Source: Methanobacteriota archaeon
Lineage (GTDB): Archaea; Halobacteriota; Methanosarcinia; Methanosarcinales; Methanosarcinaceae
Direction of reading: 5' to 3'
DNA length: 47,185 nt
Assembly: GCA_016841265.1 (NCBI GenBank)
Contig: JAENZL010000031.1
Span: 1-47,185, forward strand
Both the position numbers and the translations under genes were made by a program. Of this stretch, positions 1 to 47,185 are shown one piece after another (position 1 is the first letter of the stretch; each line of letters opens with the position of its first letter). The notes under the pieces are model-generated. The model did no database searches and was not told the origin of the DNA. It saw nothing but the letters and a program-made list of their open reading frames with translations.

Positions 1-135
1 ACAAAGTCTACGAAAATTCGGTGAAAAAATTAAAAGGGGGGTCGAAATGTAAATTGGATAATGAACTGATATCAAGTTAATAACTTATGTCGGGGAGGTT
101 TTCTAATTGTGTTTTTCTGCATGTTAACTAATTTT

Positions 136-155
136 ATATATCAATATTGATATAT
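136..155. promoter_or_regulatory. 20-bp perfect palindrome over a likely TATA box
   Basis: The half-site ATATATCAAT is followed directly by its exact reverse complement, giving a spacerless 20-bp palindrome 19 bases upstream of the ATG of the HExxH protein gene. It overlaps a TTTATATA stretch at 133-140 that could be the TATA box, so a bound repressor would block transcription. The operator role is inferred; AT-rich DNA produces such palindromes more easily than mixed DNA. Confidence 0.45.
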
Positions 156-174
156 CTCACTGGGGGTATGTTGG

Positions 175-1158
175 ATGAAGCCGAATGCTCGGAAAGTTGG
201 GCAGAAAAGTGATTCCCAAAAAGACAATCCCGGTTTGAATGTTCAGGATTCTTACGGCACCGTTCCGGCAAGTTCCTCAGCTTCCTGTTTTTGTCATCCG
301 GGAGTTCCTTACCTTGACCTCAGTATTTTCCGGGAGGCAGGGGTAAAATCTCTCATAAAAAAACGCAGTAAAGATATGTATCGGTTGCTGCAGGATGTCC
401 GTTTTGATGGAAAGTACCACCGGGTTAAATGCGTAAAATCCCCCGGCTGGGTGTGTTGCTGGGACCTGGCAGTCAGGGTTGAGTTTTTCGGAAAGATGCA
501 GGGGGTAGCTATCTATCCGAAGCGTAAAGTGCTCAAATCCGAAAAAAAGATCGTGTACAGATTCCTTATCCTGGTGAATCCTTACGAACTCTGGGAAGAA
601 GAACTGGTCAGCAAATTCTGGAATATCCAGGAACGGCTTGAGTACCTTATCGCCAGAATCCTCTTTCACGAATGCATTCACGTCATGATTGCTCTCGGGA
701 AAATCCTGCCGGCAGGTTTTGGGGAAACGGATATTTTTCTTGAATTCAGGAAGATACTGGAAACCGCAAACTCGGAAAAACTGGGGGCAGAACGCCGGGA
801 AGTCCAGTTCCGTCTCTGGAATCTTGCCGTGTTCGGCTCTTCGGACGAGGTCGACGAGGAAGGACTGCTCAGGTGTGTCCTGGAAATTTACGAATTTCTT
901 CTCAACGAAAAATACAGCATCCAGAAAACCGGTAAAGCGTTTGGCTGTCCTATGGGCAATAAAAGGGTAGCTGGAAAATATTCCTGGATGGCAGCCGTGA
1001 AGGCAGGAGGCAGTCGTCAGGTTGAAAAGAAGGTATGGGAAACCGAGTCCAGAAGACTTCGCAGAGCCCTGGTGACGTTTTTTGATACGATTGATAGGGA
1101 ATCCAGGCCTGAATGGAAAAAGCTTCCGGAAATAAAGCCGGAAAAAAACAAGGATTGA
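175..1158 (+). CDS. Hypothetical protein with an HExxH metalloprotease-like motif
   Basis: I do not recognise this 327-residue protein family. It carries HECIH at residues 165-169 inside a hydrophobic helix-like stretch, the pattern of zinc metallopeptidases in which the two histidines bind zinc and the glutamate is catalytic. Glu184 lies downstream in a Gly-Glu-Thr context and could be a third ligand as in gluzincins, but that is inference. There is no signal peptide or membrane segment, so it should be cytosolic. The N-terminal 45 residues are polar and probably disordered. The ATG at 175 follows a GGGGG stretch at 162-166; ATG 168 and TTG 171 are alternatives. It stands alone upstream of a tRNA gene on the other strand. 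A peptidase role is likely but unproven. Confidence 0.7.
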   Translation: MKPNARKVGQKSDSQKDNPGLNVQDSYGTVPASSSASCFCHPGVPYLDLSIFREAGVKSLIKKRSKDMYRLLQDVRFDGKYHRVKCVKSPGWVCCWDLAVRVEFFGKMQGVAIYPKRKVLKSEKKIVYRFLILVNPYELWEEELVSKFWNIQERLEYLIARILFHECIHVMIALGKILPAGFGETDIFLEFRKILETANSEKLGAERREVQFRLWNLAVFGSSDEVDEEGLLRCVLEIYEFLLNEKYSIQKTGKAFGCPMGNKRVAGKYSWMAAVKAGGSRQVEKKVWETESRRLRRALVTFFDTIDRESRPEWKKLPEIKPEKNKD

Positions 1159-1492
1159 ATAAAATAAAAAATTATAGAGATTGATAGGAAGAATTACTTA
1201 ACTAAAAATGATCATGTATTATAAAAATAAGGGCTCTCCGCTGTTTTGTATGGGTTGAAAATAATTGCTTAGTTATAAAGTAGCCAGACCAAAGATAGAA
1301 ACATCAAGCTTGGATGTGGTTTTCAACAGCAAACGTTTCTAAATCTTATACATGTTACTTCGATATTCAGGAAATGAACGTAAGTTACCCACTCGAAACA
1401 GCGAAGAGCCAAAATAAGACTAAAATAAGACTAAAATAAAACTAAAATGAGAATGGAAGAAGCCGGAAGGCTTCAAACAAAAAGCAAATGCA
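1159..1492. other. Intergenic region with an 11-bp tandem repeat
   Basis: I see no gene here. It holds about four copies of an 11-bp unit, ACTAAAATAAG, at 1408-1451, with the copies diverging toward both ends. The rest is AT-rich with no clear hairpin terminator. Confidence 0.6.
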
Positions 1493-1566
1493 AGCCTCGT
1501 GCGAGATTCGAACTCGCGACCTAGTGATTACAAGTCACTCGCTCTACCGGGCTGAGCCAACGAGGC
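1493..1566 (-). tRNA. tRNA-Thr (anticodon UGU)
   Basis: Read on the minus strand, the sequence folds as a full cloverleaf. The acceptor stem is GCCTCGT paired with ACGAGGC, the D arm contains GCTCAGCCCGGTAGAGC, the anticodon stem AGTGA/TCACT encloses the loop CTTGTAA (anticodon TGT), and the T arm is GCGAG-TTCGAAT-CTCGC. There is no intron. The base after the acceptor stem is T, matching the U73 discriminator I recall for archaeal threonine tRNAs. CCA is not encoded. Confidence 0.95.
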
Positions 1567-1787
1567 ATGATGAAAGCGCTTGCAGACTTATCTAAATACA
1601 ATACTCACAGATAAATCTTATGGCATATTTTCGCTGTTCTGTCCTCAGCATTCTCTACTTTCAGCTTATCCATGTTTCCCGTTTTCTTTGTTTTATCCGC
1701 TTCTTTTCCTTTTACTGCCTTTTTTTTATTTCTTTTCTTTTCAGGTTTCTATCTCATAGGGTTGGTTGGGTGCGGCGCATAAAACTT

Positions 1788-2399
1788 ATGGCACTCTTCC
1801 ACTATACTTTGCCTAAGATGTGGCAGGAAATTGCAAAATACGGGCGCAAGCTGGTGGAACACGGGCTTGTGGAGTCCCATTTCGGGAACATTAGTGTCAG
1901 GGCGGGAGACCGGATGATTATTACCAGGAGTGGATCTGCCCTTGATGAGATTACGGAAGACAGTGTTGTAGAGGTTGGGATCGAGGAGACCTCTTCCCTG
2001 GACCTGATCGCGTCCTCGGAGACAGTGGTACACCGGGAGATTTACAGGAGGACTTCCGCCCTTGCAATCATTCACGCCCACTGCCCTTATTCGGTGGTGG
2101 AGTCCTTGCTGGTGGGAGCAGGTGGGGCAATAGAGCCTGTAGATAGCGAGGGACAGTACTTTTTGGGTGAAATCCCTGTTGTTAAGGGGGGTATCGGAAG
2201 CAGGGAGCTTGCGGAAAATACGACGGAAGCGCTTTCAAAGCACAGGGGGCTTGTGGTCTACAGCCATGGGACTTTCGCTGTGGGAAGAGTCCTCAGTGAA
2301 GCCTACGTCGTGACCACGCAGCTTGAGCATTCGTGCAGGGTTAAGTATCTCTATGAACTTGCAGTGGATAAGCCTGGGAATTACAGGGGAAGGGAATAA
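1788..2399 (+). CDS. Class II aldolase (fuculose-phosphate aldolase family)
   Basis: This is a zinc-dependent class II aldolase/adducin family protein of 203 residues, the normal size. From the chosen start it shows SHFGNIS (about 30-36), TRSG (47-49 region), Ser-Ser-Glu with Glu78 as the likely catalytic acid, the zinc ligands His96 and His98 in HAHCPYS, and the third ligand His160 in YSHG. Family members cleave fuculose-1-phosphate or related sugar phosphates to lactaldehyde or glycolaldehyde; in methanogens a homologue has been linked to lactaldehyde supply for coenzyme F420. The frame is open back to 1620, but those 56 residues are low-complexity and unlike the family. ATG 1788 is chosen; ATG 1818 is possible. 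The exact substrate is not readable from sequence. Confidence 0.87.
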   Translation: MALFHYTLPKMWQEIAKYGRKLVEHGLVESHFGNISVRAGDRMIITRSGSALDEITEDSVVEVGIEETSSLDLIASSETVVHREIYRRTSALAIIHAHCPYSVVESLLVGAGGAIEPVDSEGQYFLGEIPVVKGGIGSRELAENTTEALSKHRGLVVYSHGTFAVGRVLSEAYVVTTQLEHSCRVKYLYELAVDKPGNYRGRE

Positions 2400-2430
2400 A
2401 AAAAGAATACTTATCTACAATTGTTCACAA

Positions 2431-2493
2431 TCGTCTACATCGTCTACATCGTCTACATCGTCTACATCGTCTACATTGTCTACATTGTCTACA
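2431..2493. repeat. 9-bp tandem repeat (7 copies)
   Basis: Five exact copies of TCGTCTACA are followed by two of TTGTCTACA, starting about 30 bases after the aldolase stop codon. Degenerate copies flank it (TTATCTACA at 2411). A 9-bp period would keep a reading frame, but stop codons and lack of family resemblance argue against coding. Confidence 0.9.
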
Positions 2494-2695
2494 TTGCGTT
2501 TGTCTGTGTTGTCTATATAAAGTGTACATTTCCCTGAATGCAAACGTAAGTATAAATATAACAAGATAGGTAAAGACAGAAACATCATATGTCAAAACTA
2601 TCCAGATTGGCATGCGAAATAGGAAAGTTGCGTATTTTTTCCTGTGGTAGCTTTCCATCACGGATATTAAAATATAAAAAAGATTTCTGAGTACC

Positions 2696-3304
2696 ATGAC
2701 GTTCGATGCCCTGAGACCCTTCGCCTCAAAAGTTATTGAACCGCTGGCAGACCTTTTCATCCGGAAGGGCATCTCTCCTGATGTGGTTTCCCTAGCTTCC
2801 CTTATTTGTGCCTTTATTGCGGGGCTCTGCTTTTACTACTCCCCGGCAGCCCGGGGTTTCGTCCTCCTGGCGGGTATCTTCGTTGTGCTGAATTCTGTCC
2901 TGGATGCCCTGGACGGTGCGGTTGCTCGGAAGTCAAACAAGGCCACAGTCAGGGGAGATTTCCTGGACCATGTCATCGACCGGTATTCGGACGTCTTTAT
3001 TATCTGCAGCATCTTTTTTGCAGGCTACGTGCCCTGGCAGATCGGGGTTGCGGCAATCGTGGGCGTGCTGCTGACAAGCTACCTGGGGACCCAGGCCCAG
3101 GCTCTTTCTCTTGGAAGGTACTATGGAGGGATTATGGGTAGGGCTGACCGTCTGGTGGTTATCATCCTCTCCGCCTTCGTAAATTTTGCCTACCCGGCTA
3201 CCATCGCTGGCTTTTCTATCCTGGGCTGGGCTGTCACCCTGATTGCATTGACCAGTCACATCACGGCTTTTCAGAGGATACATTACATCTGGAACCGGCT
3301 GTAA
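2696..3304 (+). CDS. CDP-alcohol phosphatidyltransferase, probably archaetidylinositol phosphate synthase
   Basis: This 202-residue integral membrane enzyme joins a CDP-activated lipid to an alcohol. It has the complete CDP-OH-P-transferase signature: Asp73-Gly74, Ala77-Arg78, Gly87, Asp91 and Asp95, whose aspartates bind metal and catalyse transfer. Roughly six hydrophobic helices follow. The later GRYYGGIMGRADR segment resembles archaeal archaetidylinositol-phosphate synthases, which make the precursor of the inositol ether lipid; that assignment is by resemblance, and another archaetidyl transferase is possible. A TATA-like AAAATATAAAAAAG near 2668-2681 lies about 25 bases before the ATG, suggesting a nearly leaderless transcript. 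Archease follows 119 bases downstream on the same strand. Confidence 0.85.
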   Translation: MTFDALRPFASKVIEPLADLFIRKGISPDVVSLASLICAFIAGLCFYYSPAARGFVLLAGIFVVLNSVLDALDGAVARKSNKATVRGDFLDHVIDRYSDVFIICSIFFAGYVPWQIGVAAIVGVLLTSYLGTQAQALSLGRYYGGIMGRADRLVVIILSAFVNFAYPATIAGFSILGWAVTLIALTSHITAFQRIHYIWNRL

Positions 3305-3423
3305 ACTAAGGGCCCTTCTCAGTTTTTTTCGAAACTTTTTCGGGAACGGATATTTCCTCCCTGGGTAAAATCAGGCTCCTGGTGCGGATAAACTTAATGT
3401 AACACAAAACCCAATACAGGACT

Positions 3424-3864
3424 ATGTCGCCTCAACCTGAACAGTACGAATACCTTGAACATACGGCAGATGCGAAGTTCCGGGCTTATGGAAAAACCCT
3501 GGAAGAAGTCTTTGAAAATTCCGCTCTTGCCATGTTCAACGTGATGATTGACACTAAAAATGTCCTTGTAGAGACCTCGATGGAAATCTCCCTCAAATCC
3601 CCGGGCCTGGACACCCTGCTTATTGATTGGCTTTCCGAACTTCTTTTTCTCTTTGAAGTGGAAGAAACCATCTTCGGAGAATTCAGGGTGGAGGAGATCA
3701 GGGAAGAGGAAGGTGAATACTCTCTGAAAGCCCGGGCATCTGGGGATAAATGGAACCTTGAAATTCATCCCTTCGAAACCGAGATCAAGGCGGTCACCTA
3801 CAACCAGCTCGAACTTGAAAAGACCCATGTGGGCTGGGTGGCTCAGGTGGTTGTGGACCTTTAA
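3424..3864 (+). CDS. Archease (RtcB cofactor protein)
   Basis: This is a full-length archease of 146 residues. The hallmark N-terminal EHTADAKFRAYG (about residues 11-22) and the C-terminal VVVDL, which supply metal-binding acidic residues, are both present. Archease stimulates the RNA ligase RtcB by speeding its guanylylation and allowing multiple turnover, and so helps join tRNA exons after intron removal and in RNA repair. The rtcB gene lies about 500 bases downstream on the same strand, so the pair is probably functionally linked although not tightly co-transcribed. No strong ribosome binding site precedes the ATG, which suggests a short leader. Confidence 0.95.
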   Translation: MSPQPEQYEYLEHTADAKFRAYGKTLEEVFENSALAMFNVMIDTKNVLVETSMEISLKSPGLDTLLIDWLSELLFLFEVEETIFGEFRVEEIREEEGEYSLKARASGDKWNLEIHPFETEIKAVTYNQLELEKTHVGWVAQVVVDL

Positions 3865-4366
3865 TCGGTGGCTTCTTAAGGTCCCAGAGGCTTGAAAAAT
3901 ACCTTTTCCGGTTCATGGATGAATGAAGCCCCCGGCAATCCTGGATTGTCCACTTTTATGCCCCCTTTTATGCCCACTTTTTTGTTCAGGTTTCTTTCAT
4001 ACAGCACCATACTCATATTTTCCTTATGTAAATCATTATTATCACGTCTTAGAATCATTGTATTAAGGAACAAACCATTGATTTGAGAATTATTGTACGG
4101 AAAATGCCCTTATGAATGACTGTATTACAAAATTATTGTCTCATGAGATTTCGAATTGCAGGTTAAAATCATTGTATCATGGATTATTGGACTACGGAAC
4201 CTGAGTTTTCAGACCCATTTGGGAAATCTGTACTGGAAGATGCTTGCAGGCAATCCGGGTGCAGGTCGATGAATTTCAGGGTTATGTTCAGGGTTATGTT
4301 CAGGGTTATGTTCAGGGAATCAAGTCCAGAGAAGCATAATTATAAAAGCCAGAGGAGAGGTGGATT
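3865..4366. other. Archease-rtcB intergenic region with a 12-bp tandem repeat
   Basis: No credible gene is visible. The DNA is AT-rich with several recurrences of an ATTRTTGTAT-like word between 4030 and 4190. A tandem array of TTCAGGGTTATG (three copies and a partial fourth) occupies 4275-4317, about 50 bases before the rtcB start. A possible TATA element, TTATAAAAG, lies at 4339-4347 but is close to the start codon. Confidence 0.6.
4275..4317. repeat. 12-bp tandem repeat upstream of rtcB
   Basis: The unit TTCAGGGTTATG is present in three exact copies at 4275-4310 plus the partial TTCAGGG at 4311-4317. It lies in the presumed promoter or leader of rtcB. Confidence 0.9.
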
Positions 4367-5920
4367 ATGAATATGAAAACAAATGAGGAGACAGGATCGG
4401 AATGTGGAGGATTGGATAACGCGGGTCCGCAAAGTGAAGGGGCAGAAAATGCAGGGACGGAAAGTATGCTTACGAGTGTGCGGGGCATGGTCCGGAAGCT
4501 TTCTGATAACAGCTGGGAAATCCCTGTCGGGCACACTCCCGGAATGCAGGTTCCGGGGCGCCTTTTTGTGTCCGAAAAACTGCTTGCAAGCATCGACCCG
4601 GGCACAATTGACCAGATTGCGAATGTGTCAACCCTTCCGGGCATTCAGAAATATTCTATGGCTATGCCGGATGCTCACCTGGGGTATGGTTTTGCCATCG
4701 GTGGGGTCGCGGCCTTTGATAGTGAAGAGGGGATTATCAGTCCCGGTGGCGTGGGTTTTGACATCAACTGCGGAGTCCGTTTGATAAAGACGAACCTGCA
4801 AAAGGAGGAGGTAGTCCCTCATATTAAGGAGCTTACGGAAGGACTTTTCAAAAATGTCCCCTCCGGTGTCGGTTCAAAAAGCCGGATAAGGGCTTCTGAT
4901 AAAGAGCTGGATGATGCTTTTCTTCATGGGGCAAAGTGGGCCGTGGAATCCGGTTACGGTGTGGAAGCCGATACCGAACACTGTGAAGGGAACGGGTTCC
5001 TTGGAGGGGCAGATCCCACATATGTTAGCGATAAAGCCCGAAAGCGAGGGAAACCCCAGTTCGGTACTCTTGGAAGTGGGAATCATTTCCTGGAAGTCCA
5101 GTATGTGGACGAGATTTATGATCGGGAGGTAGCTTCGGCTTTTGGGCTTGAGGAAGGGCAGGTCACGGTTATGGTTCACTGCGGGTCCAGAGGTGCCGGG
5201 CACCAGATCTGCACTGACCACCTTCAGATCCTGTCTCAGGCCGTGAAAAAGTACGGTATACAGATCCCTGATAAGCAGCTTGCCTGCGCCCCTGCGCAGT
5301 CAAAGGAAGCTCAGTCCTACTTCAAGGCAATGCTCTGTGCCGCAAATTATGCCTGGGCAAACCGGCAGGTTATCACTCACTGGACAAGGGAAACCTTTGA
5401 ACAGGTTTTTGGCAGGGACTCCGATGAGCTTGGAATGGACCTGCTCTACGATGTTGCTCATAACGTGGCAAAACTCGAGGAACATCTTATTGAAGGCAGG
5501 AAAAAAGAAGTGTACGTGCACAGGAAAGGAGCTACCCGGGCCTTTCCTCCAGGTCACCCTGAGGTCCCGGCAGCGTTTAGGGATGTCGGGCAGCCTGTTT
5601 TGATCCCTGGTAGTATGGGGACTGCTTCCTACATTCTCTGTGGTACGAAAGAGGCAATGGACGTCTCTTTCGGAAGCGCCTGTCATGGGGCTGGCAGGGT
5701 CATGAGCCGGGCGCACGCCAAGAAGGAATTCAATGGAGAGGGCATAAAAGAGAAACTTGAAGCCATGGGGATTACGGTAAGGGCCACACACCCGTCCGTT
5801 ATTGCAGAAGAAGCCCCCGAAGTTTACAAGTCGAGTAGTGAGGTGGTAAATGTGGTGCATGAACTCGGGATTGCACGAAAGGTTGCACGTGTTCTGCCTC
5901 TCGGTGTGGCAAAAGGCTAA
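4367..5920 (+). CDS. rtcB: RNA-splicing ligase RtcB
   Basis: RtcB joins 2',3'-cyclic phosphate and 5'-OH RNA ends using GTP and divalent metal; in archaea it ligates tRNA exon halves. The 517-residue protein keeps the active site known from Pyrococcus RtcB: Cys135 in DINCGVRL, His240 in GSGNHFLEVQ, His271 in MVHCGSRGAGHQ, His365 in DVAHN, and His440 in SACHGAGRVMSR, the residue that becomes guanylylated. The spacing fits the Pyrococcus numbering with a constant offset of 36-37, which reflects an acidic, Glu/Gly-rich N-terminal extension of about 38 residues not typical of the family. There is no intein. The ATG at 4367 follows GAGGAGAGG at 4352-4360, supporting this start and hence the extension. 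Its activator archease is encoded just upstream. Confidence 0.97.
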   Translation: MNMKTNEETGSECGGLDNAGPQSEGAENAGTESMLTSVRGMVRKLSDNSWEIPVGHTPGMQVPGRLFVSEKLLASIDPGTIDQIANVSTLPGIQKYSMAMPDAHLGYGFAIGGVAAFDSEEGIISPGGVGFDINCGVRLIKTNLQKEEVVPHIKELTEGLFKNVPSGVGSKSRIRASDKELDDAFLHGAKWAVESGYGVEADTEHCEGNGFLGGADPTYVSDKARKRGKPQFGTLGSGNHFLEVQYVDEIYDREVASAFGLEEGQVTVMVHCGSRGAGHQICTDHLQILSQAVKKYGIQIPDKQLACAPAQSKEAQSYFKAMLCAANYAWANRQVITHWTRETFEQVFGRDSDELGMDLLYDVAHNVAKLEEHLIEGRKKEVYVHRKGATRAFPPGHPEVPAAFRDVGQPVLIPGSMGTASYILCGTKEAMDVSFGSACHGAGRVMSRAHAKKEFNGEGIKEKLEAMGITVRATHPSVIAEEAPEVYKSSSEVVNVVHELGIARKVARVLPLGVAKG

Positions 5921-6107
5921 TCTCTCTCCTATGTGGGAATCCTTTGGACTGGACTGGACTGAACTGGTCTGGTCTTAAGGTGGTTTTTTAATAGGTGGTT
6001 TTTTAATAGGGGTTTGGGGGAACTTCCTGTTTCGGGCGAAGTTTACCCTTTTTTTTGGGAACGTTTTTTGGGTTTAAGATAATTTTTTGGATTTTTTTGG
6101 ATTTAGA
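5921..6107. other. Convergent intergenic region with short direct repeats and T-rich DNA
   Basis: This lies between the convergent rtcB and RHH-protein genes. It contains GGACT-type 5-bp repeats at about 5948-5966, a GGTGGTTTTTTAATA unit repeated twice at about 5980-6010, and several TTTTTTGG runs toward 6100. Archaeal termination often uses T-rich tracts, so both transcripts may end here; no strong hairpin is visible. Confidence 0.5.
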
Positions 6108-7199
6108 TCATTTTTGGGGATTGGAACCATTGATAGGGCTGGTTTCTTCGTTGAACCTGAACACTATCATGCTGGCATAAGATGCAGGTTCAAAAGGAAT
6201 GTCTTTTTCTTTGAATATGTTTGAGAAATATTCCACCAGGTTGGAGATTACCTTTTCATTTTTAAAGTCGTGGAAGATTGTCACGGATTCCTTCCCGGGT
6301 TCCAGGTAGAGTTCTATGTTCTTGACGAGTTGGGTTGCCAGGTACATTCTTTTGAATGCAATAAGCAGGTCAGGAAGGGTCATTTCGCTTAAGGACTGTT
6401 TGCACAGGCGTTCCAGAATTTTAGTGGGGTTCGGAGCAGTTCCTGCGGCAAAAGTTTCAAACTGGTTCCTATGCAGGGTTACGAGGTTGTATCGTTCAAC
6501 ATTGTAGGTGTACATGAGCTGTGTCCAGAACTCTGTGTTGTCATCGAGCTCTTTGCACACGATATCAAGGTACCCGAAGTGCTTCCTGATCCCGGGCATG
6601 GTTTCACTCGGGGAAACCGAGAGGTTCTTTTTGAAAGAAATCTGGGTAGAATTAGCTCTCCGGAAAATGTGTTCTACATCGAGATGCATCCATTTTGCCA
6701 GGAAATGGGCCACAAGCTGGGCAAAAAATTCCCGGTTGTTTACCGTGGAGTTTGAAAAAATGATAAGAGCAGAACCAGGGTTATTGATATCTTCACATTT
6801 GATTGAAGTCCTGATGGGCCACTGGTAGCTCCGGGCAGCCCGGTTGAGATACTCTTCAAGCTCTTTCATATCCTGAACTTCAAAAGGATTTATCAGTTCA
6901 TTTACCAGTTCTTCTTCCGTAAGCCTGCCTTTGGTGTACCTGAAGAGCCATTCAAGCATTGTCTTATTTATAACAATATTTTCTCCGCTCTGGATTGTGT
7001 CGTTTATTCCTTCTCTCGACGGAGCTTCTTTTAAAAATTTTATTGCCTCGTCAATACTGTTATGATATGTAAGCGCAGTATCGGCAACTGCAATGGTATC
7101 CCTGATGGCAGCACTCAGGTTTCCATCATTGGCGTCCAGAAGTGGCTGTAATTTTTTTAGATATTTGTCGTCAAGGGATATATTTTTTCGAATCAGCAT
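6108..7199 (-). CDS. Hypothetical protein with N-terminal ribbon-helix-helix-like segment
   Basis: I do not recognise the family of this 363-residue soluble protein. Its first 40 residues (MLIRKNISLDDKYL ... NLSAAIRDTI) read like a ribbon-helix-helix DNA-binding segment: a short basic strand, then a helix, a turn around Asn-Asp-Gly, and a second helix with Leu-Ser-Ala-Ala-Ile. The remaining 320 residues are a mixed alpha/beta region without a motif I can name, possibly a sensor domain. There is no signal peptide or membrane helix. The start at 7199 is preferred because GGTGG lies 4 bases before it; an in-frame ATG at 7214 would add five residues. The gene stands alone, and a transcriptional regulator role is inferred only from the N-terminus. 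Confidence 0.65.
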   Translation of the reverse strand: MLIRKNISLDDKYLKKLQPLLDANDGNLSAAIRDTIAVADTALTYHNSIDEAIKFLKEAPSREGINDTIQSGENIVINKTMLEWLFRYTKGRLTEEELVNELINPFEVQDMKELEEYLNRAARSYQWPIRTSIKCEDINNPGSALIIFSNSTVNNREFFAQLVAHFLAKWMHLDVEHIFRRANSTQISFKKNLSVSPSETMPGIRKHFGYLDIVCKELDDNTEFWTQLMYTYNVERYNLVTLHRNQFETFAAGTAPNPTKILERLCKQSLSEMTLPDLLIAFKRMYLATQLVKNIELYLEPGKESVTIFHDFKNEKVISNLVEYFSNIFKEKDIPFEPASYASMIVFRFNEETSPINGSNPQK

Positions 7200-8280
7200 T
7201 TTACCACCCAACACAATAATGCAGCTTTTGTTCTTCTATAAATCAATAATATAGTTTTTGATCCTGTATGCTGCGGTCCACAAATAATATCCTGAACGAG
7301 GCTGCATTAGCTTTTAATAAATTCCGGCCGAGACACTGGATTTTAAGAACCAATTGTTCCCAAATATATTTATCATATTCTAAAAATCTTTTACATTTCC
7401 TCTCTAATATTGATGAAGTATTATTGAATATTAAATCTTTCTATTTAGTGCTATTTCTTGAGAACTTTTATCAAAAGCCACCATTGATTAAATCGGTCCT
7501 AATACCGCCTGTCTTTTTACTGCAAAGGCTAAATCTTCTTCTCTTCCTTTTATTTTGTCGTAAGCTGGAATGTTAATTATTGTGACTTTTGTACTATCAA
7601 ACTCTATAAAGATACTATTCGTGACACCTTAAAAAATATTTGATATCTTATTCACAATTTACTATTTATGTGTGTTATGGTAGTCTATCTCTTGTGAATA
7701 AAAGCAAAATTGGAATGTGGATTGGGGTTCGCATTCCGGTTGAATGAAGTGGACGTGGGGTCTGAATGAATGGGGTTGTAAGGAGTGTGAACATACGTTT
7801 GCATACCTTTGCAGAAGTGGGGTATAGTTTCTCACCCTCCTATGCTTGCCTCAATTCTTTGTTGTTCGTAGAATAAGTTCTTGGACAGCGGAGCTTGGCC
7901 CTCTACGTAAACAGCGGGTTTGGGAGTGGATTCGCACAATTCCTGGTCGGATGCTGGCAATTTTCCGGTCAGCACTCGGTCAGGTTACACATTACCTTTA
8001 ATTACACATTATCTTTAATTGTCTCTGCTCTGCTTTCCAATCATTTTTTGAATTTTCGTCATTTTATTACCTTCTCTCATAAGCACATTTCTAATGCTTT
8101 CTATATATTCTCTCAAACTGTGTGAATAAAGAGGATTTTGCTCATACATAAATGGAAAATTCACAAATGATAACTCAAAATGCTACTTCAAGAATTCTAC
8201 ACAAAACGCTATCTTAAGACTTTCACACAAAATACTACACCATATAGTAACAGAAATCTAAAATTCCCTGAAAAAGAAGA
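7200..8280. other. Long AT-rich intergenic region, no clear gene
   Basis: About 1.1 kb between the divergent upstream side of the RHH-protein gene and the mtr terminator holds no convincing gene. Short open frames at 7268-7576 and 7895-8125 have composition expected of AT-rich noncoding DNA. A plus-strand frame around 7776-7990, interrupted by a stop, reads with a CxxC pair and then a basic and aromatic-rich segment; it may be a decayed coding relic but I cannot assign it. No tRNA, repeat array or insertion-sequence ends were seen. Confidence 0.5.
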
Positions 8281-8325
8281 AGTAAAAACAAAAGAAAAAG
8301 CAAAGGGAAAACATTCCACTTTGCT
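8281..8325 (-). terminator. Probable transcription terminator of the mtr operon
   Basis: Read on the minus strand downstream of mtrH, AGCAAAG and CTTTGCT form a 7-bp stem (plus-strand positions 8299-8305 and 8319-8325). The loop includes a secondary GGAA/TTCC pairing, and a strongly T-rich run follows. It lies about 40 bases after the mtrH stop codon. Confidence 0.65.
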
Positions 8326-8366
8326 TTCCGGAAGTTTCCATCCGGTTTTAAAAACTTTTTTTGAAC

Positions 8367-9314
8367 TTATGTCAGCTGGTTGACAGGGTGGTTCTCCACG
8401 GCGATCTCGATACCGAGTTCCTTGGCGGTTTCTCCAAGCATGATGTCGACCATTGCGACGGCCGGGAAGACCTTTTCGACGTTCTCGATAGGGCCGTAGA
8501 GGAGGTAGTCAGAACCAGCGATCTGGGCCACCAGGTTGGTCCCGATGTCAGAGGGCATGTAGATTGACTTCGGGTCAGGCTGGGTCTTCTTGAACTTTCT
8601 GAGCCAGTCCCATGCGGATGCCATGTTGTGGTATCCACCGCCTACAGGCAGGCCGAGCTTGCCCTTGATGGTGGGGACTGAGCGGATTGTTGCGCCTGAG
8701 CCGGCACCGAGAGGCATTGCTGCTACGTCGATCAGGGGGTTCTTGATCCCACATTCCTTTGCTATCTGGAGCATACCCTTGTCCTGTCCGGAACCACCGA
8801 CTTCAAGGATGTCGAGTTTACCTTTGACGGTTGGGTCGGTTGCGTTGAAGGCCAGCACGATGGCTGCTTCCACATCGCTCTCCGTGAGGACGTCAATTTC
8901 GTCCTGTTCGATACTTGCGTTGATGGAGTTGTGGATTGCCCTGTTAGCGACACCGATTTCGGTACAGTACTGGGCAGCGGCTGCGCGCACTTCTCCGGCG
9001 GAAGAGTCAATCAGGAAGGGGGTCGTGTCATCGATTCCGAGGAACCAGTCAATGTAATTCCTGATGGCTTCGGGGGTTTCTCCTACAATCTGGTTTACGT
9101 AGGGGTTTCCGGTTGCGTCACTCAGTTCAACCTGTGTGTTCCACAGGGTTTCTGCAGCTGCTTTGTCGAAAAGCCCCTTGTCCTCGTCGGTCACGATCTT
9201 GTGCCTTGCGTAGAACATGGTACTTACTAACACGGTCGGGTACTCACCCGGCTGCCCGCCGAACTTGACTCCGCCAATTTCAAAAACTTCCTGTTTCTTA
9301 TCAAACTTGAACAT
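8367..9314 (-). CDS. mtrH: Methyl-tetrahydromethanopterin:coenzyme M methyltransferase subunit H
   Basis: MtrH is the soluble subunit that takes the methyl group from N5-methyl-tetrahydrosarcinapterin and passes it to the cobalt of the corrinoid on MtrA. The 315-residue protein has the expected TIM-barrel look with no membrane segments, and carries family stretches such as LIDSSAGEVRAAA, LEVGGSGQDKGML and GGGYHNMASAWDW. It is the last gene of the operon, 13 bases after mtrG. Its ATG is preceded by GAGGG at a suitable distance. The T-rich hairpin just downstream fits its position as the operon end. Confidence 0.97.
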   Translation of the reverse strand: MFKFDKKQEVFEIGGVKFGGQPGEYPTVLVSTMFYARHKIVTDEDKGLFDKAAAETLWNTQVELSDATGNPYVNQIVGETPEAIRNYIDWFLGIDDTTPFLIDSSAGEVRAAAAQYCTEIGVANRAIHNSINASIEQDEIDVLTESDVEAAIVLAFNATDPTVKGKLDILEVGGSGQDKGMLQIAKECGIKNPLIDVAAMPLGAGSGATIRSVPTIKGKLGLPVGGGYHNMASAWDWLRKFKKTQPDPKSIYMPSDIGTNLVAQIAGSDYLLYGPIENVEKVFPAVAMVDIMLGETAKELGIEIAVENHPVNQLT

Positions 9315-9327
9315 TTTGATCCCTCAC

Positions 9328-9546
9328 TTATATGAACATTGATGATACCGAGACATAGATCAGGAAGAGAAGCAGTCCGATCACTGCGCCGTAAAGGATC
9401 CCGATGTCTCTTCCTACCTTCTTTCCGATTCTCTGCGCAACTTCACTGTTGACAAACTCGACCTTTTCATCGATCTTGTCGAGCCTCTTCAATACTTCAC
9501 TAAACTCATCTGGATCTACAAATGCGGCTGGTGCTTTTCCATCCAT
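9328..9546 (-). CDS. mtrG: Methyltransferase subunit G
   Basis: MtrG is a small subunit of the membrane-bound Mtr complex. The 72-residue protein has a soluble, charged N-terminal helix (EVLKRLDKIDEKVEF, coiled-coil-like heptads) and one C-terminal membrane helix, as known for the family. The ATG at 9546 is chosen because GAGAGGTG sits just before it; an in-frame GTG at 9555 would overlap that ribosome binding site. It lies 17 bases after mtrF and 13 bases before mtrH. Confidence 0.95.
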   Translation of the reverse strand: MDGKAPAAFVDPDEFSEVLKRLDKIDEKVEFVNSEVAQRIGKKVGRDIGILYGAVIGLLLFLIYVSVSSMFI

Positions 9547-9563
9547 ATTATTCACCTCTCAAT

Positions 9564-9782
9564 TTATAGACCCCAGATGATTAATGGGAGTATGATTACC
9601 ATCACCAGTGAAAAGAGGAAACCCAGTGCGAAGCCGATAAGTCCGGTGGACATGACCCCGGAGTCCAGCTTCTGGTTCCTCGCAATCAACTGCGCTCTGT
9701 ACCGGATGCTCTCAACAGTAGCATCGATTGCACCCATCTGGGGGTTAAGCACCATTGGGACGCCTTGTCCTTCTTCTGCCAT
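9564..9782 (-). CDS. mtrF: Methyltransferase subunit F
   Basis: MtrF resembles the C-terminal part of MtrA in subunit size and topology: a soluble N-terminal segment followed by one C-terminal membrane helix ([20 protein letters not shown]). It is 72 residues from the ATG at 9782. An ATG two codons earlier (9788) overlaps the mtrA stop as TAATG, but GGGAGG is better spaced for 9782. Either choice leaves tight translational coupling to mtrA. It is part of the sodium-pumping Mtr complex in the cytoplasmic membrane. Confidence 0.94.
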
Positions 9783-9787
9783 TTTCA

Positions 9788-10510
9788 TTACCTCCCGAGA
9801 AGTAATAATCCAAGCAGGGATATGGTCACAGTCAGTCCGATCATGGCACCTTCAACCTTGCCTGCGTGAATCCCTGAGTGGAATTTGTTCAGGTTTCCGA
9901 TGTCAAGCATCCGGGCTTCAATGCCCTTCAACCGGCTGCGGATTGTTGCGATTTCTCCCGAGACCGGTCTAACGACGCCAACATCTTCGTCTTCTTCGCC
10001 TTCCTCACTGATCTCCAGGACAAGGGGTTCGCCATCGAAGGCGCCGGGGTCCTTTGAAACAAGGTCCCTTACCTTGGCAGTGATAACACCCATATCTTCG
10101 GTATTCAGCAGTTCGACGGTCTCGACCTGTGCCTGGAAGCGTTCAACTGCTTCAGGATTCAGGTTTTCGACGTACGGAATAGCTCCGATTGCGCCAACGA
10201 TCCTGTTTTCCTTCACACCGTTTGCGTGAAGGCTGATCGCTGCCTGTCCCGTAATATGCCCTTTAACTTCTGCCCCTGTTACGACCAGGTATCTGATGTT
10301 AGGGTTTGAAATAACGTGGGCAACGACCTTTTCTATACCAAGGTTCTCGGTTTTACAGGACCCTGTAATTGCTGCTCCTGCATCGAGAACCGGCTTGCCT
10401 GGAAGGTGTGATGCGCAGGTAATTACTGCAACACAGCCCTGCACGTCGCCGACTTCGTATTCACCTTTCAGGATTGGCCATCCTGGGGCTGGATCTCTTT
10501 TATCTACCAT
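9788..10510 (-). CDS. mtrA: Methyltransferase subunit A (corrinoid-binding)
   Basis: MtrA carries the 5-hydroxybenzimidazolyl-cobamide prosthetic group that shuttles the methyl group between MtrH and coenzyme M. The 240-residue protein has a cytoplasmic corrinoid domain (about 1-170) with His85 in EVKGHITGQ, near the axial cobalt ligand reported at position 84 in Methanothermobacter, then a linker and a single C-terminal membrane anchor (about 217-238). The ATG is preceded by GGGGTGATC. Only 1 base separates it from mtrB, and its stop is immediately followed by mtrF. His65 and His95 also lie nearby, so the ligand assignment rests on the family. Confidence 0.97.
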
Positions 10511-10511
10511 T

Positions 10512-10838
10512 TTAGATCACCCCTCCCATCAGGCTGTATATGTATATGATCAATGCCAGCAGTCCGCTGAATGCAAGACCCACGATAAGTCCGTAGAAGG
10601 AGTTCCCGTAGATTCCGGCCAGGTAAGAGGTGTTCTCACGTCCGGGCCAGGTGTTCAGGAGCGGCATGCTGGGAGATAGGGAGTTCACGAGGTCCCCTGA
10701 AACCGCTTCCAGTTTGTCCAGCCTCTCAAAGACCGGTTCCATGGAATACATAATTGAGTCTGACCTTTCCTCTGCCACAAGGGCGGTGTCGGGGTCCAGA
10801 ACCAGGTGTACTTCGGGGGCTATACGAATCATGCTCAT
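10512..10838 (-). CDS. mtrB: Methyltransferase subunit B
   Basis: MtrB is a small membrane-anchored subunit of Mtr. The 108-residue protein has a soluble N-terminal two-thirds and a single hydrophobic helix near the C-terminus ([19 protein letters not shown]). Its ATG overlaps the mtrC stop codon by 4 bases (ATGA), a typical sign of translational coupling that keeps subunit amounts balanced. The size matches the known family. Confidence 0.95.
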
Positions 10839-11638
10839 TGTAGTTCCTCCTCACTGGGCAGAAGGCCGGTTCCAACCACTGCGTATGCGTCTCTCTTGAC
10901 GAATCCGAAGTACTTGTTGAATGCCAGGTACCAGATAGTGAGCCCCACAAGAATTGTGACAAAGGCAGGTCCAAGACCTTCGTTGATTGAGGATGCGAGA
11001 CCTGCAATGACCATTGCAAGGGCTCCCTTCTCAACACCAAGTATAAGAGTCCTGTCCTGTTTCTCGTCGGGTCCGAGGTTTGCGTTGAAGGGGTGAAGGA
11101 TCCCCATACCGCCCATGATGAAGATCATTGCGATAAATCCGGTTGAGACTACAGTATCAAGTACGGCTCCGTATTCGAAGGTTCCGGCAATGACGGTGCT
11201 AAGCCCGATGATTGCCAGGGTTCCCGCGCCTGCAATTTCAACCATTGCCCGTTCCATAATCGGGATGCCCATTCCTATTACCTTGTTAGCAAGCACACCG
11301 ATTATGGCACCGATGACTGCTGCTGTGATAAAGGATACGATCGGGCCTGCAACGCCACCTATCGAAAGTCCGAAGAGGGCAGCGACAATACCCATACCAA
11401 GGGCGATCATACCGATGGATGGAACTCCGGTACCAAGTCCGTAGCTTGCAACACGGCGGACCGCGTCAGCTCCCCAGACGATGGCACAGATTGCTGCGAT
11501 GCCTCCAAAGAAGGAGAATGTTGCGGGCAGGAAGTGCGCCAGGTAAATTCCTATGAGTCCGCCTGCGGCACCGATTCCTATTATTGTGTTTGGAGGTAAG
11601 TTGCTTTTGGCTCCTCCTCCGTCTCCACCTGCAGACAT
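10835..11638 (-). CDS. mtrC: Methyltransferase subunit C
   Basis: MtrC is one of the three large multi-spanning subunits (C, D, E) that form the membrane part of the sodium-translocating methyltransferase. The 267-residue protein has about seven glycine-rich hydrophobic segments after a polar N-terminus. An upstream in-frame ATG at 11653 lies inside mtrD; ATG 11638 is chosen because GGAGGT is well placed before it and the length then fits the family. It overlaps mtrB by 4 bases. Confidence 0.95.
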
Positions 11639-11639
11639 T

Positions 11640-12362
11640 TTAGAGACCTCCAAGCTGTAAAATTGCGATTACTGCCACGATTGCGCAGAAAATCGTTGCG
11701 ACAAAGGATGAAATTACCGCTTTCGGCCACTTCTTCCACTTCGGGTCATGGAACCCTTCGATGGTACCGCCGATATTGTATGAGGGAATCACAGCGTTCA
11801 CGAAGAAGATACCTACTGCGAAAATTGCCACAAGTCCGATCATGTTTGCATCGACTTCTGCAACTCCCATACCGACCTTCAGGAGGGCGTAGTAGACGAG
11901 GGATCCACCAAAGCCACCAAGAGCCCCGCCGATAACTCCACTAACAAAAGAGACTGTCGGGAGTCCGTGTCCTTCAGTTCCCTGAGACACATAAAGGTCC
12001 TGACGGTCATGGGTTATAGGGTCTACCTTGACCTTTGCGGAAGAAGGTACACAGCCTACACCATATACATAAACCCAGGTCCCTACAATCATGGTAACTG
12101 AGATCATGATCATGGCACCGACTGTGCCAGAGGCGAGAATCAGGGGGAGGTTGTCGACTACTTGCATCATGTACCCGGCACTGATAAGCCCGGTAAGTCC
12201 TGCCCCGGCTGCCAGCTGCACGGTACCGGTCCCGATACCTGTTGCCTGGGCCATAGCTGCAGGCGCACCGCCTACAGGCACAAAGTGGACACTCCAGGAA
12301 ATCAGCACACCGCCGATAACGACCAGGAACATCCATAAGAAGTTTGCTGCGAGGTCAATCAT
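11640..12362 (-). CDS. mtrD: Methyltransferase subunit D
   Basis: MtrD is a multi-spanning membrane subunit of the Mtr complex; together with C and E it surrounds the proposed sodium path. The 240-residue protein has about six long hydrophobic helices, and the segment VYVYGVGCVPSSAKVKVDPI is typical of the family. Its ATG overlaps the mtrE stop by 4 bases (ATGA), and mtrC begins one base beyond its end. Confidence 0.96.
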   Translation of the reverse strand: MIDLAANFLWMFLVVIGGVLISWSVHFVPVGGAPAAMAQATGIGTGTVQLAAGAGLTGLISAGYMMQVVDNLPLILASGTVGAMIMISVTMIVGTWVYVYGVGCVPSSAKVKVDPITHDRQDLYVSQGTEGHGLPTVSFVSGVIGGALGGFGGSLVYYALLKVGMGVAEVDANMIGLVAIFAVGIFFVNAVIPSYNIGGTIEGFHDPKWKKWPKAVISSFVATIFCAIVAVIAILQLGGL

Positions 12363-13276
12363 GCTGCTGCCTCCTCTTCAGGCTTGTCTTCCTTGTACGG
12401 TCCGTAGTTGTTGCGGGCAGCAACTTCAATTTTCCTGTTCCAGATAATTAAGATAAAGACAATGATAATCCCTGCAACGGCGGAAAGCCAGCCACGTGTG
12501 ATGCTTACTGCGGGATCAAAAACAGTTGTTATCCAGCTGCCCAGAAAAACGGTCATACCAAAAGCGATACCTGTTACAGGTCCACCGAACTTTGCACAGA
12601 ACCAGGAGTTATCGTACCCGTTCCTGAGCCCGGATTCTGCAAACCTTACAATGTTACCGGAGTTCGAAGCGTTCAGACCTGAACCGAATTCGAACTGCTG
12701 GAATTCACGCTCTGCGCCGTAGTGGACGTCACCTGTGGACGACCCTATTGCACCTATCGTGATTCCCCAGATAAAGGCCAGTAGGGGCAGAGGGAAGGGG
12801 TGTCCGAGGACAACGTTCATCATGTACGAAATGATCAGGACACAAAACGTCGTTATGAAGGCATATGCCATGATTACAGGCGTGTGGCTCCGGATCATGT
12901 CCAGGTATACTGGCTGTTTGAAACGGCTCTGACTGGCAGCTCTGCCCATTGTAGAGGTCATGGCGTAAGTGCCGTGGACACATGCTGCAATGAGGGCACC
13001 GATAACCAGTGCAAAGAGCGGAGACAGATTGAATTCACCCATTAATACTGCCGCGCCGGTTGCACCAATTGCACACATTAGTGCGTTTGATGGTGGTTCA
13101 CCAGAAACAGCTTTGTTATAAATTCGATGCGGAAACATCATTTGGGGAGCTAACTGGACCTGCGAGTTCGGGTTACTCTGAGACCCTACATCGGATTCGA
13201 GGTCTTCTGAGGCACCTGCAATGGTTGCAGCTACGCCCATAAGTGCCAGTACTCCCATGCCTATGAGTGGTTCCAT
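12359..13276 (-). CDS. mtrE: Methyltransferase subunit E (first gene of mtr operon)
   Basis: MtrE is the largest membrane subunit of Mtr and is thought, from biochemical work on the complex, to take part in sodium translocation coupled to methyl transfer to coenzyme M. The 305-residue protein has about six hydrophobic helices and a long conserved cytoplasmic loop (STGDVHYGAEREFQQF, then RNGYDNSWFCAKFG). It opens the operon: a strong AAAGGAGG site stands before the ATG and an 18-bp palindrome lies 20 bases upstream. The order E-D-C-B-A-F-G-H is the standard methanogen arrangement. Confidence 0.97.
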   Translation of the reverse strand: MEPLIGMGVLALMGVAATIAGASEDLESDVGSQSNPNSQVQLAPQMMFPHRIYNKAVSGEPPSNALMCAIGATGAAVLMGEFNLSPLFALVIGALIAACVHGTYAMTSTMGRAASQSRFKQPVYLDMIRSHTPVIMAYAFITTFCVLIISYMMNVVLGHPFPLPLLAFIWGITIGAIGSSTGDVHYGAEREFQQFEFGSGLNASNSGNIVRFAESGLRNGYDNSWFCAKFGGPVTGIAFGMTVFLGSWITTVFDPAVSITRGWLSAVAGIIIVFILIIWNRKIEVAARNNYGPYKEDKPEEEAAA

Positions 13277-13296
13277 TCATTTTCCTCCTTTACTTT

Positions 13297-13314
13297 TATT
13301 AACATGTTAATAAG
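13297..13314. promoter_or_regulatory. 18-bp perfect palindrome in the mtr leader
   Basis: TTATTAACA is followed directly by TGTTAATAA, its exact reverse complement. The site ends about 10 bases from the mtrE ribosome binding site. With no loop it is a poor RNA hairpin, so a dimeric protein operator is the simpler reading. The function is inferred. Confidence 0.5.
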
Positions 13315-14092
13315 TTGGATTCAAAAAAACGCTGTACTTTTTTTTGGAATCGTTGGCCATATCATTGCAAATAAAAATGATGATGACTAGCGTTATTTTT
13401 GGGATTAGAGAGAATCATTCATAAACCTTTCGAAATATGTAGGCATTTAAAATATTATTATATGATTATATATTATACAATCATTTTTATATGATGTATG
13501 TAGCAGGAAAAGTGCACTAAATGCTAAATATATATAAAAAAACATATTATACTCCTTTCAATATCATATAAAGATTGCGATATTGATATGGGCAAATCCA
13601 TTTTTTTAATCAAGGTTATATAATTCTCCTTTTTATTTAAAACAGTTTCACCGAGCTTTTATTTTTTATATACTCCTTCCTCATAATTATTCCGAACTTT
13701 AATCTATTTTTTAGACTTTTCTGCTTAATGCAAGCCCGGATCAAATATATTTCTCTCAGATCCTACTACCTAATATATGTTTCATTGTTGATATATATTT
13801 CTCAAGATTTCCTCTGTAAATATATATACTTTTTTTAAATATATCTATTAATTATTTCAGTCTGTTTACGGGGTAACACTTTGTTATATATAAATATGTT
13901 GCAAGTGATAACTTTTTGCAAGTAGACCTTTTTGTATGGTTTTCTTGTGGTTATTCTATGTTTTTTCTGTGACTTTTCCATGGGTATACCCTGTTGCCCG
14001 GGTGGAATCGTGCGGCATTTTACAGTCTTTTTATCTCTGGTTGGAACTCTCCTGGAGTCTTCACTCCTAAATGTCCGGGTCAGGGCCGGGCA
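13315..14092. other. Very AT-rich promoter region upstream of the mtr operon
   Basis: No credible gene is seen in this divergent region. On the minus strand a TATA-like TTTTTTATATATATTTA lies at about 13523-13541 and could drive mtr with a leader near 230 bases. ATGATT/AATCAT arms occur at about 13461-13483. The phrase ATATATTTCTC recurs near 13745 and 13793. A long and highly AT-rich leader is plausible for a heavily expressed operon, but no start site can be proven from sequence. Confidence 0.45.
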
Positions 14093-14128
14093 AAAATATT
14101 ATTATATTTTATTTTCCTTCTTTTTGCT

Positions 14129-14944
14129 GTGATTTTCGGAGCCTCATCTTTTGCAGGTACCCCTGGTGAGTTAAAGGGTAATGTGGATTCAATAGAACTG
14201 TATATCCCTAAACTCGGAGTATACTCCGGCAGGACGCTGGAAAATGAAAAGCTGAATCGGATACTTGACGAGCTGTCCGTATACGAATTTGCAAGCACCA
14301 TTCATGCTCCTTATTTTGCCCCGGACCCTAACTATCCCGGGCCCCTTCAGGTAGATACTGCCTGCATGGGAAAGCGGGAGTTTTCCCTCATGGATGAATC
14401 AATAGCCCTTGCAAACCGGATCGGGGCCGGGGTTGTTGTACTGCATCCCGGGAGGATAGGACAGGACAGGGAAGTGGCTTTTTCTTCAATGGTCAAAAAC
14501 CTCAAGGTGCTGTCCTCCACTGCCGAGGATCAGGGGGTTATACTGGGCCTGGAAAATAAGGAAGGTACTGACCCTAACAACCTCTGTTGCAAAGCCGAAG
14601 AACTTGTCCGCGCTGTCGAAGCCGTTAATTCCGGAGCCCTGAAAGCAACTTTCGATATCGGGCATGCAAACCTTACATGTGAGGGAGACGCTGAAAAACT
14701 CCGGCATTTTGTGGAAGTCCTGAAAAAGCATATCGTCCACCTTCACCTGCATGACAATGGGGGCAAATGGACCGAAATATATGATGGGGACGAGCACATG
14801 GCTCCAGGAAAAGGTTGTGCGGACTTCTCCGTACTGAACCTGCTTTCCGGGTACAGGGGTGTCTACAACCTTGAAGTCTTTTCAATGGAAGATGTTCTCC
14901 TGGGGAAAAATACTCTGGAAAATGCCCTGAATTGTCTGTCCTGA
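14129..14944 (+). CDS. Sugar phosphate isomerase/epimerase-like TIM-barrel protein
   Basis: This 271-residue protein belongs to the xylose isomerase-like TIM barrel / AP endonuclease family 2 superfamily. It shows metal-site features at barrel strand ends: STIHAPYF, VVLHPGR, GLENKEGT, ATFDIGHANL and HIVHLHLHDNGG. Members act as sugar isomerases, epimerases or DNA-repair endonucleases, and the substrate cannot be read here. A longer frame begins at ATG 13994, but those 45 residues look unlike the family. GTG 14129 gives the typical opening IFGASSFAG. No ribosome binding site precedes it, and a TATA-like ATTATTATATTTTA lies about 27 bases upstream, suggesting a leaderless mRNA starting at GTG. 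Confidence 0.8.
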   Translation: MIFGASSFAGTPGELKGNVDSIELYIPKLGVYSGRTLENEKLNRILDELSVYEFASTIHAPYFAPDPNYPGPLQVDTACMGKREFSLMDESIALANRIGAGVVVLHPGRIGQDREVAFSSMVKNLKVLSSTAEDQGVILGLENKEGTDPNNLCCKAEELVRAVEAVNSGALKATFDIGHANLTCEGDAEKLRHFVEVLKKHIVHLHLHDNGGKWTEIYDGDEHMAPGKGCADFSVLNLLSGYRGVYNLEVFSMEDVLLGKNTLENALNCLS

Positions 14945-15080
14945 ATAATGTGGAATACCCTGTAAAACTCCTCTTTGAGCCCGGTTTTCCCCGCTCCATA
15001 CCTTTCGGTTTTTGAGTGGGTATAGCAAAGTATGTTCATTTCAAAAAAGTTCATTTCAAAAAATAATAATAAAATATATT

Positions 15081-15105
15081 AAGAGCCGATTGCGGCTCTT
15101 TTTAC
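15081..15105. terminator. Bidirectional terminator between convergent genes
   Basis: AAGAGCCG and CGGCTCTT form an 8-bp perfect stem around the loop ATTG, with a T run on the plus-strand side and AT-rich DNA (AATATATTTTATT) on the minus-strand side. It separates the isomerase-like gene from the convergent symporter gene. Confidence 0.8.
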
Positions 15106-15112
15106 AGGCGCC

Positions 15113-17035
15113 TTAATAGAAGTCCAGGGAGACTCCTTTTTGCCCCATAATGTTTTTCAATTCTTCATAAGCCGTAAACAGCTCTTTTTTCTGCCTGCCC
15201 ACGGTCTCAAGTCTGGGTTCGGCCTTGAGCCAGATGTCTCTATCGCCGCTGCCTCTGGTTACTGCAACACAGGAGAGCATATCCCCGTGGGTCAGCCTGT
15301 ATACCGAGTCCTGTCCCGTAGGAGTGACCCAGGCAGGGGAAACGGATTTCAGCTTTTCAACGAGTTCGTGCCAGTTGAGGGTGTCAGAGACCCGGAGGTT
15401 CAACTGAAGGTGGGAGCGTTCACCTGTGACTTTTTCTTCGACGTTCCCGAGGAAGGAGCTGTAAGCAGGGTCCCTCTCGTTGATTTCCCTGGCTTCGTAG
15501 TGGGCAAGAGCCTGGGCTTCTTCTTCGAAGAAGGGGGCGAGGTTGACTCTGCTAGAGGGTTTTGTCATCAAAGAAACTCCGAAGAAAGCGATAGCACTCA
15601 ACGACATCCCCAAAATGACTCCGTGGCTCATGAGGGCCGGGTGGACGCCTTCGAGATAGGTGGCTGCCATGGGGGGTGCCGGAATTGTGTAGTCAAGGAG
15701 TACCAGCCCTATCTGAGACACTCCTCCGACCACCATGGATACCAGAGCGCCTTGCCTGGTTGCTCTCTTCCAGTAAAGCCCTCCCATGAGGGGGAAGAAG
15801 TAAGAAGCACTGGCAATGAAGGTTGCGATGTGGATTGCTTCGATGATGCTCTGTATGTAGAAAGTACCCACACATGCCCCAAGCACGATTATGAGTACGC
15901 TAATACGGTTTACGACCAGCATCTCCTTCATGGTGGCATCCGGTTTTATGTACCTCTGGTAGATATCCCGGGAGATGTTGGACCCGCCGGAGGTTGCGAA
16001 AGTGTCTGCATTGGACATGGCAGCAGCGGTAAGTCCGATAGCACTGAGGGTTATCAGGAGAGGGGATGCGGCAAATCGTTCGTTAATGAAGGTCAGAAGG
16101 GCAGGTTCAGCAAGCGCCATGCCTGCAGGAAAACCCATAGCTGCGATTTCGGGGTATATGGCATTGAGTGCGATTGCAATCACCGCACAGGACCCGAAGA
16201 CCACCAGGATCATGAAAGCTCCCAGGATCATTCCCGTACGTGCGGATTTTTCATCCCTTGCAGCCCAGACCTTTTGCCAGGGGTCCTGCTCGGAAATCCA
16301 GCCCGGAATAATGGCCAGGATATAGATAAGGACCAGCGGCAGCCCGATTGAGAGGGGGTTCCACCAGCCGTCAGGCACGTTTCCGAAAAGGTCGGAGCTG
16401 CTTATTGCAGTGGTCCCCAGGCCTCCGTCGGCCACCGTACCCACGGCGGCAAAAGCCATTGCTATGGTAAATATCGCAAGGATGGTAAACTGAATGACAT
16501 CAGTCCAGACAACGGCCGAAAGCCCTCCCAGGGTGACATAAATCGAAACCACAACACCGATTAAAGCCACTGCATATATTTTGTCAAGCCCGTAGAAGAT
16601 CTGCAGGACCATGGCAAGTCCCTGGACATCAGCAACGGCAAAAAGGATCATAACAACTGCAATGACCAGGGCGATAGGTAGCCTGATTGAACTTCCGTAA
16701 CGCTGCTCGAGAAGTTCCGGTTGGGTAATTGCGGGAAGATTTTTTATCTTGCCCACAAGCAATGCAATTAGCAGGAGAGCAATGATATTCGGGGCCACAA
16801 AACCCCAGATCGAGCCCATTCCCAGCAGCATGTAAAAACCAATGACTGCAAGAATCCCACCTGCCGTTATCCAGGATGCAGCTGCTGAAAACCCTACTCC
16901 TGTGGGTCCGATCCGGCGCCCTGCAAGCCAGAAGTCGGTAATGGATTTCTGTTTTTTATTAAAGTACCAGCCAATGCTCACAAGTCCTGCTAAATATATT
17001 GTGAGCAGTGCCAAGAAGATTTGATAACCGTCCAT
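15113..17035 (-). CDS. Sodium:solute symporter (SSS family)
   Basis: This integral membrane protein of 640 residues couples solute uptake to the sodium gradient. It shows about 13 hydrophobic helices and family stretches such as DFWLAGRRIG, AASWITAGGI, GGLSAVVWTDVIQ, GWISEQDPWQKVWAARDEK and SNADTFATSGGSNISRDIYQRY. The closest resemblance is to proline/pantothenate-type symporters, but the substrate is not evident. After the last helix, about 135 residues form a soluble charged tail, longer than in basic family members and possibly regulatory. ATG 17035 is chosen with GAAGG upstream; an ATG at 17062 would add nine residues. A tandem repeat lies just upstream. Confidence 0.9.
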   Translation of the reverse strand: MDGYQIFLALLTIYLAGLVSIGWYFNKKQKSITDFWLAGRRIGPTGVGFSAAASWITAGGILAVIGFYMLLGMGSIWGFVAPNIIALLLIALLVGKIKNLPAITQPELLEQRYGSSIRLPIALVIAVVMILFAVADVQGLAMVLQIFYGLDKIYAVALIGVVVSIYVTLGGLSAVVWTDVIQFTILAIFTIAMAFAAVGTVADGGLGTTAISSSDLFGNVPDGWWNPLSIGLPLVLIYILAIIPGWISEQDPWQKVWAARDEKSARTGMILGAFMILVVFGSCAVIAIALNAIYPEIAAMGFPAGMALAEPALLTFINERFAASPLLITLSAIGLTAAAMSNADTFATSGGSNISRDIYQRYIKPDATMKEMLVVNRISVLIIVLGACVGTFYIQSIIEAIHIATFIASASYFFPLMGGLYWKRATRQGALVSMVVGGVSQIGLVLLDYTIPAPPMAATYLEGVHPALMSHGVILGMSLSAIAFFGVSLMTKPSSRVNLAPFFEEEAQALAHYEAREINERDPAYSSFLGNVEEKVTGERSHLQLNLRVSDTLNWHELVEKLKSVSPAWVTPTGQDSVYRLTHGDMLSCVAVTRGSGDRDIWLKAEPRLETVGRQKKELFTAYEELKNIMGQKGVSLDFY

Positions 17036-18569
<1,534 letters not shown>

Positions 18570-18582
18570 GGATGGAATTTAA

Positions 18583-18638
18583 CTTTAAAGCTTGAACTTT
18601 AAAGCTTGAACCTTAAAGCTTGAACCTTAAAGCTTGAA
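18583..18638. repeat. 14-bp tandem repeat between modA and modB
   Basis: Four copies of CYTTAAAGCTTGAA lie head to tail: two with CTTT, then two with CCTT. The array starts 13 bases after the modA stop codon. The unit contains the self-complementary AAGCTT. It may influence differential expression of the binding protein and membrane parts, but that is speculation. Confidence 0.9.
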
Positions 18639-18771
18639 ATGTAAAAACCGTATCAATTCCCCCGGTCGCAAAATGGAGGTTTAAACATCTCCTCTATTAA
18701 GGCGCTGTTTCAGGAAGCAGGAATTCGGGGGAATTACTTTTTAAGAAAAACGGCAGTAAGAGGGTATTATA

Positions 18772-19590
18772 ATGAAGGCCATGATCCGAAGCAAGAAAAA
18801 TATCGAACCACTGATCTTCGTATTTTCTCTTTTATTGCTTTTGCTTTTTTCTTTTATTTTTGTGACCCTTGCAAACATGATCTTCGGGCAGGTGCTCAAC
18901 GATTTCCCTGGTCTGGTCAGAACTGCAAAAAACAGTTCGGTTATGAGCTCCATTTTTCTCTCTCTTTATGCAGGTTTTCTTGCCACTCTTATAGCCCTCT
19001 TTCTCGGGGCTCCCACAGGCTACATCCTGGCAAGGTTTGATTTTCCGGGAAAGAGGCTGGTTGAGAGTATCATCGATGTGCCGGTTGTGGTCCCTCATAC
19101 GGTTGCAGGAATTGCCCTGCTGACGGTTTTCGGGTCCCGTGGGCTTATAGGTGGTCCGCTCGAACCCTATGTCCAGTTCAGGGATGCTCTTCCGGGCATA
19201 GTAGTTGCCATGCTCTTTGTATCCGTGCCCTATCTTGCCAATTCTGCAAGGGAAGGCTTTAAAAGTGTTAACCCGAGGCTTGAGAATGCTGCTCGTTCCC
19301 TGGGGGCTCCGCTCTGGAAAGCCTTTCTTTTTGTAACCCTTCCGCTTTCCGCAAGGCATCTTCTGGTGGGGGCTGTCATGACCTGGGCCAGGGCTATCAG
19401 CGAGTTTGGGGCTGTTGTGATGATAGCCTACTACCCTATGATCGGGCCCACGCTTATCTATGACAGGTTTCTTTCCTACGGGCTTTCGGCATCAAGACCT
19501 GTCGCAGTCCTTCTGATCCTTATAACCCTTACCATCTTCATAGTAATCAGAATACTTTCCGCAGGCTGGAGCATATATGATAGAGATTAA
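18772..19590 (+). CDS. modB: Molybdate/tungstate ABC transporter permease
   Basis: This is the membrane channel of the importer. The 272-residue protein has about six transmembrane helices, and the cytoplasmic coupling loop that contacts the ATPase (EGFKSVNPRLENAARSLGA, the EAA-type motif, about residues 162-180) is intact. It fits the ModB/WtpB permease family in length and order. The final 14 bases overlap modC, so the two are translationally coupled. The upstream gap to modA holds a tandem repeat. Confidence 0.94.
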   Translation: MKAMIRSKKNIEPLIFVFSLLLLLLFSFIFVTLANMIFGQVLNDFPGLVRTAKNSSVMSSIFLSLYAGFLATLIALFLGAPTGYILARFDFPGKRLVESIIDVPVVVPHTVAGIALLTVFGSRGLIGGPLEPYVQFRDALPGIVVAMLFVSVPYLANSAREGFKSVNPRLENAARSLGAPLWKAFLFVTLPLSARHLLVGAVMTWARAISEFGAVVMIAYYPMIGPTLIYDRFLSYGLSASRPVAVLLILITLTIFIVIRILSAGWSIYDRD

Positions 19591-20623
19591 AGCCCTCTCC
19601 CGAAAATGGAAGTCTTTTGCCCTGGATTCCCTGGACCTGACTATCCGGGATGGGGAGTATTTCGTTATCCTCGGGCCCACAGGTTCCGGAAAAACCCTGC
19701 TCCTTGAACTTTTAGCAGGTTTCCACCGTCCTGATTCGGGAAAAATCCTGATCAACGGAAAGGACGTCACGGACTTATCGCCGGAAAAACGCAACCTGGC
19801 TTTTGTGTACCAGGACTATTCCCTGTTCCCGCATATGACTGTTAAAAAGAACATCGAATTCGGGCTGAAGATGAAAAAGCTTAAAGCTCCCGAAAAGTTC
19901 AGGGAAATTTCGGAATACCTCAATATTTCCCACCTGCTGGAACGGCATCCTCTAAACCTTTCTGGTGGGGAACAGCAGCGTGTATCCCTTGCCAGGGCCC
20001 TTGTGACAGACCCTGAAATTCTCATGCTGGACGAACCTCTGAGTGCCCTTGACCCCAGGACGCAGGACAGTGCCCGGGAGATGCTTTTGAATGTGCACCG
20101 GAAGGGTAAGCTGACCGTGCTCCATATTACCCATGACCAGACCGAAGCCCGGATCATGGCAGATAAAATCGCGGTGGTGATGGACGGGAAGCTCGTACAG
20201 GTGGGTACGCCGGAAGAAGTCTTTGAAAAACCTGCAAACGACATGATCGCTGATTTCGTAGGTTTCGAGAATGTTCTGAAAGGCAGGGTGCTTTCTCGTG
20301 AAAAGGGCCTTCTTCGGATCGATGCCGAAGGAACGGTGCTTGAAGCCGCCGGAGAGGTGGAGGTCGGGGACATGGTACATGTCGGGCTGAGGCCGGAAAA
20401 CATAGTTTTAAGTAAGACCTTCACACAATCCAGCATCAGGAACTCACTGAAAGGTACGGTGATAGAGGTTCAGAGCCTGGGCGCACTTGTGAGGGTGCGG
20501 ATGGATTGCGGTCCCCTCCTGAATGCGCTGGTAACCCGGCAGTCTGCTGAAGAAATGGAGCTAGCTCCTGGGGTGCCTGTTTATGCCCAGTTCAAAGCGT
20601 CTTCTATCCATGTGCTCCGATAA
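19577..20623 (+). CDS. modC: Molybdate/tungstate ABC transporter ATP-binding protein
   Basis: This ATPase powers the importer. The 348-residue protein has Walker A GPTGSGKT (33-40), the Q-loop VYQDYSLFPHM, signature LSGGEQQR, Walker B ILMLDEP, and the switch histidine in HITHDQTEA. After about residue 240 comes a C-terminal domain ending ASSIHVLR that matches the regulatory oxyanion-binding domain of M. acetivorans ModC, where bound molybdate or tungstate locks the transporter. I recognise strong resemblance to that structurally known protein. It overlaps modB by 14 bases and is followed 11 bases later by the regulator gene. Confidence 0.95.
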   Translation: MIEIKALSRKWKSFALDSLDLTIRDGEYFVILGPTGSGKTLLLELLAGFHRPDSGKILINGKDVTDLSPEKRNLAFVYQDYSLFPHMTVKKNIEFGLKMKKLKAPEKFREISEYLNISHLLERHPLNLSGGEQQRVSLARALVTDPEILMLDEPLSALDPRTQDSAREMLLNVHRKGKLTVLHITHDQTEARIMADKIAVVMDGKLVQVGTPEEVFEKPANDMIADFVGFENVLKGRVLSREKGLLRIDAEGTVLEAAGEVEVGDMVHVGLRPENIVLSKTFTQSSIRNSLKGTVIEVQSLGALVRVRMDCGPLLNALVTRQSAEEMELAPGVPVYAQFKASSIHVLR

Positions 20624-20634
20624 GGTGGAAATTT

Positions 20635-21384
20635 TTGAAAGCGAAAACAAAGCTCTGGTTTACGGAAGACGGAAAGCCCGTGATGGGGGCCGGAAAAGCC
20701 AGTTTGCTCAAAGCTATTGACGAGGAAAAGTCCCTCCGGAAAGCCTGCGAAAAACTGAAAATTTCCTATAAACATGCCTGGCTCATGTTGAAAAAAATGA
20801 ACGAACGGCTCGAAGATCCCGCAGTGCTCACAGTGCGTGGGGGGAAAAACCAGGGGACCTTCCTTACGGAAGTGGGTCGAAAAATGTTGGCCGAATATGA
20901 AACCAGTAGGCAGCTTATCAAAGAGGCTGTGGGAGACGAAACCGCCTGGGAAAATGTTGGCTTTAAAATCTCAGCCCGGAACAGGCTCCCGGGAAAGGTC
21001 CTCGAAGTCGAGAAAGGAGGCCTGGTCTCGAAGATCACGATTGTAATGGAACCCTCAATCCTGACCTCCGTTGTCACCGAAGAGGCCGTGGAGCAACTCG
21101 ACATAAAGCCCGGAGACCGGATATACGCGGTCATCAAGTCCACGGAAGTAATGGTTGCAAAGAGACCTGAGCCCGAAGGTCCTGATGAAAATAAACCTGA
21201 AAAAAGTACACCTGAAGAAAATAAACCTGAAGAAAATAAACCTGAAGAAAATAAACCTGAAAAAAGTACACCTGACGAAAATAAACCTGAAAAAAGTACA
21301 CCTGACGAAAATAAACATGAAGATAAGAAATTGAAAGTTAATAAATTGAAAGAAAATAAGCCTGAAAAAAAGTTAAGAAAATAA
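20635..21384 (+). CDS. modE: ModE-type molybdate-responsive regulator with repeat tail
   Basis: Residues 1-100 form a ModE/LysR-type winged helix (SLRKACEKLKISYKHAWLMLKKMNE is the recognition region), and residues about 113-176 form one Mop/TOBE oxyanion-binding domain (SARNRLPGKVLEVEKGG). Such proteins sense molybdate and repress or activate transport and molybdoenzyme genes. Beyond residue 180 is an unusual 70-residue hydrophilic tail made of pentapeptides PEENK, PDENK and PEKST, then a Lys-rich end. The start is TTG at 20635 behind AAGGTGG, 11 bases after modC, so it is co-transcribed with the transporter and probably autoregulates it. Only one Mop domain is present, against two in E. coli ModE. 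Confidence 0.88.
   Translation: MKAKTKLWFTEDGKPVMGAGKASLLKAIDEEKSLRKACEKLKISYKHAWLMLKKMNERLEDPAVLTVRGGKNQGTFLTEVGRKMLAEYETSRQLIKEAVGDETAWENVGFKISARNRLPGKVLEVEKGGLVSKITIVMEPSILTSVVTEEAVEQLDIKPGDRIYAVIKSTEVMVAKRPEPEGPDENKPEKSTPEENKPEENKPEENKPEKSTPDENKPEKSTPDENKHEDKKLKVNKLKENKPEKKLRK
21181..21315 (+). repeat. 15-bp coding tandem repeat in the modE tail
   Basis: Nine successive 15-bp units of the types CCTGAAGAAAATAAA and CCTGAAAAAAGTACA encode nine pentapeptides (PEENK, PDENK or PEKST). The two unit types partly alternate, pointing to past duplication of a 30-bp double unit. Confidence 0.9.
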
Positions 21385-21540
21385 TCCTTTTTTCAATCCG
21401 GTAAATAAACAGTTTTACCCCTTTTTTTTCTCCTGCATATCCCTTATATTCTTTAATCTGTCCATTCAATCAGATCGATCAAGTGTTTTACTCCATTAGA
21501 TAAATCAATCAGATCGGGTGGAGCAGAAGAAGATATGTTA

Positions 21541-21608
21541 CAAAAAAAGGGTAACCATTCCTGGTTGAGTTTAATCCTCAAGCGGTATGGTTACGTCGGG
21601 TTTTTTTA
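21541..21608. terminator. Bidirectional hairpin terminator after modE
   Basis: GTAACCAT (21551-21558) pairs with ATGGTTAC (21587-21594), and an inner TTGAG/CTCAA pairing extends the structure. A run of seven T follows on the plus strand, and a matching run of A precedes it, giving T on the minus strand. It can end both modE and the convergent secreted-protein operon. Confidence 0.75.
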
Positions 21609-21677
21609 GATCTGGCTTTTTGAGCCTTCTTTTTGAGTCCTTTCTGTTCCAGGTCTTACCTTCATCAGGTCTCAACT

Positions 21678-22736
21678 TTATTCCTGCTGTCTTTTCCTGA
21701 ACAGGATGAAACAGGCTGCAAGGGCCATGAAACCAATTCCTGTACCAATCTGGTATCCTGGAAGGCTTTTTTCTGCAGGCAGGACTTCGGTGTTGATCTT
21801 TACACTGTCCGAGGTCTGATCATGTCCGTCGGCGTCTTCGTAGAGTATCTCGCTGTTAAGGGAGTAAGGCTTGGGGGTTGCGTCTTCGTCCACGTCCATG
21901 TCAAAGACGGCAACTGAGCTTTCTCCCGGGTTCAGGGTGCCCAGGTATGCCTGGTCATCCGTGGTACTGAAAGGGTCGCCTGCGCTGACTCTTACGGTGG
22001 CATCCTTTGCAGGTTCTTCTCCTGTGTTTTTATAGGTGACGTAGAGCATACCGCCCTCTTCGGGGTAGAGGTCCCCTTTCACTTCCGTTACTTCGAAGTA
22101 GGGCTCTTTTTTGACCTTTACTTCCAGGGTCTCGGTCTGGGTAGTGTTTTCATACCAGATTCCAACCTCGTGGTTTGTTACCAGGCCCGTATTTGCGTCA
22201 TAATCGTCCCCGCCTACCTGCACGTTATTCTGGTATTTGTATGAAAGCTCGAGGGTTAAGGGATAGGTTCCGGCAGGTGCATTCTTACTGATTTCGATGG
22301 TGAACTTTGTGGGGCTTGAGCTATCCTTTCCCTGTTTGAGGGTGCCTGCTTCCTGGGGCCCGGATTTCACCTTGATATTCGGGTCGTCGGATTTGAGGTT
22401 TGCAAGGATGCCAATCGCGGTAACGGCCTGAGCTTCGTACTGCATCTCCGTCTGCTGGAGGACCTGGTCTTCGTAGTCCCCTATGTCCGCTTCATCTTCG
22501 GACTTGAAGCCGGAAATTGCACCTTTGTTCATCATCTCGATGCTGAGGGTCACCGTGTCCCCTCTGGAAAACTCGTTGTCCCCGAGCAGGGTCGCGCTGA
22601 GGTCCGGACCTCCGTAGACGGTGTAGTAATTGTTACTGATGTCAAAATTTTCGGGTAAGGCTGCCTGTGCTGGAAGGGCTGCAAAGCCCAGGATCAGAAG
22701 GGTAGTGACTGCAGCAAAAATTCCTTTTTTATTCAT
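21678..22736 (-). CDS. Secreted membrane-anchored beta-domain protein (COG1361-like)
   Basis: This is a 352-residue exported protein with an N-terminal signal peptide ending near AQA, an extracellular region of beta-sandwich, CARDB/S-layer-like character, and a C-terminal membrane helix followed by RKRQQE. The phrases VTLSIEMMNKGAISGF and YPEEGGMLYVTYKNTGEEPAKDATV are typical of domains handling surface or exporter-associated roles in archaea. It is paralogous to the gene just upstream. ATG 22736 lies inside the end of that gene (8-base overlap) with GGTGA before it, so translation is coupled. The adjacent exporter suggests a joint envelope or efflux function; the exact role is unknown. Confidence 0.8.
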   Translation of the reverse strand: MNKKGIFAAVTTLLILGFAALPAQAALPENFDISNNYYTVYGGPDLSATLLGDNEFSRGDTVTLSIEMMNKGAISGFKSEDEADIGDYEDQVLQQTEMQYEAQAVTAIGILANLKSDDPNIKVKSGPQEAGTLKQGKDSSSPTKFTIEISKNAPAGTYPLTLELSYKYQNNVQVGGDDYDANTGLVTNHEVGIWYENTTQTETLEVKVKKEPYFEVTEVKGDLYPEEGGMLYVTYKNTGEEPAKDATVRVSAGDPFSTTDDQAYLGTLNPGESSVAVFDMDVDEDATPKPYSLNSEILYEDADGHDQTSDSVKINTEVLPAEKSLPGYQIGTGIGFMALAACFILFRKRQQE

Positions 22737-23871
22737 TATCATCACCTGATGAATTCTCATTATTTTGATTCCTTTTCCGGTGCATGTTTATGATCTGGTA
22801 TAGAGAGATAAGGATTATCAGTACGATTGCTATGCCCGTTATGCTTATTTTTTTCTCGGATGCTTCAAGGGGCACATTTACTTTCAGGTTTTTTGAAAAG
22901 GAGGTTTCTCCTTCTTCGTCAATGTACTTTATTTCACTGTCAATCCCGTATTTTTTCACAACTGCATCCTGGTCTGCTGAAATTTCAAACAGGGCGGTCT
23001 TGCTTTCTCCGGGCCCGATGTCCCCTAGTCTGACTATGGACTTCCCCGTGCTCAGGGGGCTCATGACTATGATACGGGCCATAGCATCTTCTGCTGTGAT
23101 TTCCCTTGTATTGGTGTAGGTTACCTCAACAACGTTTGTTTCTCCCTGTTTAAGGTTCCCGGAAACTTCCGTCACCTCAAATTTCGGTTCGCTCTCAATA
23201 GAGACGGGCAAGCTGAGAACTGTATTTTTTGTTGTATATTCCCGTGTGAATTCCGTATCCGTAAGGCCAAGGTTAATTACTGCAGGAGTTGCTGTCCTTA
23301 CATTTGCCTGGTACTCGTAGCTTACTGGCAGGAGGAGTTCGTAGTTTCCTGCAGGCGTGTCTCCATCGATTTTTATCGTGAACCGGAGGGTTTGCGTGTG
23401 CCCGGTTTCAATCTCTTCCACATCCTGGACGCTGGTTACGGGGTCGACTTCTATATACTCCGTTTCCGAGACAAGGGTGGCCTTGAGGTCTTTTGTAGTT
23501 GTGCATTCCTTTTCTTCTTCCAGCTCTGCCACTGCCAGCAGTTCCTCTGTGGAGTTGTCTCCTCCCTGGTCTGCATTCAGCCGTTTGAAACCTTCTATAT
23601 ATCCCTTGTTCACTATTTTTACCTGAAGACCTGCAATCTCCCCCCTCTTGAATTCGGGGTCTCCGACAATAGATGCCTGTATGATAGGCTCTCCGTAGCT
23701 CCGGTAGTAGTCCATGGTGTACCCGTGCTCTGGAATAATGAAGTTCACTTCATCATCATCATCGTTTCCAAGGGCCGGGGCTGCGGTTATTGAGATAACT
23801 GCAAAAAGTACTGCGATTATAGCGAATGTTTTTATTATCTTCTGTGTAGCTTGATTTCTGGGCTCTTTCAT
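22729..23871 (-). CDS. Secreted membrane-anchored beta-domain protein, paralogue of the next gene
   Basis: This 380-residue exported protein has a signal segment (about 15-35), an acidic start of the mature part (DDDDE), an extracellular beta-rich region, and a C-terminal membrane helix (ITGIAIVLIILISLYQI) followed by a basic and polar tail. It shares the order and phrases of its downstream neighbour (PEFKRGEIAGLQVKIVNKGYIEGFK, SGNLKQGETNVVEVTYTNT), so the pair arose by duplication. Its ATG overlaps the exporter stop codon as TAATG. Such proteins next to RND exporters may act as outer-face partners, but this is inferred. Confidence 0.8.
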   Translation of the reverse strand: MKEPRNQATQKIIKTFAIIAVLFAVISITAAPALGNDDDDEVNFIIPEHGYTMDYYRSYGEPIIQASIVGDPEFKRGEIAGLQVKIVNKGYIEGFKRLNADQGGDNSTEELLAVAELEEEKECTTTKDLKATLVSETEYIEVDPVTSVQDVEEIETGHTQTLRFTIKIDGDTPAGNYELLLPVSYEYQANVRTATPAVINLGLTDTEFTREYTTKNTVLSLPVSIESEPKFEVTEVSGNLKQGETNVVEVTYTNTREITAEDAMARIIVMSPLSTGKSIVRLGDIGPGESKTALFEISADQDAVVKKYGIDSEIKYIDEEGETSFSKNLKVNVPLEASEKKISITGIAIVLIILISLYQIINMHRKRNQNNENSSGDDNE

Positions 23872-26222
23872 TAGATATCAGCCCCTCGAACTTGTTTGTT
23901 GGGTTGGTTTTGTATTGTTTGTGCGCCTCTTCTTTTATCCCGCCAGGTATCCAGGACGACAATCAGGGGCGGGAATACTACAAATGTAGCAATCAGGGCA
24001 AGCAGGACATCGATGACCGTTACGACCCCGAAGTCACTTATCATGCCAAACGGGGAGGCGATAAGGGCTGAGAACCCGAATATCGTTGTGGCCCCGGAGG
24101 CAACAATTGCAGTCCCTATTTTTGTGCTTGCCTTATGGATGGCTTCCATTGGGCTTGCACCTGCCTCTTTTTCTTCAAAGTAGCGCTCCATCATGAGGAT
24201 TGCGTACTCGGACCCGACCCCCAGGATCAGGGCTCCGAGGGTTGCGGTCATGGGGTTGTAGTCAAGGTTCAGGTAGTCCATAACCCCGCCAGACCATCCG
24301 ATCACGATAAACATGGGAATGACCGGAGCCAGAGCTTTTAGCCAGTCTCTGTAGACTATGAAAAGCCCGGCAAGGACCAGGATAAGCCCGAGGAAAGTCA
24401 TCTGCACCCTGCCGCTGGTAAGTGCGGTTATGACCTCTATGAAGATCACGTTGTTTCCCGTAATCGTGATAGATGTGCCGGGGGGCGCCTGCATCCACTG
24501 GATATCCTCTCTTACGATGTTGGTCAGCTCTTTGATCCCTGTTACTTTTATGTCAGAAACGGCGTTTCCGATGTTTAAGTTCAGGAGAAGCATGTTTTTC
24601 CCGTGCATGTAGCGGGTTTTCTGGTATTCCGGAATTTCTTCGTAGATTGCCTCTATTTCCTGGGAACTTTCCGGTATTGTACCGCCGTTTTGCTCTTTTA
24701 CGAGGGGTACGATGCTTGATGCACTGTATATATGTCCTCTTCCGCTTACCTCATGTTCGCTGAACTCGTCGATCCACTTCAGGATATCGGGGTCGGCAGT
24801 ATCTTTTACCTTTATGATGATGTTCAGCTGGTCGTCCCCGCCCATTATATCGCCCATGTGTTCCAGGTCTACAAGGGCGGGCATGTCCTGGGGGACAAAG
24901 GTTGTGACGTCAGTCTGGATGCCCACGGACTGGTCGGCATAAATGCCTCCGATACAGAAAAGTGCCGCAATCCCGAGCACTATCACGTCGTATTTTATTG
25001 TAAAGTCGGTAAGCTTCGTCAGGAAGTGTTCCATTTTCTGGGTTTTCGCGTGCCCACCCGGGGTTTCCCCGGTTTTTGTTCGGCCAGGTTTTATTTTATT
25101 TTTCATTTTCCCGAACAGGTTCTTTTCCGAGACCCCGTCAAAGAGGGATACCGTGATGACGCCCACAAATATGGCCGCAAGATAACACATGACTATCCCT
25201 ATCATGAGGAGTTTTCCAAAATCCCTTATCATGGGGACGGAAGAGGTGAACAGGGATGCAAAACCGAGAGCTGTCATCCCGAGAGCGACAAGGACAGCAG
25301 GGCCTGTATTTCTAACGGTGGCCACGATTGCGTTGGTTTTGTTGCTGTTTTCCTGCAGTTCTTCTTCTATTCTGTTATGGAACTGGATAGCATAATCGAT
25401 GCCAAGCCCTATCAACACCGGGAAAGCGGCCATGGAAACCATGGAGAGGGGAATTCCAATGTATCCCATAGCTCCAAAAGTGAATATTATTCCAATCAGG
25501 ACAATAGGTAAGGGCAGGAGTCTCCAGCGGACGTGCCGGAAAACAAGGTTTAGAACAATGAGCATAAAAAAAGCGGAAAGCCCGAGAAGAGGTCCCATAC
25601 TTGAATTCATTTCATCGTTCATTGAGATCTGGAATGCCGGGTCACCTGTTACTATGATGCCGTATGAGGGGGGAAAATCCGAAAATGTGATTGCTTCTTC
25701 GGTTGCGTACAGGATTTCTTTTTGCTTTGTCTCCGTGGTTGAGCCTGCCATTACCACTGAGATGAACATGTGCGTATCATCAGGTGTAATGATCTCAAAA
25801 CTGTCCGGGTTGCTGTCGATTATGGCCTCAATTTCTTCATCTGTGTCCGGGACCACGTATCTGCCGGTCATCTGGTAATTTATGCCTTTGATAATCGATG
25901 CAGGGCTCGTGGTCTCGATGACGCCTTCCGTGGACTGGAGCTGGTGTTCGAGTCGGTCCACAGCCTTCATAAGTTCCGACGTTTTTACCTCATTTCCCTC
26001 CACCATAACCACAATGGACTCTGTCTGGAAAATGTTCAGGAAAAGATGGTCGAAATCCTGATACATTCGTGAGTCTTTCCCGACAAAGGTTTCGGTGCCT
26101 GATGCCATTTCTATTTTCTGTGCGCCCTGCATTGCTATGATTATGAAAAGGAAAAAGACAAGGAGTATGGTCAGGCGGTTATTCTGGATAAAAAATCCTA
26201 GTTTTTCAAAAATGTTCTTAAT
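23871..26222 (-). CDS. RND superfamily exporter (HAE3/MMPL type) with probable ATT start
   Basis: This is a proton- or ion-driven exporter of the archaeal HAE3 family, with two halves of about six membrane helices and large extracellular loops. The MMPL/SSD-like stretches PVLIGLGIDYAIQFHNRIEEE and GALILGVGSEYAILMMERYFEE carry the charged residues of ion coupling. The first ATG (26132) would delete the first membrane helix. The frame continues upstream for 30 codons encoding KNIFEKLGFF then a hydrophobic helix, after an in-frame TGA. The only plausible initiator is ATT at 26220-26222, 8 bases after GAGGGG. From there the protein is 783 residues. It heads an operon with two secreted paralogues. 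The cargo is unknown; lipids or hydrophobic compounds are typical for the superfamily. Confidence 0.85.
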   Translation of the reverse strand: MKNIFEKLGFFIQNNRLTILLVFFLFIIIAMQGAQKIEMASGTETFVGKDSRMYQDFDHLFLNIFQTESIVVMVEGNEVKTSELMKAVDRLEHQLQSTEGVIETTSPASIIKGINYQMTGRYVVPDTDEEIEAIIDSNPDSFEIITPDDTHMFISVVMAGSTTETKQKEILYATEEAITFSDFPPSYGIIVTGDPAFQISMNDEMNSSMGPLLGLSAFFMLIVLNLVFRHVRWRLLPLPIVLIGIIFTFGAMGYIGIPLSMVSMAAFPVLIGLGIDYAIQFHNRIEEELQENSNKTNAIVATVRNTGPAVLVALGMTALGFASLFTSSVPMIRDFGKLLMIGIVMCYLAAIFVGVITVSLFDGVSEKNLFGKMKNKIKPGRTKTGETPGGHAKTQKMEHFLTKLTDFTIKYDVIVLGIAALFCIGGIYADQSVGIQTDVTTFVPQDMPALVDLEHMGDIMGGDDQLNIIIKVKDTADPDILKWIDEFSEHEVSGRGHIYSASSIVPLVKEQNGGTIPESSQEIEAIYEEIPEYQKTRYMHGKNMLLLNLNIGNAVSDIKVTGIKELTNIVREDIQWMQAPPGTSITITGNNVIFIEVITALTSGRVQMTFLGLILVLAGLFIVYRDWLKALAPVIPMFIVIGWSGGVMDYLNLDYNPMTATLGALILGVGSEYAILMMERYFEEKEAGASPMEAIHKASTKIGTAIVASGATTIFGFSALIASPFGMISDFGVVTVIDVLLALIATFVVFPPLIVVLDTWRDKRRGAQTIQNQPNKQVRGADI

Positions 26223-26439
26223 GGCGAATTCCCCTCATTTCGATTGTCTCGAGCATAAACAGGTTCTTAAGCCGGGTCTCGCTTTTTGAGGCTCAGGGGC
26301 CAGTACTGTAAACCCTGGTTTTTAACCTTAAATCTGTAAACATTTGTATCTAATGAATCTATTTTCTATTCATTTATATAATTACTTGATACTGTTTTCT
26401 CTACATTGAGGGTATATTGAAAGAAAAGATTTAAATCTA

Positions 26440-26460
26440 TTGTTACTTTAGGGGTAACAA
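26440..26460. promoter_or_regulatory. Inverted repeat abutting the trmB-like start codon
   Basis: TTGTTAC and GTAACAA are exact 7-base inverted arms with spacer TTTAGGG, ending at the base before the ATG. A second palindrome, AGATTTAAATCT, lies just upstream at 26427-26438. The position suggests an operator for autoregulation, or a hairpin that hides the AGGGG ribosome binding site. Both readings are inferred. Confidence 0.5.
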
Positions 26461-27234
26461 ATGTATCCTGCGATAAATCCGGAGCTTGTCAGTAATCTTG
26501 AGAAGCTGGGGCTTACCGAAAATGAGGGAAAGGCCTATGCAGGGCTTGTAAGTTTGAAAGAAGCCACTGCAAGGGAAGTCCATGAACTGACAGGAGTTCC
26601 CAGGGCTAAGGTTTATGATATCCTCAAAACACTGTCCATGAAAGGTTTTGTGGAAGTTCGGCAGGGGTCTCCTGTTTATTTCAGGGCGGTCGACCCGAAG
26701 CATGTAATTGGCAGGATCAAGGACGAGTTTTTCACCTGTGCCATCGAGGCTCTGGACCAGCTTAACGAGTTGAGTTACGAAATTCCCAGGTCCTCTCCTG
26801 TTTGGTGCATCCAGAGCGAATGGGGTATCCGGAAAAGGGTCCGTGAGATCCTCGATAATGTCAGGGATGAACTGATAGTTTTCTCTACCAACCCGGAATT
26901 TTTGGGTGAGTTTGAATCCGACCTGAAAAAGCTGGAAAAAAACTGTCGGCTAATTATCATTGTAGATGATCTCAAGAAGTTCAAAGGAATTCCCCTCGAC
27001 TTTAAAGAGGTCGGTAAAGAGTTTGGGGACTTTGTCCGGAACCTGTTCATTGATGGAGTCCAGTACACTGAAGACTGCTTCATTATTGCGGACGGAAAGG
27101 AGTCCATAGCCGTCCACATGGCCGGAGACAAAAGAGAGGCGGTGGTAATCAGGCTGCCTATGGTCTGCCACCTGCAGAAGTTGATTTATAACTGGCTTGT
27201 TGAAGGCGGTTTTACAATAGGTACCCATCAATAA
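26461..27234 (+). CDS. TrmB family transcriptional regulator
   Basis: This 257-residue protein has an N-terminal winged helix of TrmB type (LTENEGKAYAGLVSLKEATAREVHELTGVPRAKVYDILKTL, in two parts about 18-60), then a coiled linker and a C-terminal phospholipase-D-like/sensor domain with VWCIQSEWGIRKRVREIL and IADGKESIAVHM. TrmB proteins in archaea sense sugars or other metabolites, though this one lacks an obvious sugar-binding signature. It diverges from the HAE3 exporter operon, so that operon and itself are the natural targets. An inverted repeat touches its start codon. Confidence 0.88.
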   Translation: MYPAINPELVSNLEKLGLTENEGKAYAGLVSLKEATAREVHELTGVPRAKVYDILKTLSMKGFVEVRQGSPVYFRAVDPKHVIGRIKDEFFTCAIEALDQLNELSYEIPRSSPVWCIQSEWGIRKRVREILDNVRDELIVFSTNPEFLGEFESDLKKLEKNCRLIIIVDDLKKFKGIPLDFKEVGKEFGDFVRNLFIDGVQYTEDCFIIADGKESIAVHMAGDKREAVVIRLPMVCHLQKLIYNWLVEGGFTIGTHQ

Positions 27235-27252
27235 GTGCTGCAGGGATGCTAC

Positions 27253-27290
27253 ATATGATTACTGGATATGATTACTGGATATGATTACTT
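27253..27290. repeat. 13-bp tandem repeat
   Basis: ATATGATTACTGG occurs twice exactly and then once more as ATATGATTACTT, shortly after the TrmB gene. The following 230 bases to the next gene are AT-rich with no gene seen. Confidence 0.85.
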
Positions 27291-27521
27291 CTGAATGTTT
27301 ATTTCACCGTAAACTACTCTAAATATCTGGGTGTGTTTTCTCAATTTATCCATTTCTTTTTGAATATACACTAATAATTCTAATCTGTCGTTCACCTGTC
27401 CCTAATTTATATATTGGGTTTTGATCTTAATTAGGTTCCACTTTTATCAGTCCTGGTAGTTTGCAGGATTTTCACCAAATGTCGTTTCTATTACACAAAA
27501 GATCCTCGGAGGTTTAATTAC

Positions 27522-28184
27522 ATGAAAAGTGCAACAATCGGAGGTGTGAAGATAAGCTGGCTTGGGAATGCCGGCTTTTTGCTGGAAGGAGAAGGCAAAA
27601 GGATTTACATCGATCCATTTGAGATTGCTGAAGAGCCCGAGTTTGACGAAAAGGCTGACATTCTCCTTATCACCCATGAACACTTCGACCACTGCAGCCC
27701 TGATGATATCCGGAAGGTCAGGAGGTCTGATTCCACAACCCTTGTCCCTGAGGCCTGTTCTCTTAACTTCAAAGGGGACGCCAGGAGGATTGCCGAAGGG
27801 GATGTCCTGGCTGAGGGGCTTGAGATCAAGGGGACAAGGATCGAAGTCGTACCTGCTTACAATCCTGACAAACCTTACCACCCGCGGGGACTTGGGGTAG
27901 GGTACATTGTCGAACTTGAAGGGCTGCGCATCTATCATTCTGGGGACTGTGACTTTTTCCCGGAGATGGGGGATATAAGAGCTGACGTTGTCCTGCTGCC
28001 CATAGGAGGAACCTATACCATGGATGAAGAGGAAGCTGCCAGGGCAGTTGAGGTTATCTCCCCGAAATTTGCAATCCCCATGCACTACGGAAAGTTTGAG
28101 GGGCCGGCCGGAAACCCGGAAAAGTTTAAAACCCTTGTTAAAGGCAAGAAACCCGATGTCGAAGTAATTATTTTCGATCCCTGA
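27522..28184 (+). CDS. Metallo-beta-lactamase fold metal-dependent hydrolase (UPF0173 type)
   Basis: This 220-residue soluble protein has the metallo-beta-lactamase fold signature THEHFDHCSPDD, with His52, His54, Asp56 and His57 as metal ligands, plus later ligands in YHSGDCDFFPEMGD and PMHYGKFEG. It groups with small stand-alone hydrolases of the UPF0173 / ascorbate-6-phosphate-lactonase-like set, whose substrates are mostly unknown. The ATG follows a TCGGAGG site at a suitable distance. It appears monocistronic, with the RNase P gene 95 bases downstream. Confidence 0.88.
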   Translation: MKSATIGGVKISWLGNAGFLLEGEGKRIYIDPFEIAEEPEFDEKADILLITHEHFDHCSPDDIRKVRRSDSTTLVPEACSLNFKGDARRIAEGDVLAEGLEIKGTRIEVVPAYNPDKPYHPRGLGVGYIVELEGLRIYHSGDCDFFPEMGDIRADVVLLPIGGTYTMDEEEAARAVEVISPKFAIPMHYGKFEGPAGNPEKFKTLVKGKKPDVEVIIFDP

Positions 28185-28279
28185 GTTTTCCTTTTTCCTG
28201 CAACAGGCCACAGGACCTTAAAGGGAGGTTCCGGCCAAAAGAGAAGGGTTATAAGATAAATTGCAGAATCTATCCCATC

Positions 28280-28648
28280 ATGTCGCGAATTCCCAGGAAA
28301 AAACAGAAAAATATGCTCCGAAGCGTTGCAACCCAGCGCATGTGGCGCCTCTTTGAGCTTGCGGAAAAGGAGTTCGAGGAACATCCCGAACGAAGCGAAC
28401 GCTACGTTCAGCTTATCCGGAACATCTCAATGCGAAACCGGATGAGGATCCCAAGGGATATAAAGCACCGTATTTGCAAGCACTGCTATGCTTTCCTCGT
28501 TCCCGGAATCAATACGCACCACCGGTTGAAGGGAGGGTATCTCGTAATCTCCTGTGAATGCTGCGGAAAGGAAATGCGGTATCCCTATAAAGGGTTGAAA
28601 CCTTCCCGGAAAAAAGGCAATAGTAGTAAGGACAGGGAGAATACGTGA
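28280..28648 (+). CDS. rnp4: Ribonuclease P protein component 4 (Rpp21/Rpr2)
   Basis: This protein subunit of archaeal RNase P helps the catalytic RNA remove tRNA 5' leaders, working as a pair with Rpp29. The 122-residue sequence begins with basic helices (RKKQKNMLRSVATQRMWRLFELAE) and carries the family zinc ribbon: Cys66 and Cys69 in CKHC, Cys92 and Cys95 in CECC. The Lys/Arg-rich tail should contact RNA. A TATA-like TTATAAGATA about 30 bases before the ATG suggests a short leader. Confidence 0.95.
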   Translation: MSRIPRKKQKNMLRSVATQRMWRLFELAEKEFEEHPERSERYVQLIRNISMRNRMRIPRDIKHRICKHCYAFLVPGINTHHRLKGGYLVISCECCGKEMRYPYKGLKPSRKKGNSSKDRENT

Positions 28649-28673
28649 CCTGAGGGAAAGGCGCCGGGAAAGG

Positions 28674-28967
28674 TTATGTTAACCCTGCTGAAAGCACAGT
28701 CAATATTCTCTGCGCCACAAAAGTCCCAAGAATTATCACAACTGCAATTGAGAGGTAGATGGCAACGTTTCGGTATACGACGTCTTTTTCGGACCCTATC
28801 TTTATTCCCAGGGCTCCACCGCAACCCTCGCAGGGCGTAGAGCAACATCCGCACCCTAGCTGAATTTCATGGTTAGGGTTGGAGGGTGTTTTCCTGGACG
28901 GAGAGTGCTGGTTTGAACTGGATGTTGGATTTATTACAGGCAATATTTTTTTATTGGTTTCGGACAT
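28674..28967 (-). CDS. Small membrane protein with Cys-rich cluster
   Basis: I do not recognise this 97-residue protein. It has a Ser/Pro/Asn-rich N-terminal part, a dense cysteine and glycine motif (CGCCSTPCEGCGG, five cysteines), and one C-terminal membrane helix (AIYLSIAVVIILGTFVAQ). The cysteines could bind a metal or an iron-sulfur cluster at the membrane face, which is inference only. ATG 28967 is chosen; the frame extends to 29033 with weak support. It is convergent with the RNase P gene. Confidence 0.6.
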   Translation of the reverse strand: MSETNKKILPVINPTSSSNQHSPSRKTPSNPNHEIQLGCGCCSTPCEGCGGALGIKIGSEKDVVYRNVAIYLSIAVVIILGTFVAQRILTVLSAGLT

Positions 28968-29104
28968 AAGTGTTTTTTTCACTCCTAACTGATATAAACA
29001 TTGTTTTTCCTTCCGGAAACTTTGTAAGGTCATTTAAGGCCTGACCGTTTTTTGAAAGGTAATGTGGAACGGAGGAAGGGCCGGGGCCTCTAAACTTTTG
29101 AGCT

Positions 29105-29398
29105 TTACCTGGTTCGAGTCTTTTTTATGCCTGCTGAGATTTGTTTAGCAATCACGGATTTGGGGCCCTTGTTGTCTACAAGCACCCTGCCGCTCACTTC
29201 CCACCAGGCCTTTGGATAAGCTTTTTCAGGTTCAACTTCAGGGTTAAGGCCCAGTTCAAGGGCTGCCTCTTTTATTTCATTGAGATGAGGCTCTTTTACC
29301 GAACTTTTCCGGGAGATGATTCTTCCGTTGCTTCTGGACCTCGTCTGGTCTATATATGCGGGCCAGATTACAAGTTTTCCCTTGTCTTTCATCATCAT
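29105..29398 (-). CDS. srp19: Signal recognition particle 19 kDa protein
   Basis: SRP19 binds SRP RNA and prepares it for assembly with SRP54, so it serves co-translational protein targeting to the membrane. The 97-residue protein shows the family features KLVIWPAYIDQTRSRSNGR near the N-terminus and the basic C-terminal KSVIAKQISAGIKKTRTR. The start could be any of three consecutive methionine codons; the outermost is given. Length fits archaeal SRP19. Confidence 0.95.
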   Translation of the reverse strand: MMMKDKGKLVIWPAYIDQTRSRSNGRIISRKSSVKEPHLNEIKEAALELGLNPEVEPEKAYPKAWWEVSGRVLVDNKGPKSVIAKQISAGIKKTRTR

Positions 29399-29605
29399 AT
29401 GCTATCTATTTTCTAGATTGTTTTCATGAAATTTAAAACTGCCCCGGAAATACCCTGAGGGCAGACGGACCTGCTCCCCTGGAAAGTGTGAATTCAGCCA
29501 ATCCTTTTGAATCCTGTGCATGGGATAAATTCAACCGGTTCTTCGGGAATCCCACAACCTTCAGTTATTTATATTTCTCAGACAATCTCTGCTCCGGTGT
29601 TTTAA

Positions 29606-29863
29606 ATGATTCCGGGATTTGCAATTGATGAAAAAGTCAGGGCGTATGTCCGGAAAAGCGGGCAGGACTTCAGGCTTTCGACTTCTCCTGAGGGGCCTGT
29701 GTTGATGCCGCTTGGATCTGTCTCTGCGAAGCCTTCTGACCTGAAAATCCTTCTCGGAGGCAATGTTCTGTATGTCTCAAAGCTTCAGGCCAAATATATT
29801 AAAAAGATAGACTGGCCCATGGTGGAACGATATCTGGATTCCGGTGGGGATGCCGGAGTCTGA
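29606..29863 (+). CDS. Conserved-looking small hypothetical protein
   Basis: I cannot name this 85-residue soluble protein. It has a mixed hydrophobic and charged pattern suggesting a small alpha/beta fold: MIPGFAIDEKVRAYVRKSG, then PVLMPLGSVSAKPSDLKI, then LYVSKLQAKYIKKIDW. A TATA-like TTATTTATATT lies about 35 bases upstream, and no ribosome binding site precedes the ATG. It diverges from SRP19. Codon usage like its neighbours supports a real gene. Confidence 0.6.
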   Translation: MIPGFAIDEKVRAYVRKSGQDFRLSTSPEGPVLMPLGSVSAKPSDLKILLGGNVLYVSKLQAKYIKKIDWPMVERYLDSGGDAGV

Positions 29864-30098
29864 GTTTTCCGGGTTTTTCCGTTATTTTTTCTGCTTCGGA
29901 GGTTTCGGATAGTTGTTTTACCATTCATTTCAGGCTGCCGCATTCAGGTCGGGTATCCGTTTTGTTTATAAAGATGTGGATGCATAGGATAAAACCTGAC
30001 ATTTACCCTGGCCCTGCAAAGCCCTCTTTTCCGGGGGAACCGGAGATTGCCGCAGGTTGAAAATATACACACTCTAAACTGTATGGGAGAAGTTGTCC

Positions 30099-30965
30099 GT
30101 GAAAATGAAAACTAAAGCTTTGTTTGTGCTCCTGGCCCTTCTGGCGGTCTTCGTATCGGGCTGTATCGAAGAAACGGAAGAAATTGTCCTTGATGAGCCG
30201 GGGAACGCTTCTTCCTATGAATTTGAAGTTTTTGTGGATGAAGGCGGGACCGGAATTCCTGCAAATACCACCACTTACTATCCCATTGGGAAAACTACGG
30301 AAGTCCGGGTTGTCCATATGGTCATAGATGCCAGCAAGCTGGAGATTTTCCCCACCGAATCCTTTGGCGGAAGTCCCGAGGATGTGCCCATCGAAAACCT
30401 CGTCCTGCTTGTAGAGCCTTCGAATGTAACAGAGGCAGACTCCGAAACCTTCATGGAACTTTCCGGAAGGAGTGAGCTTTCGGACCTCAATTATACCCTT
30501 ACCAGGGAAAACCGCCGCAATATGAAGGTCATAAACCTGGATTTCGAGGAAAATGTAACGGGTTTTATTGCTTATACCCTTAATATGCCGGGGACCCAGA
30601 ATCTCGCTATCATGAGGCCTGATTCGGAGTTCATCCGTGTGGTCATCCCGGAAGGTTATGCCACGGGAAACCGTGTTTTCGGGATACCCCGGCCCGAACC
30701 TTATGCCGCGGAAGAGGACGACCTGGGCAGGCAGACTTTCCTCTGGATTGCCTCGGAAATGGATGAAAGGGAGCAGACTATCCAGGTAAAGTATTACCGT
30801 GAGTCTTCTCCCCTGTACTTCTTTGCGGCAATAGTTGCCCTTCTTTTCGGGGTTATGATGGTTTTCGTGCACTACTTAAGAAGCAAGAAGGAACTCCTGA
30901 AGGTCAGGGAAATTTTTGAACTTGAAAAGGAATACGAGGAAAAAGGAAAGCGCAAAAGAAAATAA
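30099..30965 (+). CDS. Membrane-anchored lipoprotein of unknown function
   Basis: This 288-residue exported lipoprotein has a short signal ending in VSGC with Cys22 as the lipidated residue, an extracellular beta-rich region (about 23-245), a membrane helix (SPLYFFAAIVALLFGVMMVFV) and a cytoplasmic Lys/Arg/Glu-rich tail. The layout resembles archaeal DUF5803-type proteins, but I am not sure of the family. GTG 30099 is chosen because GGGAGAAG lies 6 bases before it; TTG 30093 and ATG 30105 are alternatives. It is followed 84 bases later by a pilin-like gene on the same strand. Confidence 0.7.
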   Translation: MKMKTKALFVLLALLAVFVSGCIEETEEIVLDEPGNASSYEFEVFVDEGGTGIPANTTTYYPIGKTTEVRVVHMVIDASKLEIFPTESFGGSPEDVPIENLVLLVEPSNVTEADSETFMELSGRSELSDLNYTLTRENRRNMKVINLDFEENVTGFIAYTLNMPGTQNLAIMRPDSEFIRVVIPEGYATGNRVFGIPRPEPYAAEEDDLGRQTFLWIASEMDEREQTIQVKYYRESSPLYFFAAIVALLFGVMMVFVHYLRSKKELLKVREIFELEKEYEEKGKRKRK

Positions 30966-31049
30966 GCTTCTTTCCTCTTTTTATCAGTTCCTATTTATTT
31001 TTTTACGAATCCTTACTTATTTAACATAGTTCGCCTATAAATTCTTTTA

Positions 31050-31733
31050 ATGAAAGCCTGTATTCAAGTTCGGTTAAAATCCTTCTTTTCGTCAAAGTCA
31101 GGATCAGGTGCTGCCGTTCAGGTAATAGGCTCCCTGATTCTTTTGATGATTTTGTTCATACTTGTGGGGTTAGCTGCGTCCAGTTTCTTTGACAGCTCTC
31201 GGGGGGGCGCAAGTTTCCGGTCACCTGTGGCAAAAATCAATATTGAATTCTATGAGGGGGGACTTCCCTGGGCGCCTGAGGATGATAGGGCTAAGTTCAA
31301 GGAAAACTTTATTGTGCTTGAACATAATGGGGGTGACTCCCTACCCCTGAAATCTACATCTATTAGAATCAGCGGGTACGGTAATGCATACCAGGGTATT
31401 GCGAACGGTAGCGGAAAACCTTTGAAAGGGGATACTCTGGTCTTTTACCATGACCTTAGTCCCGAAAAGAAAAACACCGACTACGAAACCCGAAACTTAG
31501 CCGTTCTGAAAGATGGGTTCTGGGACGTCGGGGAAAGGTTGGTGCTTTGCGGAGATGACAGTGCTGAGGGAACTCCTGATTCCAGTGTCAAGGTGAGTGT
31601 GGGGAAAGTAGAGGACACGTCTGATAACTACGGTTTCAAGGCCGGATCTGAGATTACCTTAAAGGTTATTGATGCCGAGGGCAGGAACGTTATTGCGGAT
31701 AGGATAGCTGTTGTTGAGTGTGTAAAAAACTGA
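31050..31733 (+). CDS. Archaeal type IV pilin-like protein
   Basis: This 227-residue protein has the N-terminal layout of archaeal pilins: a basic start, a short KSGSGAAVQVIGS processing region (about 16-28), one hydrophobic helix (LILLMILFILVGLAASSF), and an extracellular beta-rich domain. The helix would assemble into a filament or membrane anchor after signal cleavage by a prepilin peptidase. A typical DUF1628-type VSPVIG is only partly matched (AVQVIG). A TATA-like CCTATAAATT lies just upstream of the ATG, suggesting a leaderless transcript. Confidence 0.7.
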   Translation: MKACIQVRLKSFFSSKSGSGAAVQVIGSLILLMILFILVGLAASSFFDSSRGGASFRSPVAKINIEFYEGGLPWAPEDDRAKFKENFIVLEHNGGDSLPLKSTSIRISGYGNAYQGIANGSGKPLKGDTLVFYHDLSPEKKNTDYETRNLAVLKDGFWDVGERLVLCGDDSAEGTPDSSVKVSVGKVEDTSDNYGFKAGSEITLKVIDAEGRNVIADRIAVVECVKN

Positions 31734-31900
31734 GCCTGAGGAGAGGTGAAGAACTTTTCCTTTTAAATTCCTGTGGGGTACCGGCTGGTCTCGAATTCCT
31801 CTGTTTTTCAGTTTTTTCCTGGATATTTCCTATCGATAATTTTATAATTGATACGTTTATATTATTCTCAAAGTCTAATGGGGATTTTCGTCTCCACAGA

Positions 31901-31918
31901 TATGTTTAATTAAACATA
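31901..31918. promoter_or_regulatory. fmd-upstream palindrome 1
   Basis: TATGTTTAA is followed directly by TTAAACATA, an exact palindrome; flanking GA and TC extend the symmetry to 22 bases (31899-31920). It lies about 405 bases before the fmdE start. Confidence 0.55.
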
Positions 31919-32081
31919 TCCAGGTGCATCTAATTTGATGTTCGGGGTTTGTCTGGTCTTCTGGACGCTTTGTGGCAAATCCTGCTTGAATGCCTGATCT
32001 CCAATTCTCCATTGCTGTAAGTAAAAACTCACTCCGTTTATTTCAAAAATTATCTCTATGACATAGCATATTTTTTTCTGT

Positions 32082-32099
32082 TATGTCGAGATTAACATA
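32082..32099. promoter_or_regulatory. fmd-upstream palindrome 2 (imperfect)
   Basis: TATGTCGAG then ATTAACATA has the same 18-base geometry as the other two sites, with outer arms TATGT and ACATA conserved and mismatches toward the centre. Confidence 0.4.
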
Positions 32100-32199
32100 T
32101 TGGTTATTTGTAAATTAATTCCCTGCTTCGGACTTTCCTTTGTCTGCGGCAGGTTTGTGTGATTGTTCAATCGAACCGGGCATCCTCATGGACTCCTGA

Positions 32200-32217
32200 T
32201 ATGTTAGGCTTAACATA
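32200..32217. promoter_or_regulatory. fmd-upstream palindrome 3
   Basis: TATGTTAGG then CTTAACATA forms an 18-base palindrome with a single mismatched pair. It is 107 bases before the fmdE start and runs into the 14-bp direct repeats. Confidence 0.5.
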
Positions 32218-32255
32218 ATGAATGTGGCATAATGAATGTGACATAATGGGTGTGA
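32214..32255. repeat. 14-bp direct repeat (3 copies) upstream of fmdE
   Basis: CATAATGAATGTGG, CATAATGAATGTGA and CATAATGGGTGTGA lie head to tail, the first sharing CATA with the third palindrome. Confidence 0.85.
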
Positions 32256-32323
32256 CATGCCGGGGTGCCCGCTAAAGAATATCTCGGATTTAAATTCCGG
32301 ATTTAGATCCTGTGAGGCGTCCC

Positions 32324-32893
32324 ATGGAAACGATTATAGAACAAATAAAGGACCCTGAACTGCTTTCCCAGATCGATAAGCTCGTTCCCTTTCATGGCTA
32401 CCTGACTTCCGGGGCTTTCATCGGCCTCCAGATGCTCAATATTGCAAGGAAAGTGCTCGATGTCAGGGACGGGGAGCGCATATACGTGACCTGTGAAACC
32501 CGAAATTGCGTGCCTGACCCTTTCCAGATCCTGGGCGGGGCAACCAGCGGGAACAACGGGCTGAAAATCAAGGACCTGGGGAAAATGGCAGTTACCGTGA
32601 ACAAGCGAGTTCCTGATGGTGAAGATACTGTTAGAGGGGTCCGCATTATGCTCGACCCTGATAAAACAAAAGCGTATCCGACCCTTCACGCCTGGTACCT
32701 GAATACCGCAAAGTTCCCCCATACCGAAGTCCTGCCAGACCTGCTGGCTGCCGGGGAAAAGGTGTACACCTGGAAGTTTGTGGACCTCGAAGTCCCGCTT
32801 AAGGGGAAAAAACGGATACAGCGCTGTGAAAACTGCGGTGAGATGTTCATTCGGTATAATGATGAGCTGCTGTGCGGCGAATGCACAGAATAA
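32324..32893 (+). CDS. fmdE: FmdE family protein with zinc ribbon
   Basis: FmdE-type proteins accompany formylmethanofuran dehydrogenase operons and may help assemble or regulate the enzyme; their exact role is not settled. The 189-residue protein has the domain features PFHGYLTSGAFIGLQM (about 22-37), Cys57 and Cys62 in CETRNC, and GGATSGNNGL, then a C-terminal zinc ribbon with CENC and CGEC (about 166-187). ATG 32324 is chosen with GTGAGG upstream; a GTG at 32312 is possible but would overlap that site. It is first in the fmd operon, as in Methanosarcina. Confidence 0.93.
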   Translation: METIIEQIKDPELLSQIDKLVPFHGYLTSGAFIGLQMLNIARKVLDVRDGERIYVTCETRNCVPDPFQILGGATSGNNGLKIKDLGKMAVTVNKRVPDGEDTVRGVRIMLDPDKTKAYPTLHAWYLNTAKFPHTEVLPDLLAAGEKVYTWKFVDLEVPLKGKKRIQRCENCGEMFIRYNDELLCGECTE

Positions 32894-32912
32894 CGGTTTA
32901 GAGGTAAATAAA

Positions 32913-33950
32913 ATGCAAGATGACAGAAGATTGTCGGTCTTTTCCGAAAAAAAAGACAAGCAACTGGTCTACCTGCCTGAGAAATGCATAGGCTGCGGGA
33001 CCTGTGTGCAGGCCTGCCCGAAAGGGAGCCTTGCAATCGGGGCCGTGGGTGCCGTGGCAAGAGGCCTGTTTGATGCGGATTTTCTTGAACCGAAAGGTGA
33101 AGACTGCCTTGTCTGCGGGATCTGCGCCAGGGTCTGCCCCACAGGTGCCCTGGAACTGAGGCAGGAAGGAAAGTCCCTGAAAGATGCTTCTTACCTTTCA
33201 GGAGCCCTGAAGCCTACTTCCGTGAACGAAAACTGTGTCCACTGCGGGCTTTGTGCGGAAGTCTGTCCCAGGGACTGCATTACGGTTACAAAAGAACTTG
33301 CCGGAGACGGAAGCCTGAAGCTGGTCGGAAAGACCAGCATTGATACGGAAAGCTGCGTGCACTGCGGCTGGTGTGCGGCGGTCTGTCCTGCAGATGCCAT
33401 TTCCGTGGAAAAGCCCTTTGAAGGCCGCTGGGAATGGGACGAGAACGTCTGCCAGACCTGCCACACCTGTGTGGAAGTCTGCCCTGCAAATGCTCTTTTC
33501 AACAAAGAATGGAATGCCGGGGAAAGGGTAGAAAAGCTTACGCACAGGCCTGATGCCTGCATCTACTGCGGGGCCTGTGCCGTGTCCTGTCCAGTGGACG
33601 CCATTGATGTCCGAAAGACCGCTATCCTGCCGGAACTGGAGAAAAAAGGTCCCCTTGAGAAAAAGCTGCTTGAGGCCCCGGTCCCTGAAGCCCTGCTCCG
33701 CACCCGCCTGGAAACCGACGATGCAAGCTGCCTGGGCTGCGGGAACTGCGTGATCGTCTGTCCCGTAAATGCCTTTGGGGACAGGGAACTTGCTGCAGGG
33801 CACCTGAATAACCTGGATGAGAAAGCTATCCTTGAGGTTAAAGACGGAAAGGTAGGAGTCGTGGATCAGGAACTCTGCGGGGGAGACGGCACATGTGCCC
33901 TTATCTGTCCCGTAGATGCGATCAGGCTTGTGAAAAGGGAGGTGGAATGA
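32913..33950 (+). CDS. fmdF: Polyferredoxin subunit of formylmethanofuran dehydrogenase
   Basis: This electron-carrying subunit links ferredoxin to the molybdopterin enzyme. The 345-residue protein contains seven regular CxxCxxCxxxCP motifs (for example CIGCGTCVQACP, CVHCGLCAEVCP and CLGCGNCVIVCP) and an eighth with altered spacing (CGGDGTCALICP), consistent with the eight [4Fe-4S] clusters expected for the family. The start at 32913 follows GAGGTAAATAA; a longer frame back to 32778 runs through fmdE and is not real. fmdA begins just after its stop. Confidence 0.95.
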   Translation: MQDDRRLSVFSEKKDKQLVYLPEKCIGCGTCVQACPKGSLAIGAVGAVARGLFDADFLEPKGEDCLVCGICARVCPTGALELRQEGKSLKDASYLSGALKPTSVNENCVHCGLCAEVCPRDCITVTKELAGDGSLKLVGKTSIDTESCVHCGWCAAVCPADAISVEKPFEGRWEWDENVCQTCHTCVEVCPANALFNKEWNAGERVEKLTHRPDACIYCGACAVSCPVDAIDVRKTAILPELEKKGPLEKKLLEAPVPEALLRTRLETDDASCLGCGNCVIVCPVNAFGDRELAAGHLNNLDEKAILEVKDGKVGVVDQELCGGDGTCALICPVDAIRLVKREVE

Positions 33951-33951
33951 T

Positions 33952-35706
33952 ATGGCAGGAACAATTGCCGTTAAGAACGGGTACGTCTTAGATCCCCTGA
34001 ACGAGATCAACGGGGACGTTATGGACATCTTCATCAGGGACGGAAAAGTCGTAAAGGAACTTTCCGCTGCTGAAATGCAGGACACAAAAGTAATCGATGC
34101 CACAGGCATGACGGTCATGCCGGGCGGGGTTGACTCCCACTCCCACGTAGCAGGGGCAAAAGTCAATGCCGGAAGGCAGATGCGTCCTGAAGACCACTAC
34201 AAATGCAACATTAATAAGACCGGGTTAACTCATTCGGGTTCGGGATACACTGTCCCTTCGGTCTACAAACAGGGCTACGATTACGCAGCAATGGGTTACA
34301 CCACGGTCTTTGAAGCCGCAGTTCCCCCGCTTGAAGCCCGGCATACCCATGAGGAAATGCGTGCCACTCCCCTTCTTGATATGGGCAGCTACCTGGTGCT
34401 CGGGAACAACTGGTTTTTGATGCGCTACTTAAGGGACGGAGAAATCGATAGAGCAGCAGCCTATGTTGCCTGGATGATGAAAACCCACAAGACCTACGGG
34501 ATCAAGTGCGTCAACCCTGCGGGGGTTGAGAACTGGGGCTGGGGTGAAAACGTAAACAACCTGGACCAGGCCAACATCCATTTCGAAATGACTCCCAGGG
34601 AAATGATCAGAGGCCTGACAGAAGTTAACGAAATGCTGGGAATGCCCATGCCCCTGCACCTTCACGCCAACAACCTCGGGCATCCGGGCTGCTATGAGAT
34701 CACAAAAGACTCCCTGAAAATCCCTGACGGGGTAAAGGCTAAACAGAAAATGGACGTGGAATGGGCTGAAACAAAAATGGACCCTTCCCGGGAACGTTCG
34801 GTCTACCTCACCCACCTCATGTTCAACAGTTTTGCAGGCACAAGCTGGGGGGACTGTGAGTCCGGTGTGAAAGACATTGCGGATTACATTAACAATAAGG
34901 ACCATGTGGTTATCGACAGTGGCTGCACTCCTTTCGGGGAAGCCACGGTCATGACCGGAGACGGCCCTGCAATCCACGACCTCTACACCCTCACAGGCAA
35001 CAAATGGTCGAACGCGGACATTGAGCTGGAATGCGGATCAGGGGTTATTCCTTTTACCTACCTTAAGTCCAACCCCGTGCACAGTTTGCAGTGGGCCATG
35101 GGGCTTGAGACTCTTCTCCTTATCAAAGACCCCTGGAAGACCATCATGACCACAGACAGCCCGAACGGTGGGCCGTTTACGAAGTATCCTGTAGTCATGA
35201 CCTGGCTCATGTCCGAGGCTTCCAGGAAACAGACCTTTGGCGAATGCCATAAATGGGCCAACGACAGGAGCGAGCTTGGCGGCGTGGACCGGGAACTTTC
35301 CCTCTACGACATTGCAATCCTGACCAGGGCCAACCCTGCCCGGACCATTGGTATGGCGCACAGGAAGGGGACCCTGGGAATCGGGGCTGACGGGGACGTT
35401 ACGGTTTACAACCTCAACCCGCAGAAGCTTGATTCGAACAACTACGAGGAACTCATCCGGGCCTTTGCACGGGCTGAATACACAATCAAGGCGGGAGAAA
35501 TTGTGGCAAAGAACGGGGAAATCGTATCCGTGCCCGAAAAGCGGACTTACTATTCCGAGGTGCACGTGGAAGACGAAAAGGAAAAGGAGATGCTTGTTGA
35601 CGTGAAGGAGTGGTTCAGGTACTACACCCTTGGTTTTGCCAACTACCCGACTCCTGAAAAGTACCTTGAAAACCCGACCCCGATACAGATAAACAAAGAG
35701 AGGTGA
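33952..35706 (+). CDS. fmdA: Formylmethanofuran dehydrogenase subunit A
   Basis: FmdA is the amidohydrolase-like subunit that, in the structurally known W enzyme, condenses formate with methanofuran at a binuclear metal site after CO2 has been reduced in FmdB. The 584-residue protein shows the metal-binding VDSHSHVAG (His63, His65) and further motifs such as HLHANNLGHPG and TTDSPNGGPF. The length fits the family. It begins with ATG 33952, one base after the fmdF stop codon, behind GGGAGGTGG. In Methanosarcina growing on methylated compounds the reaction runs toward CO2. Confidence 0.96.
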   Translation: MAGTIAVKNGYVLDPLNEINGDVMDIFIRDGKVVKELSAAEMQDTKVIDATGMTVMPGGVDSHSHVAGAKVNAGRQMRPEDHYKCNINKTGLTHSGSGYTVPSVYKQGYDYAAMGYTTVFEAAVPPLEARHTHEEMRATPLLDMGSYLVLGNNWFLMRYLRDGEIDRAAAYVAWMMKTHKTYGIKCVNPAGVENWGWGENVNNLDQANIHFEMTPREMIRGLTEVNEMLGMPMPLHLHANNLGHPGCYEITKDSLKIPDGVKAKQKMDVEWAETKMDPSRERSVYLTHLMFNSFAGTSWGDCESGVKDIADYINNKDHVVIDSGCTPFGEATVMTGDGPAIHDLYTLTGNKWSNADIELECGSGVIPFTYLKSNPVHSLQWAMGLETLLLIKDPWKTIMTTDSPNGGPFTKYPVVMTWLMSEASRKQTFGECHKWANDRSELGGVDRELSLYDIAILTRANPARTIGMAHRKGTLGIGADGDVTVYNLNPQKLDSNNYEELIRAFARAEYTIKAGEIVAKNGEIVSVPEKRTYYSEVHVEDEKEKEMLVDVKEWFRYYTLGFANYPTPEKYLENPTPIQINKER

Positions 35707-35710
35707 GGCA

Positions 35711-36532
35711 ATGGCAGAAGTAGTGCTTATACCGAAAAAGGAAATTGACATCAAACTTGAGGCAGAGGCCATCACCCCTGACGCGTTTGCCGGCAAGAGC
35801 GCCGAAGAAATCGGAAAACTGGAAATCTGGCAGGGGCCAAAGACCTATCCCCTTGCCGAGTTTTTCGATGTGGAAAGAAATGAAGAGGATTTTGCCGGGG
35901 AAACTGCTGAAGATACCCTGATCCGCATAAAAGGGGACATGCTCCGGGTCAAAAAGATCGGAGAAGGCATGACCGCAGGCAGGATCGAGATTGAAGGTTC
36001 TGCAGGCATGCATGTAGGTACCGGGATGAAAGGAGGCGAAATCCTGGTCTCGGGAGATGTGGATTCCTGGGCAGGTATGGAAATGGAAGGCGGGCTTTTG
36101 CATATCAAAGGCAACGTCGGTGACCACGTTGGCTGCGCTTACCGGGGTTCCTGGCATGGGATGAAAGGCGGGCGCATCGTGATAGAAGGCTCTGCCAGGC
36201 ACCAGCTCGGCGGCGGCATGGACGGCGGGGAAATTTTCGTGGAAGGAAATGTGGAAGGCTTCTGCGGGATTCGCCAGACCGGCGGGCTTATTGCTGTCCG
36301 CGGCGGAGCCCTTCGCACTGTTGGGGTTGAAATGAGTGGGGGAACCCTGCTCATCGGAGGCCGGATCGAGCGCTTTTCTCCGGGCTTCGAATACGTCGGG
36401 TCAGAAACAGGCCCCGCTTTCGGAGACTTTGAGTTTGCAGGAGAGTTCAAGAAATTTGCAGGGGACTTTGCGATCAGCAAGCGGGCAAAAGGCGTGCTCT
36501 ACGTGGCTGCGGACGCAAACCCGGGGCTCTGA
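35711..36532 (+). CDS. fmdC: Formylmethanofuran dehydrogenase subunit C
   Basis: FmdC is a right-handed beta-helix-type subunit related to the C-terminal domain of glutamate synthase. The 273-residue protein has recurring Gly-rich turns (GMKGGEILVSGDV, GMEMEGGLLHIKGNVGDHVG, GGGMDGGEIFVEGNV), the diagnostic repeat. It scaffolds the complex and sits between fmdA and fmdD, starting 4 bases after fmdA. No departure from the family is seen. Confidence 0.95.
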   Translation: MAEVVLIPKKEIDIKLEAEAITPDAFAGKSAEEIGKLEIWQGPKTYPLAEFFDVERNEEDFAGETAEDTLIRIKGDMLRVKKIGEGMTAGRIEIEGSAGMHVGTGMKGGEILVSGDVDSWAGMEMEGGLLHIKGNVGDHVGCAYRGSWHGMKGGRIVIEGSARHQLGGGMDGGEIFVEGNVEGFCGIRQTGGLIAVRGGALRTVGVEMSGGTLLIGGRIERFSPGFEYVGSETGPAFGDFEFAGEFKKFAGDFAISKRAKGVLYVAADANPGL

Positions 36533-36542
36533 GGTGAGAGGA

Positions 36543-36932
36543 ATGGAAGTATTACTCATTACCGGAAGTACGATTGAGGAAGGCAAGCTTGCCAAGGGTG
36601 GAGACAAGCTGACCGCCGAATACCAGGCGGAATGTGCGGTCTGCTGGATTTCCCCTGAAGATTTTGAAGTGCTCGGTTCTCCCGAAAAGGTGAAAGTGAC
36701 CAGCCGGAACGGCAAACATACGGTTGCAGTCAACACGAAATGCACGGATGCGGTCCGGGAAGGGCATGTGTTTATGCCAAGGGCGATCTGGTCAAACGTT
36801 GTTATTGACCCCGATACTCTTTCCACGGGCTCTCCCCTGTACAAGGGCGCTCCTGTAAACATCGAGCCTACGGAGGACGAGGTCCTGAGCGCCGAAGACG
36901 TTGTTTTGAAAGTTTATGTCGGAGGGCTGTGA
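36543..36932 (+). CDS. fmdD: Formylmethanofuran dehydrogenase subunit D
   Basis: FmdD is homologous to the C-terminal domain of molybdopterin oxidoreductases such as formate dehydrogenase and helps bind the bis-molybdopterin cofactor together with FmdB. The 129-residue protein begins MEVLLITGSTIEEG and contains NTKCTDAVREGHVFMPRAIWSN. The start at 36543 follows GAGGTGAGAGG; an upstream extension of the frame lies inside fmdC and is rejected. Its stop is followed within a few bases by fmdB. Confidence 0.95.
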   Translation: MEVLLITGSTIEEGKLAKGGDKLTAEYQAECAVCWISPEDFEVLGSPEKVKVTSRNGKHTVAVNTKCTDAVREGHVFMPRAIWSNVVIDPDTLSTGSPLYKGAPVNIEPTEDEVLSAEDVVLKVYVGGL

Positions 36933-36934
36933 AT

Positions 36935-38242
36935 ATGGTTTCCAAAAACATAGTATGTCCTGTCTGCGGAGCAGCCTGTGATGATATCCAGGTCGAACTC
37001 GGGGACGGATCAATTGAAGTAAAGAACGCATGCAGGATGGGAAGTGCCAAGTTCAGGGAAGTTGTAAGTTCCCACCGGCTCAGAGAGCCCCTCATAAAGG
37101 TGGAAGGAGACAGCAAGCCCCAACCCGCAGCCTGGGACGCTGCCCTTGAAAAGGCTGCTGATATCCTGGTTTCCGCAAAGCGCCCCCTGCTCTTCATGGG
37201 GAGCGAGACCTCCTGTGAAGCCCACGAAGTAGGGCTCCATATCGGGGAATACCTGGGGGCAGTTGTCGATTCCAATGCTACGATCTGCCACGGCCCGACA
37301 GCCATGGGAATCCAGGAAGCTGGAAAAGTCGGCGCCACGGAAGGGCAGAAGAAAAACAGGGCTGACCTTGTGGTATACTGGGGGACCAACCCGCTTGAGT
37401 CCATGCCGCGGCAGATGTCCAGGTACGGGGTTTTCCCGCGGGGCTACTGGACAAAGCGCGGGCGCTTTGACCGGACTGTCATCACCATTGACCCGAGAAA
37501 GACTCCCACCGCAGAAGCTTCCGACCTGCACATCCAGCTCAAACCCAATTCCGATTACGAACTGGCAAGCGCCCTTCTGACACTCCTGCACGGAAAAGAG
37601 CCCCATCCTTCGGTAGAAGAAATTACCGGGGTCTCCATCTCCACCATGAAAGAAATGCTCGAGATGATGAAGAACTGCAAGTTCGGGGCTATTTCCGTAG
37701 GCCTTGGCCTGTCCTCCTCCATAGGCAAGCACAGGAACGCCGAGATTGCCATGAACCTGGTCAAGGAGCTGAACAATTACTCAAAGTTCACTTTGGGCGC
37801 TCTCCGGGGTCACTGCAACGTCGCAGGCTTCAACCAGATAGCTTCCTACCTCTACGGCTACCCCTTCGGGCTTGACTTCATGAGGGGCCACCCCCGCTAC
37901 AACCCCGGAGAATTCACAACCGTAGACCTCCTCAGGGAAAAAGACGTGGACGCAGCCCTGGTTATGTGTGCCGACCTTGTCTGCCACATCCCCGCCGACT
38001 GTGCCTCCTACCTTGCCGAAATCCCCCTGGTCTGCCTGGACATCGCTCCCTGCCCGACCACGGTAGCATCCGACGTAGTACTCCCCGGAGTCATCGACGC
38101 CATGGAATGCGACGGGACCTTCTACAGGCTCGACGACGTTGCCGTGCACTTCGAACCCTTCACAACTTCCCCCTTCGAGTTCACGCAGAGCAACGAAGAC
38201 ACCCTGAAGCAGCTCTTTGCCAAGATCAAGGAAAGGGTTTAA
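36935..38242 (+). CDS. fmdB: Formylmethanofuran dehydrogenase subunit B (molybdopterin catalytic)
   Basis: FmdB holds the metal-pterin cofactor and a [4Fe-4S] cluster and reduces CO2 to formate (or the reverse). The 435-residue protein has cluster cysteines Cys8, Cys11, Cys15 and Cys33 and the metal ligand Cys118 in TICHGPTAMG, which matches the position known for the tungsten isoenzyme, so it is a cysteine and not selenocysteine form. Operon order EFACDB points to the molybdenum isoenzyme. ATG 36935 is chosen; a GTG at 36929 overlaps fmdD. It ends the operon, before a hairpin terminator. Confidence 0.96.
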   Translation: MVSKNIVCPVCGAACDDIQVELGDGSIEVKNACRMGSAKFREVVSSHRLREPLIKVEGDSKPQPAAWDAALEKAADILVSAKRPLLFMGSETSCEAHEVGLHIGEYLGAVVDSNATICHGPTAMGIQEAGKVGATEGQKKNRADLVVYWGTNPLESMPRQMSRYGVFPRGYWTKRGRFDRTVITIDPRKTPTAEASDLHIQLKPNSDYELASALLTLLHGKEPHPSVEEITGVSISTMKEMLEMMKNCKFGAISVGLGLSSSIGKHRNAEIAMNLVKELNNYSKFTLGALRGHCNVAGFNQIASYLYGYPFGLDFMRGHPRYNPGEFTTVDLLREKDVDAALVMCADLVCHIPADCASYLAEIPLVCLDIAPCPTTVASDVVLPGVIDAMECDGTFYRLDDVAVHFEPFTTSPFEFTQSNEDTLKQLFAKIKERV

Positions 38243-38316
38243 GGGAGCTTTTCTTTCCCGTGGGTTCATTTGAGAATGGTGGGAAACAAAGTGATGAAAT
38301 AATGAAATGATGAAAT

Positions 38317-38350
38317 GAGGGCGATTAAAGCCCTCTACTTCTTTTTTAGC
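38317..38350 (+). terminator. Terminator of the fmd operon
   Basis: GAGGGC and GCCCTC form a 6-bp stem around GATTAAA, and a T-rich stretch (TACTTCTTTTTT) follows, about 75 bases after the fmdB stop. Confidence 0.75.
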
Positions 38351-38700
38351 TTTTCAGTTTCCAGAGGTTTGATTTTCTAGTTTTTAGTTTTCTTTCGATT
38401 TGCTTTTCTGTTTTTTTCAGTTTCCAGCGCCATTATACAATTTTCTAGTTTTTCAATTTCCTGTGCCGCTATGTAATCTTTCTGGCTTTTCACTTCCCAG
38501 TGAAGCAGTTGTCTTTATAGAGATCGAACCCCGGGAACTCACCGGTTGCGCAAGCAACCGGCCTTTCCTGAAACTATATTATGAAACTACACATAATCGT
38601 CGAAGTTTTAACATAGTAATAATCTTTGAATGTACTTTTATACAACCTGCCATTAAATACAATCGCTAATAATTATAACTGTAAAGTATTTACTAAGGTT
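38351..38700. other. Intergenic region with degenerate repeats and a GC-rich hairpin
   Basis: No gene is seen. From 38351 to about 38505 a degenerate unit of roughly 45-65 bases (TTTTCAGTTTCCAG followed by TTTTCTAGTTTTT) recurs about three times. A GC-rich hairpin at 38542-38561 follows. The remainder is AT-rich and should hold the promoter of the next gene. Confidence 0.5.
38542..38561. other. Perfect 8-bp hairpin with GNRA-type loop
   Basis: CCGGTTGC and GCAACCGG pair perfectly around the loop GCAA, a GNRA tetraloop if transcribed on the plus strand. It stands alone without an adjoining T run. A similar CCGGT/ACCGG-ended hairpin lies at 39825-39845 on the other side of the surface-protein gene. 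Confidence 0.6.
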
Positions 38701-38708
38701 TGATCCAA

Positions 38709-39713
38709 ATGTTCAAAAGAAGCAATATTGGCAAATGGCTGCTGCTTATGATATTTGTCTTAATTTTATCATCTGGTTCTGCAGGTGCCGATGATGATGA
38801 ATTGAACGATTCCGAATATAATGAAATCTCCGATTCTATAACGGAATTTGCAAATGATCCCTCGTTCATAGCCTACAGGGGAACCGTGCCGGAAACAATT
38901 GATCGGGAATGGAAAAATTCAATTTCAGATTGCTGGCTAAATCTTAACCGTATAGGGCCGTCATATTCCGAATTTGACAGCTCCATAACAAACATTGCTG
39001 TCAGTCATGTACTAATAATTGAATTGGGTTCTGAATATCAAGGAGAAGTAGATGACTCCAAAATTGACGAGATCTATCAGAAAATTGAGGATTACTGCGA
39101 AGAGCAGGAAGGAATAAGCGAAATCCCTGTTGTCTTTTTGTGGGATCAGGATGAGGGGGACCCATTACCGGACTACGGGCAAGAGATGTTTGAAAAGGCC
39201 GAGAGCAGTTCCGGATTCGTAGCTGCTCGAGGAACAATGCCTGTAATTATAGATGCCAGTGAAAAAAGGGAGTGGACAGATTCACTTGTTCAGTGTAGTC
39301 GGACACTTTGTAATCCTTCTCATCCTGATGCAGGAATTGGCGCGCATTTTGTTGAATTCGATGGCCCTGTGAGCAGTTTTGGGACCTCAATTAATGGATA
39401 TTTAGAAGTAGGTTTTCAGGGATACAGTTCAGAAAAAGTAAATGAATCTCTAATTGATGAAATATATCAAATAATCGAGGACAATTGTGAACTGAAAGGA
39501 ATAAGTGAAGTGCCAGTCGTTTTTATGTGGGGAGAAGAGGTAATTGAGGAAGAAGAGGTTGAGGCGCCGGCACTGGATGAAGTTGATAATGCTGATTTGT
39601 CAGATGAGAAAGAAGAAGCTGCGGATGATGAAACAACCAATCAAACACCTGGCTTTACTTCAATAATGGTCATTTTAGGGCTTTTGCTTCTGGTGAAGAT
39701 AAAGCGGAAGTAA
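38709..39713 (+). CDS. Secreted PGF-CTERM protein with a duplicated domain
   Basis: This 334-residue surface protein of unknown function has a signal peptide (about 9-27), two homologous extracellular domains of about 110-130 residues, an acidic linker, and a C-terminal PGFTSIMVILGLLLLVKIKRK arrangement of Pro-Gly-Phe, hydrophobic helix and basic end. That is the sorting signal cut by archaeosortase, which attaches the protein to the envelope. The domain duplication shows in FIAYRGTVPETID / FVAARGTMPVIID and ISEIPVVFLW / ISEVPVVFMW, each with nearby cysteines. ATG 38709 is preferred over TTG 38700. The gene is more AT-rich than its neighbours. Confidence 0.75.
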   Translation: MFKRSNIGKWLLLMIFVLILSSGSAGADDDELNDSEYNEISDSITEFANDPSFIAYRGTVPETIDREWKNSISDCWLNLNRIGPSYSEFDSSITNIAVSHVLIIELGSEYQGEVDDSKIDEIYQKIEDYCEEQEGISEIPVVFLWDQDEGDPLPDYGQEMFEKAESSSGFVAARGTMPVIIDASEKREWTDSLVQCSRTLCNPSHPDAGIGAHFVEFDGPVSSFGTSINGYLEVGFQGYSSEKVNESLIDEIYQIIEDNCELKGISEVPVVFMWGEEVIEEEEVEAPALDEVDNADLSDEKEEAADDETTNQTPGFTSIMVILGLLLLVKIKRK

Positions 39714-39753
39714 TTTTTTCTGGGAAGAGTTTTCCAATTACTGCTTCTACCTT

Positions 39754-39788
39754 ATAGCCTATGTTCGAACATACGGCTATTTTTTATT
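39754..39788 (+). terminator. Terminator after the surface-protein gene
   Basis: ATAGCC and GGCTAT pair around an inner palindrome TATGTTCGAACATA, and a T-rich run follows, 38 bases after the stop codon. The inner 14-mer nearly equals a motif upstream of the second modA. Confidence 0.75.
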
Positions 39789-39824
39789 TTTTTCAACTTC
39801 TTTTTCAATTTACGTATGGAAAAG

Positions 39825-39845
39825 CCGGTCGTCTTCGACGACCGG
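39825..39845. terminator. Strong GC-rich hairpin, possible terminator of the minus-strand mod operon
   Basis: CCGGTCGTC and GACGACCGG form a perfect 9-bp stem around TTC. On the minus strand it is followed by CTTTTCC and lies 80 bases after the last gene of the second mod operon. Confidence 0.5.
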
Positions 39846-39924
39846 TGAGAGCGTGGGGATCAGAAATCTATACGATTTAACTTTCCCGGGGACTGAAATC
39901 CTTTGTCAATAAACGGCTAAGCTG

Positions 39925-40749
39925 TCATTTTTTCCTGAAAGCCACTTTTTCGCCACAGCACCGGTGTAACTTCTTTGTTCCCCCTGCCTCGCTAAGCACG
40001 GTAAGCATATTCTTCGAATCGGTAATTTTTGTCCCCATTACTGCCGTAACCCCGCGTTCAAAGAAAGGCTTCGGGTACAGGGGTGCACTTGGGCCAAGCA
40101 GTATAACTTCTCTTGCCTCCCCGGAGGCTGCAAATTTCAGGAGCTCGTCCAGTGTGCCGTTGGCAAGGGTGCTGGCGCTGAGGATGATTACGTCAGAGGC
40201 GGGTAGGACTTCATCTGCCTTTTCCGAGGGTAGGGTTTTTACTTTCGGGGATTCGATTTCCCGCTTTTCAAGGACTGTCAGGCTCCCGGCTTTTTTCGAA
40301 ATACTCGGGACCATGGGGGCGAAGTATCCCACCATTGCAACCCTGTCTTCGGGGTTGATGAGGTCAAGGACGTCAAGTTCCGTGTCAGGTCCCGAAGCCG
40401 GGAAGCTTTCTGGTTTTTGGTCCAGGAGCATGTGGGAAAGGGCGTTTGCGGCTGCAATTCCTACGGCTGCTTCAAGGTGGTTTTTCGAGAGAGCCAGTTC
40501 AAGCAGGGTGCCTGCGGAGCTTCCTTTCAGCCTGCCTGCAAAACCCATGGCAGGGCAGCCGGAAAAATCAAAAATTGGGGTGCATGCCACTCCTCCGTAG
40601 CCGTCCGAGAGCATGACTCCGGTGTAGGCAAGGCCTATGCGGACGTCTTCGGCTTTTATTTCTTCAAGGGCAGGCCCGAAGTTTTGCCTGAGTTCGTTTA
40701 CGAGGGCGGGTACGGCTCCGGTTTCATAGTTTTTTTCGTTGCCTGTCAT
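39925..40749 (-). CDS. DUF364/DUF4213 family protein (putative metal-chelation)
   Basis: This 274-residue soluble protein has a small N-terminal enolase-N-like part (LSDGYGGVACTPIFDF) and a Rossmann-like C-terminal domain (RVAMVGYFAPMVP, DVIILSASTLANGTLDELL, LLGPSAPLYP), the arrangement of the DUF4213 + DUF364 family, proposed to handle heavy-metal chelates. It ends with a His-Arg-Cys-Cys motif (LHRCCGEKVAFRKK) that could bind metal. It is last in an operon with modA, modB, modC and modD, so a role in molybdenum handling is likely by context. Its start follows AAGGTGACC, 29 bases after modD. Confidence 0.82.
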   Translation of the reverse strand: MTGNEKNYETGAVPALVNELRQNFGPALEEIKAEDVRIGLAYTGVMLSDGYGGVACTPIFDFSGCPAMGFAGRLKGSSAGTLLELALSKNHLEAAVGIAAANALSHMLLDQKPESFPASGPDTELDVLDLINPEDRVAMVGYFAPMVPSISKKAGSLTVLEKREIESPKVKTLPSEKADEVLPASDVIILSASTLANGTLDELLKFAASGEAREVILLGPSAPLYPKPFFERGVTAVMGTKITDSKNMLTVLSEAGGTKKLHRCCGEKVAFRKK

Positions 40750-40778
40750 GAGGTCACCTTCATCTTTTTCCTTTTACT

Positions 40779-41576
40779 TTAATTTCCTGTTCTTTCTATT
40801 TTCGTCGTAAAGTCAAGGGGCTGTGCATAATACGGGGCACTCGAAACTATGATGTCCACGAAAGGCGCGTATTCGGGAATCTTTTCTGCCTTTATGCCTC
40901 CCACGGCGAGTTCGAGCTTCGGGTTGAGTATCTTGAGTTCGGGTCCCAGTTTCCGGAGTTCTTCAGGGGAAAGGTGGTCCAGAAGCATGATGTCGGACAT
41001 TTCGGCGAATTTGAAGGCTTCTTCCCGGGACCTGGGCTCGATTTCTATCTTCTTCAGGGCGCGGAGTTTTTCCAGTTCTCCTGCCACTTCCAGGTGGTTC
41101 TGGCTGAGCTGGATGGAATCGCTCAGGGAGTTCCTGTGGATGTCCCCTCCTCCTGCCCTTATGGCTTTTGTCTCGAACCTGCGGGTTCCGGGGTGGGTTT
41201 TCCTGCTTGCTGCGATTATTACATCCGGGTTTTCTTTTCTGGCTGCGTTTACAAAAGTTGAGGATTTGCTGGCTATGGCACACATGACGGTGAGGAAGGT
41301 CTGGGAAACCCTCCAGAATTTGAAAAGGGTCCTGAGCTCTCCTTCGGCTTCGAATATGCTGTCCTGGGGCTCGAATTTTTTCCCGTCCCTGATGTATTTA
41401 AGGACTTTCAGGCCTTTTTTTTCGTAGTATTCGGCCAGGTCTTCAGCACAGGCGCAAACCCCGGCTTCCCGGGTAAAAATCTTGAGTGTTCCTTTTCCTT
41501 CAAGCTTTAGCAGTTCTGCGCTTTCATCCTGATAGGGGCAGTCCTCAAAAAAGTACAGTTCAAAAAGATCGATCAT
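40779..41576 (-). CDS. modD: ModD, NadC-like putative molybdenum utilisation protein
   Basis: ModD is homologous to nicotinate-nucleotide pyrophosphorylase (NadC) but found with molybdate transport genes; its reaction is not known. The 265-residue protein has a NadC-like barrel with SRKTHPGTRRFETKAIRAGGGDIHRNSLSD and LSQNHL, corresponding to the phosphoribosyl/quinolinate site of NadC, and the VGGIKAEKIPEYAPFVDIIVSSA strand near the end. A Cys pair (CACAED region, about residue 41) is extra to what I expect. The start follows AAGGAGCC. It lies between modC and the DUF364 gene, transcribed with them. Confidence 0.85.
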   Translation of the reverse strand: MIDLFELYFFEDCPYQDESAELLKLEGKGTLKIFTREAGVCACAEDLAEYYEKKGLKVLKYIRDGKKFEPQDSIFEAEGELRTLFKFWRVSQTFLTVMCAIASKSSTFVNAARKENPDVIIAASRKTHPGTRRFETKAIRAGGGDIHRNSLSDSIQLSQNHLEVAGELEKLRALKKIEIEPRSREEAFKFAEMSDIMLLDHLSPEELRKLGPELKILNPKLELAVGGIKAEKIPEYAPFVDIIVSSAPYYAQPLDFTTKIERTGN

Positions 41577-41641
41577 GGTCTGGCTCCTTGCTCCTTTGTT
41601 CTTGGCATTTTATTTTTGCTTCTTAATTCCGGTTAGCTTAC

Positions 41642-42838
41642 TCAGCGTATTATTCTGGCATTTGCAGCTTTGAATACGGCATAAATTTCCTTTCCGATCC
41701 CGAGGTCCAGTAATTCACATGATGTTGGAGTTACCACGGCTTTTAACTCTGAAATTCCTGATTCGGAATTCCCCTGCCCCGAATTTCCTGCCGCAGAATT
41801 TCCGATTTCCATTTCGACCAGGACAAGGTGTTCCTTTTTGGAAATTCCAGTAACTATGCCCTTTACCGTGTTGCGGGCAGAACTTTCCACGGCTCCCCTG
41901 GCAAGGATTATTTCTTCCGGACGGATGGAAATACTTACTTCCTCTCCGGGTTCGGCGGAGTCGGCGGAATAGATCTCAAAGCTCTGGCTCTGGTCCCGGT
42001 TCTTTTTCTGGTCCCGGTTCTGGTTTTGATTTTGTTTCTGGATTTTATTCGGGATTTGATTCTGGCCCGGGCCCCGAATTTCAAGCACTGTGAGTTTTCC
42101 TTCGAGAGCCCTGACCTTTCCCTTCAGCACGTTGGTGCCCAGGAAATCCGCTACAAAATCAGGAGACGGGCGCCTGAATACGGATTCTGGATCTCCTTCC
42201 TGCATCACTTCTCCATTTCTTATGATAACCACCCTGTTTGCAAGGCTCCAGATATCGTCAAAATCGTGGGTCACGTGGAGCACGGTGGTCCGGTATTCCC
42301 GGATGGCTTTTTTCAGGGCTTCCCTCATCTTTTCCCTGTTCCTTATGTCAAGGGCGCTGAAGGGCTCGTCCAGGAGGAGGAGTTTTGGCCGGACAACCAG
42401 GCTCCTTGCAAGGGCTGCTCTTTGCTTTTCCCCTCCGCTGAGGGTGGTGGGTTTCCTGTGGAGAAGGCCGTCAATTCCTAGGATTCCGGCTATCTGCCGG
42501 ACTTCGCTTTCTATCTGTTTTTTGTCCCTGAGCTTTTTCCGGAGAGCGTATGCGATATTTTCAAAAACGTCCATGTGGGGGAAAAGCATGTGGTCCTGGT
42601 AGACGATGCTGATCTGCCTTTTGTCGGGAGGAAGCGCCGTAATATCCCTGCCTTCCAGGAATATACTGCCTTTTTTGGGTGCATAAAACCCGATTACGGT
42701 TTCTAGGAGGAGGGATTTCCCGCTGCCCGAAGGGCCTGTAAGCGCTACATAATCTCCTTTTTCAGCCTCCAGGTTCACACCGGTCAGTTCGAAACCCCCC
42801 ACGTCAAGGTGAAGGCTGTTTACTTCCAGGAAGTTCAC
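41642..42838 (-). CDS. modC: Second molybdate/tungstate ABC transporter ATP-binding protein
   Basis: This ATPase powers a second oxyanion importer. The 398-residue protein has Walker A GPSGSGKS (35-42), Q-loop VYQDHMLFPHM, signature LSGGEKQR, Walker B LLLLDEP and switch histidine HVTHDFDDI. The C-terminal TOBE region is interrupted by an Asn/Gln/Lys-rich low-complexity insert (NQIPNKIQKQNQNQNRDQKK, near residues 257-276) and by a second Gly/Asn/Ser insert (GNSAAGNSGQGNSESG). These make it about 50 residues longer than its paralogue at 19.6 kb. It overlaps modB by 4 bases (ATGA). Confidence 0.92.
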   Translation of the reverse strand: MNFLEVNSLHLDVGGFELTGVNLEAEKGDYVALTGPSGSGKSLLLETVIGFYAPKKGSIFLEGRDITALPPDKRQISIVYQDHMLFPHMDVFENIAYALRKKLRDKKQIESEVRQIAGILGIDGLLHRKPTTLSGGEKQRAALARSLVVRPKLLLLDEPFSALDIRNREKMREALKKAIREYRTTVLHVTHDFDDIWSLANRVVIIRNGEVMQEGDPESVFRRPSPDFVADFLGTNVLKGKVRALEGKLTVLEIRGPGQNQIPNKIQKQNQNQNRDQKKNRDQSQSFEIYSADSAEPGEEVSISIRPEEIILARGAVESSARNTVKGIVTGISKKEHLVLVEMEIGNSAAGNSGQGNSESGISELKAVVTPTSCELLDLGIGKEIYAVFKAANARIIR

Positions 42839-43728
42839 AGGCTGCCTCCTTCGAAACGCTCAAAAGTCAGGATTGCCAGGAAAGCGATCAACATCAACAG
42901 GACTCCGCTTGTGATTGCCATTTCAAGGTTCCCGTAGGAGATGTTCAGGTAAAGGGTCACAGGCAGGACTTCGGTGTGCATGTATGAGCCTCCTGCAAGG
43001 ATAAGTACGGCTCCGAAAGCTCCTATGCAGCGGGCAAAGGTGATCACCGCCGAGGCAAAAAGCCCGCTCCGGGCCATCGGGAGGGTTACGTTCCTGAAGG
43101 TTTCGAATTCCCCGTATCCGAAACTCCTGGAAACCTGTTCGTACCTGGGGTTTATGTCCTCGAATGTGGAGTAGATAACCCGGACTGCATAGGGAAAAGC
43201 TATGAAAAACTGGGCGACCACTATCCCGAGTTTGCTGAAGGGAACCTTTATTCCAAGGGTCTCGAGGAACGGTCCCAGAAAGCCCTGTCCGAAGAGGAGG
43301 AGAAGAGCAAGCCCAAGCACGAGTTCCGGAAATGCCATGGGAAGCCCGAGTATTGTTTTTACAAGGCTTTTTCCCGGGAAGGAAAAACGGGATAGGGCAT
43401 AGGCTGTCGGGATGGAACAGCCCATAACCGTTAATGTAGAAAGCGAGGCGGTGAGCACCGAAAGTTCCATGGAATAAAGCATCTCTTCCGACATTAGGGC
43501 CGAGAGGAGTTCGGAAGGCTTCAGGACGAGAAGCAGGGTTCCCACGGCCAGGAAAAGCAAAAAGGTGAAGAAAAAGGAGATGCCGATGGTGGCATTCCTG
43601 AACCAGGAATTCCTTACGCAGGTTTTTCTTATGCAGGAATTACTTATGCAGGAATCCCTTACGCAATTCTTTTCGTGGTTTTTTCCTGTGCAGCTTTCTT
43701 TTGTCCAAATTTTTCTTACGGACTGCAT
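42835..43728 (-). CDS. modB: Second molybdate/tungstate ABC transporter permease, Cys-rich N-terminus
   Basis: This is the membrane channel of the second importer. The 297-residue protein has about six membrane helices from residue 47 on and the coupling loop STFEDINPRYEQVSRSFGYGE. Before the first helix stands an unusual 45-residue cytoplasmic extension built from five pentapeptides (NCVRD, SCISN, SCIRK, TCVRN, SWFRN), with cysteines at 13, 22, 27, 32 and 37. The same segment in DNA (43594-43668) is a degenerate 15-bp repeat. The gene overlaps modA by 13 bases and modC by 4, so all three are translationally coupled. Confidence 0.92.
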   Translation of the reverse strand: MQSVRKIWTKESCTGKNHEKNCVRDSCISNSCIRKTCVRNSWFRNATIGISFFFTFLLFLAVGTLLLVLKPSELLSALMSEEMLYSMELSVLTASLSTLTVMGCSIPTAYALSRFSFPGKSLVKTILGLPMAFPELVLGLALLLLFGQGFLGPFLETLGIKVPFSKLGIVVAQFFIAFPYAVRVIYSTFEDINPRYEQVSRSFGYGEFETFRNVTLPMARSGLFASAVITFARCIGAFGAVLILAGGSYMHTEVLPVTLYLNISYGNLEMAITSGVLLMLIAFLAILTFERFEGGSL

Positions 43729-44549
43729 GGCTCAAAGCCCCATTTTTCCCAGGTCCCTTCAGCTTTTTCACCTGCTATATAATTGTTAAAAGCTTCTGCA
43801 AGGTCAGGTTCATTCGTATAAACGGATACCGCCGTGGGGATGGTCTTTATAGCATTCTGTTCTTCGGGGATCGGGACCAGTTCCAGTTTCCCGTTTGCTT
43901 CTCCCCAGCTTCCCATATCCTCCCAGATTATGGTCGCGTCGACTTCCCCGGTCACGACATAGATCAAGAGCTGGTTTACCGTTGTGGTCCGGACAATCGT
44001 GTTATTCTCCACTTCCGGGAGAATACCTTCCTGTGAACATATCTTCTCCGAAACCTTCCCGATGGCTGGCCCGCTCGGATCTCCCAGAGCCAGTTCCACT
44101 CCCGGATTTGCAAAGTCTTCAAGTTTCCCTATGTTTCCGGGGTTCCCGTAAGGAACCGCAATCACAGGGACGTGCAGGGTTACGTTCCGGACGCTTTCAT
44201 TCAGGACATAATGCTTGCCCATAGCCTGTTCAGTGTAGTAGTAAGCCCCCGGGATAAAAACGTCGCATTCCTGTGCGGCCAGGATCCCGAAGATTTCGGC
44301 ACTTCCACCGTACCGGACCTGGATGTCGGCTCCGGTTTCGTTTTCAAAGTTCCTGACCAGTTCGTTCATGGGTTTGATAAGTCCGGCCCCTGAGCAGACA
44401 GTGAGGCTTTTTCCTTCAAACGGCATGTCCGGATTTTCCGTAATAGCACCTTCTGCTGATGTATCTGCTGAATTCTTCTCGCTACAGCCGGATACCAATG
44501 CTGCAAGGACCAGAACCAGAATTAAAACAAATGTACAAACTTTTTTCAT
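43716..44549 (-). CDS. modA: Second molybdate/tungstate binding lipoprotein
   Basis: This is the extracellular binding protein of the second importer. The 277-residue lipoprotein has a signal ending in VSGC (Cys22), a short Ser/Asn/Asp/Glu-rich linker, then a ModA-type fold beginning LTVCSGAGLIKPMNELVRNFENETGADI, with VRYGGSAEIFGILAAQECDVFIPG and the late TTTVNQLLIYVVTGEVDATIIWED. It differs clearly from the WtpA-like protein at 17.5 kb, so it is a distinct ModA subtype and not a recent duplicate. It opens a five-gene operon. Confidence 0.92.
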   Translation of the reverse strand: MKKVCTFVLILVLVLAALVSGCSEKNSADTSAEGAITENPDMPFEGKSLTVCSGAGLIKPMNELVRNFENETGADIQVRYGGSAEIFGILAAQECDVFIPGAYYYTEQAMGKHYVLNESVRNVTLHVPVIAVPYGNPGNIGKLEDFANPGVELALGDPSGPAIGKVSEKICSQEGILPEVENNTIVRTTTVNQLLIYVVTGEVDATIIWEDMGSWGEANGKLELVPIPEEQNAIKTIPTAVSVYTNEPDLAEAFNNYIAGEKAEGTWEKWGFEPCSP

Positions 44550-44622
44550 CCGGGAACCTCATCTCAGTGTATATTTTATTGTAGTATTTCTTATGGGGGT
44601 TTTCAGTTTAGAGTTCAAGGGA

Positions 44623-44636
44623 TATGTTCAAACATA
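44623..44636. promoter_or_regulatory. Palindrome upstream of the second modA
   Basis: TATGTTCAAACATA pairs TATGTT with AACATA around a 2-base centre, 73 bases from the modA start. Its outer arms match those of the 18-base palindromes upstream of fmd, although spacing is 4 bases shorter. Confidence 0.45.
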
Positions 44637-44964
44637 CATAACGGTTAATAAAGTTTTTTATTAAAATATGAGATTCTAAAATCTTTCTTTCAATTTTTAT
44701 AAAAATTTGCAGCGACGCTATTTTTTATGGGAAATGTCAAAATAACTCCTGTCAGCTGCAGCAGTCATAACAAAATTGAGATTTTTGAAAATTGTGATTT
44801 TAAAAGTATTTCGAAAAAAAAGAGCTTGCTTTCAAAACCGTTTTCCTGAAAAAAACGGTTTCAAGAGGGTGAAGTAGTTTGCCGGGTGCAGGGCATCAGC
44901 TCCCCCCTCTTTAAAACCCCTTTGAGTCCCTTCCTGCTTATTTTTGATAAGGTCGATGACATAA

Positions 44965-45034
44965 GTTTGACTGCATCAGTTTGATTGCATCAGTTTGACT
45001 GCATCAGTTTGACTGCATCAGTTTGACTGCATCA
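44965..45034. repeat. 14-bp tandem repeat (5 copies)
   Basis: GTTTGACTGCATCA is repeated five times head to tail; the second copy has one change (GATTGC for GACTGC). It lies just beyond the 3' end of the minus-strand oxidoreductase gene. Confidence 0.95.
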
Positions 45035-45076
45035 GAGTTCAATACTTCAGAATCGGATCTTTCGGATCCCGGTTTT

Positions 45077-45718
45077 TTAGAGTTGACGTAGCTTCTGCCT
45101 GTACTTTTCCAGCTCTTCGGCTCCTTTCTCTTTGGAAAAGCCGCTCACCTCATAGATAATGTGGGACGGCAGTACCTGCATTCCCATGTACTCAAAGACG
45201 CAGTGGGTGACGGATTCCAGGTGTTTGTTCAGGTCCCCGTGTTCTCCTCCTTCCGAATACCATTCCTGCGAAGCTCCGGACGTGGTGACAATCATTGCTG
45301 ATTTTCCTTTCAGGAGCCCCGTTTCGTAAGCGCTGTTCGTAATCGGATTGAAGCCGAAACCCGGCGCCAGGACCCGGTCGATCCAGCCCTTCATGATGGC
45401 AGGCATGGACGTAAAGTAGATCGGGAACTGGAAAATCAGGAGGTCTGCCCATTTTACTTTCTCCATCTCGGCCAGGATGTCGGGTGAAAAAGCCCCGGTC
45501 TTGACAGCATTTATTGCCTCGAGGAAAGGCTTGAAAACGTCCGGCTTTTTCCGTTTCGTGAAGTCTTCCCCGGTGAGTACGGGATTGAAGTTCATTGCAT
45601 AGAGGTCCGAAAGCTCAACTTCGTGCCCTTTTTCCTTCAGAGCGGCAAGGGCAGTGTCTTTCAGGGAAGCATTAAAGGAAGTTGGTTCCTGTTGTGCATA
45701 AATGTAAAGAATTTTCAT
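45077..45718 (-). CDS. Flavodoxin-fold NAD(P)H oxidoreductase (quinone reductase-like)
   Basis: This 213-residue soluble protein has the flavodoxin-like fold of the NQO/MdaB family: MKILYIYAQQEPTSFNASLKD near the N-terminus, DLLIFQFPIYFTSMPAIMKGWIDRVL as the flavin and active-site segment, and MIVTTSGASQEWYSEGG later. Such enzymes reduce quinones or other acceptors by two electrons using NAD(P)H. ATG 45718 is chosen because GGGGGAT is placed before it; an ATG at 45730 would add four residues. It lies near an iron-sulfur flavoprotein on the same strand. Confidence 0.88.
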   Translation of the reverse strand: MKILYIYAQQEPTSFNASLKDTALAALKEKGHEVELSDLYAMNFNPVLTGEDFTKRKKPDVFKPFLEAINAVKTGAFSPDILAEMEKVKWADLLIFQFPIYFTSMPAIMKGWIDRVLAPGFGFNPITNSAYETGLLKGKSAMIVTTSGASQEWYSEGGEHGDLNKHLESVTHCVFEYMGMQVLPSHIIYEVSGFSKEKGAEELEKYRQKLRQL

Positions 45719-45937
45719 TATATCCCCCAATACAAATTCTCCTGAGGGTATAAAAGAGCATTGCAGGAAAGAAATTGTAGAAGAGATTGATGAAGGGGGG
45801 TATTGCAGGAATGATTATTGCAGGAATGAATTAAGTGCTCGAAAAAGCAAATAAAAAACAGTCCCCGGGAATCTGAAATACCTTAAATCCTTCCGGGGTC
45901 GGTTTTAATTCTATCTTCGAGTGAATCCCTTTAATTT

Positions 45938-46513
45938 TCATGCATTTATTTTCTTCAGCAGCCAGGCCATGTTCTGGCCAAGGGTCTCCATCGTTCGGAT
46001 GCCTTCTTCATCATTTTCCACTTCCCCTTCTGCGAGCCCTATTCCCATGTTCCAGTAGCTGGACCCCGGGATGATCATCTGGGAGATGGTGAAGAAATGG
46101 TTGATAGAGTCAAAGGCATGTATCGAGCCCGCCCTTCTTACGGCAACGACAGCTGCTCCCCCTTTCCGTTTGAAAAGGTTGTCATTTGCTATTGCGACCA
46201 TTCCCGCACGGTCTATTAGGGCTTTAATTTCCGGGGTCAGGTCTGCAAAATATGTGGGTGTGGCCAGGATTATGCCGTCGGCTTCAGCCATCTTTGCGAT
46301 GCAGTCGTTTACAATATCCTTGTCGATGGCGCATTTTTTGTCTTTACTTTCGAAGCATTTCATGCAGGCTATGCAGCCGTGAACGCTTTTTCCTCCAAGC
46401 TGCACCATTTCGGTTTCAATGCCTTCTTTTTCAAGTTCTGAAAATAAGTGTCCTATGAGCTTTGCTGTGTTCCCCTCTTTTCGCGGGCTTCCGTTGAATG
46501 CTACGACTTTCAT
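45938..46513 (-). CDS. Iron-sulfur flavoprotein (Isf family)
   Basis: This 191-residue protein combines a flavodoxin-like FMN fold ([21 protein letters not shown]) with the compact cluster motif C-x2-C-x2-C-x7-C at Cys47, Cys50, Cys53 and Cys61, the hallmark of Methanosarcina iron-sulfur flavoprotein. Isf binds FMN and one [4Fe-4S] cluster and passes electrons from ferredoxin; members reduce oxygen and peroxide. [17 protein letters not shown] is also typical. The gene is preceded by AGGAG and lies with other redox genes. Confidence 0.92.
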
Positions 46514-46576
46514 TTTATTTCTCCTCCAATCGCTTTTTTGGAATAAATGAGTACTTTCAAAATCTAAAAATTTGTT

Positions 46577-46750
46577 TTATAATGTCAAATTTCGTTCAGT
46601 TTTGCCTTCACAGATATTGACATCGATATTCTGTACTGCCTGCCACATCCGAGCCATGAAATTGGCTTTTCCGTTCACGTTCGCTCCCAGCAGGGTTACG
46701 GGCATCGGATAGACAAATGTATTGTTGTTGATTTTGATTTTCTCTACCAG
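46577..46750 (-). pseudogene. Truncated flavoredoxin-like (flavin reductase domain) fragment
   Basis: Read on the minus strand, residues 11-33 (TFVYPMPVTLLGANVNGKAN then FMA) match the N-terminus of flavoredoxin / flavin reductase-like proteins, which are normally about 190 residues. After that the match stops, and the frame ends at 57 codons with a TAA. No remaining flavin-binding part follows, so the gene is a truncated remnant. The frame opens at CTG 46750 after an in-frame stop, with AGGGG about 9 bases upstream, so the original initiator may also be altered. Confidence 0.65.
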
Positions 46751-46841
46751 TGTTTATTTCCCCTGTCTATTTTATGGGTCCATGTCTGATATCAAATTTG
46801 ATTGTGCCTGTCAGGTGCTTTTTATGAATTAAAATATAAAA

Positions 46842-47132
46842 TCACAGCTTTTTCCTGTACACATTAACTTCTGCTTCCTTTTCAAGACATTTTGAAATTA
46901 ATGGAACTGTTTCCTTAAAATGCGCGGAGTTAAAGTGCTCTTCCAGGCTTTTTTCGTCCTTCCACTCCTCTATAATGGTCAGGATTCCAGGATATTTTAA
47001 TTCCTGATACAGCCCGTATTCTATGCAGCCTTCTTCTTTCAACGATTCTTCAACAAGGGTTTTGCATAAATCTGTGAATTCTTCAATTTTCTCAGGTTTG
47101 ACCCGATTTTTTGCAACTACTTTTACCGTCAG
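46842..47132 (-). CDS. Antibiotic biosynthesis monooxygenase (ABM) domain protein, CTG or external start
   Basis: This small dimeric ferredoxin-like fold protein of about 96 residues has the ABM signature: TVKVVAKNRVKPEKIEEF, EEGCIEYGLYQEL, LTIIEEWKDEKSLEEHF and VNVYRKKL. Members include quinol and heme monooxygenases and simple stress proteins. A TTG at 47042 gives a fragment that would lack the first beta strand and helix. The frame continues upstream to CTG 47132, preceded by GGTGGGGG at 7 bases, which gives the expected family length. No stop occurs before the window end, so a start outside the window cannot be excluded. Confidence 0.7.
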   Translation of the reverse strand: MTVKVVAKNRVKPEKIEEFTDLCKTLVEESLKEEGCIEYGLYQELKYPGILTIIEEWKDEKSLEEHFNSAHFKETVPLISKCLEKEAEVNVYRKKL

Positions 47133-47185
47133 TGAACTACCCCCACCTGCTTTCTGATGAAAGCGAGGAAGGGGCTTCCTGCTTC

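Follow-up and report, generated by a model that had tools for sequence, protein, structure and literature searches.

ModD and the DUF4213/DUF364 protein (hereafter DUF364) form a conserved gene pair, in linkage both with a molybdate-type transporter and with the molybdenum-type formylmethanofuran dehydrogenase (fmd) genes; the operon shares the palindrome TATGT-N8-ACATA with fmd, the occurrence of ModD follows that of FmdB, and ModD has lost a key residue of the related enzyme NadC. Formylmethanofuran dehydrogenase is the enzyme that opens methane formation from CO2. The sharing of an operator suggests that ModD and DUF364 handle molybdenum after its entry, and we consider the chances even that the operon belongs to a ModE-type molybdenum regulon in which both proteins act after uptake and serve this enzyme. 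The result bears on the route of molybdate, once imported, to the CO2-fixing enzyme of methanogens, and on two widespread protein families that have no assigned reaction.

Operon layout and gene identity

The initial annotation had described a tight minus-strand operon of modA, modB, modC, ModD and DUF364 next to fmd, and had called it a second molybdate transporter operon. All five ORFs were found (44549-39925) in the window, that is, the whole stretch of 47,185 nucleotides analysed, which comes from a methanogenic archaeon, along with the genes listed below.

20635..21384, plus strand: ModE-like regulator (HTH + Mop/TOBE), directly 3′ of WtpABC (17439-20623)
32312..38242, plus strand: fmd operon (E, F, A, C, D, B), molybdenum-type formylmethanofuran dehydrogenase; FmdB in the class of at least 700 bits
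39925..40749, minus strand: DUF4213/DUF364 protein (DUF364 141.3, DUF4213 73.3 bits; fold of 3l5o/3npg)
40779..41576, minus strand: ModD, NadC paralogue of the type-II phosphoribosyltransferase fold (QRPTase_C 96, QRPTase_N 51 bits)
41642..42838, minus strand: ABC ATPase with a TOBE domain, modC/wtpC-like (ABC_tran 117, TOBE 37 bits)
42835..43728, minus strand: permease, TIGR01581 "Mo_ABC_porter" (BPD_transp_1 58 bits)
43716..44549, minus strand: modA-like solute-binding lipoprotein (Pfam SBP_bac_11 182 bits)

The modA and modB genes overlap by 13 bp and modB and modC by 4 bp, with gaps of 65 bp between modC and ModD and 29 bp between ModD and DUF364. The neighbouring fmdB ends at 38242, with FmdA and FmdB scoring far above their cut-offs, and the description as a second transporter stands, WtpABC being present in the same window; a further modABC set is located in the genome beside nif genes. 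The gene names held in part: Pfam domains fit all five, but several names fall under the curated NCBIfam cut-offs. The modA-like protein (53 against 62.5) and the modC-like protein (212 against 285) score too low, and the permease misses the modB equivalog cut-off while passing TIGR01581 (290 against 210), the cut-offs for ModABC equivalog membership being missed by all three. The nearest solved chains of the modA-like protein are molybdate-binding proteins, at a weak match (8zj6, E 8e-7). About 30 N-terminal residues of the permease are probably an extension made by a repeat, and its orthologues are mostly alignable only from residue 31-37 onward. That the importer carries molybdate rather than tungstate is indicated only indirectly, by the linkage to fmd and the ModE-like operator. 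A search of the window with Rfam for riboswitches, such as that for Moco, returned a tRNA as its sole match.

Distribution and residues of ModD and DUF364

The linkage of DUF364 and modD with modABC, on which the initial reading depended, proved conserved in a genome survey. ModD and DUF364 are adjacent in all 42 Methanosarcinaceae genomes having both on one contig, ModD lies near the orthologous modB in 20 of 20, and of the 38 genomes with DUF364 and fmdB on the same contig, 34 have the two no more than 15 kb apart. Operons of modABC and ModD were also observed in Archaeoglobaceae, Thermococcus and Aciduliprofundum; as the linkage recurs over genera and phyla, it is not a product of chance. 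Thermococcus and Archaeoglobaceae maintain modABC-ModD without DUF364, and the core partner of ModD is therefore the transporter and not Fmd. At loci L070 and L075, modABC is missing and the ModD-DUF364 pair neighbours fmd and a gene for an FdhD sulfurtransferase; in g2, in Methanohalophilus and in one Methanococcoides, the pair directly adjoins fmdACDB and FdhD (PF02634). In a single case (G247, locus L127), a CitG gene follows ModD.

FmdB is encoded in 85 of 87 genomes with ModD against 3 of 25 without it, counts that ignore relatedness, and the presence of ModD follows molybdenum-type FmdB better than nitrogenase. Nitrogenase was also considered as the client and is a weak candidate: nifD is absent from Methanococcoides and Methanohalophilus, which possess ModD and in many cases DUF364, and the survey gave no association between DUF364 and nifD (p=1.0; counts ignore relatedness). 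ModD and FmdB are both absent from G081, which lacks DUF364 too, and from G159, while their congeners have them. Methanolobus and Methanomethylovorans harbor ModD with neither DUF364 nor the fmd linkage, and DUF364 without ModD occurs in G159 and in G177, a closed Methanosarcina genome. Since G177 carries fmd, including FmdB, and lacks ModD, Fmd does not require the pair; FmdB without ModD is also found in other families of the order.

The resemblance of ModD to NadC described in the initial annotation was borne out at the level of the fold (TM 0.85 to 2b7n), and Arg139, Lys140, His161, Arg162 and Glu201 are retained, as would be expected if ModD were another quinolinate phosphoribosyltransferase, serving NAD synthesis. 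Such an enzyme is nevertheless extremely improbable here, and was ruled out by the tree, the residue losses and a separate NadC gene (C11:14559-15350). In the tree, ModD joins bacterial ModD and is separated from NadC at a branch support of 100/99, with a warning from the program about long branches. Among the residues of the quinolinate site, Arg105, Arg139, Arg162 and His175 are kept, whereas Lys172 is replaced by Ser/Thr; it is lost in 31 of 31 ModD and kept in 16 of 16 NadC sequences, and the Lys172Ala variant of the Mtb QAPRTase has no detectable activity (PMC4065032). Trp104 and the loss of Lys172 are common to archaeal and bacterial ModD. The window ModD misses the TIGR01334 cut-off (132.1 against 178.85 bits), above which a match was found in just 3 of the 393 genomes from the phylum, and it is encoded with molybdate transporter genes.

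Both domains of the DUF364 protein, DUF364 (PF04016) and DUF4213 (PF13938), score above the gathering threshold. Its model (pLDDT 91) has the two-domain fold of 3l5o/3npg (TMt 0.80-0.85; 3l5o at E 4e-20), and a C-terminal Cys is conserved among the Methanosarcinaceae members. The fold search for a functional relative gave 3l5o and 3npg as the only full-length matches; partial matches to HcgC and eIF2B (TM about 0.3) were not used. The location of DUF364 beside Mo, W and V transporters is already published: passages of a 2010 paper (PMC2954201) associate it with genes for the transport of Fe, W, V and Mo and name MTH924, MTH926 and Mbar_A1307, and these passages mention neither ModD, FMDH nor the operator.

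The shared operator

Copies of the palindrome TATGT-N8-ACATA were located in the window as follows.

31901..31918, unstranded: operator TATGTTTAATTAAACATA, upstream of fmdE
32082..32099, unstranded: operator TATGTCGAGATTAACATA, upstream of fmdE
32200..32217, unstranded: operator TATGTTAGGCTTAACATA, upstream of fmdE
44623..44640, unstranded: operator TATGTTCAAACATACATA, ModE-box-like, centred some 83 bp before the start of modA

Seven exact sites occur in the genome of 3.65 Mb, with three at fmd, one at fwd and one at modA, and an operator common to these three strengthens the link to molybdenum. At least two exact sites were found upstream of fmd in 13 of 13 relatives examined (window genus and Methanosarcina), and a site with no more than one mismatch upstream of modA in 18 of 18 genomes. 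The operator is absent, with one exception, from Methanolobus and Methanomethylovorans; in Methanococcoides and Methanohalophilus it is flanked by ModD and a divergent DUF34/NIF3 gene, either of which could be its target. As the inner bases vary, TATGT-N8-ACATA superseded an early guess at the conserved motif, TATGTTCNAACATA, of which a copy at 39760-39773 resembles part of a terminator hairpin.

Judged from its sequence, the palindrome may be a ModE-type operator, with the ModE-like protein (20635..21384) as the candidate reader. ModE occurs in nearly all genera, including those that lack the operator; its distribution therefore fails to single out the regulator and was dropped as proof. ModE control of modABC has been reported in Methanosarcinales. 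Studholme and Pau reportedly wrote on ModE elements in Archaea in 2003, and the operator result may be partly anticipated there.

Proposed role and relation to known systems

We propose that the mod operon would belong, as one branch, to a small regulon for group-6 metals, in which a ModE-type regulator would read TATGT-N8-ACATA and jointly set the modABC importer, the ModD-DUF364 pair and the client enzymes (fmd, and fwd via one site). ModABC would import molybdate, and ModD and DUF364 would carry out an intracellular step between molybdate and the mature molybdenum formylmethanofuran dehydrogenase; a molybdenum step of this kind, after uptake and for Fmd, has in our view roughly an even chance of being correct. 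ModD might transfer phosphoribosyl from PRPP to an aromatic acceptor with one carboxylate gripped by Arg139/Arg162, and quinolinate would not be that acceptor because Lys172, the anchor of the C2-carboxylate, is gone. DUF364, with a cleft between its Rossmann-like domain and enolase-like cap, might turn the ModD nucleotide into, or load it as, a molybdenum-binding compound. Specific phosphoribosyl-ligand chemistry of this type is doubtful, and it is unlikely that the two proteins make a dedicated N-ribosylated organic ligand as an intracellular molybdenum carrier, one that would pass the metal on from the importer to the machinery of the Fmd cofactor and whose synthesis would be governed by the operator that also controls its client enzyme. 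The initial reading thus stood for the conserved pair and its linkage to transporter and fmd genes, while the chemistry of ModD and DUF364, including an organic carrier, a storage form or delivery, is what we infer.

The two proteins might instead act on the pyranopterin or its nucleotide tail, in maturation of Moco for Fmd and in series with FdhD. The pairs adjoining fmdACDB and FdhD agree with this, as does the flavin/pterin-type ligand of DUF364 proposed by Miller et al. in passages of PMC2954201, but in Thermococcus and Archaeoglobaceae ModD accompanies the transporter instead of cofactor genes, and many carriers of Fmd or Fwd lack the pair, which leaves this a doubtful alternative. It is improbable that the pair buffers or senses the metals, or tells molybdenum from tungsten, and so secures the correct one for Fmd and for Fwd: ModD and DUF364 have enzyme folds, not sensor folds, even though the operator precedes molybdenum-type fmd and tungsten-type fwd alike and the organism has both WtpABC and a ModABC-type transporter. 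Common descent and a common molybdenum-regulated promoter could also have kept the genes together with no joint metabolic step, as the two genera with ModD and without DUF364, and the converse in G159 and G177, would allow. We regard this as distinctly improbable, given that the pair is still adjacent once split from modABC and in varied positions near fmd, that the operator travels with it, and that ModD and FmdB are jointly missing from G081 and G159, unlike their congeners.

A step after uptake that serves Fmd remains our preferred reading. Given the fixed pairing, the co-occurrence with molybdenum-type Fmd and the operator common with fmd, the question can be put to the test in the genetically tractable Methanosarcina. 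The loss of Lys172 leads to a specific biochemical prediction, namely that the acceptor would be a monocarboxylate and not quinolinate.

Compared with known systems, ModD is like NadC in its fold, the PRPP-side residues and the C3-carboxylate clamp, and differs in 31 of 31 sequences by Glu104 to Trp, the lost Lys172 and Gly270 to Ser/Thr. The modABCD genes of Rhodobacter/Cereibacter (ModD, TIGR01334) likewise combine ModD with modABC, and tree and residues place all ModD in a single clade; the archaeal branch, however, falls under the TIGR01334 cut-off and has Thr/Ser instead of Phe at 172 and His instead of Lys at 223, and the operon described here also has DUF364 and the connection to fmd. 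The consensus of the E. coli ModE box, given as ATCGNTATATA-N6-TATATANCGAT in PMC545781, has the same layout of two 5-bp half sites 8 bp apart (TATAT-N8-ATATA), from which TATGT/ACATA differs by one base per half site, and its outer CG is partly kept at the modA site and mostly absent at the fmd sites. Set against the published DUF364 family (3l5o, 3npg), the protein described here is a constant partner of ModD and lies near the fmd genes.

Gene content of the mod operon and its surroundings

The window lies on contig C28 of genome G000 (Methanosarcinaceae, 3.65 Mb), and the mod operon in it consists of five tightly packed genes with overlaps of 13 and 4 bp and gaps of 65 and 29 bp. The genes, strand and spacing described in the initial annotation are confirmed.

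44549-39925, minus strand: mod operon, genes 1 to 5 as follows
gene 1, minus strand: SBP_bac_11 lipoprotein (modA)
gene 2, minus strand: BPD permease (modB position)
gene 3, minus strand: ABC ATPase with TOBE (modC)
gene 4, minus strand: QRPTase-fold ModD
gene 5, minus strand: DUF4213/DUF364
17439-21384: WtpABC operon, then a ModE-like gene
32312-38242: fmd operon

The names proposed for these genes are firmer than the curated models allow: modA, modC and modD stay below their NCBIfam cut-offs, and the permease passes TIGR01581, not modB. Near its 5′ end modB contains a 15-bp tandem repeat (4.1 copies, 43604-43665), which extends the N terminus by ~30 residues that are absent from most orthologues; the real start is probably internal. 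A 14-bp tandem array of 5.4 copies, CATCAGTTTGACTG, was also observed at 44960-45035, between the mod operon and a flavodoxin-like gene. Between fmd and DUF364, positions 38700-39713 encode a 337-residue secreted-looking protein without a Pfam family, having a C-terminal PGF-like hydrophobic tail, and an ORF of equal size occupies the same place in genomes G080 and G082.

The ModD-DUF364 pair

In the ModD/NadC tree of 47 sequences, which carries a warning on some long branches, a branch supported at 100/99 sets archaeal and bacterial ModD together apart from NadC. In Mtb numbering, Glu104 is replaced by Trp in 31/31 ModD, Lys172 by Thr/Ser in 23 archaeal and by Phe in eight bacterial-type ModD, Asn223 by His or Lys, and Gly270 by Ser/Thr; position 105 is Arg or Lys, while Arg139, Lys140, His161, Arg162, His175 and Glu201 are invariant. 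The Mtb QAPRTase holds the C3 carboxylate by Arg139/Arg162 and the C2 carboxylate by Arg105′/Lys172, and its Lys172Ala mutant has no detectable activity (PMC4065032). These residue changes and the role of Lys172 lead to the prediction that ModD is a phosphoribosyltransferase with an acceptor other than quinolinate. The AlphaFold model of ModD (pLDDT 89) matched QAPRTases with TM up to 0.87. As far as sequence allows, a second NadC is ruled out by the tree, the residues and a separate NadC gene on contig C11 of the same genome.

The DUF364 model (pLDDT 91) gave full-length structural matches only to 3l5o and 3npg. The Dhaf4260 paper associated DUF364 with genes for Mo, W, V and Fe transport, proposing a flavin- or pterin-like chelator (PMC2954201), so its connection with Mo transport was already known; the constant pairing with ModD is the addition of the present analysis. 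The survey of modD and DUF364 with modABC called for by the initial annotation revealed conserved linkage, the pair adjoining in 42/42 genomes with both genes on one contig and ModD lying ≤2.6 kb from a modB orthologue in 20/20. Four further genomes have the two genes on separate contigs, G089 among them not being badly fragmented. fmdB was located within 15 kb of DUF364 in 34 of the 38 genomes with both on the same contig. The pair is detached from modABC and adjoins fmdACDB and an FdhD gene in g2, Methanohalophilus and one Methanococcoides.

Outside Methanosarcinaceae, modABC-ModD operons without DUF364 were found in Archaeoglobaceae, Thermococcus and Aciduliprofundum assemblies, with Wtp genes also at two of these loci. 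In other families, distant DUF364s adjoin Mod/Wtp-type transporters or fmd genes (e.g., loci L155, L163, L165, L183 and L184), and at L186 and L187 one shares its operon with nitrogenase-component-1-like genes and an NMT1-type ABC transporter. One Archaeoglobaceae assembly carries a CitG-family (triphosphoribosyl transferase) gene directly 3′ of modABC-ModD (L127:6850-7728), and on two Nostoc plasmids (L121 and L146) a bacterial-type ModD is flanked by a nifH gene on one side and small molybdopterin-binding proteins on the other. Three Methanosarcina genomes that keep an intact DUF364 in the mod operon also have decayed C-terminal DUF364 fragments ~2 kb or less downstream of fmdB, remnants of a second copy there.

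G157 C1:273039-273233: decayed DUF364 fragment
G156 C1:3840212-3840442: decayed DUF364 fragment
G148 C1:370379-370573: decayed DUF364 fragment

Distribution of the putative TATGT-N8-ACATA operator

The whole genome contains seven exact TATGT-N8-ACATA sites; the reversed pattern, taken as control, has three. Of the seven, four are in the window (three before fmdE, one before modA), a share whose chance is roughly 9e-7, a fifth lies ~570 bp before fwdD-fwdB-fwdA, and two are unassigned. Since the pattern was picked once it had been noticed here, more weight rests on the cross-genome comparison. Within 460 bp of fmdE, 13/13 fetched relatives (the window genus and Methanosarcina) have two or more exact sites, recurring near −57, −140 and −300 to −390, and all 18 genomes examined for modA operons have the operator 37-88 bp upstream with ≤1 mismatch (13 exact).

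If the pair is separate from modABC, the operator lies 86-512 bp upstream of ModD, or of DUF364 in G159, in most of the examined genomes of Methanosarcina, Methanococcoides and Methanohalophilus; it was not found upstream of ModD in most Methanolobus or in Methanomethylovorans examined, nor at the fetched fmd operons of Methanococcoides, Methanohalophilus, Methanolobus and Methanomethylovorans. In Methanococcoides/Methanohalophilus it lies in the intergenic region between ModD and a divergent DUF34/NIF3 gene.

L075:5343-6083: ModD divergent from the DUF34/NIF3 gene, operator between (Methanohalophilus/Methanococcoides)
L074:5842-6582: same arrangement (Methanohalophilus/Methanococcoides)

The layout is that of the E. 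coli ModE consensus, as quoted in PMC545781, and modABC of Methanosarcinales is stated to be ModE-controlled (PMC9765008). ModE homologues occur in nearly all genera, including those without the operator, so ModE is only a candidate reader.

Co-occurrence with FmdB and comparison with known systems

Across 186 genomes from the order, orthologues of ModD (complete copies at ~55% identity or more, clearly separated from NadC at ~33%) are confined to Methanosarcinaceae genera also having Mo-type FmdB; outside the family, FmdB was found without ModD. Among 112 Methanosarcinaceae genomes, FmdB is present in 85/87 with ModD vs 3/25 without, counts taken over related genomes and not independent events. 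The two ModD genomes lacking FmdB are 60% and 70% complete; the three with FmdB but no ModD include the closed genome G177, a real exception. Both genes are absent from G081 and G159, whose congeners have them, G159 keeping DUF364. ModD is less closely associated with nifD (45/87 vs 2/25), and no association was observed between DUF364 and nifD in Methanosarcinaceae genomes.

According to the best-supported reading, one Mo/W regulon jointly controls the importer, formylmethanofuran dehydrogenase and the ModD-DUF364 pair, and the pair would act after uptake. The initial interpretation is partly supported: ModD and DUF364 form a conserved pair, ModD co-occurs with FmdB and the operator is shared, but the reaction of the pair is inferred. 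Ligand synthesis, cofactor maturation and metal selectivity are candidates for its role.

The ModD and DUF364 families and the DUF364-transporter link are already known. As far as the literature was compared, the fixed ModD-DUF364 pair and the co-occurrence of ModD with Mo-type Fmd are new, as are the archaeal ModD clade with Lys172 lost and, unless anticipated in a 2003 study of archaeal ModE elements, the putative operator shared by fmd, fwd and mod.
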